The position numbers and the translations under genes were made by a program. This document shows, one piece after another, positions 1 through 38,101 of a DNA stretch of 38,101 bases (position 1 is the first letter of the stretch; each line of letters starts with the position of its first letter). The notes under the pieces were generated by a model that was given only the letters and a program-made list of their open reading frames with translations, did not search any database and was not told where the DNA came from. This DNA comes from a virus: positions 1 to 38,101 of the IMG/VR virus record IMGVR_UViG_3300038954_000529; one strand, given 5' to 3'.

Positions 1-260
1 GCGACGGTGCCCGCACAGCACCTGGCGGGACAGCTTGGCTGGCCCGTCGGGTGCCGGCGGTGTCGAGGCGCCTGGTCCTGCGTCTGCTCCCGCCTTGATC
101 TTCTGGCCTTCGCCTATGCGGCGCAATAAGCGTTGTAAAGCCGCGTCACAACAGCAGCCGTCCGACGTCATAAGTCGCCTTTGCGCCCCTGGCCGGTGCT
201 TTTAATTTGAGCAACGCGCGCGTCACAGGAATTGGATCATAGGACAATCGGCGGGGCGGT
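1..260. other. Left-end stretch without a recognised gene
   Basis: No open frame with a ribosome site or recognisable product was found. The stretch lies downstream of the last late gene and probably holds the phage right end in Mu orientation. A TGTGACG word occurs twice on the minus strand near 222-228 and 147-153, and a GC-rich word at about 184-200 (GCGCCCCTGGCCGG) partly matches, inverted, the sequence near 38078-38092. No clean terminal repeat or host junction could be fixed. Confidence 0.4.
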
Positions 261-560
261 TCAATCTGCCGCGGGCGGCGGCTGTTGTGACGGTGGGCGT
301 TGGCCGTGCTGGGCGTGCAGGGCCTGGTAGTACTCCAGAGTGGGCTCGTCGATGGCGATCATGCCCTGCAGGCTGGCAGTGGCGGGGGTCCAGGTGCCCG
401 ATGCGTTGGGGACGAGCACCTGGACCTGACGCGGGTCGGTGATGCGGGCAGGCGTGCCCATCTTGGCCCAGATCGCCTGGCGCTCAACGGCTGACGGGCG
501 GCAGCCGGTCGGGGCGAGCGTAAGGACGATAATCAGGGCCGTGAGGGCTGCGGGCTTCAC
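261..560 (-). CDS. Small lipoprotein, possible outer spanin
   Basis: The 99-residue product starts at a GTG preceded by AGGA. Its N-terminus has a Lys, a hydrophobic run (about residues 4-16) and a lipobox LAPTGC with the Cys near residue 19, so it should be a lipidated envelope protein. The mature part is short and ends in a Pro/Gln-rich tail. It is the last gene of the late region, directly after a holin-like gene and a small membrane ORF that overlaps its start in another frame. This placement fits an Rz1-like outer spanin used in the last step of lysis, but no sequence match to a named spanin family was recognised. Confidence 0.65.
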   Translation of the reverse strand: MKPAALTALIIVLTLAPTGCRPSAVERQAIWAKMGTPARITDPRQVQVLVPNASGTWTPATASLQGMIAIDEPTLEYYQALHAQHGQRPPSQQPPPAAD

Positions 561-642
561 TGGCGGTTTCCTGATAGGGTGCGGTGAAGAGGCCCAGCAG
601 CAGCCGGGCCATGCCCAAGACAAACTCCAGAAGCGGGCTCAT
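484..642 (-). CDS. Small membrane protein overlapping lipoprotein gene
   Basis: This 52-residue frame starts at an ATG that overlaps the stop of the holin-like gene (ATGA), a coupling seen throughout this phage. Residues 4-20 are hydrophobic (LLEFVLGMARLLLGLF), so the product may be a membrane protein. Its last 77 bases overlap the start of the lipoprotein gene in a different frame, and that distal part looks like a shadow. It could be an inner-membrane lysis partner, but it is short for an Rz-type spanin, which normally has a periplasmic coiled coil. Function unknown. Confidence 0.45.
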   Translation of the reverse strand: MSPLLEFVLGMARLLLGLFTAPYQETASEARSPHGPDYRPYARPDRLPPVSR

Positions 643-905
643 CCCAGCAGATCCTGCGTGTCGGTCGACCGGTCCGCTGCGGCCGGCGCCGCTGCGGTTT
701 CCTTCACCTTCGTGCGGCTGGCGGTATAGCCCAGCTGGGACAGAAGGGCCAGCACGCCGCCGATGATCTGCGCGGCCATGGTCGCGTCGCCGATGGCACC
801 GCTGGCCATCAGCAGGCCCAGCAGGCAGGCCAACACGCTCAACCAGAATTCCGTCGTCTTGTATCCGGGCTTCGCCTCTTTTGCTTCCTTCGCAGCCTTG
901 GCCAT
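639..905 (-). CDS. Holin-like two-helix membrane protein
   Basis: The 88-residue product begins with a Lys/Ala/Glu-rich cytoplasmic stretch (MAKAAKEAKEAKPG), then has two hydrophobic segments at about residues 18-35 and 42-58, and a charged tail. The pattern YKTTEFWLSVLACLLGLL resembles small phage holins of the class with a short basic lead before an EFW motif. The start has a strong AAGGAG ribosome site, whereas a longer ATG upstream at 935 has none. It sits at the downstream end of the tail genes and before a lipoprotein, as expected of a lysis cassette. The role (membrane pore for lysis) is inferred from topology and position. Confidence 0.65.
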   Translation of the reverse strand: MAKAAKEAKEAKPGYKTTEFWLSVLACLLGLLMASGAIGDATMAAQIIGGVLALLSQLGYTASRTKVKETAAAPAAADRSTDTQDLLG

Positions 906-953
906 GCGTGACTCCTTCCATGGGGCTTCGTGCAATTCGTTCGCTTGTCTGAT

Positions 954-968
954 GCCCCTAGATACGGC
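954..968 (-). promoter_or_regulatory. CCGTAT(T/C)TAGGGG junction motif, copy 1
   Basis: Read on the minus strand this is GCCGTATCTAGGGGC, just after the stop of the tail gene ending at 971 and about 50 bases before the holin-like start. It is one of six similar motifs found at gene junctions in the late region. It could be a promoter element or an RNA processing signal; nothing in the sequence decides this. Confidence 0.35.
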
Positions 969-970
969 AG

Positions 971-2050
971 CTATGGCGTGTACTCGTTGTACTGCATGTT
1001 GTTCACCGTACCGAACAACTCCAGTCCGGTAATGTTGAAGTAGTTGTACTCAAAGCCCTGGTTGTCCCGTGTCCCTGCCAGGCCTTGCTTTTGCCGGACC
1101 CATGCGATGAACTCTCTCTCGCTTTGCTTGTTGGGCATCTGGCCCGGCCATGACTCCGTGGTGTCCAGCGACTGCTGCCGCGCCCACTCCTTTGTTCCCG
1201 CGCCGACCACCGCTCCGTCGTCGGGAGCCGTGATGCTCGACTGCCACCCGCCCTCGTACAGTACGAATAAGTCCGTGGATTCCAAATCGTAAGACGGGTC
1301 CCCATAGTAGGCAGTGGCAGCAAATTGGATGTGAATTTCCGGAGAATCGTATCCGAATGACGGTGTTCCGCCCCACAGCGACTGCAAAACCGTCCACGCC
1401 GGGTCATAAGCAAATTGACAAAAGACCGTCCGAGCGTAGTACCGCACATGGCAGTTGTACCGAGCAAAATGTCCGCAATTAAGACTGCTCGTGTCGGTCA
1501 AGCTGGTGTCCGCCGCGGCCTTGGCATTCGCCAACTCGTAATTCTCTTGAATCGTCGCCCCCGAGGTGTCCAATCCATAACCTTCCCATCCGCCAGTACC
1601 GGGTCTCGTGTACGAATGACGAATCCGCTTGAGTCGCAGCATCGCCTGGTACGGCTCAATCAGATGCTCTATTCGTCCGCGGCACCATGGCTGCGCCGCC
1701 CCGTTCCAGTCGGGCAGCGACCCGCCTCCGGTCGCGTTAGCACCAAATATTCGCGAAGGCCGATTGGACCAGAGCCGTGATCCGCTAATGTCCACGCCCT
1801 GTCCGGCCTCGGTCAAAAGCGAATCGAGCGTGTAAACATCGTTGTTGGCATCGTAGTAGCGCTCCAGCATCGCTTCGATTGCTGTGCGCAACACGTTGAT
1901 GTGAGACGCCTGCATGAGTGTCGGATTCGACAGTGTCGGAATGTCGCTGGTTACATCCAGGCCGACGACGGCCGCGCGCTCGATCGCCATCAGACGCAGC
2001 CAGTTGTACGGCGGAACCTTAACCGTGTCGCCGACCGCGACTATTGCCAT
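971..2050 (-). CDS. Tail tip or receptor-binding candidate, unknown family
   Basis: This 359-residue protein is the last gene before the lysis genes. The start at 2050 overlaps the end of the upstream gene by a few bases. It is rich in aromatic residues, Asn, Ser and Thr, and its DNA is less GC-rich than neighbouring head genes. A segment near residues 165-215 is unusually rich in Cys, Tyr and Ala. No domain was recognised. Position after the tape measure and two other tail proteins suggests a distal tail or host-contact protein. An endolysin was considered because none is found elsewhere, but no lysozyme, amidase or peptidase motif is visible. Confidence 0.6.
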   Translation of the reverse strand: MAIVAVGDTVKVPPYNWLRLMAIERAAVVGLDVTSDIPTLSNPTLMQASHINVLRTAIEAMLERYYDANNDVYTLDSLLTEAGQGVDISGSRLWSNRPSRIFGANATGGGSLPDWNGAAQPWCRGRIEHLIEPYQAMLRLKRIRHSYTRPGTGGWEGYGLDTSGATIQENYELANAKAAADTSLTDTSSLNCGHFARYNCHVRYYARTVFCQFAYDPAWTVLQSLWGGTPSFGYDSPEIHIQFAATAYYGDPSYDLESTDLFVLYEGGWQSSITAPDDGAVVGAGTKEWARQQSLDTTESWPGQMPNKQSEREFIAWVRQKQGLAGTRDNQGFEYNYFNITGLELFGTVNNMQYNEYTP

Positions 2051-3279
2051 ACCGCCCCCGCAGGCACCCACGTGGTTCCGCCGGATTCGCGTATCCAGAT
2101 CAATTGCGCATTCACATCTCCACTGACCACGTATACCGCCCCATCATCGGGCAGCTTGACCCACGAACCGGACTGCGCCGCGTAGACGCCACTGGCGGAC
2201 CCCTGGTCCTTGCACAGCACCAAATCTCCGCCCCCGCACGAAATGCCGTCGACCGTTTGCGTTCCACTCAACGTGACCGACGCGCCATCGGATGCGGCCT
2301 TGACCGTCCGCGGAACCATGGAATGCGGCTGCAGCACAGCCCATGTAGCGCCGTCCCATGTGCCCAGAACATGCAGGATAATGTGAGTTGATCCTAGCGG
2401 ACCGAAAGATGAAACCGAATAATTCGGCCCGACGATGTTGCCCACATCGCCGTCGGTAATCCTGCCGACTCCCGCACCGATACTGACAGCCCCCAAGTCG
2501 CCCATCGACATGCTGCCGCCCACGACAATCGCGCTCTTGTATGGGTTCCACAGGGCGATGCCTCCGTTGACCCCCAGCGCATTTCCCGACGTGTCATCGT
2601 CCAGCGTGGCCGCACCGCCCATCGACAACAACGAAGACGCGCTTTGGTTCTCAGCGCGCAACACTCCGTCTGGCGACGCCTCGATCAACACGATTGCCCA
2701 GCCTTCCGTGTCGACCGACAAGCCCGTTTCCACCCACAGCACCCGGGCCTTGCCGATAACATTTTCCACCAGCGGTTCGGCATCGCTGCCGATCGCCCCT
2801 TGGGTGCCGACCCAGATATCCGCACGCCTCAGCAGACGCTGTTTGTCCGCAAAGTGCCGCGCGAACTTGACCGGGCATACTCCGCTCCGGACCGCCCAGC
2901 CGAATTGACCGGCAGCCAGGCGTTGAATGGGTACGACCCAGTCGCCGAAATGCTGCGCCGCGGGCGCCTTGACTTCGACGGCCGTGTCCTGGCTGGTCGG
3001 GATGTCGATTGTCGTTGCGCCGTGCCAGACCATTCCGTCATCAGCAATCACATCGCAGATGCCTGCCGGGTACCAGGGATACAGCACCGTGGACGCTTCC
3101 GCGTTCTTGACGCGCACCAGCTCGGCGCGATTGAACCAGGCCGGATCGGACGCACGCAACCGGCGTCCATTGGCCGAATGTCCACCGCTCCCCAGGTCGA
3201 TGCTTTTGACCTTGCGCAGCATCGCATTGAACGCCGCCGGCGTGACCTGGTCGTCCCCCCGCAGCTCCCGCAGCGTCAT
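2041..3279 (-). CDS. Tail protein with Gly-rich repeats, function unknown
   Basis: The 412-residue product starts with a clear ribosome site (GGAG) nine bases before ATG and follows the preceding gene by about ten bases. The N-terminal 30 residues are charged and helical-looking; the rest is rich in Gly, Ser, Val and Asp, with a beta-strand-like pattern. The region around residues 235-290 contains many short Gly turns (GVNGGIALW, VGGSMSMGDLG, SIGAGVGRITDG), typical of fibre or spike proteins. The DNA is less GC-rich than the head genes. It is likely a distal tail or fibre component by position; no named family was recognised. Confidence 0.65.
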   Translation of the reverse strand: MTLRELRGDDQVTPAAFNAMLRKVKSIDLGSGGHSANGRRLRASDPAWFNRAELVRVKNAEASTVLYPWYPAGICDVIADDGMVWHGATTIDIPTSQDTAVEVKAPAAQHFGDWVVPIQRLAAGQFGWAVRSGVCPVKFARHFADKQRLLRRADIWVGTQGAIGSDAEPLVENVIGKARVLWVETGLSVDTEGWAIVLIEASPDGVLRAENQSASSLLSMGGAATLDDDTSGNALGVNGGIALWNPYKSAIVVGGSMSMGDLGAVSIGAGVGRITDGDVGNIVGPNYSVSSFGPLGSTHIILHVLGTWDGATWAVLQPHSMVPRTVKAASDGASVTLSGTQTVDGISCGGGDLVLCKDQGSASGVYAAQSGSWVKLPDDGAVYVVSGDVNAQLIWIRESGGTTWVPAGAVWQ

Positions 3280-3288
3280 GCCCGCTCC

Positions 3289-4176
3289 TTACGCGCTATA
3301 GGGCCAGACAGACGGAGCTGCCGGCAATGACGTGAAATCGGTTTCGCGGTAAATCTGGTCCACGAACACCACGACCGGTCCTCGCGTCCCCTCCACCTCG
3401 CCCATGTACTGCCACACGTAGTCCCAGCCTCGCGCACTGACTTCCGTCGCTTCCAGTGCGCCGGCGGTGGTCAGTTTGTCGATGGACAGCTTGTTGTCGC
3501 CGGTATGGTCCGGCCGTATTCTCCAGGTGTAGACAATCCGCCAGGGGCCGTCGTGTCCGCGCCGGCCGACATCGACGTCTTCCAAACGCGCGCCGCCCGC
3601 GGCAATGCCGCACCACTCGGCGGAATTGATCGTGCCCAGCGCGGTCCAGATCGCGGATATATTCGCTGCGGTCAACGCGTCCTGGTAGCGCACCACCGTC
3701 CATTCCAGCACCGGATCGGGCACATCAATACCGACGACTTCTCCGTCGTCGCGCACGTTGACGGCTGAGCCCAGCGCGGAAGCCTGGTCGGCAAAGTTCG
3801 TATACGACGTGCGGTCGGCGTCGTCGTCGAGTACGACCAGCCTCTTCGTGTCCATAATCGTGCGGAACCGGTCTTCTTCGAGCGGCTGATCGTCGGAGTC
3901 GGAGCCCCAGCGCTTGGAATAATAGACCGTCAGCGTCAGCGTGCCGTCCGCGGCGGTCGAGTCCACCGTCACGCGACGCCGCACGACGAACAGGTCCGTT
4001 TCGGTGTAGCCGCCATCGCCTTCGTAACTGTACTGATCGCCGATCTGCGGGCCTTGCGCTGCGGCTTCGTGCGGGTCGTCCACGCCGGTGATGGCGTACC
4101 GACGGACAAAACTGGTCTTGGTCGATTCCTCGACCAGCTCACGCGAATTGATCAGCTCGGTCGTCGTGATCGGCAT
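3289..4176 (-). CDS. Distal tail protein candidate
   Basis: The start at 4176 overlaps the stop of the tape measure gene (TAATG), a typical coupling here; an ATG at 4191 is possible but deeper in the upstream gene. The 295-residue product has no signal or membrane segment and is rich in Asp, Thr and aromatic residues. It contains a likely beta-rich middle (YTETDLFVVRRRVTVDS) and a C-terminal stretch with VVFVDQIYRETDF. Genes at this place in siphophages encode the distal tail or hub proteins attached to the tape measure end, so this role is inferred. The family itself was not recognised. Confidence 0.65.
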   Translation of the reverse strand: MPITTTELINSRELVEESTKTSFVRRYAITGVDDPHEAAAQGPQIGDQYSYEGDGGYTETDLFVVRRRVTVDSTAADGTLTLTVYYSKRWGSDSDDQPLEEDRFRTIMDTKRLVVLDDDADRTSYTNFADQASALGSAVNVRDDGEVVGIDVPDPVLEWTVVRYQDALTAANISAIWTALGTINSAEWCGIAAGGARLEDVDVGRRGHDGPWRIVYTWRIRPDHTGDNKLSIDKLTTAGALEATEVSARGWDYVWQYMGEVEGTRGPVVVFVDQIYRETDFTSLPAAPSVWPYSA

Positions 4177-5636
4177 TACTGGTCCGCCCATCCCGGCGGC
4201 TGTTTGTCGACCGCCGTGTTCTCTTCGATCTTCCGCAGCACTTCCAGATTCCGTTCCAGCACGGTCTTGATTTCCACGTTCGGCACGGTGCCGATCCCGC
4301 CGCCGAATTCGCTGGTCAATCCGGATCCGCGCAGCCGTCCGGTCACCGGCGTGAACTGCTCCATGGTAGCCTGATCGACGACGATTCGGCCCTGGCCGCG
4401 GGCCAGGATTTCATCGGATACGCGCGGCTCGTACACGGATTCGGCGCCGCCTTCCAATGCGGCCCGGCGTTTGGCCAGGCTGCGATTGCGCGCTTCGCTG
4501 GCGATCTGCGTGGGCGTCTTGCGCATGGCGGCGCCCATGGCCCGCATCGCATTGGCGCGACGCTGCGCGCGCTGTTCAGATTCGCTCGGTTCGTCCACCG
4601 TCGCTTCGGCTGCGGCGACATCGGTCGGTGCAGGTTCGCCGCCGGCGCCGCGTCCGCGCATTTCGTTGCGCATCTCGTAGTAATCCTGCACGCGCCGTTT
4701 GAATGTCTCATCATGCAGTTGCATCGCCGTGTCGGCGTCGAAGCCCTCGATCAGCGCGCGCGCCTGCAGGTAGGCGTCGCTGATACCCTTGCCCGCGGAC
4801 ATGGCCGACAAAACCATGAAATCCATGGCCCTGGCGATGCGGCTGCTGGCTTCTTCGCTGCCCACGATCCAATCATTGAAGGCGGCGGTGACTTGCGTTG
4901 CGGCCGGCAAAAACGCCTTGCCGATGGCGCCGCTCAGGTCCTTCCAGTTGGATTCGAGACGCTTCTGCTGGTTCGCGTAACTGTCGGCGGTGCGTTCGGC
5001 ATCACCCAGTGCCGCGGTGCTGCCTTCGACCAGCATTTCCAGGCGAAGAAACGCCTTCTGCTGCTCCGTCAGCGCCTTGGGATCGAGGCCGCGGGTGAAC
5101 GCCGCCTGCTTCAGCCTCGCTTCATTGATGATGACGCCGTACTTCTTGACGGTTTCGTGGTTGCCGACCATGGCCGACATCAAATCGCGAAACGCCTCTT
5201 CGTCCGCGACATTATTAAAGCTGGCCAGATCGATTGCCAGCTTGCTGATTTCCTTGGACATTTCCGCGGCCTGATCGGCGTCCATGCCCAGAGGCACGAA
5301 GGTGTCCTGCGCTTCGGCGAGGTAGGCCTGCAGGTCCGTGCGGCTGCGGCCGACCGCTTCGGCGTGCGCTTCGGCCCACGCTTCCATGGCGTCGGCCTGC
5401 TGACCGTAGACGACCGCGAACTTGCTGCCGACTTCCTGGGCGCGGCTGGCTTCGTTGATCGCGTCGCGGATCCCGCCGAAGATCACCCGGCCGGCCCAGG
5501 CGGCCGCCACGCCCGCGGCGATCGACTTCAACTGATCGCCGAAGCGCTGCGTGTCGCGGGCGCTCAGGTTCAGATCGCGTTTGTACGCGTTCCGGGTAAC
5601 GCCCAGCCTGACTCTTGCTTCGCCGACTTCACTCAT
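4176..5636 (-). CDS. Tail tape measure protein
   Basis: This 486-residue protein is mostly helical, Ala-rich and charged. An early hydrophobic patch, IAAGVAAAWAGRVIFGG near residues 39-55, is followed by long helical repeats and a disordered Pro/Glu-rich stretch (about residues 330-350). The segment LAIDLASFNNVADEEAFRDL matches the common tape measure pattern seen in phages. It follows the two-frame tail chaperone genes, the standard position. It determines tail length; at roughly 0.15 nm per residue a short tail of about 70 nm would be expected, an estimate from general knowledge. The ATG at 5636 has AGGA upstream and lies seven bases beyond the chaperone stop. Confidence 0.88.
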   Translation of the reverse strand: MSEVGEARVRLGVTRNAYKRDLNLSARDTQRFGDQLKSIAAGVAAAWAGRVIFGGIRDAINEASRAQEVGSKFAVVYGQQADAMEAWAEAHAEAVGRSRTDLQAYLAEAQDTFVPLGMDADQAAEMSKEISKLAIDLASFNNVADEEAFRDLMSAMVGNHETVKKYGVIINEARLKQAAFTRGLDPKALTEQQKAFLRLEMLVEGSTAALGDAERTADSYANQQKRLESNWKDLSGAIGKAFLPAATQVTAAFNDWIVGSEEASSRIARAMDFMVLSAMSAGKGISDAYLQARALIEGFDADTAMQLHDETFKRRVQDYYEMRNEMRGRGAGGEPAPTDVAAAEATVDEPSESEQRAQRRANAMRAMGAAMRKTPTQIASEARNRSLAKRRAALEGGAESVYEPRVSDEILARGQGRIVVDQATMEQFTPVTGRLRGSGLTSEFGGGIGTVPNVEIKTVLERNLEVLRKIEENTAVDKQPPGWADQ

Positions 5637-5644
5637 GGGGTTTC

Positions 5645-6282
5645 CTATTCCGGCAGTGATGCCAGAAACTGATCCATCGACACATGCACCCAGCCGTCTT
5701 TTCCGCGGCGGTTTGCGCCCTCGTCGTCGGTCACGCCTGCCGCGCCTTCGGCCAGACGCAGCAACTCGCCGAACGTCAGATTTTCGAGGTCGGCGGGTCG
5801 GAAGCCGGCGCTGCCAAGCAACCGGTAGACGTGGCCCCACGTGATGTCGCCGCCGCCGGATCCGGATCCGCGGCGGCGCATGCTTTTCCCTCGTTGCCCG
5901 TTGCCGGCGGAATGAATCCGCTCAGCAAAGCCCACATCGCCACGTTCGCCAGCTGGTCCAGCAACGCCTGCGATACCTCGTTTTCAAGCTGCTGCGTCGT
6001 GGGACGGCGGCCCGGCTTGGCGTGCGCCAGTTCCTGGACCCAAACCAGAGCGTTCTCCCAGGTGTCGCACAGCGCGTCTTCCAAGTGCGCGACCGCGGCA
6101 CTCGCCTGTGCGGTGAGGTTCCGCGGGTCCCGTGGGATATTCTGACCTGCCGACACGGCCATGCGCACGGCCTTGCGCGCGTTCTGCCCGGTGCGGTTTT
6201 CGGCGCGGCGGATGGCCGCCAGCGGGGCGCGGAACTGCCAGGGCTTCCCGCTGGGGTCCAGGAATTCGCAGAGGTCGTCCAT
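5645..6282 (-). CDS. Tail assembly chaperone, -1 frameshift product
   Basis: The first-frame protein can be extended by a -1 shift at G GGA AAA (5884-5890). Reading then moves from the first frame into a second frame that ends at 5645, giving a predicted 212-residue protein. The second part contains ITWGHVYRLLGSAGF and LENLTFGELLRLA, a pattern seen in the downstream domain of tail chaperones that starts work as a small helical module. In lambda the equivalent G/GT pair uses GGGAAAG, and the ratio matters for tail assembly. There is no separate well-supported start for the second frame near the slip site, which supports frameshifting over independent expression. Confidence 0.75.
5776..6282 (-). 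CDS. Tail assembly chaperone, unshifted product
   Basis: The 168-residue product starts at 6282 and ends at 5776. The N-terminal 130 residues are helical and look like a genuine chaperone domain: LAAIRRAENRTGQNARKA, then a long helix with WENALVWVQEL. After the slip site the unshifted tail is Ala/Thr/Pro-rich and probably unimportant. It lies between the tail tube gene and the tape measure gene, exactly where siphophage chaperones occur. The product should coat the tape measure during tail assembly and be absent from the mature virion. No other function is suggested by the sequence. Confidence 0.78.
   Translation of the reverse strand: MDDLCEFLDPSGKPWQFRAPLAAIRRAENRTGQNARKAVRMAVSAGQNIPRDPRNLTAQASAAVAHLEDALCDTWENALVWVQELAHAKPGRRPTTQQLENEVSQALLDQLANVAMWALLSGFIPPATGNEGKACAAADPDPAAATSRGATSTGCLAAPASDPPTSKI
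5884..5890 (-). promoter_or_regulatory. Programmed -1 ribosomal frameshift site
   Basis: On the minus strand the heptamer GGGAAAA is read in the first chaperone frame as G GGA AAA, which is exactly the X XXY YYZ layout. A -1 slip gives GGG AAA AGC and enters the second frame. GC-rich repeats (GGATCCGGATCC, CGGCGGCG) just downstream could form a stimulating hairpin. Confidence 0.8.
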
Positions 6283-6314
6283 GGGGGGCTCCGTGGGCAA
6301 CGTAGTAGGATGAA

Positions 6315-6341
6315 TGCGCGCGCGCACAGGCGCGCGCGCGT
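6315..6341. repeat. GC-alternating inverted repeat
   Basis: Two ten-base GC-alternating arms flank a five-base loop, ACAGG or CCTGT by strand, between the tail tube stop and the chaperone start. TAGGAT occurs on both outer sides. It could act as an RNA hairpin or adopt Z-DNA; no T-tract follows on the transcribed strand, so it is not a standard terminator. Confidence 0.6.
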
Positions 6342-6344
6342 AGG

Positions 6345-6358
6345 ATCAAATACGCCGG
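6345..6358 (-). promoter_or_regulatory. CGTATTTGAT junction motif, copy 2
   Basis: The minus-strand word CCGGCGTATTTGAT lies a few bases after the tail tube stop and before the GC hairpin. It belongs to the same junction family as the copies near 961, 7962, 10776, 17505 and 26014, with one changed base. Its role is unknown. Confidence 0.3.
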
Positions 6359-6359
6359 C

Positions 6360-6827
6360 CTAGCTGCCGGCGCTGTTCTTGGTCGGTGCGCCTTCGCCAC
6401 GCAGGGTCACGTCGACGGTGACTTCGTCGTCGTGCGGCTGCGGCACGCTCACCGAATCGACCCAGGCATCTCCGGTGAATCCGCTTCCGTCCGACCGTTT
6501 GACGGCGCAATCCGACAGCAGCGTGTCGTTGAGCATGGCGTTGACGAGCGTGTCGTACGCGGTCGTGTCACTGGAGTCGAATACCATGGTGAAGTTCACC
6601 ATCCATTCCTTCCTGGACGGCTTTCCTTCGGCCCAGCCGCTGCTGGCGCGACTGGTGGTGTCGGCGCGCCCCACGGTGCGGATTTGGACATCGATGTCGC
6701 GCACATCCACAGAGGCGCCGTTGATGGTGAACGTCCCTTCGCGTCCGGCTTCACCGTCGGATCCGGTGACGCCCAGCAGGCACCAGGCAGCGGCAAGCAA
6801 GATTCCGAACAGGGCGAGTAGCGACAT
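6360..6827 (-). CDS. Tail tube (major tail) protein with N-terminal hydrophobic segment
   Basis: The ATG at 6827 has a TAGGAG ribosome site, so a 155-residue product is chosen over the upstream start at 6860. After the first residues it has a strong hydrophobic run, LLALFGILLAAAWCLLGV, which looks like a signal anchor; a Cys is present but the lipobox is poor. The remainder (about residues 30-155) resembles phage tail tube proteins: a beta-rich domain with DVRDIDVQIRTVG, WMVNFTMVFDSSDT and VTVDVTLRGEG. Position between the tail terminator and the tail chaperones supports this call. A membrane segment at the front of a tail tube subunit is unusual, and the hydrophobic part may be removed or used for assembly. 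Confidence 0.72.
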   Translation of the reverse strand: MSLLALFGILLAAAWCLLGVTGSDGEAGREGTFTINGASVDVRDIDVQIRTVGRADTTSRASSGWAEGKPSRKEWMVNFTMVFDSSDTTAYDTLVNAMLNDTLLSDCAVKRSDGSGFTGDAWVDSVSVPQPHDDEVTVDVTLRGEGAPTKNSAGS

Positions 6828-6837
6828 GGTGTAGCTC

Positions 6838-7275
6838 CTATGCTTTTTCAACAAAGGCATGGACGCGCACCATCCAGTGCGGCCACCCTTGCGGATCGGT
6901 CGTGACTTCGGGCGAACGGGCCGTTACGCCGAAGAAGGCGTAACCGGACAAACTGAGCGCATTGCCGAAACCGGATTCGCCGGCGCGATGCAGCAGATCG
7001 GCGACCTTTTGGGCCTCGGCGCGGTTGGCGGCAAAGTTTCGGTTCGTGTACAACGCGACGGCAGCGTGCTGCAGCTCCCGCCAGCGCAGACGCGTGTGCC
7101 GCGGCGCAGCGCTGGTGATGTAGATCAAGCCCGCGGGCAGCGCGACATCCTTCGGCAGGTAGCCACCTGGCGCCCGATCGTATTGCCACAGTGCCTTGCC
7201 GTCGCCGTACGCGGCAAACACGGCGGAGACCGTGGCATCGGAGACCATGGCATTGTAGATGGCGGACTGCAGCAT
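6838..7275 (-). CDS. Tail terminator-like protein (DUF3168 type)
   Basis: The 145-residue product starts at an ATG overlapping the stop of the upstream gene (TGATG). The segment LQSAIYNAMVSDATVSAVFAA at the front, PAGLIYITSAAPRHTRL in the middle, and a paired C-terminal strand with HWMVRVHAFVEKA fit the fold of tail completion proteins that cap the tail tube. Such proteins join head and tail in siphophages. It lies between a HK97 gp10-like protein and the tail tube gene, the usual position. Confidence 0.75.
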   Translation of the reverse strand: MLQSAIYNAMVSDATVSAVFAAYGDGKALWQYDRAPGGYLPKDVALPAGLIYITSAAPRHTRLRWRELQHAAVALYTNRNFAANRAEAQKVADLLHRAGESGFGNALSLSGYAFFGVTARSPEVTTDPQGWPHWMVRVHAFVEKA

Positions 7276-7664
7276 CAGCGGCCTCGGTAGTCGAATCCCA
7301 CCCGCGACCACAGCCACGGAAAATGGTCCACGGCTTCGTCCATTGCCGGCATCAACGTCGGCCGCGGTGGATGATTCCGCCCGCCTTCTTCGTGGATTGC
7401 GCCGTACCATCCGGCGCGCGAGAAGCCCACGACGAATTCGGCCGGCGCGACCTCCTCCTGCATCGTGGACGCACGCAGGTTGCCGGTGACCAGTGCCGGC
7501 GAGTCCCCTGGCGCCGACGGCACCCTCGATCCATCGCTCAGACGCCGCTTGGCGATATTCACTACCAGCAGCGCGGCCTGCCCCACGGCCTGACGCGCGC
7601 CGGCCATGGCCATGCGGTCGACCGCACCGACGTTGTACCGCAGCTTGGGGCGTAACCGAATCAT
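7275..7664 (-). CDS. HK97 gp10-like neck/tail completion protein
   Basis: The start overlaps the stop of the upstream adaptor gene (ATGA). The 129-residue product has the typical elements of this family: a helix with AVGQAALLVVNIAKRRL near residue 30, the motif TGNLRASTMQEE near residue 62, a strand FVVGFSRAGWYGAIHEEGG, and a C-terminal MDEAVDHF helix. These match HK97 gp10 and related neck proteins, which complete the head-tail junction. Neighbouring connector and terminator genes support it. Confidence 0.8.
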   Translation of the reverse strand: MIRLRPKLRYNVGAVDRMAMAGARQAVGQAALLVVNIAKRRLSDGSRVPSAPGDSPALVTGNLRASTMQEEVAPAEFVVGFSRAGWYGAIHEEGGRNHPPRPTLMPAMDEAVDHFPWLWSRVGFDYRGR

Positions 7665-7954
7665 GGATGCACAGGCCTGCTGACGCGCTCACAGATGAGC
7701 TTCTGGGTCTTGATTCCCGGCAGGCGATGGATCGCGACAACGCGGTACTGCGCTTCGGTGCCGCCGCCTTCGTCGATGCCCAGGACGTCCTCGGGGCTCA
7801 CCGCCTCGTCGGCGTCCACCACCACGTCAATGGACTCGTCATGCACGGAGACAAACCCGAAAATGGTCACGGCATCCGCCAGCGACGCGGTCAGCTCCCC
7901 GTCGCTGTTGGACGGCGTGTTGGCGTAATGGGAGATCGGGTGCCGGGCGCTCAT
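7661..7954 (-). CDS. Head-tail adaptor (stopper-like) protein
   Basis: This 97-residue protein starts only a few bases after the end of the connector gene and is preceded by TAGGGG. It begins with SARHPISHYANTP and has a beta-rich core with ASLADAVTIFGFVSV and YRVVAIHRLPG. Size, content and position between connector and gp10-like genes fit a head closure or stopper protein. The sequence alone does not identify the family with certainty. Confidence 0.6.
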   Translation of the reverse strand: MSARHPISHYANTPSNSDGELTASLADAVTIFGFVSVHDESIDVVVDADEAVSPEDVLGIDEGGGTEAQYRVVAIHRLPGIKTQKLICERVSRPVHP

Positions 7955-7972
7955 GCCCCTAAATACGGCGGG
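7955..7972 (-). promoter_or_regulatory. CCGTATTTAGGGGC junction motif, copy 3
   Basis: The minus-strand sequence CCCGCCGTATTTAGGGGC covers the space between the connector stop (7980) and the adaptor start (7954). Its TAGGGG part can serve as the ribosome site of the adaptor gene, so at least part of this motif may be selected for translation rather than transcription. Confidence 0.35.
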
Positions 7973-7979
7973 CCTGAAC

Positions 7980-8528
7980 TCAGTGGATGGCGCGGCCGCG
8001 CTTGTACGCCTGCAGCTGGCGCATGATGTCGCTGTCGGCCAGCTTGCCCCAGGTGGCGAATGCCGGGCCGCCGCCGCTGACCTGCGGCGCGCCGGGGTTG
8101 TGGTAGGCGCGGTAGATGAGCTGCAGCATGATGGCCTTGAGTCCCGCAGGCACGGACGAATAGCCGGCGGTGTACGTCACCCGCCAGCGGTGGCGGCCTT
8201 TGCTCCAGCGGTCGTCGTCGAGGTAATTGCCGGCGCTGTCTTTCTTGCGGATTCCGTAGTCGCCGACCAGTTCGTAGTACTGCGTTTCGGTCGTGTCCAG
8301 CAGGTCCTGGACGTCGGCCACCGCGGTGATGGGGCGATGCGGCGGGATCAGCAGCACGCCGCCACCGTCGCAATCGTGCGATAGCCCGGACGTGCTGGAC
8401 AGCTTGATGCCGCACTCCCGCTCGATCCAGTCGTCCAGCCCGTCGAGTTCGATCTGCAGGACCGTGTCGCGAGCGCTGTGTCCGATGCCGATGACTTCCT
8501 TGGCCTGGGCCAGCGTAATCGTGCTCAT
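7980..8528 (-). CDS. Head-tail connector (gp6-like) protein
   Basis: The 182-residue product starts at an ATG overlapping the previous stop (ATGA). It begins with TLAQAKEVIGIGHSARDTVL, followed by LDGLDDWIERECG, the classic start of the HK97 gp6/SPP1 gp15 connector family, then IPPHRPITAVADV and a YTAGYSSVPAGLKAIMLQL segment near residue 125. These proteins form the ring below the portal. It is the first neck gene after the enzyme cassette, so head-tail gene order resumes here. Confidence 0.87.
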   Translation of the reverse strand: MSTITLAQAKEVIGIGHSARDTVLQIELDGLDDWIERECGIKLSSTSGLSHDCDGGGVLLIPPHRPITAVADVQDLLDTTETQYYELVGDYGIRKKDSAGNYLDDDRWSKGRHRWRVTYTAGYSSVPAGLKAIMLQLIYRAYHNPGAPQVSGGGPAFATWGKLADSDIMRQLQAYKRGRAIH

Positions 8529-8719
8529 GAGCCATCCTCCGGGCGCACATCGGCCGCCGCATCAATCCGCGCAATGACCTGGTCGGCCGGTCCGACGATG
8601 AACAGCAGGCCGCTGCGCATGTAGCGCCTGGCCAGGTGCTCGGCCATCACGTCGCGTTGTCCGATGCGCTTGGGGCGCATATTTATCGCCGTATTTTGCA
8701 GCCACTCGACGACCACCAT
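8525..8719 (-). CDS. Small unknown protein at end of the glycan cassette
   Basis: The 64-residue frame starts at an ATG overlapping the previous stop (TGATG) and ends overlapping the connector start, so it fills the space exactly. It has MVVVEWLQNTAINM, an Arg-rich middle, and GLLFIVGPADQVIARIDA. It has a neck-gene-like length and may belong to the virion group rather than to the enzymes. No family was recognised. Confidence 0.6.
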   Translation of the reverse strand: MVVVEWLQNTAINMRPKRIGQRDVMAEHLARRYMRSGLLFIVGPADQVIARIDAAADVRPEDGS

Positions 8720-9405
8720 CAGTGCCACTCCAGCGGAAAGCCCGCAGCCTTGCGCGCCTCATACGTCTGCTTGTCCCGGCCGTTGTCCCGGTCGTTGGCG
8801 CGATACAGCGCATCGCCGGCCACGCGCCGGTCGTTGCCCGGGTGGGCGTGCCGGATCAGCAGCATGTCGACGTACGCCGACCGGCCCAGCCGCTGCGACA
8901 CGTCCTGGAACTCGTTGTCGCACCACAGCGACCGGTATTCCGGGTGGTAGACGTAGCCGAAACGGTTCCAGTACTTCCGGCCCATGATCGGCAGCGTGTT
9001 GAGCACCCGGCCGGTGTAGCCGTCGTTGAGATGCAGCACGCCGTCGCCGTCTGCAAAGTGCTGCTGCAGCAGGCTTGCGACCAGGTCGTCCCATCCGCGG
9101 GCGACGGCCAGCATGTCGTCGGCGGCCAGGACCAGGATGTCGGGGTGCTCCGCGGACATCACCGCTTGTGCCGCGGCGTTGATGGCGCCGATCTTGGTGT
9201 TGTTGGCAAAACTGGTGGTGACGATGGCGTCAGGCGCCACGCTGCGGACCGCGTCGCCGACGCCGGCCATCGCGTCGTCGTCTTCGTCGACCACCACGGA
9301 ATAGATGATGTCGTGCCGGCCGCTTTGCCGTGCAATCCACCCTTGCAGCGCCGGGTAAAACAGGTGCGGGCGTCCGCGCGTCGGCCAGGCCACGGCTATC
9401 TTCAT
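8719..9405 (-). CDS. GT-A-like glycosyltransferase
   Basis: The 228-residue protein begins KIAVAWPTRGRPHLF, the usual first strand of a GT-A nucleotide-sugar binding fold. VVVDEDDDAM and DILVLAADDMLAV show acidic motifs expected at the metal and nucleotide site (around residues 38-47 and 90-102). A late conserved-looking stretch, YVYHPEYRSLWCDNEF, would contact the acceptor. The start overlaps the previous gene's stop (ATGA). It is probably a transferase acting in the same glycan pathway as its neighbours; donor and acceptor cannot be told. Confidence 0.7.
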   Translation of the reverse strand: MKIAVAWPTRGRPHLFYPALQGWIARQSGRHDIIYSVVVDEDDDAMAGVGDAVRSVAPDAIVTTSFANNTKIGAINAAAQAVMSAEHPDILVLAADDMLAVARGWDDLVASLLQQHFADGDGVLHLNDGYTGRVLNTLPIMGRKYWNRFGYVYHPEYRSLWCDNEFQDVSQRLGRSAYVDMLLIRHAHPGNDRRVAGDALYRANDRDNGRDKQTYEARKAAGFPLEWH

Positions 9406-10013
9406 GCGGGCCTCCGCTGCTGCGTCGCCGTGCCGCTGGGGCTGAAGCGGTAGTAGTAGACCACGTCCGACACTTCCACCTGCCGGCGCAGCTTGCCCTG
9501 GGCCTGCACGCGCCCGGCAAACTGCGCGTCTTCTCCGCAGTCAATTTCGGGAAACCTCGCAGCCAAAGCGATGTCGCGGCGCATCGGGTTGAGGTGGTTC
9601 GGGCGGCGAAAGTAGGTGCCCTCCGGATGCACGCCGTCGCGCTGGTACTGCAGCGAATGATGGAACAGGCGCGCGCTGCGCTCGTCGCCGTCGACAGTGA
9701 GTTCCCCCCAGATCCCCACCACGTCGGGCTCGCCGCGCAGCGCGGCCAGAATCAGTTCCACGTAATCCGATGACACCCAGTCGTCGTCGTCGACAAAAGC
9801 GACATAGCGACCACGCGCCTCGCGCAGCAGCCCATTGCGCTTGCCGCCGACGCTCGCCTGGCCGTCGTCGACGCGCACCAACACTTCCACCGGCAGCGCC
9901 CCGCCGAAGTCGGTCGCCTGCATGATCTGCGCGTGGAGGTGCTTGCGCAGGCGCGTCAGCATCTGAGCGCGGCTGCGCAGGCTGCAGATAAGGATGGACA
10001 GAATCGGCGGCAT
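9402..10013 (-). CDS. Family 2-like glycosyltransferase
   Basis: The 203-residue product starts PPILSILICSLRSRAQ, typical of a GT2 transferase. It has a GGKRNGLLREARGRYVAFVD core followed by the DDDD metal motif (about residues 72-78), and later MRRDIALAARFPEIDCGED, where the acidic pair fits the acceptor/catalytic ED motif of GT2 enzymes. It is a soluble, single-domain enzyme without membrane segments. It sits between two other GT-A-like genes with short or overlapping spacing, so co-expression is likely. Confidence 0.82.
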   Translation of the reverse strand: MPPILSILICSLRSRAQMLTRLRKHLHAQIMQATDFGGALPVEVLVRVDDGQASVGGKRNGLLREARGRYVAFVDDDDWVSSDYVELILAALRGEPDVVGIWGELTVDGDERSARLFHHSLQYQRDGVHPEGTYFRRPNHLNPMRRDIALAARFPEIDCGEDAQFAGRVQAQGKLRRQVEVSDVVYYYRFSPSGTATQQRRPA

Positions 10014-10015
10014 GA

Positions 10016-10744
10016 TCAGATGCCCTGGGCGACGATAATGGCCTGGTCGAACGGCGGCGTGTCCGGGCGCGCGCCGTTTCGCCAGACGGCAAACTGCTCG
10101 GCCGCATTGCCGTAAGGAAGGCCCAGGCGCGCAATCAGGATGCTGGCGCAGGTCTGGTCGTGGCGGTGCCCGGGCCAGATTTGCGGCAGCGACGTTGGCA
10201 TCAGCGGCAGCGATTCGCGATACGCTCGGGTGTGTTCCGGATGCCGCCACGGGCCGCGGAAGCAGCCGGCCTTCGCTGCGTCGGCCATGCCTGACAGGAA
10301 CGCCTGCGATTTGGCGCCGGCCACATCGAGGCCGAAGCCGATCGCGTAGTTCAGCGGGATCCGGTGGGCTTCTTCACGCCGCAGGCTGTGCCACGCCAGG
10401 CATTCGTCGGTCGACCACTGCCCAACCGTCCAGGCGTCCCCGATGATCCACGCACCGTCGCGCGCCAGACGTTCAAAGATCGGCGCCAGCGGCCGCACCG
10501 CCCAGCAGCTCGCGTCGAGCCACAAGACCAGCTCCGCACCCTGGCGCTGCGCTTCGCGGATGGCGTGCAGCTTGAATTCGTACGGTGACTGCTGATGCGT
10601 GGGCGACTGCGGCGGATAGTCGTCGCGGTATAGCCACCGCAGGCCGCTGAAGCCGACTTGGTCCAGAGACTTCTCCAGACGATCGACGCCTTCCGGATAC
10701 CGGCCGCCGACGCCCACACTGACCACTGCGCACTTGCGTTCCAT
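10016..10744 (-). CDS. GT-A-like putative glycosyltransferase
   Basis: The 242-residue product starts MERKCAVVSVGVGGRYPEGV. The segment GAELVLWLDASCWAVRPLAPI contains a DAS triplet in the position of the DXD metal motif of GT-A enzymes, and GHRHDQTCASILIARLGL resembles the late HDQ motif of such folds. There is no membrane segment. It follows the sulfotransferase by about 30 bases and uses an ATG at 10744 with AGGGG-like upstream sequence. It is best called a putative sugar transferase of the same cassette. No named family is certain. Confidence 0.6.
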   Translation of the reverse strand: MERKCAVVSVGVGGRYPEGVDRLEKSLDQVGFSGLRWLYRDDYPPQSPTHQQSPYEFKLHAIREAQRQGAELVLWLDASCWAVRPLAPIFERLARDGAWIIGDAWTVGQWSTDECLAWHSLRREEAHRIPLNYAIGFGLDVAGAKSQAFLSGMADAAKAGCFRGPWRHPEHTRAYRESLPLMPTSLPQIWPGHRHDQTCASILIARLGLPYGNAAEQFAVWRNGARPDTPPFDQAIIVAQGI

Positions 10745-10769
10745 GCTTGCCCCTGTGGCTTTTGCTGAC

Positions 10770-10782
10770 GCCTCTAAATACG
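10770..10782 (-). promoter_or_regulatory. CGTATTTAGAGGC junction motif, copy 4
   Basis: The sequence CGTATTTAGAGGC includes the last codons and the stop of the sulfotransferase gene. It lies just upstream of nothing but the gene ending there, about 30 bases after the start of the putative transferase on the other side. It matches the other junction motifs, but coding constraints may explain it. Confidence 0.25.
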
Positions 10783-11460
10783 TTCCCACTGCGGCGCCCA
10801 GACATCGCACACCTCGTCGTAGAGCACGTGCCATGCCGGGCGCCGGCGACGGTAGGCGCGGCGCAGTTCGGCTTCGTCGCCGCGCGTCAGGCGACTGTGC
10901 TTGACCTGCAGCTCATGCGGCGCCTGGATCGACGGCTTGCCCAGCCTGGCGGCCAGCGCGTCGAGGCATTGCTGATAGCGTTCGACAATACCCACAAACA
11001 GGAAATCGCGCATGCCCGGTTCGAACCGTGCCGGAAGCCACATAAACCAGTGCACCGGGCACGTGCTCACGAACCGTTCCAGCGATTCGGCGTAGTGGCT
11101 CAGCCGGTGGTCTGCCTTGCCGTGAAACCCGATGGTTCCGCCGGCGGTCTTGCGCCAGTAGTCAAACAGAGACCGCAATTGTTCGAACGGATCGCGCAGG
11201 AACGTGACGTACTGCCCCGCGGGGATCTCCGCCGGCGGATTGCAGACAAAGTCCTGCCCTGCTGCATCCTTGCCCCACAGCCGGTCGAAGTGACCGGACC
11301 AGACCTTCGGGTGCGGCGCCCGCAGGATCTGCCACGGCATCACCGGCTTGACCTGGTCCGCGCCGAACCATCGCCGGAACGCTTCGCGCAGCGACGTGCC
11401 GCCGGTCTTGGGCACGTGCAGGTGCAGGATAGGCTGTGCGGGGTCGTACGCGCGCGGCAT
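10774..11460 (-). CDS. Sulfotransferase (PAPS-dependent)
   Basis: The 228-residue product begins with HLHVPKTGGTSLREAF (about residues 13-28), the 5'-phosphosulfate loop of sulfotransferases, with the catalytic-type Lys. FLRDPFEQLRSLFDY (near residue 88) gives the 3'-phosphate loop with Arg and Ser. It resembles the family of carbohydrate 2-O-sulfotransferases that act on sugars, here without a membrane anchor, so it should act in the cytosol. PAPS would come from the host. It starts two bases after the preceding methyltransferase. A sugar sulfotransferase in a phage late operon is rare as far as I know. Confidence 0.87.
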   Translation of the reverse strand: MPRAYDPAQPILHLHVPKTGGTSLREAFRRWFGADQVKPVMPWQILRAPHPKVWSGHFDRLWGKDAAGQDFVCNPPAEIPAGQYVTFLRDPFEQLRSLFDYWRKTAGGTIGFHGKADHRLSHYAESLERFVSTCPVHWFMWLPARFEPGMRDFLFVGIVERYQQCLDALAARLGKPSIQAPHELQVKHSRLTRGDEAELRRAYRRRRPAWHVLYDEVCDVWAPQWERI

Positions 11461-11462
11461 GG

Positions 11463-12077
11463 CTACTCCGCAAACAGATCCACGTTGGCGGCCAGGACTG
11501 AAGCCGAAGGCGTGCGGCCGGCGCCGCGCCGCATGATCGCCTGCACTTCGCCGCCGGTGCTGGTGTTGCCCATGGCGAAGTCCGTGCCGGCATGCAGCAG
11601 CTCGTCGCCGCAGATGTCGGCCAGCGTCCGGAACGTCTGCAGCGTGGCGTAGTGGTTGCCGTGTCCTGGCCAGTGCCCCTGCATCGGCCAGTTGTGGATC
11701 ATCAAACCGCCGACGCGGCAGACGGTGCGGATGTTGCGCAGCGCATGGCACGCGTTCCTGGTGTGCTCCAGCGTGCCGCAGTTGGTCACCACGTCGTATT
11801 CGGCCGGCAGCGCCCGCTTGACCAGTTCGTTGCGCAGCGAGCGGCAACACAAATCGATGTCCTGCGCGCCGTCTTGCCCGTTGAGGTCCACGCTGACGTG
11901 TTCGACGCCGCGCGCCTGCCACCAGGGCCTGGCCGGCGCGTCGTGGCAGGCGATGCGGCGGTCGTCCAGGTAGAGGTGCTGGTTGCCCAGCTCCAGCATG
12001 CGGAGGCCCTGCAGCGGCAGGTCGGCCTGTTCCAGTCCGCGCATGATCAAAGCCAGGGATTTGGTGGTGATGCCCAT
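11463..12077 (-). CDS. Class I SAM-dependent methyltransferase
   Basis: The 204-residue product contains GLRMLELGNQHLYLDD (about residue 24-39), a motif I-like strand-loop, then VEHVSVDLNGQDGAQDIDL for motif II and YDVVTNCGTLEHTRN, the motif IV region common in small-molecule methyltransferases. The C-terminal part has VCRVGGLMIHNWP, as in motif VI. It lies between an FkbM methyltransferase and a sulfotransferase. A sugar O-methyltransferase role is plausible; the target is unknown. It is cytosolic and starts at ATG 12077, 28 bases after the FkbM gene. Confidence 0.75.
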   Translation of the reverse strand: MGITTKSLALIMRGLEQADLPLQGLRMLELGNQHLYLDDRRIACHDAPARPWWQARGVEHVSVDLNGQDGAQDIDLCCRSLRNELVKRALPAEYDVVTNCGTLEHTRNACHALRNIRTVCRVGGLMIHNWPMQGHWPGHGNHYATLQTFRTLADICGDELLHAGTDFAMGNTSTGGEVQAIMRRGAGRTPSASVLAANVDLFAE

Positions 12078-12104
12078 GCAATGCTCCGAATTGAAGTGGA
12101 AACG

Positions 12105-12695
12105 CTAACGCTTCAGGATCAGGTTCTCCGGCGTACGGTGGTGTTGCTTGAAGCCGTTGCGTTTGGCCCAGTCGCGTACGCGCGCAGCGTGGGCGTCGAA
12201 TTCGACGACGACCATCTGCAGGCGCGGCAGGCGCGCAATCGGCATGGCTTCCAGCAGGGCGACCGAGTCGCCTTCGGTGTCGAGGTCCACCAGGTCAAAG
12301 TCTGTGCCGTGTTGGTCGAGCAACTGATTCCAGGTGATGCAGGCGACCGGGTACGTTTCGAACCGGACGTTGTGGCCGCGCCACTGGCGGACGTGGTTTT
12401 CGTCGAAGGTGCTCACCGCATCCGGCGTGCAGGACATGTTCCGGACGCCCGCATCAAACGCCAACGCGGCCTGCAGAATGACGACCTGCGGGAAGTCGGC
12501 CATGTTGCGTTCGAGCCCGGCCAGCACGGGCGGGGATGGTTCCAGCATCACGCCGGACCAGCCCAGCTCGGCCAGGCGGCGGGTGTTGGAGAAGGTGAGG
12601 CCGTCGTAGGCGCCGACATCGAGGAAGCGGCCGGCGCCCTGACGCGGCTGGAAGTAGTCGAGGATGACCTGTTCTTCATCTCGCTGCGAATACAC
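12105..12695 (-). CDS. FkbM-family methyltransferase
   Basis: The 196-residue protein shows the FkbM pattern: GRFLDVGAYDGLTFSNT (about residues 22-38) for SAM binding, GWSGVMLEPSPPVLAGL, and FDLVDLDTEGDSVALLEAM near residue 138. FkbM enzymes methylate hydroxyls of small molecules and often sugars in surface glycan clusters. It starts with GTG directly after the stop of the long glycosyltransferase frame and has GGAGGG upstream. It is likely part of the glycan decoration pathway. Confidence 0.9.
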   Translation of the reverse strand: MYSQRDEEQVILDYFQPRQGAGRFLDVGAYDGLTFSNTRRLAELGWSGVMLEPSPPVLAGLERNMADFPQVVILQAALAFDAGVRNMSCTPDAVSTFDENHVRQWRGHNVRFETYPVACITWNQLLDQHGTDFDLVDLDTEGDSVALLEAMPIARLPRLQMVVVEFDAHAARVRDWAKRNGFKQHHRTPENLILKR

Positions 12696-15128
12696 TCAGC
12701 GGCCCTCCGTTGCGGGGGCCGCGCCGTCTACTACTGCGTGGGCGGCTCCACCGGTTCCATGTAAAGCCCGTGCTCCGTCTCGTAGACGCGCATCGGGACC
12801 TTGCGGCTCTTGCGGCCGTCCACGTCCATCCGCACCTTGCTTGGCATCGCTCGTCGTTCCGGCTGCGTCTGCCGCCACATCAGCGCGGCCACACACAGAC
12901 CGAACGCGAGCGCCGCCAGCACTGCCAGAGTGAGCAAGATCATGCGCTGCATTCCACACCTCACGCACCAAATCCGGGACATGCCAATCGATCCGTTCTA
13001 CCACGCCCTGCTCGCCGGGCACAGGACCGCACTGGCCGTTCCAGTCCAGCCAGGCGCGCTCCTGGGCGGTGTGGCCTTCGACCGCCGCGTAGAATTGCTT
13101 CTTGGCGGCCATGCGCGCCCGCGGCAGGCAGTGGCCGAGATGGTAGAGCACGCAAGCGTCGCGCAGATCGCGCACCGTGGCCACGTTGTCGTCGCGCGAC
13201 CACAGCGGACGTCCGGTGTGATCGGTCGGGAAGACGTGCGTCTTCCATTGGTTCGAGTACCGCCAGGGCACGCAGCGAACGTGCGGCCAGATGGCGCCCT
13301 GGACGCGGCAGTCCAGCCCGATTTCGCGCACCGGCTGGCCCCATCGCGCGGGGCGGCCGGGCGTGAGGATGTGGTGATCGAGGTCGTGCCAGGGCGTGAC
13401 CGCCAGCGGCGCACCGCCGCGGATACGGCCGTCGCGCAACGCCTTGACGTAGTGCTCGAACCCGGTCCAGATTTCGTCGCCGTCCAAGATCAGGAGGTAA
13501 TTGCCGGTGGCGTGGCGCAGGCATGCTTTGCGCATCGCGATCCGGCAGGAGTCTTCGCCGGCCTGGTCCCTTGTGGTAATTGCGCCGTGCCACAGGTTAA
13601 ACGGGGCACGGACCATGCGAATCTTGCGCTCGGGATCCGGGAACGCCTCGATCTGCTGCAGCGTGTCGTCTTCCGGCCATTCCCAGATGGCTTCGCGGCC
13701 GTAGGCGATGATGATTTCGTGGACGTGTCCGTAGATGGACGCGAGCGCGGCCTTGACGGTGGGGCCGCAGAACCAGGCGTTCATGATGGCGGTGATGCGA
13801 ATGCCACCAAATTGCGACCGCGTATTGAGCCACGGTACATAAAAGCAGTGTGGCTCGCCGCCTGCACAGTACTGCAGGTGTCCCAACTGAAAGCGCATCT
13901 TCTCCAGGCCGTGACGTTTCCGGTAGAGTGGCGAGTTCTTGCCGAGTTTAGCCGTCGGCGTTTGAGCAATTGTGTGCGCCTTGGCGACAAATTCATCGTC
14001 GTCTGCATCGCACGGAACGAAATCCCAGCCCGATCCCGGACCGTGTTCGTCCATCGTGACCGGCAATTTCCAGCCCACGCCAGGCGCGCCGACACACCGC
14101 GCTTCGGCAATCACCATGCCCCAGCCTTCAAACTCAGACGGCGCCAGAACAGCCTCCGCATCCATCATCAGCCGGTATTTCGTCGCGTCGTTTACGCCGT
14201 CGAAGCGGTGAATCTTGTGCTGCGGATCCGTGCTGCCCGGGTGTTCGGTGCAGGTGCCGATCGCCACCAAATCCATCTGGCCGGGATACTCGCGCGCGAC
14301 GCGCCAGGCGAGGTCCCAGCGTTTATGCGGCACGCCGCGGCCGCAGGCGACGACGTAGCGCCGGCCGCGCAGCGGTTCGGGGAGTTCCAGCTTCTGGGCC
14401 TCGTCGATCGCGTGATCATTGACTGCGGGCGGCAGCACCTGGACCGGCGGGCACTGGTCGCCCAGGTCCAGCCATTCGCGGAAGTACCGGGCGGACAGGT
14501 CGCTGTTGCAGAGCACGAGGTCCGCGCCGGCGTAGACGTCGCGGTACTGGTCGTGGTGGGCGTAGTCGCGGGCCAGTCCCTGATGATGTTCGGCGCACCA
14601 GTTCGGCGTTTCGAAGTTCCAGGCGATCAGCGGAATCGCGCGTTCGTGCGCCAGGCGCAGCGCGCGGCGCGACGTCGGGTGCTTGCCTTCGCAGATGACC
14701 ACGTCCCAGTCCGGCACGTGGTCCGGTTCGCCGCGGAGGAAATGGAGGTTGTCGCGTGCCGGGTAATCGTCGAGCCACGCCGGCCGGGCATCTTCGCTGC
14801 AGATCGTGACGTCGTGGCCGTTGGCGGCCAGGCACCAGGCCATCTGGCAGATGTGAATGCGTCCGCCGCTGTAGTGCCGGGACAGGCGCAGCCAGACGAG
14901 CACCCGCTGGCGTCCGGCCATGACATCGCCCAACTGCAGTTGCGGCGTCTGCGTCACGTCTCGCCGTCTGGTTTCTGCCGGTCCCTCCATTTCGACCGGC
15001 ACACGGCTGACGTAGCCGGCGTCGCTTAACTCGTTCAGCGTGATTTTGTCGTCGATCCGCACGACCCAGTTGGGGCGCTGGACGCAGCCGAGGAAGCTGA
15101 ACTTGCGCAGGACGCGGTGCAGAGACAT
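12696..15128 (-). CDS. GT4-GT2 fusion glycosyltransferase
   Basis: The open frame gives 810 residues. The N-terminal part (about residues 70-430) is a GT4-like GT-B enzyme, with RVLVWLRLSRHYSGGRIH, ADLVLCNSDLSARYF, CGRGVPHKRWDLAWRVA and APSEFEGWGMVIAEA (the E-x7-E donor site). The second part (about residues 445-720) is a GT2-like enzyme with ITAIMNAWFCGPTVKAA and LLILDGDEIWTGFEHYV, the DGDE metal site. Two linked sugar additions are implied. The start has AAAGG upstream. The last 80 residues look out of frame, because a separate membrane ORF (12731-12952) lies there in another frame. So the natural end may be close to 12960, with a lost stop. Confidence 0.85.
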   Translation of the reverse strand: MSLHRVLRKFSFLGCVQRPNWVVRIDDKITLNELSDAGYVSRVPVEMEGPAETRRRDVTQTPQLQLGDVMAGRQRVLVWLRLSRHYSGGRIHICQMAWCLAANGHDVTICSEDARPAWLDDYPARDNLHFLRGEPDHVPDWDVVICEGKHPTSRRALRLAHERAIPLIAWNFETPNWCAEHHQGLARDYAHHDQYRDVYAGADLVLCNSDLSARYFREWLDLGDQCPPVQVLPPAVNDHAIDEAQKLELPEPLRGRRYVVACGRGVPHKRWDLAWRVAREYPGQMDLVAIGTCTEHPGSTDPQHKIHRFDGVNDATKYRLMMDAEAVLAPSEFEGWGMVIAEARCVGAPGVGWKLPVTMDEHGPGSGWDFVPCDADDDEFVAKAHTIAQTPTAKLGKNSPLYRKRHGLEKMRFQLGHLQYCAGGEPHCFYVPWLNTRSQFGGIRITAIMNAWFCGPTVKAALASIYGHVHEIIIAYGREAIWEWPEDDTLQQIEAFPDPERKIRMVRAPFNLWHGAITTRDQAGEDSCRIAMRKACLRHATGNYLLILDGDEIWTGFEHYVKALRDGRIRGGAPLAVTPWHDLDHHILTPGRPARWGQPVREIGLDCRVQGAIWPHVRCVPWRYSNQWKTHVFPTDHTGRPLWSRDDNVATVRDLRDACVLYHLGHCLPRARMAAKKQFYAAVEGHTAQERAWLDWNGQCGPVPGEQGVVERIDWHVPDLVREVWNAAHDLAHSGSAGGARVRSVCGRADVAADAAGTTSDAKQGADGRGRPQEPQGPDARLRDGARALHGTGGAAHAVVDGAAPATEGR
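12731..12952 (-). CDS. Small single-pass membrane protein
   Basis: The 73-residue product starts MQRM after GAGGTG and has a hydrophobic segment, LLTLAVLAALAFGLCVAALM, followed by a charged soluble tail (RRAMPSKVRMDVDGRKSRKVP) and Glu/Pro at the end. It overlaps, in a different frame, the last part of the glycosyltransferase gene. Its amino acid content looks more natural than the shared frame, so it is probably real. It could anchor or help the transferases at the membrane, but there is no direct sign of this. Function unknown. Confidence 0.6.
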   Translation of the reverse strand: MQRMILLTLAVLAALAFGLCVAALMWRQTQPERRAMPSKVRMDVDGRKSRKVPMRVYETEHGLYMEPVEPPTQ

Positions 15129-15141
15129 GGGGGGCCTTTCC

Positions 15142-15172
15142 AATGCGGAATGGGGAATGGGGAATGAGGAAT
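15142..15172. repeat. GGAATGS heptamer array
   Basis: The plus strand reads in steps of seven, GGAATGG with one GGAATGA, between the capsid stop and the glycosyltransferase start. It is a gene-junction copy of a dispersed family. Confidence 0.8.
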
Positions 15173-15215
15173 CCGGGCGCCGCGGCGCGACGCCCGGGGG
15201 ATTTAGCTACGTGGG

Positions 15216-16676
15216 TCAGCTGAGGTTGTTTTCGTTGCCCAAGCGGACGAACGCGCGAGGCTGCATGGCACGGCCTCCGATGTTCATCGTGGCGACGAAC
15301 AGGATGAGACCCTTTTCGATGTGCCGGTGTTCACTGCGCATGATCACGATCTCTTCTTCCAGCGCGATGAAGTACTGGCCCCAGTTGCCGAGCATCACAT
15401 CGCCTTCGGTGCCGACGTTCAGTCGCTCGGTCGAATAGACAGGAATGCCCAGCAACTGATCAAAGGCGCCGTTCGCCACGCCGTCCGAGTAGATCGGTCG
15501 GCCGTCGCTGTCCTTCGTCTTGACAAGCTTTTCCATGGCATCGTCGGCAATCACCCACATGAGGTTACGCCGGTGGTGCGCCTGGATGGCATGCTTCATC
15601 GTGACCAGATCTTCGTACGTCACGGTGTTGGCCGTGGTCCGCGCCCATTCGCGGACGTTGGTGTCGTTCTTGATGCCCAGGCATTCCTTTTGGGACGCGC
15701 CTCGGCCGGTCATGATTTCTTTTTCGACCGTGTGCCGCATGGCGCCCTGGAACAGCATCGGAATCAGCGCTTCCAGGTCGATGGCACTGCGTCGCAACAG
15801 CGTGCGGTGCACGGCCGTCTGCGCAGTGAGTTCGTAGGCGTTGATCGTGGTCGTGCCGAAGTCCGCATCCGTGTCGTGGTACTCATCACCTTCGGTGGTG
15901 CGCGACACGGAGACGCCGCCGTACTCGTCGGCATCCGTCTGCGTCAGCTTGGGCCACTTCAGCGCCCCGGTGGTCGCCGGCATGCGCGTGCAGCGTTCGT
16001 AGAGCATCGCCGGCTCGAACGCGAGCATCTGCAGCACCGACTGGTAATCTTCCGGAATCAGCTTGGCCGGGCTCGTGTCCGTAGACAGCATGGTTCCGGT
16101 CGTCGCCTTACCGCGCAGGACCGTGCCGATCCAGCTGCGCGGCATGAGCGCGCCCTTATCACGCAGCGCCGGGCTGTCCGCTTCCAGCAAAGCCGCCTTT
16201 TCCCCGGACAGTGTCGAGGCCTCGCCGCGCAGGTACGCCAGAAACGCGTCCGTGTGCGCCTTGCCGCGCAGGTCGTGGTCAGCCGGTTCCGCCGGGCGGC
16301 CGGTGGGCATGCGAGGCGTATCGACTGCGTTGAGGCCGCGGAGTTCGTTGAGCAGCTCGATGCGGCCGATCTGGTCCTTGGCTGCGGCAGCCTTGCCCTT
16401 CAGCCCGTCGAACTTTTTGACCAGGTCGTCGTACATGCTGCGGGCCTGCTTGGCCTTTTCCTTGTCGCCCGCCTTGTCCGCCTCTTCGGCCTTGCCCTGC
16501 AGCCCTTCCATATCCTTCAGGCACTGCTCCATCTCGCCCTGCAGACCGGTGAGGTCCGGCGGGGTGAGCGTGGCGGCGGCGTCGCCGTTGACGTTGAGCA
16601 TCATCATCAGCATGGCGCCGACGAAGCCCACCAGGGCCAGCACGGCCAGCGGGTTTTGGGTGATCATTTCCTTCAT
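15216..16676 (-). CDS. HK97-type major capsid protein with N-terminal hydrophobic segment
   Basis: The ATG at 16676 follows GGAGGG by ten bases; a TTG start at 16697 is possible but weaker. The 486-residue product has an N-terminal hydrophobic run (LAVLALVGFVGAMLMMML), then a coiled-coil delta-like domain (about residues 40-110), then an HK97 fold: SWIGTVLRGKATTGT, LIPEDYQSVLQM, ELTAQTAVHRTLLRRS, MWVIADDAMEKLV and GIPVYSTERLNVGT. The protease before it should remove the delta domain. The hydrophobic start is unusual for a capsid protein; it could be cleaved with the delta region or tie assembly to the membrane. Confidence 0.9.
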   Translation of the reverse strand: MKEMITQNPLAVLALVGFVGAMLMMMLNVNGDAAATLTPPDLTGLQGEMEQCLKDMEGLQGKAEEADKAGDKEKAKQARSMYDDLVKKFDGLKGKAAAAKDQIGRIELLNELRGLNAVDTPRMPTGRPAEPADHDLRGKAHTDAFLAYLRGEASTLSGEKAALLEADSPALRDKGALMPRSWIGTVLRGKATTGTMLSTDTSPAKLIPEDYQSVLQMLAFEPAMLYERCTRMPATTGALKWPKLTQTDADEYGGVSVSRTTEGDEYHDTDADFGTTTINAYELTAQTAVHRTLLRRSAIDLEALIPMLFQGAMRHTVEKEIMTGRGASQKECLGIKNDTNVREWARTTANTVTYEDLVTMKHAIQAHHRRNLMWVIADDAMEKLVKTKDSDGRPIYSDGVANGAFDQLLGIPVYSTERLNVGTEGDVMLGNWGQYFIALEEEIVIMRSEHRHIEKGLILFVATMNIGGRAMQPRAFVRLGNENNLS

Positions 16677-16693
16677 GGGCGTGAGCCCTCCGT

Positions 16694-17461
16694 TCAAGCG
16701 TTGAGTTTCAGCGCGTCCAACTGGGCGCGCCGCAAAGCCAGGTCGCGTTCAATCGCCGGAGCGACGGGCTCGTACGACGGCTGCTGCGGTTCGGGTGGCG
16801 CCGGATCCGCGGACGGAGTGGCGCCGGCCGGTGCCTGGGCCGACTGCGAGGTGTCGCCGGGGGCGGCGGCCGGAGGAGCCGCCGCGTCCTGGGTATCGCC
16901 GGGTTGCGGATTCTCCTGCGCCTTGCTGCTGAGGATCACCGCGTTGATGTTGATGGGGTTGTTGGTGACGATCGTTTCGACCAGTCGCACCTGCGTGTGG
17001 ATCAGCACGCGCTGGCCGTCTTCGTTCTTTACGCGCCACTCCAGCGGTTCGAACCCGACCGACAGAAACTTCGCCTCGCCGGCATTGATGCGCCGGCGCG
17101 CTTCCTGGGCGAATTCGGACGGGGTGTAGTGCGCGCGGATCAGCAGCCCGTAATCGTCTTCGCGGGCTTCGACGATCCAGCCGATCGTCTCCATCACGTC
17201 GCCGCCGCCGGCCATGTGGCGGACCATCAGCGGCACGCGGCCGGCCGGCACCACCTGCGCGATCGTGCGCGTGAACGCGCCGCGCTCGAACGCCTCGCGC
17301 TCCGTGTCCAGCGCATCCCACACCGCCGCATAGCCCACCAGTTCGCCCTGGCCCTCGGCCGCCTTGCCTTCAAGCTGGAGCCGCGGTTCGGTGGCCGACA
17401 GGAACCGGCGCGCATGCGGCGAGCAGATGCGGTCTTCGATCGTAGGCAGTGTCAGCGGCAT
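16694..17461 (-). CDS. Prohead protease (HK97 family)
   Basis: The 255-residue product, started at ATG 17461 with GGAG six bases upstream, contains ELVGYAAVWDALDTEREAFE, RGAFTRTIA and a PLMVRHMAGGGDVMETIGW core with the catalytic His near residue 84, followed by FLSVGFEPLEWRV around residue 135 for the Ser. These match HK97 prohead proteases. The last 80 residues are Pro/Ala-rich and probably disordered. It lies directly before the major capsid gene, the normal pairing. A TTG at 17467 also fits but offers no better ribosome site. Confidence 0.87.
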   Translation of the reverse strand: MPLTLPTIEDRICSPHARRFLSATEPRLQLEGKAAEGQGELVGYAAVWDALDTEREAFERGAFTRTIAQVVPAGRVPLMVRHMAGGGDVMETIGWIVEAREDDYGLLIRAHYTPSEFAQEARRRINAGEAKFLSVGFEPLEWRVKNEDGQRVLIHTQVRLVETIVTNNPININAVILSSKAQENPQPGDTQDAAAPPAAAPGDTSQSAQAPAGATPSADPAPPEPQQPSYEPVAPAIERDLALRRAQLDALKLNA

Positions 17462-17500
17462 ATCCAACTCCGGATGCGCAGCGTTGCGGGCTATCCGGAA

Positions 17501-17519
17501 TTAAATACGGCGGGGCGGG
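17501..17519 (-). promoter_or_regulatory. CCGTATTTAA junction motif, copy 5
   Basis: The minus strand reads CCCGCCCCGCCGTATTTAA. It lies between a heptamer array (17523-17556) and the protease start (17461), about 40 bases upstream of the ATG. Its sister copy at 26010-26029 has the same flanking array, so the two form one composite element. Confidence 0.4.
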
Positions 17520-17522
17520 AGT

Positions 17523-17556
17523 GAATGCGGAATGGGGAATGGGGAATGCGGAATGG
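17523..17556. repeat. GGAATGS heptamer array with GACGCTGGCGCG flank
   Basis: Units GGAATGC and GGAATGG run in register and are followed by GGAAGACGCTGGCGCG. The same flank is found next to arrays near 26080, 28390, 33783 and, inverted, 30113, which shows that a defined element, not just simple repeat slippage, has been copied. Confidence 0.85.
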
Positions 17557-17583
17557 AAGACGCTGGCGCGGGTGGCGAGGCGG

Positions 17584-17844
17584 CTAGGTGTGGATGATCT
17601 GGTAGATGCGGGAGCGGTGGAGGCGGTAGTGGCGGGCGAGTTCGGTGGCGGGCGTGCCGGCGGCGTAGGCGGCGCGGATGGCCGCGTCGCGCGCGGCGGT
17701 GCGGGATGTGTCCAGGGCGCGGGATAGCGTGGCGGGCGATACGCCGTAGTCGGCGGCGAGTGAAGATAGCGTGCGGCCCGCGGCGTGTTGCGCGCGGGCC
17801 TGGGCGATCTGGGCGTCGGTGAGCTTGCGCGGGCGGGGGCTCAT
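17584..17844 (-). CDS. Tandem helix-turn-helix protein
   Basis: This 86-residue protein has two successive HTH motifs: LTDAQIAQARAQHAAGRTLS with SSLAADYGVSPATLSRAL (about residues 8-44), and ATELARHYRLHRSRIYQII (about residues 66-84). The pattern is like the C-terminal DNA-binding part of resolvases and Hin-type invertases, without a catalytic domain. It starts by overlapping the stop of the upstream gene (ATGA). It sits between head genes, upstream of the protease, where no regulator is normally found. It may regulate late genes or bind phage DNA ends; this is open. Confidence 0.75.
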   Translation of the reverse strand: MSPRPRKLTDAQIAQARAQHAAGRTLSSLAADYGVSPATLSRALDTSRTAARDAAIRAAYAAGTPATELARHYRLHRSRIYQIIHT

Positions 17845-18029
17845 TGGGCGAGCGCTTCGCGGTCCTCGGCCCAAACCAGAGCCGCATCCATAGAGCGGAA
17901 CTCTGCACAGTCGCGCCCGTCGCAGCGCACCATCACGCGGTATCCCTGCGGGCCGTCGCTGCCCGGAGGAGCGTAATGCTCCGCGAACTCGTACCCCTGA
18001 GCTTCCATTCTCTTGCGCCGTTTGTTCAT
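17841..18029 (-). CDS. Small hypothetical protein
   Basis: The 62-residue product begins MNKRRKRMEAQGYEFAEHY and ends AALVWAEDREALAQ. It has Cys near residues 36 and 41 but no clear metal motif. The gene has a sensible ribosome site (AGGAAG) and overlaps the next start. It lies among head genes and could be a DNA- or protein-binding accessory. No family was recognised. Confidence 0.6.
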   Translation of the reverse strand: MNKRRKRMEAQGYEFAEHYAPPGSDGPQGYRVMVRCDGRDCAEFRSMDAALVWAEDREALAQ

Positions 18030-18135
18030 CGTCAGGCTTCCTGTTCTGTGCCGGGCTCATCCCCGACACCTGCATCCTACAATGCCTGCGGCGCGGTGTC
18101 TAGTTTTTTTGCAGAATAATTTAGGGGCGGGTGGT

Positions 18136-18570
18136 TCAGCGGATTGCGATGAGGTGGTCGCGCGCCGCGTGTGCCGCCCACCACGCGCGGTGCTCGAAGG
18201 CCGACATCTCGTTGTGTGGCACGTCGGCCAGCAGTTTGCCGATGGCGCTGGCGGCGCGCTGCAGGTCGTCGACGCGGCGGCGCAGTTGTTCGGCCGGATC
18301 CGGCTGGTGCCATGCGCGGTGGCGGGCGTGCAGTTCGACGAGGCGCGGGCAGCGGATCGCGTCGGCGATTTTGGACACGTCGCGTTTGCGCGGCATCTTG
18401 CGCGCGCCTTCAAACGCTGACAGCGTAGTGTAGCTGATGCGGATCTGCTTGGCCGCGTCGGCCAGCGTCAAGCGCGCGGCGTCGCGCCACCGCGCAAGAA
18501 TCCCCGCGGCTTCCTGCAGGGCCGGCGACGGCTGGGGCGTGGATGGCGTTTGCAAGCGTACCGTTTCCAT
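18136..18570 (-). CDS. XRE-family HTH regulator in the head operon
   Basis: The ATG at 18570 has an excellent AAGGAGAG ribosome site. The 144-residue product has an HTH from about residue 21: EAAGILARWRDAARLTLADA, then AAKQIRISYTTLSAFEGARK. The C-terminal part is helical and His/Arg-rich (RAWHQPDPAEQLRRRVDDLQ). Such a protein is normally in the early switch, not between the Mu F-like head gene and the protease. A 106-base AT-richer gap follows it (18030-18135), with room for a promoter or operator. It may be an autoregulated late control gene or a moron. Confidence 0.75.
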   Translation of the reverse strand: METVRLQTPSTPQPSPALQEAAGILARWRDAARLTLADAAKQIRISYTTLSAFEGARKMPRKRDVSKIADAIRCPRLVELHARHRAWHQPDPAEQLRRRVDDLQRAASAIGKLLADVPHNEMSAFEHRAWWAAHAARDHLIAIR

Positions 18571-18643
18571 TTCTCTCCTTCGCCCTTGTCTTCGGTCGGC
18601 CCCGACCGTTCGCCGCTCAGAAACGATTTCTGCGCCTGGCCCT

Positions 18644-19423
18644 CTACAGCACCGCAAGCGTCGTGCACCGGCAGTGCGGATGCAGCGGCGGGTGCTTCAC
18701 ATCAAAGCCGCGCGCGCCGCCCGGAATCGCCAGCCGGCCGCCTTCGTCGCCTTCGACCTCGGTGTTCGCTCTGGCGTACGGTTCGCCGATGCGGGCGCGG
18801 CGGCCGTTCATGGCGCGGCAGAATTCGCAGGTGCCGTCGCTGCGGCCGATGAGCCATTCCGATTGGTTGATGCCGAGCGATGCGTACTGGCGGAGCGTGC
18901 CGTCGTGGTGCGCCCAGTGCGTGCCGGTGCGCGCCAGCAGCATCGCGCGCGGCCCCTGCTGCGCCAGGCCTTCGGCGAGAATCGCCTGGGCCAGTTTTGC
19001 CGGCGTCGTCGTGTCCTGCATGAGCCGCTGGAATATCTGCTCCAGGCGCGTCGCCTGCGTTTCACTGGCCGACAGCGCCGTGGTTTGGATCCATTTGGCC
19101 AGGCCGCTGAAATCAGCGTTGATCAGAAGGTCTTCGATCCCCGATTTGCCCTGCAGGCGTTTGGGCAGCGTTCCGTGGAGCGCTTCGCGGGTCAGTTGCG
19201 CGCCCTGGGCGTTGGCGGCGCGCAGAGGCGGCACGAGCGCCGCTTCGAGCTGCAGCCGCCACTGCTCGCGCAGATCCGCGGGCACGCTGGGCTGCGGGTT
19301 GGCCGCATAGGCGCGGACCTGGCGGCGCAGCAGCTTTTCCAGCTTGCGCTTCAGCGGTCCGGTGGCGCGTTCGGCCGCATCGACGCGGCGCAGGGCGGAT
19401 TGGATTCGGGCGCGTTTGTTCAT
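18644..19423 (-). CDS. Mu F-like head morphogenesis protein
   Basis: The 259-residue protein is mostly helical and has the C-terminal signature of the Mu F/SPP1 gp7 family: WLIGRSDGTCEFCRAMNGR followed by a long loop and HPPLHPHCRCTTLAVL. These Cys and His residues mark the fold, which resembles ADP-ribosyl-transferase-like head proteins. A few copies join the portal in the procapsid. The gene order portal then F-like protein is that of Mu. It starts at ATG 19423, 73 bases after the portal stop, with a double hairpin repeat in between. Confidence 0.85.
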   Translation of the reverse strand: MNKRARIQSALRRVDAAERATGPLKRKLEKLLRRQVRAYAANPQPSVPADLREQWRLQLEAALVPPLRAANAQGAQLTREALHGTLPKRLQGKSGIEDLLINADFSGLAKWIQTTALSASETQATRLEQIFQRLMQDTTTPAKLAQAILAEGLAQQGPRAMLLARTGTHWAHHDGTLRQYASLGINQSEWLIGRSDGTCEFCRAMNGRRARIGEPYARANTEVEGDEGGRLAIPGGARGFDVKHPPLHPHCRCTTLAVL

Positions 19424-19445
19424 GGCATCGGTCTAGCGGTGCATC

Positions 19446-19495
19446 GTCGCGGCCTGCGGCCGCCTGCGCACGGGCACGGAGGCCCATGCCACTGG
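19446..19495. repeat. Double-hairpin repeat, copy 2
   Basis: A first arm GGCCTGCGGCC is followed by an imperfect second arm CACGGGCACGGAGGCCCATG and the CCACTG tail. It sits directly after the portal stop. The second hairpin has decayed at two places relative to the copy at 20938-20984. Confidence 0.75.
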
Positions 19496-20914
19496 TCAAG
19501 AATGGGTGGCGTCGTCCTCGCCCGGTTCGTTGGCGTCGGGCGCGTCCGGTTCGTCCGATTCGTCCGGCGCGCTTGACTGCTGCGCGTCGGCGCCGGTGTG
19601 CGTTTCGGGTGCGTCGGCCGCGCCGGCTTCGGCCAGCGGCACTTCGCTGCTTGCCACCGGCAACAGGAACACGTCGCCCTGCTGGTCGGGCAGCTTGTCC
19701 AGGCCGGCCATCTCCCGGGCTTCATTGCGCATAATGAGCCCGCCGCTGAACAGCTTGCCGGCGCGTTCCACCTTGGCGTCCGCGTCTTCCTGCAGCGCGG
19801 GCACGTTATCGGTGTCGTGCCAGCATTGCAGGCCAGGCTGGGTGAGCAGCTTTTCGTCGCGCAGCAGCGCGCGGGTGAAGACCGCGTCCAGCATCGCCCA
19901 CAGGGGCGCGATCGTATCTTCGTAGAAACTGCGTTTGGCCTGGCCGTAGTTGCTGTAGGTGCTGGCGTCCAGGCCGGCCATGGTGCCGACCAGAATCGGC
20001 GGCACGCCGTAGCATGCGCAGATGCGCGTTTCGCCGTACTTGGTCAGCCCGTCCCAGTGCAGATCCTTCAGCGGCGCGATCATGGAAATGTCTGCGTCTT
20101 CGCCCTCCAGAAACAGGGGCGAGCCCCGGCGGCCGTGGCCGACGCGGTCGTCGATCGTCGCGCGGACTTCGTCCTTCTGCTCCTCACTCCAGCCGACCGG
20201 CTGTTTCATGATCAGGCCGGGGGCTTTGAGGTTCGTGAGCATTTCGATGATGTAGTTCGCGCGCTCTTCGTCCAGCTGGATCGCGCGCAGGGCCGCCTGC
20301 GTGGGGCTGCAGCCGTCCTGCAGGCTGCCGGGGTCGGGGTAGCGAAGCACGATCATGTCGGCCGGATCGACGATGGCGCGCGCCGCACCGTTGCCCTGCC
20401 ACACTTCGTAGTGCTGGATCACGCCGGCGCCGTTGGTCCGCCGCGACACCCACGACGACGGAAGCGGCCAGAGCTGCGCCAACTGCCCGCCGCGCGTGCG
20501 CACCTTCCAGATGTAGGACTCGGACAGTTCCAGATGCAGAATCACATGCGCGATGAATTCGCTGTAGCTCATGTCCGGATTGGGCGCATCGAGCACGCGC
20601 TGCAGCGGGTGGCGGTCGACGTCCTGCCAGCCGTCGTCGGTCTCGGCGCCGATGCGTAGCGGCGCCTGCTGCACGGCGATCAGCTTCTTGCGGATGCAGA
20701 TCAGCACCAGGTCGATGACGCGGTAGAGGTCTTCTTTCTGGCGCGTGGTCCGATCGTCGTCCCAGATGTCCCCGGCGCGCGTGACCGACTTATATCCAGA
20801 CAGCACTTCCCAGCCGTAGCCCTTGCCGCGCAGCGACGGCGCCTGCGGTCGGCCAAGGCGCTGCATCTGCCGCATGCTCCGCCTTCTTGCACTCTTGATC
20901 CACGGGTGTGCCAT
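19496..20914 (-). CDS. Portal protein (HK97 family)
   Basis: The 472-residue product matches HK97-type portals. RVIDLVLICIRKKLIAVQQA (about residue 65), PNPDMSYSEFIAHVILHLEL (112-130), IVLRYPDP, SPTQAALRAI and CACYGVPPILVGTMAGLDAS with YSNYGQAKRSFYEDTIAPL near residue 330 are all family landmarks. The last 60 residues are acidic and repetitive (DESDEPDAPDANEPGEDD), as in many portals that have a disordered tail. The portal forms the DNA entry ring for packaging. It lies between large terminase and the F-like gene, as in Mu. Confidence 0.93.
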   Translation of the reverse strand: MAHPWIKSARRRSMRQMQRLGRPQAPSLRGKGYGWEVLSGYKSVTRAGDIWDDDRTTRQKEDLYRVIDLVLICIRKKLIAVQQAPLRIGAETDDGWQDVDRHPLQRVLDAPNPDMSYSEFIAHVILHLELSESYIWKVRTRGGQLAQLWPLPSSWVSRRTNGAGVIQHYEVWQGNGAARAIVDPADMIVLRYPDPGSLQDGCSPTQAALRAIQLDEERANYIIEMLTNLKAPGLIMKQPVGWSEEQKDEVRATIDDRVGHGRRGSPLFLEGEDADISMIAPLKDLHWDGLTKYGETRICACYGVPPILVGTMAGLDASTYSNYGQAKRSFYEDTIAPLWAMLDAVFTRALLRDEKLLTQPGLQCWHDTDNVPALQEDADAKVERAGKLFSGGLIMRNEAREMAGLDKLPDQQGDVFLLPVASSEVPLAEAGAADAPETHTGADAQQSSAPDESDEPDAPDANEPGEDDATHS

Positions 20915-20937
20915 GCCAGTTCCTTCCGGGCGCTGTC

Positions 20938-20984
20938 GCGGCCTGCGGCCGCACTTTCCACGGGCAGAGACGCCCGTGCCACTG
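20938..20984. repeat. Double-hairpin repeat, copy 1
   Basis: GCGGCCTGCGGCCGC is followed by CACGGGCAGAGACGCCCGTG and CCACTG. Both parts are near-perfect inverted repeats. The element follows the large terminase stop (20991) and comes before the portal start. Confidence 0.85.
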
Positions 20985-20990
20985 CAAGCA

Positions 20991-22445
20991 TTATCGACTC
21001 AGGCCCATCTTGCGCTTGGCCTGCAGTTCGTTGCCCACGGCCACCACCAGGCTGTCGACCTGATCGTCGTGGGCGGCGTTGGGGAACGCGGCGAGTTCTC
21101 GCAGCCAGGCGTCGTTCCATGCGGCGCGTTCGATGCACACGCGGCCTGATTCGAACACCGCTTCCAGGACCGACGCGCGCAGGACCTTGTCGCCCTGGCC
21201 CGCCGGCGAGACCTGGCGGACGACGGCGATGCCGGACAGGATGTTGCGGACGTGGTGGTACGTGTCCTTGTAGCCGGCCACCACCTCGATCATCACGCGC
21301 GTCCCGGTCGGGTCGTTCTGTGCGGCGCGGGTGATGCGGCGGTCGCGTTCGGGCGCGGTCCACTGGCCGCGGATGATGTCGCGCACGTACAGCCGTTCGC
21401 TCTTGCGGTCGTACGCGGCCAGCGTGCCCACCGTGTAGTCCGGGTCATCCTTGGCGCGCTCTTTGGCGGTCGAGGCGAGGTCCCAGCCGCGGAACCAGCG
21501 AAGGCCGTCCGGCGCGCGGTCGATGATCTGAACCTGGTCGGTGCGCAGGAGATTCCCTTCGCGGGGCGCGGGATCCTGCTGATACAGCGCGTTCCATTGA
21601 TAGCTGCCCACCAGCTTGCGCTGGCGGCGGTACCACGCGTCGTCGTAGCGCTCCGGGAACAGCCACCCGTGCTGGTCGCTCCAGGCCGGGAAGTTGATCA
21701 CTTCGAACTGGGGAAACTCGGGATCTTCCATGGCGCGGAGGATCTGGCCGATGAGGTCCCCTTCGTGCCAGCGGGTGGCGACGATGATCACCGCGTGGTT
21801 GGGCGCCAGGCGCGTGACCATGTCGCCCTGGAAGCCTTCCCAGATGCGCTTGCGGATCGTTTCGCTTTCGGCGTCCACGCGGTTGCGAAGGTAGTCGTCG
21901 ACGATCAGCACGTGGGCGCCGCGGCCGGTGATGGCGCCTCCCAGGCCCACGGCCTTGAGGCCGCCGCGGTGTCCGGCAATGCCCCAGTTGCCTACCTGGT
22001 CGCGGTCAGCTTTCAGGTGGAGGTTCCAGTGCGGGCCGATTTCGCGGAAGCAATCGCGGGCGTCGCGGCTGAGGTCTTCGGCGAGCTGCGCGCCGTAGCT
22101 GTTGAGCATGATTTCCCAGTCCGGCTGGCGCGTGAGTATCCAGGGGGCCAGGCGGCGGGAGATGATGTCCGATTTTCCGTGGCGCGGAGGCATGGCGACA
22201 ATTAGGTACCGCGTGCCGCCGGCTTCCATGATCTTGATCGTCTTGTCCAGCTCGTCCAGGAGCGTGCGGGTGTGGCGCCCGTATCGGTAATTCGGCGCGG
22301 GAGGATAGGCGCGGAAGAAATCGGGAAACGACAACGGCGCCGCGCCCGCGGCCTGCTGCTGCAGCGCGCCGGCGGCGGCGTCGAGGCCGGTCAGGAGTGG
22401 GTCGGGGGCTGATGCGGAATGGGGAGTGCGGAATGCGGAATTCAC
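20991..22445 (-). CDS. Terminase large subunit
   Basis: The 484-residue protein has the ATPase motor: Walker A MPPRHGKSDI near residue 67, Walker B HVLIVDDYL near residue 148, and the coupling motif IVATRWHEGDL. The nuclease part shows RGWDLAST (about residue 300) and a late AAHDDQVDSLV. These are the RNase H-like metal residues. It cuts and packages DNA with the small subunit. The likely start is a GTG that overlaps the previous stop (GTGA), which makes the first dozen residues (VNSAFRTPHSAS) a translation of the heptamer repeat. Confidence 0.93.
   Translation of the reverse strand: MNSAFRTPHSASAPDPLLTGLDAAAGALQQQAAGAAPLSFPDFFRAYPPAPNYRYGRHTRTLLDELDKTIKIMEAGGTRYLIVAMPPRHGKSDIISRRLAPWILTRQPDWEIMLNSYGAQLAEDLSRDARDCFREIGPHWNLHLKADRDQVGNWGIAGHRGGLKAVGLGGAITGRGAHVLIVDDYLRNRVDAESETIRKRIWEGFQGDMVTRLAPNHAVIIVATRWHEGDLIGQILRAMEDPEFPQFEVINFPAWSDQHGWLFPERYDDAWYRRQRKLVGSYQWNALYQQDPAPREGNLLRTDQVQIIDRAPDGLRWFRGWDLASTAKERAKDDPDYTVGTLAAYDRKSERLYVRDIIRGQWTAPERDRRITRAAQNDPTGTRVMIEVVAGYKDTYHHVRNILSGIAVVRQVSPAGQGDKVLRASVLEAVFESGRVCIERAAWNDAWLRELAAFPNAAHDDQVDSLVVAVGNELQAKRKMGLSR
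22411..22442. repeat. GGAATGS heptamer array inside the terminase start
   Basis: The plus strand reads GATGCGGAATGGGGAGTGCG and onward in sevens. On the minus strand it codes residues 2-12 of the predicted large terminase after its GTG start. Confidence 0.8.
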
Positions 22446-22849
22446 AGGCGCGACTCCCGCGGTTCCTTGGCGACCGGCGCCGGTTCGGCGACTTCCCGCA
22501 GCTCGACATCCCGCATGCGCACCAACGTCGCGCGCTTGGCGATGCGGCTGATCTCGTGCGATTCCAGTCGCAGCACGCGCTTGCCCTCCGTCGTCTCGGG
22601 CAGATTCGCGAATCGCGGGTGCATGCGTTCGGTGCGGCCCTCTTTTTCGCAGACGTTGAACACGGCTTGCGGGCATCCGGTGCCTTCACGCATCGGGTAC
22701 TCTCCGCAGTGGCAGATGGTCGGCGCCGTGGCGTGGTGATCCAGCAAAGCCTGCCGGTCGTCGGCGGCAGTATAGTCGTTTGGCGAGGTGAGCAGTAGCA
22801 CGTCGGCTGGGGCCTCGTCGGTCGTGGAATGTTCGCGTAGCTCGCCCAT
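22442..22849 (-). CDS. Cys-containing hypothetical protein
   Basis: The 135-residue product starts with a TAATG overlap with the LamG-like gene and overlaps the large terminase start (GTGA). The middle part has four Cys in the order CHCGEYP, GCPQAVFNVC, which could bind one metal ion. The C-terminus is charged (RRIAKRATLVRMRDVEL-like) with a likely helix. It sits immediately before the large terminase, where Mu-like phages may have packaging accessories. No family was recognised. Confidence 0.65.
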   Translation of the reverse strand: MGELREHSTTDEAPADVLLLTSPNDYTAADDRQALLDHHATAPTICHCGEYPMREGTGCPQAVFNVCEKEGRTERMHPRFANLPETTEGKRVLRLESHEISRIAKRATLVRMRDVELREVAEPAPVAKEPRESRL

Positions 22850-24339
22850 TAGTACACCTGCCTGATTTGGTTGATGGTTTCGCGGATTGCGGCCAGTTTA
22901 TTTTCGCCGGTCGATGCCAGCACCAATGCAAACGGAACCGTGCCCACCATGTATACCGGCGTACTATCAGCGCTGCGCCCCACACTTACCCGATCAACAT
23001 TAGCCGGATGTGTACATACGGCCGTGTCTTCAATCGCCGCACCGCTATTAAGGCGCAACGTGCGCAGTGCGTTGCTGATTAACCGCGCTTCCATCATGTA
23101 CTGCTGCTTAGCCACTATCGTGTCCGACACAATTCGCACAGTGCTGCCTGCCAATACCACACGCGCAATCAGCCCAGTGGCAGAGCTAAGATATGCCTGC
23201 TGATCATCCACGTCCTTGTCCGCAAAACCTAAAGCAGCTGGAATCAGCGTTTCCGGGGCTGGCCAGTATGCTGCCGTAAGCATCGCAACTGGGTAACTTG
23301 TCGAAATCGCCACATCCTTGTCCAGCCAATGCGCCCCGTTGAACAGCCCCTCATGCTGCCTCAGCATGTACGTGCCCGTGCCGTTGCGGGTCCACGTGTT
23401 GCCGCAGGAGTCCTCGGCTGTGTCGCCGAGGTGGGGGAAGTCGGAGGCGCGGAAGTCGGCGATAGGATCAGAGGCAAAGCCGTTGGGGCGGACTTGGGCG
23501 CGGTAAATGCGGCCGGCAAATCCATTGCTGCCACTTAAATAACTCCCCACCTCCAGTACATTGGCACTATCGCGGATAGTCGTGATGTTGTCTGTAGGGT
23601 GCGCTTCTTCCGTAGCCAACTCTGTCCAGCTAGCAAAATCAGGCACGGTGTTGCTATTGGATAAAGCATAGAAAAACCGCGCGGTCCATGGCGATCCCAG
23701 TCCAACTATCGCCATTTCCCAGTGCGCCACACCGTTTAATCCTGCGGGCAAATCTTCGTCGCAAGTAATGTTGGAAATATCCGTTCCGTTTTGGCTTACG
23801 CGCACCACAAGGCGGCGCGTCGAGGCGCTACGAAAGAGCGCATAAGCATAGTTTCCCGCAGTCGCCATTTGCGCCACACGATATGATGCCGCGCCTTCCA
23901 TGTCGTTTTCCGCGACACGGCATATCAAGCATACATTGCTAACCGTGCCGGGGTCCGGTGTTGATGCGTAGTCGCCCGAGCCGCCAAACGAGAAAAACAC
24001 CGGCTCACCGAAAAACGGGTCCACCGGTCGCGGATCCACGGTCGCCTGCGAGAGGTCGTTGTTTTTGCCCGAGATATCGTAGGCTCGTTGCAGCAGCCCC
24101 GTGCCGCTGCGCATGCGCGCGACATCCGCCAGCCACGCGATGCTCAGGGCACCGTACACGCCCACGCGGTCGGCCTCGTACAGAAGCCGCTCGCCCACGT
24201 CGTACCGCGACACCTCGCCGCCATCATCGCCGATGCGCCGCGACTGATAGTTCATCCGATTGCGCGCAGCCGGCAGCCATCGGTTGTACCGCAGCGGGCC
24301 GGTCCAAGCGGATTGGGATGGGGCGGTGAGGCCGTTCAT
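22849..24339 (-). CDS. LamG/concanavalin-like protein, receptor-binding candidate
   Basis: The 496-residue protein has no signal peptide. The central part has a concanavalin-like pattern with GEPVFFSFGGSGDYASTP, LVVRVSQNGTDI, RFFYALSNSNTV, LEVGSYLSGSNGFAGRIYRAQV and a late EDSCGNTWTRNGTG. Beta-rich LamG-like domains bind sugars and occur in tail fibres. The start at ATG 24339 precedes NRWLPAARNRMNYQSRR, a likely short N-terminal arm. The DNA is visibly less GC-rich than its neighbours, and codon use differs, suggesting transfer. Its place among terminase genes is odd for a fibre. Confidence 0.62.
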   Translation of the reverse strand: MNGLTAPSQSAWTGPLRYNRWLPAARNRMNYQSRRIGDDGGEVSRYDVGERLLYEADRVGVYGALSIAWLADVARMRSGTGLLQRAYDISGKNNDLSQATVDPRPVDPFFGEPVFFSFGGSGDYASTPDPGTVSNVCLICRVAENDMEGAASYRVAQMATAGNYAYALFRSASTRRLVVRVSQNGTDISNITCDEDLPAGLNGVAHWEMAIVGLGSPWTARFFYALSNSNTVPDFASWTELATEEAHPTDNITTIRDSANVLEVGSYLSGSNGFAGRIYRAQVRPNGFASDPIADFRASDFPHLGDTAEDSCGNTWTRNGTGTYMLRQHEGLFNGAHWLDKDVAISTSYPVAMLTAAYWPAPETLIPAALGFADKDVDDQQAYLSSATGLIARVVLAGSTVRIVSDTIVAKQQYMMEARLISNALRTLRLNSGAAIEDTAVCTHPANVDRVSVGRSADSTPVYMVGTVPFALVLASTGENKLAAIRETINQIRQVY

Positions 24340-24348
24340 GGGGGCGTC

Positions 24349-24729
24349 CTAGTTCGGGTAGATGTCCGGCGCGTCGTCGTAGTAGACGATCAGTTGCGCG
24401 GTGACGTCGCCGGCGCCGCTGGCGCGGACCTGCTTGGTCAGTCCGCCGCGACGCAGCGGCGGTGCCCAGCCGGCCTGGGCGCCGCGGGAGACCTTGCCGT
24501 CCGGCGAATCGTCACCGGCGGCCTTGGCTTCGCTGAACGCTTCGAACTCGCCGTCGTTTTCCTGAATCTCGAAGCCCTTGATGCGCTTCCAGTAGTCCTG
24601 TTCCTCCAGCGCCTTGCCCGCAGCCGACGCCAACTGCAGCAGGGACCGCGACGCGTTGCCCGACCCGGGAATGGTGATCTTGACTTCGTCCTGGTGGTCG
24701 GCGGTGGTGTCCTGGTAACTCGGTCGCAT
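24349..24729 (-). CDS. Hypothetical protein
   Basis: The 126-residue product starts MRPSYQDTTADHQDEVKITI and continues with a Ser/Leu/Ala helix (SRSLLQLASAAGKALEEQD), an acidic region, and a short strand-like end (TAQLIVYYDDAPDIYPN). The family was not recognised. Gene context (between a small-terminase-like gene and a LamG-like gene) does not assign a role. A much longer Arg-rich open frame covers this DNA in the same frame but has shadow-like composition upstream. Confidence 0.6.
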   Translation of the reverse strand: MRPSYQDTTADHQDEVKITIPGSGNASRSLLQLASAAGKALEEQDYWKRIKGFEIQENDGEFEAFSEAKAAGDDSPDGKVSRGAQAGWAPPLRRGGLTKQVRASGAGDVTAQLIVYYDDAPDIYPN

Positions 24730-24755
24730 CGTGGCGGCTCCTGATTCTTCGTGAT

Positions 24756-25355
24756 TCAGCGGCCCCCGGCCGCATTCCGCATTCCCAATTCCCCATTCCC
24801 CATTTCCTGCAGTTCGCGGTAGCGGTCGCGGATCTGCGCGACGAGGTCGCCGGCGCGTTCGGGCAGCGATTTGCGCAGCACGTCGGCGACGGCCTGAATC
24901 AGCATCTGCCCTTCGGCGAATCCGGCAACGGCCGGCATGGTGTGTTCGCGTCGGCGGTCGATGATGCGCGTGAGTTTCTCGAACAGGCTCACCCGCTGCG
25001 CCGTGGTCAGGCCGCCGCCGTCCTGCAGGTCGCGCATGATCGTGTCGCGCAACTCGTCGGCGATCTGCTCGTCGAGCTGCTGGCGCTGCAGCGCGGTGCC
25101 CTGCAGTTCGGCCAGAATCTTGCGGCGTTCGGCTTCTTCGGCCGCCTGGCGCTGGGCGGTGTGAAGAATCTCGCGCTCTTCGTCCAGCAGCGCGCTGAAC
25201 GCGCGCGTTTTCATGTAGCGGCGCACGGTCGACCCGCCCAACGAGCGCAGCGACTCGTATTCGCCGCGGCAGGCGCGCACCGCCGCTTCCACGTTGCCGC
25301 CGGCGCGGGCGACTTCGCGGGCGATGAGTCGGAGCTGGGTGTCGGCGTAGGCCAT
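24756..25355 (-). CDS. Terminase small subunit-like protein
   Basis: The 199-residue protein has an N-terminal HTH with the pattern ARAGGNVEAAVRACRGEY, LGGSTVRRYMKTRAFSALLD (about residues 16-60), resembling small terminase DNA-binding domains. A long helical oligomerisation region follows (residues 70-150). The last 16 residues (EMGNGELGMRNAAGG) come from a heptamer repeat array read through by this gene. It lies three genes upstream of the large terminase. No ATPase or nuclease part is present. The call rests on pattern and position. Confidence 0.65.
   Translation of the reverse strand: MAYADTQLRLIAREVARAGGNVEAAVRACRGEYESLRSLGGSTVRRYMKTRAFSALLDEEREILHTAQRQAAEEAERRKILAELQGTALQRQQLDEQIADELRDTIMRDLQDGGGLTTAQRVSLFEKLTRIIDRRREHTMPAVAGFAEGQMLIQAVADVLRKSLPERAGDLVAQIRDRYRELQEMGNGELGMRNAAGGR
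24773..24805. repeat. Heptamer array (inverted) in the C-terminus of the TerS-like gene
   Basis: The plus strand reads CATTCCGCATTCCCAATTCC and on. The minus strand gives the last coding part of the small-terminase-like gene, so the array extends a real protein. Confidence 0.8.
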
Positions 25356-25370
25356 GTGGCCGGATTCCTG

Positions 25371-25553
25371 TCAGAGCAACCACCACGCGCCGGCGCAGCA
25401 GGCGGCGAGGGTCATGAACAACGTCGCCGCGGCCAGGCGCAGGCAGCGCGCGCGGCGGCGGTTGCGGGTATCGGCGGCCATGGCGCGCAACTGCTTGGCG
25501 TAGTGGCGCGGCCGCGCGTTCAGCTTGCCGATTTTGCGGGCGTTGCGCTTCAT
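25371..25553 (-). CDS. Small basic membrane protein
   Basis: The 60-residue product overlaps the previous stop (ATGA). Its first 38 residues are very basic (KRNARKIGKLNARPRHYAKQ) and the last 22 are hydrophobic (CLRLAAATLFMTLAACCAGA), giving a single C-terminal membrane segment. It lies in the first part of the late operon, far from the lysis end. Small membrane proteins here in Mu-like phages may aid lysis or virion assembly; no family was recognised. Confidence 0.62.
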   Translation of the reverse strand: MKRNARKIGKLNARPRHYAKQLRAMAADTRNRRRARCLRLAAATLFMTLAACCAGAWWLL

Positions 25554-25975
25554 TTGGGGCCTCGCCCACCAAAGAACCGGAACCAGATGCCCCGCTGACT
25601 GTCGGCCTGCATCTGGTCGACCGTGTCCTGCAGCGCGCGGATCCGCTCGTCGCGCTTCGCGTCGGCCACGGCGCCGTCGTGGATCTGGCAGCGCAGCGCC
25701 CGCATCTCTTCTTCGACCCGCACGAACCGCTTCTCGCCGTGCTCCATGTCCTGTTCGATCCGCGCCAGCGCCTGGCCCTGTTCTTCGAGGCGCTCGGTAT
25801 GCCGCTGGATCTGTTCCTTGATCTCGCGGAACTGGTCGCGCATCTCCGCGCGCATGTCGTTGATGGTCTCACGCATCGCGTTGAGCACTTCGACATGCAT
25901 CTTGCCCAGGCGCGCTTCGACGCCCTTGTCGAACTGGGCCAGGATGTCGCGAACGGTGTCGTCGATGTCGGGCAT
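25550..25975 (-). CDS. Coiled-coil protein, first gene of the late operon
   Basis: The 141-residue protein is nearly all helix, with heptads from about residue 10 to 120 (for example MRAEMRDQFREIKEQIQRHT, LARIEQDMEHGEKRFVRVEE) and an aromatic end (GIWFRFFGGRGPK). It starts at ATG 25975 after an upstream region that carries a terminator, a heptamer array and a CCGTATTTAA motif, so it probably opens a transcript. No enzyme or DNA-binding motif is visible. Confidence 0.68.
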   Translation of the reverse strand: MPDIDDTVRDILAQFDKGVEARLGKMHVEVLNAMRETINDMRAEMRDQFREIKEQIQRHTERLEEQGQALARIEQDMEHGEKRFVRVEEEMRALRCQIHDGAVADAKRDERIRALQDTVDQMQADSQRGIWFRFFGGRGPK

Positions 25976-26009
25976 GGGCGGCTCCGCAGGGCGTTTTTGG
26001 CGTTCGCAG

Positions 26010-26029
26010 TTAAATACGGCAGGGCGGGG
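26010..26029 (-). promoter_or_regulatory. CCGTATTTAA junction motif, copy 6, late promoter candidate
   Basis: The minus strand reads CCCCGCCCTGCCGTATTTAA. It lies after the early terminator and 35 bases before the first late gene start. If late transcription starts between those two points, this motif is the best candidate for its core. No TTGACA-like -35 is present, so an activator or a variant sigma would be needed. Confidence 0.45.
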
Positions 26030-26030
26030 G

Positions 26031-26080
26031 GAATGGGGAATGGGGAATGCGGAATGGGGAATGGGGAGTGCGGAATGGAA
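26031..26080. repeat. GGAATGS heptamer array, longest intergenic copy
   Basis: About seven units of GGAATGG, GGAATGC and GGAGTGC lie between the early terminator and the CCGTATTTAA motif, followed by GGAAGACGC. This is the clearest array because no gene covers it. Confidence 0.88.
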
Positions 26081-26108
26081 GACGCGGCGTGCGTGGCGCG
26101 GGTGCATG

Positions 26109-26131
26109 AAAAAGGCCGCCTGCAGGCGGCC
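26109..26131 (-). terminator. Intrinsic terminator of the early operon
   Basis: On the minus strand the perfect inverted repeat GGCCGCCTGCAGGCGGCC is followed at once by TTTTTC. It is about 30 bases after the stop of the last early gene. Confidence 0.88.
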
Positions 26132-26162
26132 GGTCAGGTTGGTGGAGTAAGCCCGTGCGGTT

Positions 26163-26573
26163 TTACTGCGGCACCACATTGCACAGCAGCGGCGTCCAGT
26201 GGTCGCCGTTGACTTCCATGCGCACCGTGTAACGGTGTCTCACGGGCACGCCAAGGGCATTCTGCGCGTCGACGTGGCCGCGGACGACCCAGAAGCCCGA
26301 TTCTTCCCGGAACGCCTCAGCGTGGCTGTATTCGGCTGAGGAGGGAGCCAGCAGTTTTTGGCCGATGAAGTCTTCGGCCATTAGCTTGGCCAGGCTTGGG
26401 CTTGGCCCGCGGCTGCCGCCGCTTCCTGCGGATCCTGCGGGAAGGCACACGCCCATCATGACCACGCCCAGCAGGCCGAACAAAACGCCCTTCAAAATAA
26501 AGGACGTTCGCCGTTTCGGTTGCCGTCGGACCATAATCACCTTGCTGCGCTTGCGTGGCGAGGTTCTGCGCAT
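26163..26573 (-). CDS. Membrane-anchored protein with C-terminal small domain
   Basis: The 136-residue protein starts MRRTSPRKRSKVIM after AAGGAG. A very basic N-terminus is followed by a membrane segment (FILKGVLFGLLGVVMMGVCL, about residues 25-44). The rest is outside the cytoplasm. It has FIGQKLLAPSSAEYSHAEAF and the pattern VRGHVDAQNALGVPVRHRYT, then WTPLLCNVV. This small domain recurs in secreted or membrane proteins of phages and bacteria. It is the last early gene. It could act on the envelope, for instance to block superinfection, but this is speculation. Confidence 0.7.
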   Translation of the reverse strand: MRRTSPRKRSKVIMVRRQPKRRTSFILKGVLFGLLGVVMMGVCLPAGSAGSGGSRGPSPSLAKLMAEDFIGQKLLAPSSAEYSHAEAFREESGFWVVRGHVDAQNALGVPVRHRYTVRMEVNGDHWTPLLCNVVPQ

Positions 26574-26585
26574 GGGGGACTCTCC

Positions 26586-27092
26586 TTACTCCTCGTCTTT
26601 CGGCGCCTGCGGTCCATCCACCGATTCTAGCCGTTTGCGTCCGGGCAAGTCCAGAGGATCCGGATTGCGCATGCGGCAGCCGCGAATGTGCTTGCCGGTG
26701 GCGGCGAACTGGATGCTGGAGCGGCGTTCGCGAAGGATGTCGCGGCAGGCGAAGTAGCAGGCGCCGCCGACAAAGTCGTTCAGCGGCTTGCGGCCGGGAC
26801 GCCACTTGCGGGCACGGGGCAAGGCGCGGGCAATGATTTCGGCGGCGAGCTCGTCCGCGTCGGCCCAGTCGGCGCCGCGGTGGATCGCGGTGGACGCCAT
26901 GGCGCCGGCTCGCTCCAGCAGGATGGGCGCCAACTGCTCATCGTAAGGCGACGGCCGGGTGGGATCGATGACGCGCTTGCGGCGTTCGGGCGCGCGCGGC
27001 CGCACCACCACCGGCGCTGCGGGCGCGGTGTCCGGCCAGGGCAGCAGGAGCTGCTCGGGCGCGGTCTGGCGGTGGCGGGCGTTGCGAGGCAC
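26586..27092 (-). CDS. Possible sigma region 2-like regulator
   Basis: The 168-residue protein probably starts at a GTG with GGAG upstream; an earlier ATG would read through a heptamer array. The core (about residues 70-120) has DWADADELAAEIIARALPRA, KWRPGRKPLNDFVGGACYFA and CRDILRERRSS. Its order of D-A-D-E-L, helix, RAL, PG and RDxLRxRR resembles region 2 of ECF-type sigma factors. There is no visible region 4. It is the penultimate early gene, the place where Mu-like phages encode their late activator. This is inference from pattern only. Confidence 0.5.
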   Translation of the reverse strand: MPRNARHRQTAPEQLLLPWPDTAPAAPVVVRPRAPERRKRVIDPTRPSPYDEQLAPILLERAGAMASTAIHRGADWADADELAAEIIARALPRARKWRPGRKPLNDFVGGACYFACRDILRERRSSIQFAATGKHIRGCRMRNPDPLDLPGRKRLESVDGPQAPKDEE

Positions 27093-27100
27093 GGTTACTC

Positions 27101-27135
27101 CGAATGGGGAATGGGGAATTCGGAATGCGGAATTC
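27101..27135. repeat. GGAATGS heptamer array
   Basis: CCGAATGGGGAATGGGGAAT and following heptamers lie between a small early gene and the sigma-like gene. The array touches the stop of the upstream gene. Confidence 0.78.
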
Positions 27136-27403
27136 AGGACCCGCCGTTCCGGCGGGGCGGGCGGAGGCGTTTGGCGCAGGCTTGGCAGAAGTCGGCGGGA
27201 TCCGCGGGGCCGCCTTCGACGGTGGGGCACTGCAGGTTGCTGATGTCTTCGGCGATGCCGTCGAGCTGGTTTACCTTGGCTACGCCGACTGCATCAGTCT
27301 TGCACAGCGCGAAGCCGCGGCGGATGCCTTTGCGGTAGCCGCGGTCTTCGGCCTGCTGGATGGCGTCGCGGATGAGTTTGTCGATGTCGGTTTGGGGGGG
27401 CAT
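27134..27403 (-). CDS. Small Cys-containing hypothetical protein
   Basis: The 89-residue protein has a charged N-terminal helix (IDKLIRDAIQQAEDRGYRKG), a Cys near residues 34 and 59, and ends with FCQACAKRLRPPRR. The late CXXC motif could be half of a zinc knuckle. It starts after AGGAG and sits in a run of similarly small early genes. No family was recognised. Confidence 0.65.
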   Translation of the reverse strand: MPPQTDIDKLIRDAIQQAEDRGYRKGIRRGFALCKTDAVGVAKVNQLDGIAEDISNLQCPTVEGGPADPADFCQACAKRLRPPRRNGGS

Positions 27404-27415
27404 GGGTTGCTCCTG

Positions 27416-27634
27416 TTACAGTGGGCGTTCAATCGTGCCGACGCGGTAGCGTTCGACGTGCGGTTCGGTTTCATGGCCCGGATGCGCGGCGGCGTGGCAG
27501 TCCGGGCACTGAGTGGCGTCGGTGCGCAGCGCCTTGAAGGTTGTCTTGCAGGTCTTGCAGCGGTGTTCGGTCAGCCTGCTGCCCAGCGTGTCGACCTTGA
27601 TGCCGTAACGTCCGGTTTGCTGCGTTGATGTCAC
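27416..27634 (-). CDS. Small zinc-ribbon protein
   Basis: This 72-residue protein starts with GTG overlapping the previous stop (GTGA). It has CKTC and CPDC pairs separated by about 13 residues (CKTCKTTFKALRTDATQCPD), a good zinc ribbon. His-rich residues follow (HAAAHPGHE). It may bind nucleic acid or a protein partner. Confidence 0.7.
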   Translation of the reverse strand: MTSTQQTGRYGIKVDTLGSRLTEHRCKTCKTTFKALRTDATQCPDCHAAAHPGHETEPHVERYRVGTIERPL

Positions 27635-27927
27635 GCGTCGGTCGGCTGCGGGCTTCGCAGAATGGCCTTGCATTCCTTGCAGGTCTTCTGGCTGTAGCCG
27701 GCGGCGACGTGCTCTGCGCATCCTGGGCACCACCGCCACCGCCGCCCTTTCTTCAGTTTGGGAAGCGTCGTATGGTCCGGCGATGCGGCGGCGCGCGCCG
27801 CCGGCGTAGGGTCCGGGCATGCGGCGGTCGCGGTGTCCTGCAAAGCGCCGATGGCCGCATTCAGCCGGTCGGCGATGTCCTGGTGGTGGTCGCGTCGCGA
27901 AATCATCTGTTGGATCAGATCGTCCAT
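27631..27927 (-). CDS. Coiled-coil and zinc-ribbon protein
   Basis: The 98-residue product begins with a helical region (MDDLIQQMISRRDHHQDIAD), then a Pro/Ala-rich spacer, and ends with WCPGCAEHVAAGYSQKTCKE, a two-CXXC zinc ribbon. It starts after AGGAG and overlaps the next gene (GTGA). Its role is unknown. It belongs to a group of at least six small CXXC proteins in this early operon. Confidence 0.68.
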   Translation of the reverse strand: MDDLIQQMISRRDHHQDIADRLNAAIGALQDTATAACPDPTPAARAAASPDHTTLPKLKKGRRWRWCPGCAEHVAAGYSQKTCKECKAILRSPQPTDA

Positions 27928-27943
27928 GGGAGTACTCCTGTGG

Positions 27944-28342
27944 TTAGCGTCGCGCGGGTGCGCGGGTTCTGAGCATTTGGGTGAGGCGCCAGGCCTGGTA
28001 GATGCTGAGCGTGCTGTAGTCGCTGCCGCGGGGCAGCCAAGACGCGAATCCTCTGGTGCCGGCCAGCGAACTGATCCAGGCACAGATGTTGCGGATTCCG
28101 GCGGCGTCGGCGGCGGCATCCAGGGCGCGGTACTGCTTGATTTCCTTGCCACTGAGCACATCCCGAAACGCGTTGACTTCGGCGTCGGTCAGCTCTTTGA
28201 GGCTGTGGACCTCGCGCTTGCGGAGCATGGCTGCGGCGTAGGCGTAGACGCTCATGCCATCGCTGATGTGGCCGGCCTGCTGCCGGTTTTTGAAAGCGAT
28301 GTGGCAGGCGCGGATTTGTCGTTGGCGTTGGGCGGCGTTCAT
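27944..28342 (-). CDS. Possible GemA/gp16-like regulator
   Basis: The 132-residue protein starts AAQRQRQIRACHIAFKNRQQ and has a helical core with VHSLKELTDAEVNAFRDVLS, then IRNICAWISSL and YQAWRLTQMLRTRAP at the end. The order (short N-terminal basic helix, LTDAE helix, late aromatic helix) resembles the Mu gp16/GemA regulatory family. The match is weak and could be chance. Position in the middle of the early operon is compatible. Confidence 0.45.
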   Translation of the reverse strand: MNAAQRQRQIRACHIAFKNRQQAGHISDGMSVYAYAAAMLRKREVHSLKELTDAEVNAFRDVLSGKEIKQYRALDAAADAAGIRNICAWISSLAGTRGFASWLPRGSDYSTLSIYQAWRLTQMLRTRAPARR

Positions 28343-28352
28343 GGGATGCTCC

Positions 28353-28390
28353 TGGAATGCGGAATGGGGAATGGGGAGTGCGGAATTGAA
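28353..28390. repeat. GGAATGS heptamer array with GACGCTGGCGCG flank
   Basis: The plus strand reads TGGAATGCGGAATGGGGAAT and on, with GAAGACGCTGGCGCG afterwards. It fills the gap between two early genes. Confidence 0.83.
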
Positions 28391-28415
28391 GACGCTGGCG
28401 CGTTGGGCGTAGACA

Positions 28416-28649
28416 TCAGATGGCGCCTTTCTGTAGCTGGCTCCAGCGCTCGCTGGCCTCCCAACCAAAGCATGTATCTGACGGGTATGCATCGTTCGCG
28501 TGCTCTGGGGCCTCGATACATTTCCCGCCAGCAAAGTATCTGCACGTTTCGCAAGTACGCTTTAAGGTGTGCTCCAAATCCGCCGGCGTGGCGGCGCTAT
28601 CAGCGCTGCTGTTGGGGGGTTGGTGGTTTGGTTTGGAGTTTTCACACAT
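28416..28649 (-). CDS. Small Cys-rich protein
   Basis: The 77-residue product overlaps the previous gene by eight bases. Six Cys occur: at the start and in CETCRYF, KCIEAPE and TCFGWEA. The pattern CxxCRYF...C...C is known from small phage and bacterial proteins that may bind zinc. The N-terminus is Ser/Pro/Asn-rich. Function unknown. Confidence 0.68.
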   Translation of the reverse strand: MCENSKPNHQPPNSSADSAATPADLEHTLKRTCETCRYFAGGKCIEAPEHANDAYPSDTCFGWEASERWSQLQKGAI

Positions 28650-29163
28650 TGTTGGCTTTTCCTGGCATGCTGCTGAAGTGGTTGTCGATGATGGCGATCA
28701 TTTCCGGGATGATCGCGGCGGGGTAGCGGTCCATGCGGGCGGTCAGGCGGGCGCGGTAGTCGCGCAGCCAGGAGATGTTGCCCTGGGCGGCCTTGGTGTC
28801 GATGATGGCGGCGATGTCGGCCCAGCAGTCCTGTTGGCGTTGGGCATGCTGGTCCGCCGACAGCTGTGGCTGGATCGGAGGAAGCGCGTCTGCGTGGTCG
28901 CCGACTTCGTCGGCATTGTCCTGCTCCACGGGCAGAGACGCCCGTGCCTCTGAAGACGGTGGCGCATCGAAGGCAAACTCGGCTTGCGGCGACGGTGTCT
29001 TGGCGGCGTCCTGCATCGCCTGGTCCAGGTGGCGTTCCAGCGCCTTGGATGCGGCCAGCGCTTCCTGCGTGCGGTCGCGGAAGTACTTGCGCTGCGCCGC
29101 GCGCACCTTCCACGCCAGCTTGGCAATCGTCTTGAATTGGCAATCCACGCGGCACGGATGCAT
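28642..29163 (-). CDS. Hypothetical protein carrying a repeat-derived insert
   Basis: The 173-residue protein has a helical, basic N-terminus (IAKLAWKVRAAQRKYFRDRT), an internal stretch SEARASLPVEQD that translates the double-hairpin repeat, and a helical C-terminus with IIDTKAAQGNISWLRDYRAR. The insert occupies what is probably a linker. It sits in the early operon, and its start at 29163 follows the previous stop closely. No function was recognised. Confidence 0.62.
   Translation of the reverse strand: MHPCRVDCQFKTIAKLAWKVRAAQRKYFRDRTQEALAASKALERHLDQAMQDAAKTPSPQAEFAFDAPPSSEARASLPVEQDNADEVGDHADALPPIQPQLSADQHAQRQQDCWADIAAIIDTKAAQGNISWLRDYRARLTARMDRYPAAIIPEMIAIIDNHFSSMPGKANNV
28926..28952. 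repeat. CACGGGC hairpin repeat inside a gene
   Basis: CCACGGGCAGAGACGCCCGT followed by GCCTCTG matches the second hairpin of the copies at 20938 and 34026. Here it is in frame within a coding gene, giving ARASLPVE. Confidence 0.8.
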
Positions 29164-29169
29164 GGTCGG

Positions 29170-29559
29170 CTACGCCTCCGTCTCGTCGCCCACGGCGCAA
29201 GCGGCGTGGCCGGGTTCAAGGGCAAAAAACCAGTTGTCGGGGTCGCAGTAGCTGACGGGTTTGCCAAGGTCTCGCGCGATCTGAATTTCGGCGGCGACGC
29301 CGCGGCTGCGCGTAACACCGTGCAGGTTCAGCACCCACAGTTCATCGCAGGCGGCAATCATGCGCGTGTCGAAGTCGCGCCAGTACTCCCATTCGATCGG
29401 CAGTCCGCAACGCGTGGCGATCGGGTGACTGTGAACGATCGGGCTGTAAACGTGCTTGCCGGACTTCATCAGCGCGCCGGCTGCATGGCAGACCGCATCG
29501 AAGCGCTGCGCCATCACCGCCGGATCGTCGTGCGTGTAAGGCGATGCGAGATAGATCAC
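29170..29559 (-). CDS. DUF1937-like (nucleoside deoxyribosyltransferase-like) protein
   Basis: The GTG at 29559 overlaps the previous stop (GTGA) and has AAAGGAG upstream, so 129 residues are called. VIYLASPYTHDDPAVMAQRF is the family opening. GKHVYSPIVHSHPIA, WRDFDTRMIAACDELWVLNL and GVAAEIQIARDLGKPVSY follow in order. The fold is related to nucleoside 2-deoxyribosyltransferases, with the Asp and Glu of the active site likely present. These proteins are common in phages and may act in nucleotide metabolism or defence signal removal; neither is proved. Confidence 0.8.
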   Translation of the reverse strand: MIYLASPYTHDDPAVMAQRFDAVCHAAGALMKSGKHVYSPIVHSHPIATRCGLPIEWEYWRDFDTRMIAACDELWVLNLHGVTRSRGVAAEIQIARDLGKPVSYCDPDNWFFALEPGHAACAVGDETEA

Positions 29560-30074
29560 GCGAGGTTCTCCTTTTCTGTTTCCCAGTACCAAATGCCCTG
29601 TTGTCCTTTTGCGGCAATGGGCTGCGGCAATGGCACCACGTCACTGATGTACGTACCGACGCGTGCGATGCCGCCCAACACGCTGCAGTCGATCATGGCT
29701 TCGTTGCTGTGCGCAGCCGTGAGAAGTTCGTGTGCCTGCGCGTAACCAGTGGCAAGTACCGCGCTGTACGTCAGATCCTTGATGCTGTCCCAAAGTTCAG
29801 ACTTTGTGCGGATGCCCAGGTCTGCGGCAAATTCTACGGCGCGCGCTTCGTACTCGACGGAAATAAAGCGCGCGGCGTGAATCGCAAAGCGCCGTCCGAC
29901 CAGCGAGGCCAGCACGTTGCTGTTGCGCACTTCGATGCGCTTCCAGCCGATGGCGATCCAGTGCGCCCACGGCTGGTAGATGGTGACTGCCGGAAGTCGC
30001 ACGCCAACCGTAGCTGCTATGGGTCGCAACTGCGCTTTGCTCGGCAGAGGAAAATCTCTTGGTTTTCGCACCAT
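29556..30074 (-). CDS. ASCH-domain protein
   Basis: The 172-residue product starts MVRKPRDFPLPSK after AGGAAGG. The segment LPAVTIYQPWAHWIAIGWKR is typical of the ASCH fold, followed by IEVRN and GRRFAIHAARFISV. A later VLATGYAQAH and the ending GQQGIWYWE also match this class, where small RNA or nucleotide ligands are bound. It is in one unit with the DUF1937-like gene. A role in RNA binding or in modified nucleotides is possible from known family behaviour. Confidence 0.78.
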   Translation of the reverse strand: MVRKPRDFPLPSKAQLRPIAATVGVRLPAVTIYQPWAHWIAIGWKRIEVRNSNVLASLVGRRFAIHAARFISVEYEARAVEFAADLGIRTKSELWDSIKDLTYSAVLATGYAQAHELLTAAHSNEAMIDCSVLGGIARVGTYISDVVPLPQPIAAKGQQGIWYWETEKENLA

Positions 30075-30112
30075 CTCGTTTCCTTCCTGTTTCCGCGCCC
30101 TTGCGGCGCGTC

Positions 30113-30149
30113 TTCCATTCCGCATTCCGAATTCCGCGCTCCGCATTCG
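30113..30149. repeat. GGAATGS heptamer array (inverted)
   Basis: CTTCCATTCCGCATTCCGAA and following heptamers lie between an early gene and the ASCH gene, inverted relative to most other copies, with the CGTCTTCC flank on its left. Confidence 0.78.
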
Positions 30150-30300
30150 CAAGATGCCGCGGACCCGGGGTTGGGGTCGCAGGTTCCGCGGCGGCCCTGC
30201 GGAGGAGTGCCGGCCCTGGTGTCGGAGGCCGGCGCCGGCGGTATGGCCTGCGCGCGGGGCACTCCCGGTCCACCCCTCGCGCGTGCCGGCTCAGAACCGA

Positions 30301-30807
30301 TCAGGCGGCGCCTTTGCCGGCCTTTGCTTTGGCCTTGCGTCCGCGCCGCGGCTTGGCGGCGGCTTCAGCCTGGGCGCCTGCGTCGGTCAGTTCGTAGTCT
30401 GTGCCCGCGGCCGTGGGCGCGGTGCAGTTCAGGCGGCTGGACTTGCTGATCTTGGCCGCCAGCTTGACCGCGTCGGCGGCGGGAAATTCGCTGTCGATCA
30501 GCTTGCGCAGCTTGGCCGTGTCGGGCCTGCGCGGGCAGAACGCGTCCAGTTCGTCGTCGTTGAAGACTTTGCGCAGCTTCTGCAGGTCGAAGCTGTAGCG
30601 CTGCACTTCGGCCAGGACGGCTTCGCAGCCCTTGTCGGTGAGAAACCGGTCCATCTGGTGCCGTGTGAGCAGGTCCTTGATGGCCGCCTTGCGGGCTTTG
30701 AGCATCTCTTCCAGATCGGCGATCTGGCCTTGCAGCTCGACGGCTGATTCGATGCAGACGATGAGGTCGGCGCGGTCGTTGCGGCTGAGTTTCTTGGTCG
30801 TGACCAT
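30301..30807 (-). CDS. Hypothetical coiled-coil early protein
   Basis: The 168-residue product begins MVTTKKLSRNDRADLIVCIE, has a heptad-like segment LEEMLKARKAAIKDLL, the stretch VFNDDELDAFCPRRPDTAKL, and a basic Ala/Lys/Arg tail (RRGRKAKAKAGKG). It starts after AAGGA. In Mu the gam gene lies in this part of the early region, and some features (early helices and a DxL..F..R segment) allow that idea, but no convincing Gam match is visible. Function unknown. Confidence 0.6.
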   Translation of the reverse strand: MVTTKKLSRNDRADLIVCIESAVELQGQIADLEEMLKARKAAIKDLLTRHQMDRFLTDKGCEAVLAEVQRYSFDLQKLRKVFNDDELDAFCPRRPDTAKLRKLIDSEFPAADAVKLAAKISKSSRLNCTAPTAAGTDYELTDAGAQAEAAAKPRRGRKAKAKAGKGAA

Positions 30808-30834
30808 GGCTGTGGAGTCCTTTGCAAACAGGCG

Positions 30835-31122
30835 TTAGAGGAACGTTTTGAGGCGCGCGTTGCGCTTCTGGGTTTTGCCGATGCGGCGTCTGGCCCGGGC
30901 ATCGCGCAGGACGGCGATACTGATGAGCGTGGCGGAGATCGGCCCGAGGGCGATGATGAGCAGGATCACGTGAACGTCCTGCAGCGGCTGCCAAAAGCTG
31001 CGCCGCATGCCTTGCGGCCGCTGTTCCGGTTCGGCCAGGCGCACGACGGCCAGGGCGAGCGCGCAGCAGCCGAGGGCGAACCAGACGATGGCGACGGCGA
31101 GGGCGAGCGGGTCCTGGTGCAT
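30835..31122 (-). CDS. Two-helix membrane protein
   Basis: The 95-residue product starts at ATG 31122 after AAGGAG. Two hydrophobic segments (ALAVAIVWFALGCCALALAV and VILLIIALGPISATLISIAV) are joined by a polar loop (EPEQRPQGMRRSFWQP). The C-terminus is basic. It lies directly after the MuB-like gene. It is not the holin by position; it may affect the host membrane early. No family was recognised. Confidence 0.7.
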   Translation of the reverse strand: MHQDPLALAVAIVWFALGCCALALAVVRLAEPEQRPQGMRRSFWQPLQDVHVILLIIALGPISATLISIAVLRDARARRRIGKTQKRNARLKTFL

Positions 31123-31150
31123 GGGGGGAACTCCTTGGCGTCTGCGCGTA

Positions 31151-31848
31151 TCAGGCGCTTTTGCTGCGGTACTTCGTGGTCGCTTCGGCTTCCACGGCCT
31201 GGCCCGTGGGCTGGAACAGCGGCATGAGTTCATCGCGCCGCAGTGCGTCCAGTCCCGCGCGGGTGATGTGGTGGATTTTGCCGATCGGCTGGTGACGGCC
31301 ACGCGTCCGCGGTGCCGGACCTTGCGCCCGTCGACCCATCCGACGAACCGTTCGGGCAGGCGCGGCCAGACGCGTGTGTACATCTGTTCTTTCTGCAGCC
31401 AGCGCGAGACGTGGCAGCAGTGCAGCATACAGCGGCAGTGGCAGGCGACCTGCCGGCAGACGTAATCCAGGGCGATGATCAGGCGTTCCATGTCGGCCGA
31501 CGCCATCAGGTGGGCGTCTTCGAGCACGAACGTGATCGGGCGCGGATCTTCGGCGTGGATGGCTTCCAGGGCGTCCCAGATGCCGGCGAGGCGCCCGGCC
31601 TGGGTATTGCGCCGGGTGCCGGCCATACGCACGATCGACGTCACCGCGTGGGTATAGGATTGGGCCTGCAGGCCGATGACGCGCACGGGCTGGTCCTTGC
31701 GCGGTCTGGCCGTGACGCGGACCAGGTGGTCGATGATGGTGCTGAAGCCTGAAAACTCTTTGCACAGCAGCACGTCGACGACGCAGCCGCGCGGGGTGGT
31801 GGTGGCGAGTTCCTTGATGGCCTGTTGGCCTCGCGTCCATTTAGGCAT
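31151..31848 (-). pseudogene. MuB-like ATPase, frameshifted
   Basis: The gene starts at ATG 31848 after AGGAG and should end at 31151, but one base is missing near 31290-31294. Before it the frame reads RFVGWVDGRKVRHRGRVAVT; after it the coherent frame is QPIGKIHHITRAGLDALRRD. Together they give about 232 residues. A degenerate Walker A (CKEFSGFST) and a Walker B-like PITFVLEDAHLM are present. Position next to the transposase module fits MuB, the transposition activator. It could be real decay or a sequencing error in a C-run. Confidence 0.65.
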
Positions 31849-31862
31849 GGGAGTGCTCCTGT

Positions 31863-32492
31863 CTAGCTGGCTTTGGTCAGCCGCGCGGTGACCTTGTTCA
31901 GTTCATTCGCCAAAGCCCCAAGCGCCTCGTAAGCGTCGCTCCACACTTTGGCGTCAATGTCCCCGAAGTCGCCCGGGACCTGCTTCGCGAGCGATCTGCG
32001 AAGCGCTGCGATGTTGGCGGCGAGTTTCTGTTCTGGGGGAAGAGCGTGCGGTGTCTCTTTGTGATCAATTAACTGCTTGGAAACGTCCGGAAGAGGCCCT
32101 TCGTGTACGGCGATCTTTTCAGAAGGCTCCTGCAGCATTGCACTAATGCTCCCTTCCGGTAGTTGCCCCTTGGCCAGTGCCGTTTCGTAGGCCTTGGCGC
32201 ACATCTGCAACCAGCGCTTCTCATACGGAAGGCTTTCGGCAAGTCGATACGCGACGTAATTGCGCGCAATCCACGGACGCCCAGACCGTCTTTGGTTGAA
32301 CCGGGAAACTTCCGCCAAGACGTCGGACCTTTCGGCAAAGCGACAAATCAGCTCCCCAATCGCCCATGTATGACGCACTGCACCAATCATGTGCTGCTGT
32401 ACCGCGCCAGCCATCCTCTTCACTTCGCTGGCCAGCTGCGACCAGCTCAAGATGCGGACGCAATCATGTTGTTCAACAACGCGATCCTTCAT
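31863..32492 (-). CDS. Early protein, paralogue of next upstream gene
   Basis: The 209-residue product shares with the gene at 32495-33355 the motifs WAIGELICRFAERSDV, RRSGRPWIARNYVAYRLAES and YEKRWLQMCAKAYETALAKG, ending in LPEG. The two clearly come from one duplication. It lacks the Cys-rich front part of its relative. No known enzyme motif is visible; the helical content and RPWI motif hint at a nucleic acid or protein binding fold. It lies two bases after the other copy. Confidence 0.68.
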   Translation of the reverse strand: MKDRVVEQHDCVRILSWSQLASEVKRMAGAVQQHMIGAVRHTWAIGELICRFAERSDVLAEVSRFNQRRSGRPWIARNYVAYRLAESLPYEKRWLQMCAKAYETALAKGQLPEGSISAMLQEPSEKIAVHEGPLPDVSKQLIDHKETPHALPPEQKLAANIAALRRSLAKQVPGDFGDIDAKVWSDAYEALGALANELNKVTARLTKAS

Positions 32493-32494
32493 TT

Positions 32495-33355
32495 CTAGCT
32501 GCTCCTCTTCGCCTGCCGCGCCACGACGGCCAGGCCCAGCGGTTCGAAGGCCAGGTTGAGGTCGTCGAGGTGCGGCTTGATGGTCTGGTGGTCCAGGCGC
32601 TTACCGGCGGCGACGGCCTGGGCGGTCAGCGCGTTGACGCGCTTGGTCACGAAGGCGAAGGTCTGCTGCACCAGCTTTTCAGGTTCGGGCGTGTGCTGCG
32701 GGTCGTCTCCCTTGTCCGCCGCGGCGTCGATCAGGCGTTCGGGGTGAATTGTCCCTTCATGAAGCGACAATTCGGCCTGGCGCCAGCCGAGCGCCGTTTG
32801 GACGTCGCCTTCGGGCAGGACGCCGGACTGGCAGGCGCGGCGGTAGCCCAGGGCGCAGGTTTGCAGCCATTTCTTGGAGTACTTGAAATCGTCGGCCAAA
32901 CGCGCGGCGACGTAGTTTTCCGGGATCCACGGGCGGCCGCGGCGCCCGGCGTTGGCGCGGTTGACTTCGCGTTCGATGTCGTCGCGCTTGGCGAACTCGC
33001 AGATCAGCGCACCGATGGCCCAGGAGGCGCGCAGGGACCGGGCGGCGTGTTCGATGGCGCCTTCGGCGTGCGGCCTGATCTGGTCGGCCAGGTCACTCCA
33101 TAGCTTCTGCGGCGCCATGATTTCGGCGAAGGTTTGCGCTTCGCGTCCCACCGGGATGCCGCGCACTGCCTCGCCGGTTTCGTCTTCCTCATGGATGCCG
33201 GCGCACTGATCGTAGTAGGCGCAGTCGCCGCAGCTTGCGGCGTCGCCGGGACAGACGAGGTACCCGTCGTCGTCGCGCGGGGCGAGGCGTTGTTCCATGT
33301 CGTGCGCTTGTTCGGCGTCGGCGCGCAAATCGGCGATGGTGCGGGTCTTGGCCAT
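32495..33355 (-). CDS. Early protein with Cys cluster, paralogue of next gene
   Basis: The 286-residue product starts at ATG 33355 with AGGAG upstream. Residues 36-55 hold CPGDAASCGDCAYYDQC, a four-Cys cluster suited to zinc or iron-sulfur. The middle shares WAIGALICEFAKRDDIE, RRGRPWIPENYVAARLADDF and KKWLQTCALGYRRACQSG with the following gene. The segment AELSLHEGTIHPE is partly a translation of a 24-bp palindrome also found at 36204. The C-terminus is helical. No function recognised. Confidence 0.7.
   Translation of the reverse strand: MAKTRTIADLRADAEQAHDMEQRLAPRDDDGYLVCPGDAASCGDCAYYDQCAGIHEEDETGEAVRGIPVGREAQTFAEIMAPQKLWSDLADQIRPHAEGAIEHAARSLRASWAIGALICEFAKRDDIEREVNRANAGRRGRPWIPENYVAARLADDFKYSKKWLQTCALGYRRACQSGVLPEGDVQTALGWRQAELSLHEGTIHPERLIDAAADKGDDPQHTPEPEKLVQQTFAFVTKRVNALTAQAVAAGKRLDHQTIKPHLDDLNLAFEPLGLAVVARQAKRSS
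32748..32771. repeat. 24-bp palindrome, copy A
   Basis: Halves ATTGTCCCTTCA and TGAAGCGACAAT form an almost perfect inverted repeat, with a single mismatched pair. It lies inside the gene at 32495-33355. Copy B at 36204-36227 is its exact reverse complement. Confidence 0.85.
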
Positions 33356-33375
33356 AACTGCAGTACTCCTGTTGC

Positions 33376-33708
33376 TCAGCCGCCGATCTGTTCGGCGGTG
33401 GGGGTGATGATGTCGCCGCGCTGCACGGCGTCGCAGTATTCGGCCACGCATGCACAGAGGAACTGCATGTCGGGGCCGGTGTAAGTGTCCATCTGGCGAA
33501 GCTGGCCCACGACGTAGAGCCAGCGTTCGGCGTCGCTTCCCGGCGTAGTCCAGTACCTAGCGGCCGCTTCGCGCATGATCTCGCAGCCGATGGCCTGCCG
33601 GGCCGCGGCCGGCTGTGTGCGCAGCAGGGCGACGTGTTCGGCGATGCGGCGCTGAAGGCGTTCCAGCGCCGCGCGCAGGAAATGCTTGCGGGGGGTGATG
33701 GGGCTCAT
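33376..33708 (-). CDS. Hypothetical early protein
   Basis: The 110-residue product starts at an ATG overlapping the stop of the small zinc protein (ATGA). It is helical: KHFLRAALERLQRRIAEHVA, then AARQAIGCEIMREAAARYWT, then LYVVGQLRQMDTYTGPDMQF and a Cys-containing end (LCACVAEYCDAVQRGD). No family was recognised. It is one of the short early genes after the transposase. Confidence 0.68.
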   Translation of the reverse strand: MSPITPRKHFLRAALERLQRRIAEHVALLRTQPAAARQAIGCEIMREAAARYWTTPGSDAERWLYVVGQLRQMDTYTGPDMQFLCACVAEYCDAVQRGDIITPTAEQIGG

Positions 33709-34004
33709 GCGTCGGCCTCCGAATGCGGAGTGGGGAATTCGGCCTCTGAATGCGGAGTGCGGAATTCGGAATGCGGAATGGAAGACGCTAACGCGTTCAG
33801 CTTGGCCACTTCCGCGTCGTAGCAGGCTGGGCAGATGCCGTGGGTGTCGTGGGTGAAGCCGGGGCCGGCCAAGCCCATGACTTGTTGGCAGTAGCTGCAA
33901 ATGCGGAGCGGGTGGCTTGATTGCACCAGGCGACCGTTTTCGTACACGTTGCAGTGCACGACCGTTTTGCGTTCGTGCGCGGGTTTCAATTCCGCATTCC
34001 CCAT
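33705..34004 (-). CDS. Zinc-ribbon protein with repeat-encoded ends
   Basis: The frame of 99 residues starts at an ATG in a heptamer array and ends in another. The middle has CSYCQQVMG and GICPACYDAE, a two-CXXC zinc ribbon, and VVHCNVYENGRLVQSSHP before it. The last 25 residues (SSIPHSEFRTPHSEAEF) come from heptamer repeats. A GTG within VVHC is an alternative start. Probably a small nucleic acid or protein binding factor. Confidence 0.68.
   Translation of the reverse strand: MGNAELKPAHERKTVVHCNVYENGRLVQSSHPLRICSYCQQVMGLAGPGFTHDTHGICPACYDAEVAKLNALASSIPHSEFRTPHSEAEFPTPHSEADA
33720..33783. repeat. GGAATGS heptamer array inside a gene end
   Basis: A longer array with two blocks separated by GGCCTCTG lies at the C-terminal coding end of the zinc-ribbon gene, followed by GGAAGACGCTAACGCG. 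Confidence 0.82.
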
Positions 34005-34020
34005 TCCGAATTCCCCATTC
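33987..34020. repeat. GGAATGS heptamer array (inverted)
   Basis: TTCCGCATTCCCCATTCCGA and following units overlap the start of the zinc-ribbon gene and lie 15 bases from a double-hairpin repeat, so two repeat families are stacked between the transposase and the next gene. Confidence 0.8.
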
Positions 34021-34025
34021 TGCAG

Positions 34026-34083
34026 GTCGCCGCCTGCGGCGGCATTGTTCGAGTCCACGGGCAGGGACGCCCGTGCCACTGGA
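34026..34083. repeat. Double-hairpin repeat, copy 4
   Basis: GCCGCCTGCGGCGGC, then about 14 bases, then CACGGGCAGGGACGCCCGTG and CCACTGG. It lies two bases after the transposase stop. Confidence 0.85.
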
Positions 34084-34084
34084 A

Positions 34085-36835
34085 TCAGGCGCCGCCGGAG
34101 CTGCCCGTGAGGCGTTCGAGCAGTTCGGCGTCGGCGTCGGTATAGGCCGGGGTCACCTCGGCCTCGGGATCCATCTGTCCGCCCGCGATCGCGCGGGCCA
34201 TGCGGGCGACGCGCGCCGCGGCCAGGCGGCGTTCGCCTTCGGCGTCGGCCACGGTCTGCGGCTTGGCGACCGGGTGGCTGCCGACGATCGGCTGGTCGAT
34301 GTACTGGCCGAACCAGTCTTCGCGACGGCCTTGGGCGGTGACGGCGTGGTAGCGCGGCATGCCGCCTTGCGGCGCGGGTTCCACGATGATCGCGCGCATG
34401 GTGTCGGGGTCGTGGTCGGCGGCCAGCAGGCCGCTGGGCATCACCAGGGCCACGCTGTCTCGCGCGCGCAGGGGCACGGCGGTGCCGATGCGGGCGCTGA
34501 TGCGGCGGCCGTCCTGCCGGAAGGTCAGTTCGCCGGAATTGACGCTGACGACCTTGTGCGCGCCCAGGATTTCCGGCAGGCGCGCCTGCCAGTCGGTGGC
34601 GAGGCGACGGGCGTCGCGGCGCCGTGCCGATTCGTCGTGCGCCCACAGCGCGGCGCGGGTGCGCTGGTTGTTGCCTCGCTGCAGCGGTTTGGCGTTGTTC
34701 AGGGCGGCTTCGGCGGTAGAGACAAATTCAGCGAACGCCGCTTCGTTGGCAAATTCGCGGCCCTTGGCGTTGCGGCGGCCGGCGAGCGATTCGCGCACGC
34801 GCTTGGTCAGGCTGCGGCGCGCGGCTTCCTGCTTGAAGCCGCGTGCGCCCCGTTCGACCTGCGCGCCGGCGGTGGGGCGGGCCGACGCGTGGATGTAGGG
34901 GCGCACGCCCGCGGCGAACCAGGCCAGCACGCCGGCCGACAGGTCGGTCGCTTCGCCCGGTCGCAGGTAGCGCAACGCTTCGAAAACGCCTCCGATGCGG
35001 TCGATGATGGCCCATTCGGGCGCGAAATCGAGGCGGCGCAGGATGGACAGCAGGGCGTCGGACCAGCCTTCGTATTCGCTCCGGCCCGGGTTCCAGTGCG
35101 TCCAGGTGTGGTTGCTGGCCAGGTCCACGGCCAGGTGCAGCCAGTGGGCTTTCTTGCCGTTTTTGTCCTTGGTCTGGTTGATGCCGTGCACGCGCACGGG
35201 CAGGCCGGTGGCGTCCAGCAGCACGACCTGGCCGGCCCACTGCGCGCGGAACCCGATGGTTTCCTGGTAGTGTTCGGCCGCGGCCAGCGCCGCGTCGGCC
35301 TTGCCGTAGCGTTCCGACAGCCAGCGTTCGATGGTGGCCACGCTGGGCAGTTCGTCCTGGCCCAGGCAGTCTTTGATGTCGTCGCCGATGGCATCGAGCA
35401 CGCCCAGGATATGGTCGCGGCGGAACATCCACGCGCGGGTGGCGTAGGCGCCCTTGCTGTGCGGCTCACTGCGCGCGGAGTCGAATATCCATGCGGCGAT
35501 GCGATCGCAGGCGGCGTCGACGCGCTGGGCGCGGTCTTCGTCTTTGCCCACGCTGCGGGCGGTTGGGGCGCCCATTTTCTGCCGCGTGCGTTTGAGCATC
35601 TGGGTGATGGCGCCGCGGGTCTTCTTGCCGGTGTAGCAGGGGCAGGCGGCGATGGCGTCGCAGAGTTTCCGGCGGAAGTCGTTGATGGTTCCGCTGTGGT
35701 CGTAGTCGTAGAAGGCATCGGCCCAGCGGCGGCGGTGGTCGCGGGAGAAGTCGAGGGGGGCGAGGGCGTCTAAAACAGGGTCGCTTTCCCGGTGAATTCC
35801 AGATGCCCCCCGCTGTTGAGCTGCACTTTCGCTTCCACCTGCAGTGCCGGCCCGCTGCGGTTGATCGTCAACGTCACTCCGCTGAACTGGTCCACCGACG
35901 CGATCACCTCGGCCAAAGGCCTCACCGCGTTCTTCACCACCGCTTCGAAGGACTCCCGCAACTCCCTGTCTACTTTCGTCTCTTCCGGCATGAGGGTCCC
36001 CTTCTCTCTGCTGCCGCCGCTGCGCGACGGCTTCCTTCCATGCGGCGCGTCCCGGGTTTTCCGCTTCCCATTGCGCGTTCCGCGTTCCGCGTTCCGCGTC
36101 TCTATTCGCGTCGGCCGGGGCGGGGCGATCCGCTCCTTGCGCCTGCGGGCCAGGCGTGTGCGTGGTGGGGGCGTGTTCCGCGCCCCGGCCGGGGGAGGGT
36201 TGGATTGTCGCTTCATGAAGGGACAATTCCGAGGCTTGTGGCTTTAATGCCTTACTGGCAAGGTGGCGTTGTTGTACGCGCGTGGCTGGCGCGTCTACCT
36301 TATGTGGTCCGACTCGCCGATCAGATACGCCACGCTGCAGGTCAGCGCCTGGGCCAGCCAGTAGAGGGTCTGGATTCCGGGCGAGGACGTCTTGCCCTGC
36401 TCGATCTTCTGCAGCGTGTTGGCGCTGATGCGCGCGCGGGCCGCCAGCGCTTCCTGCGTCATCTTGCGCTGCAGGCGCCGGTGGCGCAGCCGGCTGGCCA
36501 GGTTCGGTCTGGGGGGCGTCATGGGTGGTGCCCTTGTGCTGCTTGCCGCGACGGCGGCCGCCGCGCGGCGGGGTGTGGTCGGGGTCCGGCTCCCAGCGGC
36601 CCAGCGGCCACTGCAGCCATTCGCGCACGCGGACGTCGGTGGTGGAATCGCTTATAATGTTGGGAGCGTACGCGTCGCGCAGGGCGACGACGATCGCCGC
36701 GAAGACGTTGTCCCGGCAGCGGCCGCCGTTTTCGATCGCGCCCAAGGCCCGGCGGGTGATGCCGGCGACCCGGGCGAGGTCCTGCTGGCTGATGCCGAGT
36801 GCCGTGCGTGCGATGCGGATGATGTCGTCGGCCAT
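34085..36835 (-). CDS. Mu-type DDE transposase (long fused frame)
   Basis: The catalytic part shows VVLLDATGLPV (Asp near base 35213), WAIIDRIGGVFEAL (Asp near 35001) and AQVERGARGF (Glu near 34854); the D-D and D-E distances, about 70 and 49 residues, are close to MuA. It inserts and replicates the phage by transposition. The frame is open from ATG 36835 (916 residues), beginning with an XRE-type HTH, but the stretch 36520-35800 looks like a shadow of two other genes. No ATG, GTG or TTG is available between about 36640 and 35600. The real start may be at 35599 (504 residues), or a base may be lost. Confidence 0.82.
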   Translation of the reverse strand: MADDIIRIARTALGISQQDLARVAGITRRALGAIENGGRCRDNVFAAIVVALRDAYAPNIISDSTTDVRVREWLQWPLGRWEPDPDHTPPRGGRRRGKQHKGTTHDAPQTEPGQPAAPPAPAAQDDAGSAGGPRAHQRQHAAEDRAGQDVLARNPDPLLAGPGADLQRGVSDRRVGPHKVDAPATRVQQRHLASKALKPQASELSLHEATIQPSPGRGAEHAPTTHTPGPQAQGADRPAPADANRDAERGTRNAQWEAENPGRAAWKEAVAQRRQQREGDPHAGRDESRQGVAGVLRSGGEERGEAFGRGDRVGGPVQRSDVDDQPQRAGTAGGSESAAQQRGASGIHRESDPVLDALAPLDFSRDHRRRWADAFYDYDHSGTINDFRRKLCDAIAACPCYTGKKTRGAITQMLKRTRQKMGAPTARSVGKDEDRAQRVDAACDRIAAWIFDSARSEPHSKGAYATRAWMFRRDHILGVLDAIGDDIKDCLGQDELPSVATIERWLSERYGKADAALAAAEHYQETIGFRAQWAGQVVLLDATGLPVRVHGINQTKDKNGKKAHWLHLAVDLASNHTWTHWNPGRSEYEGWSDALLSILRRLDFAPEWAIIDRIGGVFEALRYLRPGEATDLSAGVLAWFAAGVRPYIHASARPTAGAQVERGARGFKQEAARRSLTKRVRESLAGRRNAKGREFANEAAFAEFVSTAEAALNNAKPLQRGNNQRTRAALWAHDESARRRDARRLATDWQARLPEILGAHKVVSVNSGELTFRQDGRRISARIGTAVPLRARDSVALVMPSGLLAADHDPDTMRAIIVEPAPQGGMPRYHAVTAQGRREDWFGQYIDQPIVGSHPVAKPQTVADAEGERRLAAARVARMARAIAGGQMDPEAEVTPAYTDADAELLERLTGSSGGA
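35770..35991 (-). CDS. Small hypothetical protein overlapping the transposase frame
   Basis: The 73-residue product starts MPEETKVDRELRESFEAVVK after AAGGGG. The end has VTLTINRSGPALQVEAKVQL and a beta-like GGHLEFTGKATLF, and the composition is natural, better than the alternative frame here. It lies immediately before the catalytic part of the transposase. It may be a small regulator or partner, with TTTTAG at its end near a possible -1 shift. No family recognised. Confidence 0.6.
   Translation of the reverse strand: MPEETKVDRELRESFEAVVKNAVRPLAEVIASVDQFSGVTLTINRSGPALQVEAKVQLNSGGHLEFTGKATLF
36061..36100. repeat. Diverged heptamer array (GGAACGC type)
   Basis: On the minus strand GGAACGC is repeated three times, followed by GCAATGGGAAGCGG. 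It is a relative of the GGAATGS arrays with a T-to-C change. Confidence 0.7.
36204..36227. repeat. 24-bp palindrome, copy B
   Basis: Halves ATTGTCGCTTCA and TGAAGGGACAAT, the exact reverse complement of copy A at 32748-32771. It lies between the second HTH gene and the 73-residue gene, where it could be an operator. Confidence 0.85.
36295..36522 (-). CDS. Small XRE-family HTH protein
   Basis: The 75-residue product has a full HTH: LRHRRLQRKMTQEALAARAR, ISANTLQKIEQGKTSSPGIQ and TLYWLAQALTCSVAYLIGES, as in Cro/CI-type proteins. It starts after AAGGGC at an ATGA that would overlap the stop of the upstream HTH gene if that gene were one base shifted. It probably is an early repressor or Ner-like regulator. 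It binds DNA as a dimer. Confidence 0.82.
   Translation of the reverse strand: MTPPRPNLASRLRHRRLQRKMTQEALAARARISANTLQKIEQGKTSSPGIQTLYWLAQALTCSVAYLIGESDHIR
36520..36835 (-). other. Ner-like HTH segment at the front of the early operon
   Basis: The first 60 residues from ATG 36835 (GGAG upstream) read DDIIRIARTALGISQQDLAR, VAGITRRALGAIENGGRCRD and NVFAAIVVALRDAY, an XRE HTH. In Mu the first early gene is ner, so this fits a separate small regulator of about 105 residues. Its frame has no stop and runs into the transposase. A -1 shift would stop it at 36519, inside the ATGA of the next gene. Either a base is missing here or a real fusion exists. Confidence 0.65.
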
Positions 36836-36859
36836 TGGGTGCGCTCCATGCGCGAACGA

Positions 36860-36882
36860 AACTGCACACATCATGCGCAGTT
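36860..36882. promoter_or_regulatory. Operator 1 (ACTGCACA palindrome)
   Basis: The inverted repeat begins AACTGCACAC and ends ATGCGCAGTT and is followed by TGGTTCACG. It overlaps the -10 box of the early promoter. Operator 2 is a direct repeat of it, 78 bases away. Confidence 0.8.
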
Positions 36883-36898
36883 TGGTTCACGCTGTCAA
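36870..36898 (-). promoter_or_regulatory. Early operon promoter
   Basis: On the minus strand a perfect TTGACA (36893-36898) is separated by 17 bases from CATGAT (36870-36875). The -10 lies in the middle of operator 1, so repressor bound there would shut off early transcription. The start of the first early gene is about 35 bases downstream. Confidence 0.75.
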
Positions 36899-36937
36899 CA
36901 CCCTAACTGAGAAATTTTTACTTGCTGTCGGGAAGTC

Positions 36938-36960
36938 TACTGCACACGGTATGTGCAGTT
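36938..36960. promoter_or_regulatory. Operator 2 (ACTGCACA palindrome)
   Basis: TACTGCACAC and ATGTGCAGTT form the second inverted repeat, followed by TGCTTCACG. It lies 53 bases before the repressor start and is suited to repressor autoregulation. An AT-rich stretch (AATTTTTA) lies between the operators. Confidence 0.8.
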
Positions 36961-37012
36961 TGCTTCACGTATGGGAAGTTGCCTGCTCACTGGCGCGGTG
37001 GCGGGAGATGCG

Positions 37013-38011
37013 ATGGGAACCGAACTGCACTTCGGCGATCGGCTGAAGCAGGCCCGCGAAAGGGCCGGCCTGAGTCAGGCCGCACTGGCCAAGGCGGTGG
37101 GCGTGTCGCGGCGCCAGGTCCTTAACTGGGAAGCCGGCGACAAGGATCCGCGCGCGGGCGCGTTGGCGAAGCTGGCCGACGCGTTGGCAACATCGGTCGA
37201 CTGGCTGCTGACCGGCGAGGGGCGCGCGCCAGGACAGACCGCGCAGCCGCTGACCTATCACGCCGGCACTGTGCGCCCGATCGCGCCCGACGACCTGGCG
37301 CGACTGGTCGCGCGGATTGCTCAGGTCGACGCGCGCGACGTGCCGCTGATCGAGCAGATGGTGGCGCGGCTGGGCGTGCCGGAAATACGCGATCCCATCG
37401 AGCTGCGGGAGTTCCTGTCGTCGGTTGAAATGCGGATCGTGGAAGGCGAGGCGCTGAGGATTCGCGTCTTCGGCGGCGAAGCGCCAAGGCCCGCAGAAAG
37501 CCCGCTAAAGGTCGCTACGCGCCCGTCTGCGCGTGCGGCCGGTATCCGGCGCGTGCAGGCCCAGCCGTGGGCTATGGCCGACTTGTACGCCGCGGCAGGC
37601 AGCGTCGATGACGATGTGATATGGGCGCCGATCGACGAGCCGGCGCAGCGTATCGAGCTGGCCGCGCGCGACGTCGGCGCGGTGATTGTGCGAGGGGATT
37701 CCGCGCGCGAATTCGTCCGGGATCGCCAAGCTGTCTTAATTGATTTGGCGCGTGGTGCATCGCCCGGTGACGCCTGCGTCGTCGCCGTCAGAAACGGACC
37801 GGACGACGACACCAGGCTGTACTGCAAACGAAAAGAACGCCGCGGCCTCTACCGCAGCATTAATCCTGACTATCCCGACGTAGTGCCGCCCCGCAGCGCT
37901 CAGGTCGACGACTGGCCGATCGTCGCCGTCTTGGCCCTACACCACGAAGCCGACACCGCCGCAACCCAACCAGAACAACCTTTAGACACGTCACAATCCG
38001 CCGGTATCTGA
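37013..38011 (+). CDS. Phage repressor, CI/LexA-like (HTH plus S24)
   Basis: The ATG at 37013 has GGGAGA upstream and gives 332 residues; upstream in-frame starts lie inside operator 2. The N-terminal HTH (about residues 8-60) reads LKQARERAGLSQAALAKAVG, VSRRQVLNWEAGDKDPRAG, LAKLADALATSVDWLLTGE. The C-terminal S24 domain has VIVRGDSAREFV (Ser nucleophile) near residue 225, and RLYCKRKERRGLY with a likely Lys partner. So the protein should self-cleave in DNA damage, and prophage induction is probably SOS-linked. It faces the early operon. Confidence 0.92.
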   Translation: MGTELHFGDRLKQARERAGLSQAALAKAVGVSRRQVLNWEAGDKDPRAGALAKLADALATSVDWLLTGEGRAPGQTAQPLTYHAGTVRPIAPDDLARLVARIAQVDARDVPLIEQMVARLGVPEIRDPIELREFLSSVEMRIVEGEALRIRVFGGEAPRPAESPLKVATRPSARAAGIRRVQAQPWAMADLYAAAGSVDDDVIWAPIDEPAQRIELAARDVGAVIVRGDSAREFVRDRQAVLIDLARGASPGDACVVAVRNGPDDDTRLYCKRKERRGLYRSINPDYPDVVPPRSAQVDDWPIVAVLALHHEADTAATQPEQPLDTSQSAGI

Positions 38012-38013
38012 TC

Positions 38014-38077
38014 GTTGTTTGCTCACCGTTTGCCAGATGTGACGTAAACACTGGAGTTACGACGTTCGTAAACAACG
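38014..38077. repeat. GTAAACA word cluster, candidate transposase end sites
   Basis: Four related words follow the repressor: GTTGTTTGC and CGTTTGCC (inverted) at 38014 and 38027, CGTAAACAC at 38043 and CGTAAACAACG at 38067. Such clusters can be transposase-binding sites at a phage end, expected next to the repressor. Confidence 0.45.
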
Positions 38078-38101
38078 CCGGCCAGGCGCGCTCGGCGGCC
38101 G

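Follow-up and report, generated by a model that had tools for sequence, protein, structure and literature searches.

The window analysed here is a viral contig of 38,101 nt, possibly incomplete (IMG/VR record IMGVR_UViG_3300038954_000529), and all coordinates given below are for features on its minus strand. Seven enzyme ORFs lie in a row at 15128-8719, each of them where the original prediction had placed it, between capsid and neck genes. Upstream is the gene for an HK97-type major capsid protein (MCP; 15216..16697; PF05065 E=7e-43; PHROG 10), and the downstream boundary is formed by a head-tail adaptor gene (7980..8528; PHROG 442 E=8e-23; PF05135). The core enzyme, a GT4-GT2 fusion glycosyltransferase (12696..15128), matched Pfam Glyco_transf_4/Glycos_transf_1 and, weakly, Glycos_transf_2. 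It is followed by an FkbM-family methyltransferase (12105..12695; PF05050 E=6e-9; TIGR01444 above cut-off), a class-I SAM methyltransferase-like protein (11463..12077; weak matches to Methyltransf_12 (E=9e-4), 23 and 11), a putative PAPS sulfotransferase (10774..11460), a GT-A-like protein with no family match (10016..10744), a GT2 glycosyltransferase (9402..10013; PF00535; PHROG 14775 E=7e-40) and a GT-like protein (8719..9405; PHROG 14945 E=3e-17).

A small conserved protein (8525..8719) closes the cassette; its start overlaps the stop of the last glycosyltransferase-like gene and its end overlaps the adaptor start. Look-alike ORFs precede the adaptor in five related loci (L002, L003, L007, L012 and L024). 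From the fusion to the adaptor the junction gaps were 0, 27, 2, 29, 2, -4, -1 and -4 nt. The tight spacing with ATGA/TGATG overlaps that had been described therefore holds for the GT2-to-adaptor end of the cassette, where the -4 junctions are ATGA (GT2/GT-like and small ORF/adaptor) and the -1 junction is TGATG (GT-like/small ORF), but elsewhere the genes are separated by 0-29 nt, and the FkbM/second methyltransferase and sulfotransferase/GT-A-like junctions are short gaps with no overlap. An Rfam scan of positions 6000-18000 gave no match. The record had also been taken for a prophage. This assignment is not supported: the record is a viral contig with no match to PF00589 (tyrosine) or PF00239 (serine) integrases, though a CI/S24-type repressor gene is present.

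Conservation of the fusion glycosyltransferase

Relatives of the GT4-GT2 fusion were recovered from 41 IMG/VR contigs, with a capsid gene upstream in 41/41. Thirty-nine of these capsids are homologous to that of the window and two come from other capsid families; the adjacency persists where the order of the head genes has been rearranged (L039/L040/L042). Homology of the fusion stops near residue 759. No homologue was found among 50,697 phage records, and bacterial genomes gave partial GT4 matches only, the best being a Deltaproteobacterial MAG contig. When the search was run in reverse from the capsid, with a six-sequence alignment because a set of 16 was too diverse, nearly all relatives with a readable downstream region had the fusion. 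In one fragmentary contig (L062), the adaptor directly follows the capsid gene and no fusion gene is nearby.

The genes between the fusion and the adaptor are far less constant. Methyltransferases, glycosyltransferases, sulfotransferases, a pyruvyl transferase, an epimerase, an aminotransferase and a deacetylase come and go among the relatives. A search for the same seven-gene order beside the capsid genes of related prophages had been suggested; the fusion alone is constant across the relatives, which rules out a fixed seven-gene unit. Contig L070 holds 5/7 of the window cassette genes in shuffled order, including homologues of the FkbM methyltransferase (33.7%), the GT-A-like protein (34.6% identity, E=2e-33), the GT2 (44%) and the GT-like protein (39%). 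Given the same fusion position in dozens of related contigs and the five genes shared with L070, the placement of the cassette is not due to chance. Since the relatives hold the fusion beside the capsid gene yet exchange tailoring enzymes, the chemistry of the glycan probably evolves fast.

Sulfated and methylated caps are found on bacterial surface glycans, and the cassette might act on a host surface glycan, in serotype conversion or superinfection exclusion, with its late-operon site serving expression only. Phage glycosyltransferases that alter serotype are well known (PMC12619734). However, as originally predicted, no lipid carrier, polymerase or export gene was present among the window ORFs scanned, where neither a flippase nor a lipid-linked sugar transferase was seen and the partners of Gtr-type serotype conversion (the membrane GtrA flippase and the GtrB lipid-linked glucosyltransferase) had no match. 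The linkage to capsid genes spans three capsid families, and a host-surface target leaves unexplained the C-terminal serine of the capsid and tail-tube proteins described below. We consider such a target quite unlikely. Glycosylation or hypermodification of phage DNA by the cassette enzymes is very unlikely. DNA-modifying phage glycosyltransferases are known (PMC12619734), but the cassette is placed with the capsid gene rather than with replication genes, the partner enzymes in the window and its relatives (FkbM, sulfotransferase, PIG-L, pyruvyl transferase and DegT) are of glycan-tailoring types, and no base-modification gene was recognised among the ORFs scanned.

A virion-type domain on the fusion

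The N-terminal ~66 residues of the fusion (14931..15128) form a domain that resembles small phage virion/connector proteins and that we propose to be a tether. PHROG 2322 'head-tail connector' was matched in 10/27 members (best E=1e-4), and an AF2 model of the domain matched phage virion/connector/DUF7210/DUF7443 models, while no significant match was found among PDB folds. The small protein that closes the window cassette matched this domain weakly (E=0.011).

At ten non-redundant loci, a separate small protein with the same domain is encoded between the capsid and the fusion. This observation could mean that another virion protein (a tail fibre, the small tether-domain protein or the adaptor) is decorated rather than the C-termini of the capsid and tail-tube proteins, which are indicated by co-localisation and the serine signature only. 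The small protein, however, is missing from many loci and has C-termini that vary, so that we disfavour it as the acceptor, and the serine signature falls on the MCP and major tail protein and not on the adaptor, portal or protease. Decoration of another virion protein is thus unlikely.

The putative sulfotransferase

The original prediction had named a PAPS sulfotransferase. By inspection, the protein has a 5'-PSB-like HVPKTGGTSL near its N-terminus and a 3'-PB-like TFLRDPFEQLRSLFDYWR, and it matched PHROG 3347 (Galactose-3-O-sulfotransferase, E=9e-4) over nearly its full length. It fell below the Pfam cut-offs (PF03567, 11.8 bits vs 22, E=0.26; PF06990, 11.4 vs 27), its single-sequence AF2 model had a pLDDT of 37, and a PDB sequence search returned nothing meaningful. 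No relatives were confirmed in viral contigs, and none was found in 12 related records. The assignment, which draws mainly on the motifs and the weak PHROG match, is accordingly kept as putative.

Sulfotransferases above the curated cut-off do occur in the cassettes of relatives (PF00685 in L012 and L010, 42.6 and 41.3 bits vs 22), and PF13469 was matched by 6/54 tailoring proteins of related cassettes (E<=0.01). In a profile alignment of the window protein with these enzymes, the 3'-PB-like region alone aligned, and not significantly. Sulfotransferase families recur at the same position in relatives, and sulfation of the glycan is plausible.

Terminal serines of the capsid and tail-tube proteins

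The window MCP ends in ...GNENNLS, and its last codon (AGC, 15219..15221) is proposed as an O-glycosylation site by analogy with the C-terminal glycans of Che8-type phages. The major tail (tube) protein (MTP; 6360..6860; PHROG 1407 E=2e-17), the proposed second acceptor, ends in ...NSAGS with its serine codon at 6363-6365. In non-redundant relatives a C-terminal serine was present on 30/34 MCPs and 13/13 MTPs, compared to 17/222 proteins of other families, although shared ancestry inflates these counts. As a signature it belongs to the MCP and MTP and is absent from the adaptor, portal and protease.

The window GT2 allowed the comparison to be extended to isolates, as tblastn matched it at 29-37% to Mycobacterium, Gordonia and Actinoplanes phages, including the glycosyltransferases of Che8 (gp108), Avani and LittleE (gp15) at 35-37%. 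In isolates with a GT2 homologue, 14/16 MCP/MTP end in serine vs 7/36 other virion proteins of the same genomes; both Che8 proteins do so (MCP ...TGS, MTP ...DGS), while the MCPs of LittleE and phiAsp2 do not. For four phages with a GT2 homologue, a prediction was recorded beforehand, and the serine was found on 7/8 MCP/MTP. Only 1/12 MCP/MTP end in serine in phages taken as GT-less, a status judged from the annotation of the regions seen and from absence from the GT2 match list. In Microbacterium phage Merry, which has an unrelated glycosyltransferase far from the head genes, the serine is absent from the ends of both the MCP and the MTP; the residue is thus not a marker of phage glycosyltransferases in general.

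The serine might instead be retained for assembly or protein stability, with the glycosyltransferases acting elsewhere. Retention of the serine in L062, the fragmentary contig without a nearby fusion gene, and the shared ancestry within the lineage speak for this explanation. Yet the residue recurs in phages picked solely for a GT2 homologue, on capsid and tail proteins that are unrelated, it is rare in the phages taken as GT-less, and the residues that flank it are not conserved (pairwise identity of only ~15% at -2 to -9). We regard retention for such reasons as rather unlikely.

Discussion

The suggestion that a virion protein is decorated in the cytosol is now well supported by the conserved linkage of capsid and glycosyltransferase genes, the virion-type domain on the fusion, the homology to virion-glycosylating phages and the C-terminal serine. 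We estimate a probability of about three in four that the cassette is a virion-glycosylation island that acts on the C-terminal serines of the capsid and tail-tube proteins. The fusion would be co-produced with the head proteins, and its N-terminal domain would bring it, within the cytosol, to new subunits of the capsid (and tail tube), where it may attach, or extend, an O-glycan at the C-terminal serine. Chain elongation would fall to the remaining three GT-like enzymes, while the sugars would be capped or modified by the pair of methyltransferases and the sulfotransferase-like enzyme, with host nucleotide-sugars, SAM and PAPS as donors. The product is very probably a methylated sugar, which may also be sulfated, on the terminal serine of the shell and tail-tube proteins. 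Any benefit could lie in shielding or adhesion. There is an even chance that the same holds for a broad uncultured lineage, in which a glycosyltransferase with a virion-type domain would place glycans that change fast on the C-terminal serines of both proteins, with sugars that are methylated, sulfated, pyruvylated, aminated or deacetylated according to the phage.

If so, virion glycosylation, hitherto shown in Mycobacterium phages, extends to a large lineage of uncultured phages whose core enzyme stays linked to the capsid gene while the tailoring chemistry turns over. Mass spectrometry and a survey of sequenced phages can test the acceptor residues named here and the serine signature. A C-terminal serine common to the MCP and MTP would allow virion glycosylation to be predicted from sequence in phages that are unrelated. 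A likely role is also offered for phage sulfotransferases. Those borne by marine OM43 phages, the function of which was stated to be unclear (PMC10580990), are of the Sulfotransfer_3 type that recurs in relatives of the window cassette, but the sulfotransferases of the window lineage sit within a capsid-linked glycan cassette.

Phage enzymes are already known to glycosylate virions. This is described for Che8 and other Mycobacterium phages by Freeman et al. 2023, as cited in PMC11256854, PMC12619734 and PMC11600133; according to the first of these, Che8 capsids reportedly bear glycans, and the second locates mycobacteriophage glycans at the C-terminal ends of the capsid and tail-tube subunits. 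Like the window, Che8 has phage-encoded glycosyltransferases, among them a homologous GT2 (gp108, 36%), and an MCP and MTP that end in serine, and in cluster O phages an O-methyltransferase adjoins three glycosyltransferases. In contrast to the window, the Che8 glycosyltransferases lie at the far genome end, away from the capsid gene, and Che8-type phages yielded neither a GT4-GT2 fusion that bears a virion-type domain nor, among the annotated neighbours seen, a sulfotransferase. The Gordonia phages Forza, GodonK and Yvonnetastic carry a GT2 homologue near head/tail genes or terminase and have serine-ending MCPs and MTPs, but theirs are two-gene glycosyltransferase pairs with no adjacent tailoring enzymes annotated. 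In LittleE (Omegavirus, cluster J), the MTP ends in serine whereas the MCP ends in alanine. Its glycosyltransferase island is not homologous as a whole, and its annotation lists neither a fusion enzyme nor a methyltransferase or sulfotransferase, yet it lies, as in the window, between the MCP and the head-tail connector, in the order MCP, GT gp15 (the window GT2 homologue), kinase, GT, GT, ..., GT gp21, head-tail connector.

Gene layout and enzyme identities

The genes examined in this 38.1-kb IMG/VR viral record lie mostly on the minus strand. The head genes run on that strand in the order terminase, portal, morphogenesis protein, HTH gene, protease and HK97-type capsid (16697-15216), and are followed by the cassette, a small ORF, the head-tail adaptor (8528-7980) and, beyond it, the neck genes, the major tail protein (MTP, 6860-6360) and the tape measure. 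All seven enzyme ORFs of the original prediction (15128-8719) were recovered exactly, with successive junction gaps of 0, 27, 2, 29, 2 and -4, then -1 and -4 via the small ORF into the adaptor, a pattern that fits co-translation of the cassette's distal half with the adaptor. Two HTH/regulator-like genes lie within the head operon (17584-18075 and 18136-18657, minus strand), one between morphogenesis protein and protease and the other overlapping the morphogenesis gene. A DUF1937/nucleoside 2-deoxyribosyltransferase-like protein is encoded at 29170-29592 (minus strand). A CI/S24-type repressor is present (36953-38011, plus strand), yet searches of the record turned up no integrase of either the tyrosine or the serine type, so the earlier description of it as a prophage is unproven.

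The GT4 domain of the GT4-GT2 fusion (15128-12696, minus strand) matched Pfam Glyco_transf_4 and Glycos_transf_1 and, in profile searches, solved GT4 enzymes; its GT2-like C-terminal domain gave a weak Pfam match and conserves an LDxDEIW motif. Homology stops near residue 759, and the non-homologous tail overlaps, in another frame, a small ORF (12731-12982, minus strand) with a probable membrane helix and a weak DUF5337 match. The FkbM methyltransferase and GT2 assignments are firm and that of the second methyltransferase is weak. In the sulfotransferase-like protein both PAPS-binding motifs are present, and a PHROG family matches almost its whole length, though weakly (E=9e-4); it scores under Pfam cut-offs, and a single-sequence fold gave no usable model. 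The remaining GT-like pair, GTx and GTy, has homologues in the cassette of a related contig, L070.

Conservation of the fusion beside the capsid

Scans with the fusion as query recovered 41 viral contigs, several of them near-duplicates, so that the independent number is roughly 30. Upstream of the fusion in 39 of the 41 is a homologue of the window capsid, from overlapping to ~900 bp away, and the intervening space, where room exists, usually contains one small ORF. L038 and L041 carry capsids of other families there (PHROG 4523 with a PHROG 122 decoration gene; PHROG 9953), and in L039, L040 and L042 the head gene order is rearranged, yet the capsid still adjoins the fusion. The island is usual yet dispensable, since a reverse search from the capsid found the fusion in L063 and L066 (L060 ends just past the fusion start), whereas in L062 (3403-4867 of a 5.2-kb fragment) the capsid, still ending in serine, is followed directly by the adaptor. 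No fusion homologue was found among 50,697 phage records. A Deltaproteobacterial MAG contig encodes, outside recognised phage context, a shorter protein related to the GT4 half (L043:6944-8074; 34% over residues 75-418). Longer fusions of ~830-950 aa (L011:6461-9319, L031:8921-11782, L036:8894-11395) have an additional N-terminal stretch resembling another GT2 domain; the L031 and L036 capsids lack the C-terminal serine.

Among all ORFs of 42 loci searched, the ~66-residue N-terminal domain of the fusion matched only fusion N-termini and the small ORFs that separate capsid from fusion at ten non-redundant loci. PHROG 2322 'head-tail connector protein' was matched by 10 of 27 individual domain members (best E=1e-4). 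Residues 1-50 of the AF2 model are confident. Among the viral folds that match it best are a Mycobacterium phage connector, structural proteins and DUF7210/DUF7443 proteins, only one match reaching E<=0.001; a PDB fold search gave no significant match. The domain may thus recruit the fusion to the virion. It is a tandem pair in L015 (7295-9574).

Variable tailoring genes

The original prediction called for a search for the same seven-gene order in relatives. The fusion beside the capsid recurs; the genes between fusion and adaptor differ, L070 sharing five (fusion, FkbM, GTx, GT2, GTy; 33-44% identity) in a different order and some contigs (L066) having the fusion alone. Class-I methyltransferases are commonest. 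Sulfotransfer_1/3 proteins also occur, those of L010 and L012 exceeding Pfam cut-offs and that of L012 also resembling the Nod-factor sulfotransferase NoeE, as do GT2, radical SAM/SPASM, FkbM, polysaccharide pyruvyl transferase, NAD epimerase, DegT aminotransferase with GNAT, and PIG-L deacetylase.

A C-terminal serine signature

Capsids end in serine in 30 of 34 non-redundant relatives and MTPs in 13 of 13, compared with 17 of 222 proteins of other families on the same contigs, although shared ancestry makes naive probabilities too small. The residue stands out because positions -2 to -9 have only ~15% mean pairwise identity. The L038 and L041 capsids likewise end in serine. According to PMC12619734, glycans of Mycobacterium phages were observed at the C-terminal ends of their capsid and tail-tube subunits, and the Che8 major capsid protein (MCP) is reported to bear glycan (PMC11256854); Che8 MCP ends ...TGS and its MTP ...DGS.

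After Che8, Avani, LittleE and Forza had been inspected, a prediction was recorded for four more phages that encode homologues of the window GT2 (10013-9402, minus strand); 7 of their 8 proteins end in serine. Over all eight phages the count was 14/16 for MCP and MTP and 7/36 for other virion proteins. In six control phages, taken as GT-less from their annotation and because they were not among the GT2 hits, it was 1/12 for MCP and MTP. In Merry, picked earlier for a glycosyltransferase reported in a paper, neither protein ends in serine; that enzyme is outside the window-GT2 homologue set and is encoded far from the head genes. The signature thus tracks GTs of this kind, not any GT. In the Gordonia phages Forza (gp88, L082:23644-24333) and GodonK (gp77, L086:14458-15150) a third protein, between capsid and MTP, ends ...TGS and is possibly an additional acceptor.

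The best-supported reading is that capsid and tail-tube subunits would be O-glycosylated in the cytosol on their C-terminal serine, the chain being extended by the other GTs and capped by methyl, possibly sulfate, groups. Modification of the host surface, or of DNA, by the cassette fits less well. Gene content, position, tailoring turnover and the serine signature were observed here, while catalysis, recruitment, the order of the sugars, sulfation and any benefit are inferred.

Comparison with known systems

The open-licence literature searched yielded no report of the fusion enzyme with a virion-type domain, of its fixed place in an uncultured lineage, of a rotating tailoring set with sulfotransferases, or of a cross-lineage C-terminal serine signature, and against that literature these are new here. 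Phage virion glycosylation itself is already known, and LittleE provides a known case of GT genes grouped between the MCP and connector genes. The LittleE island contains a Ser/Thr-kinase-like gene (gp16, L071).
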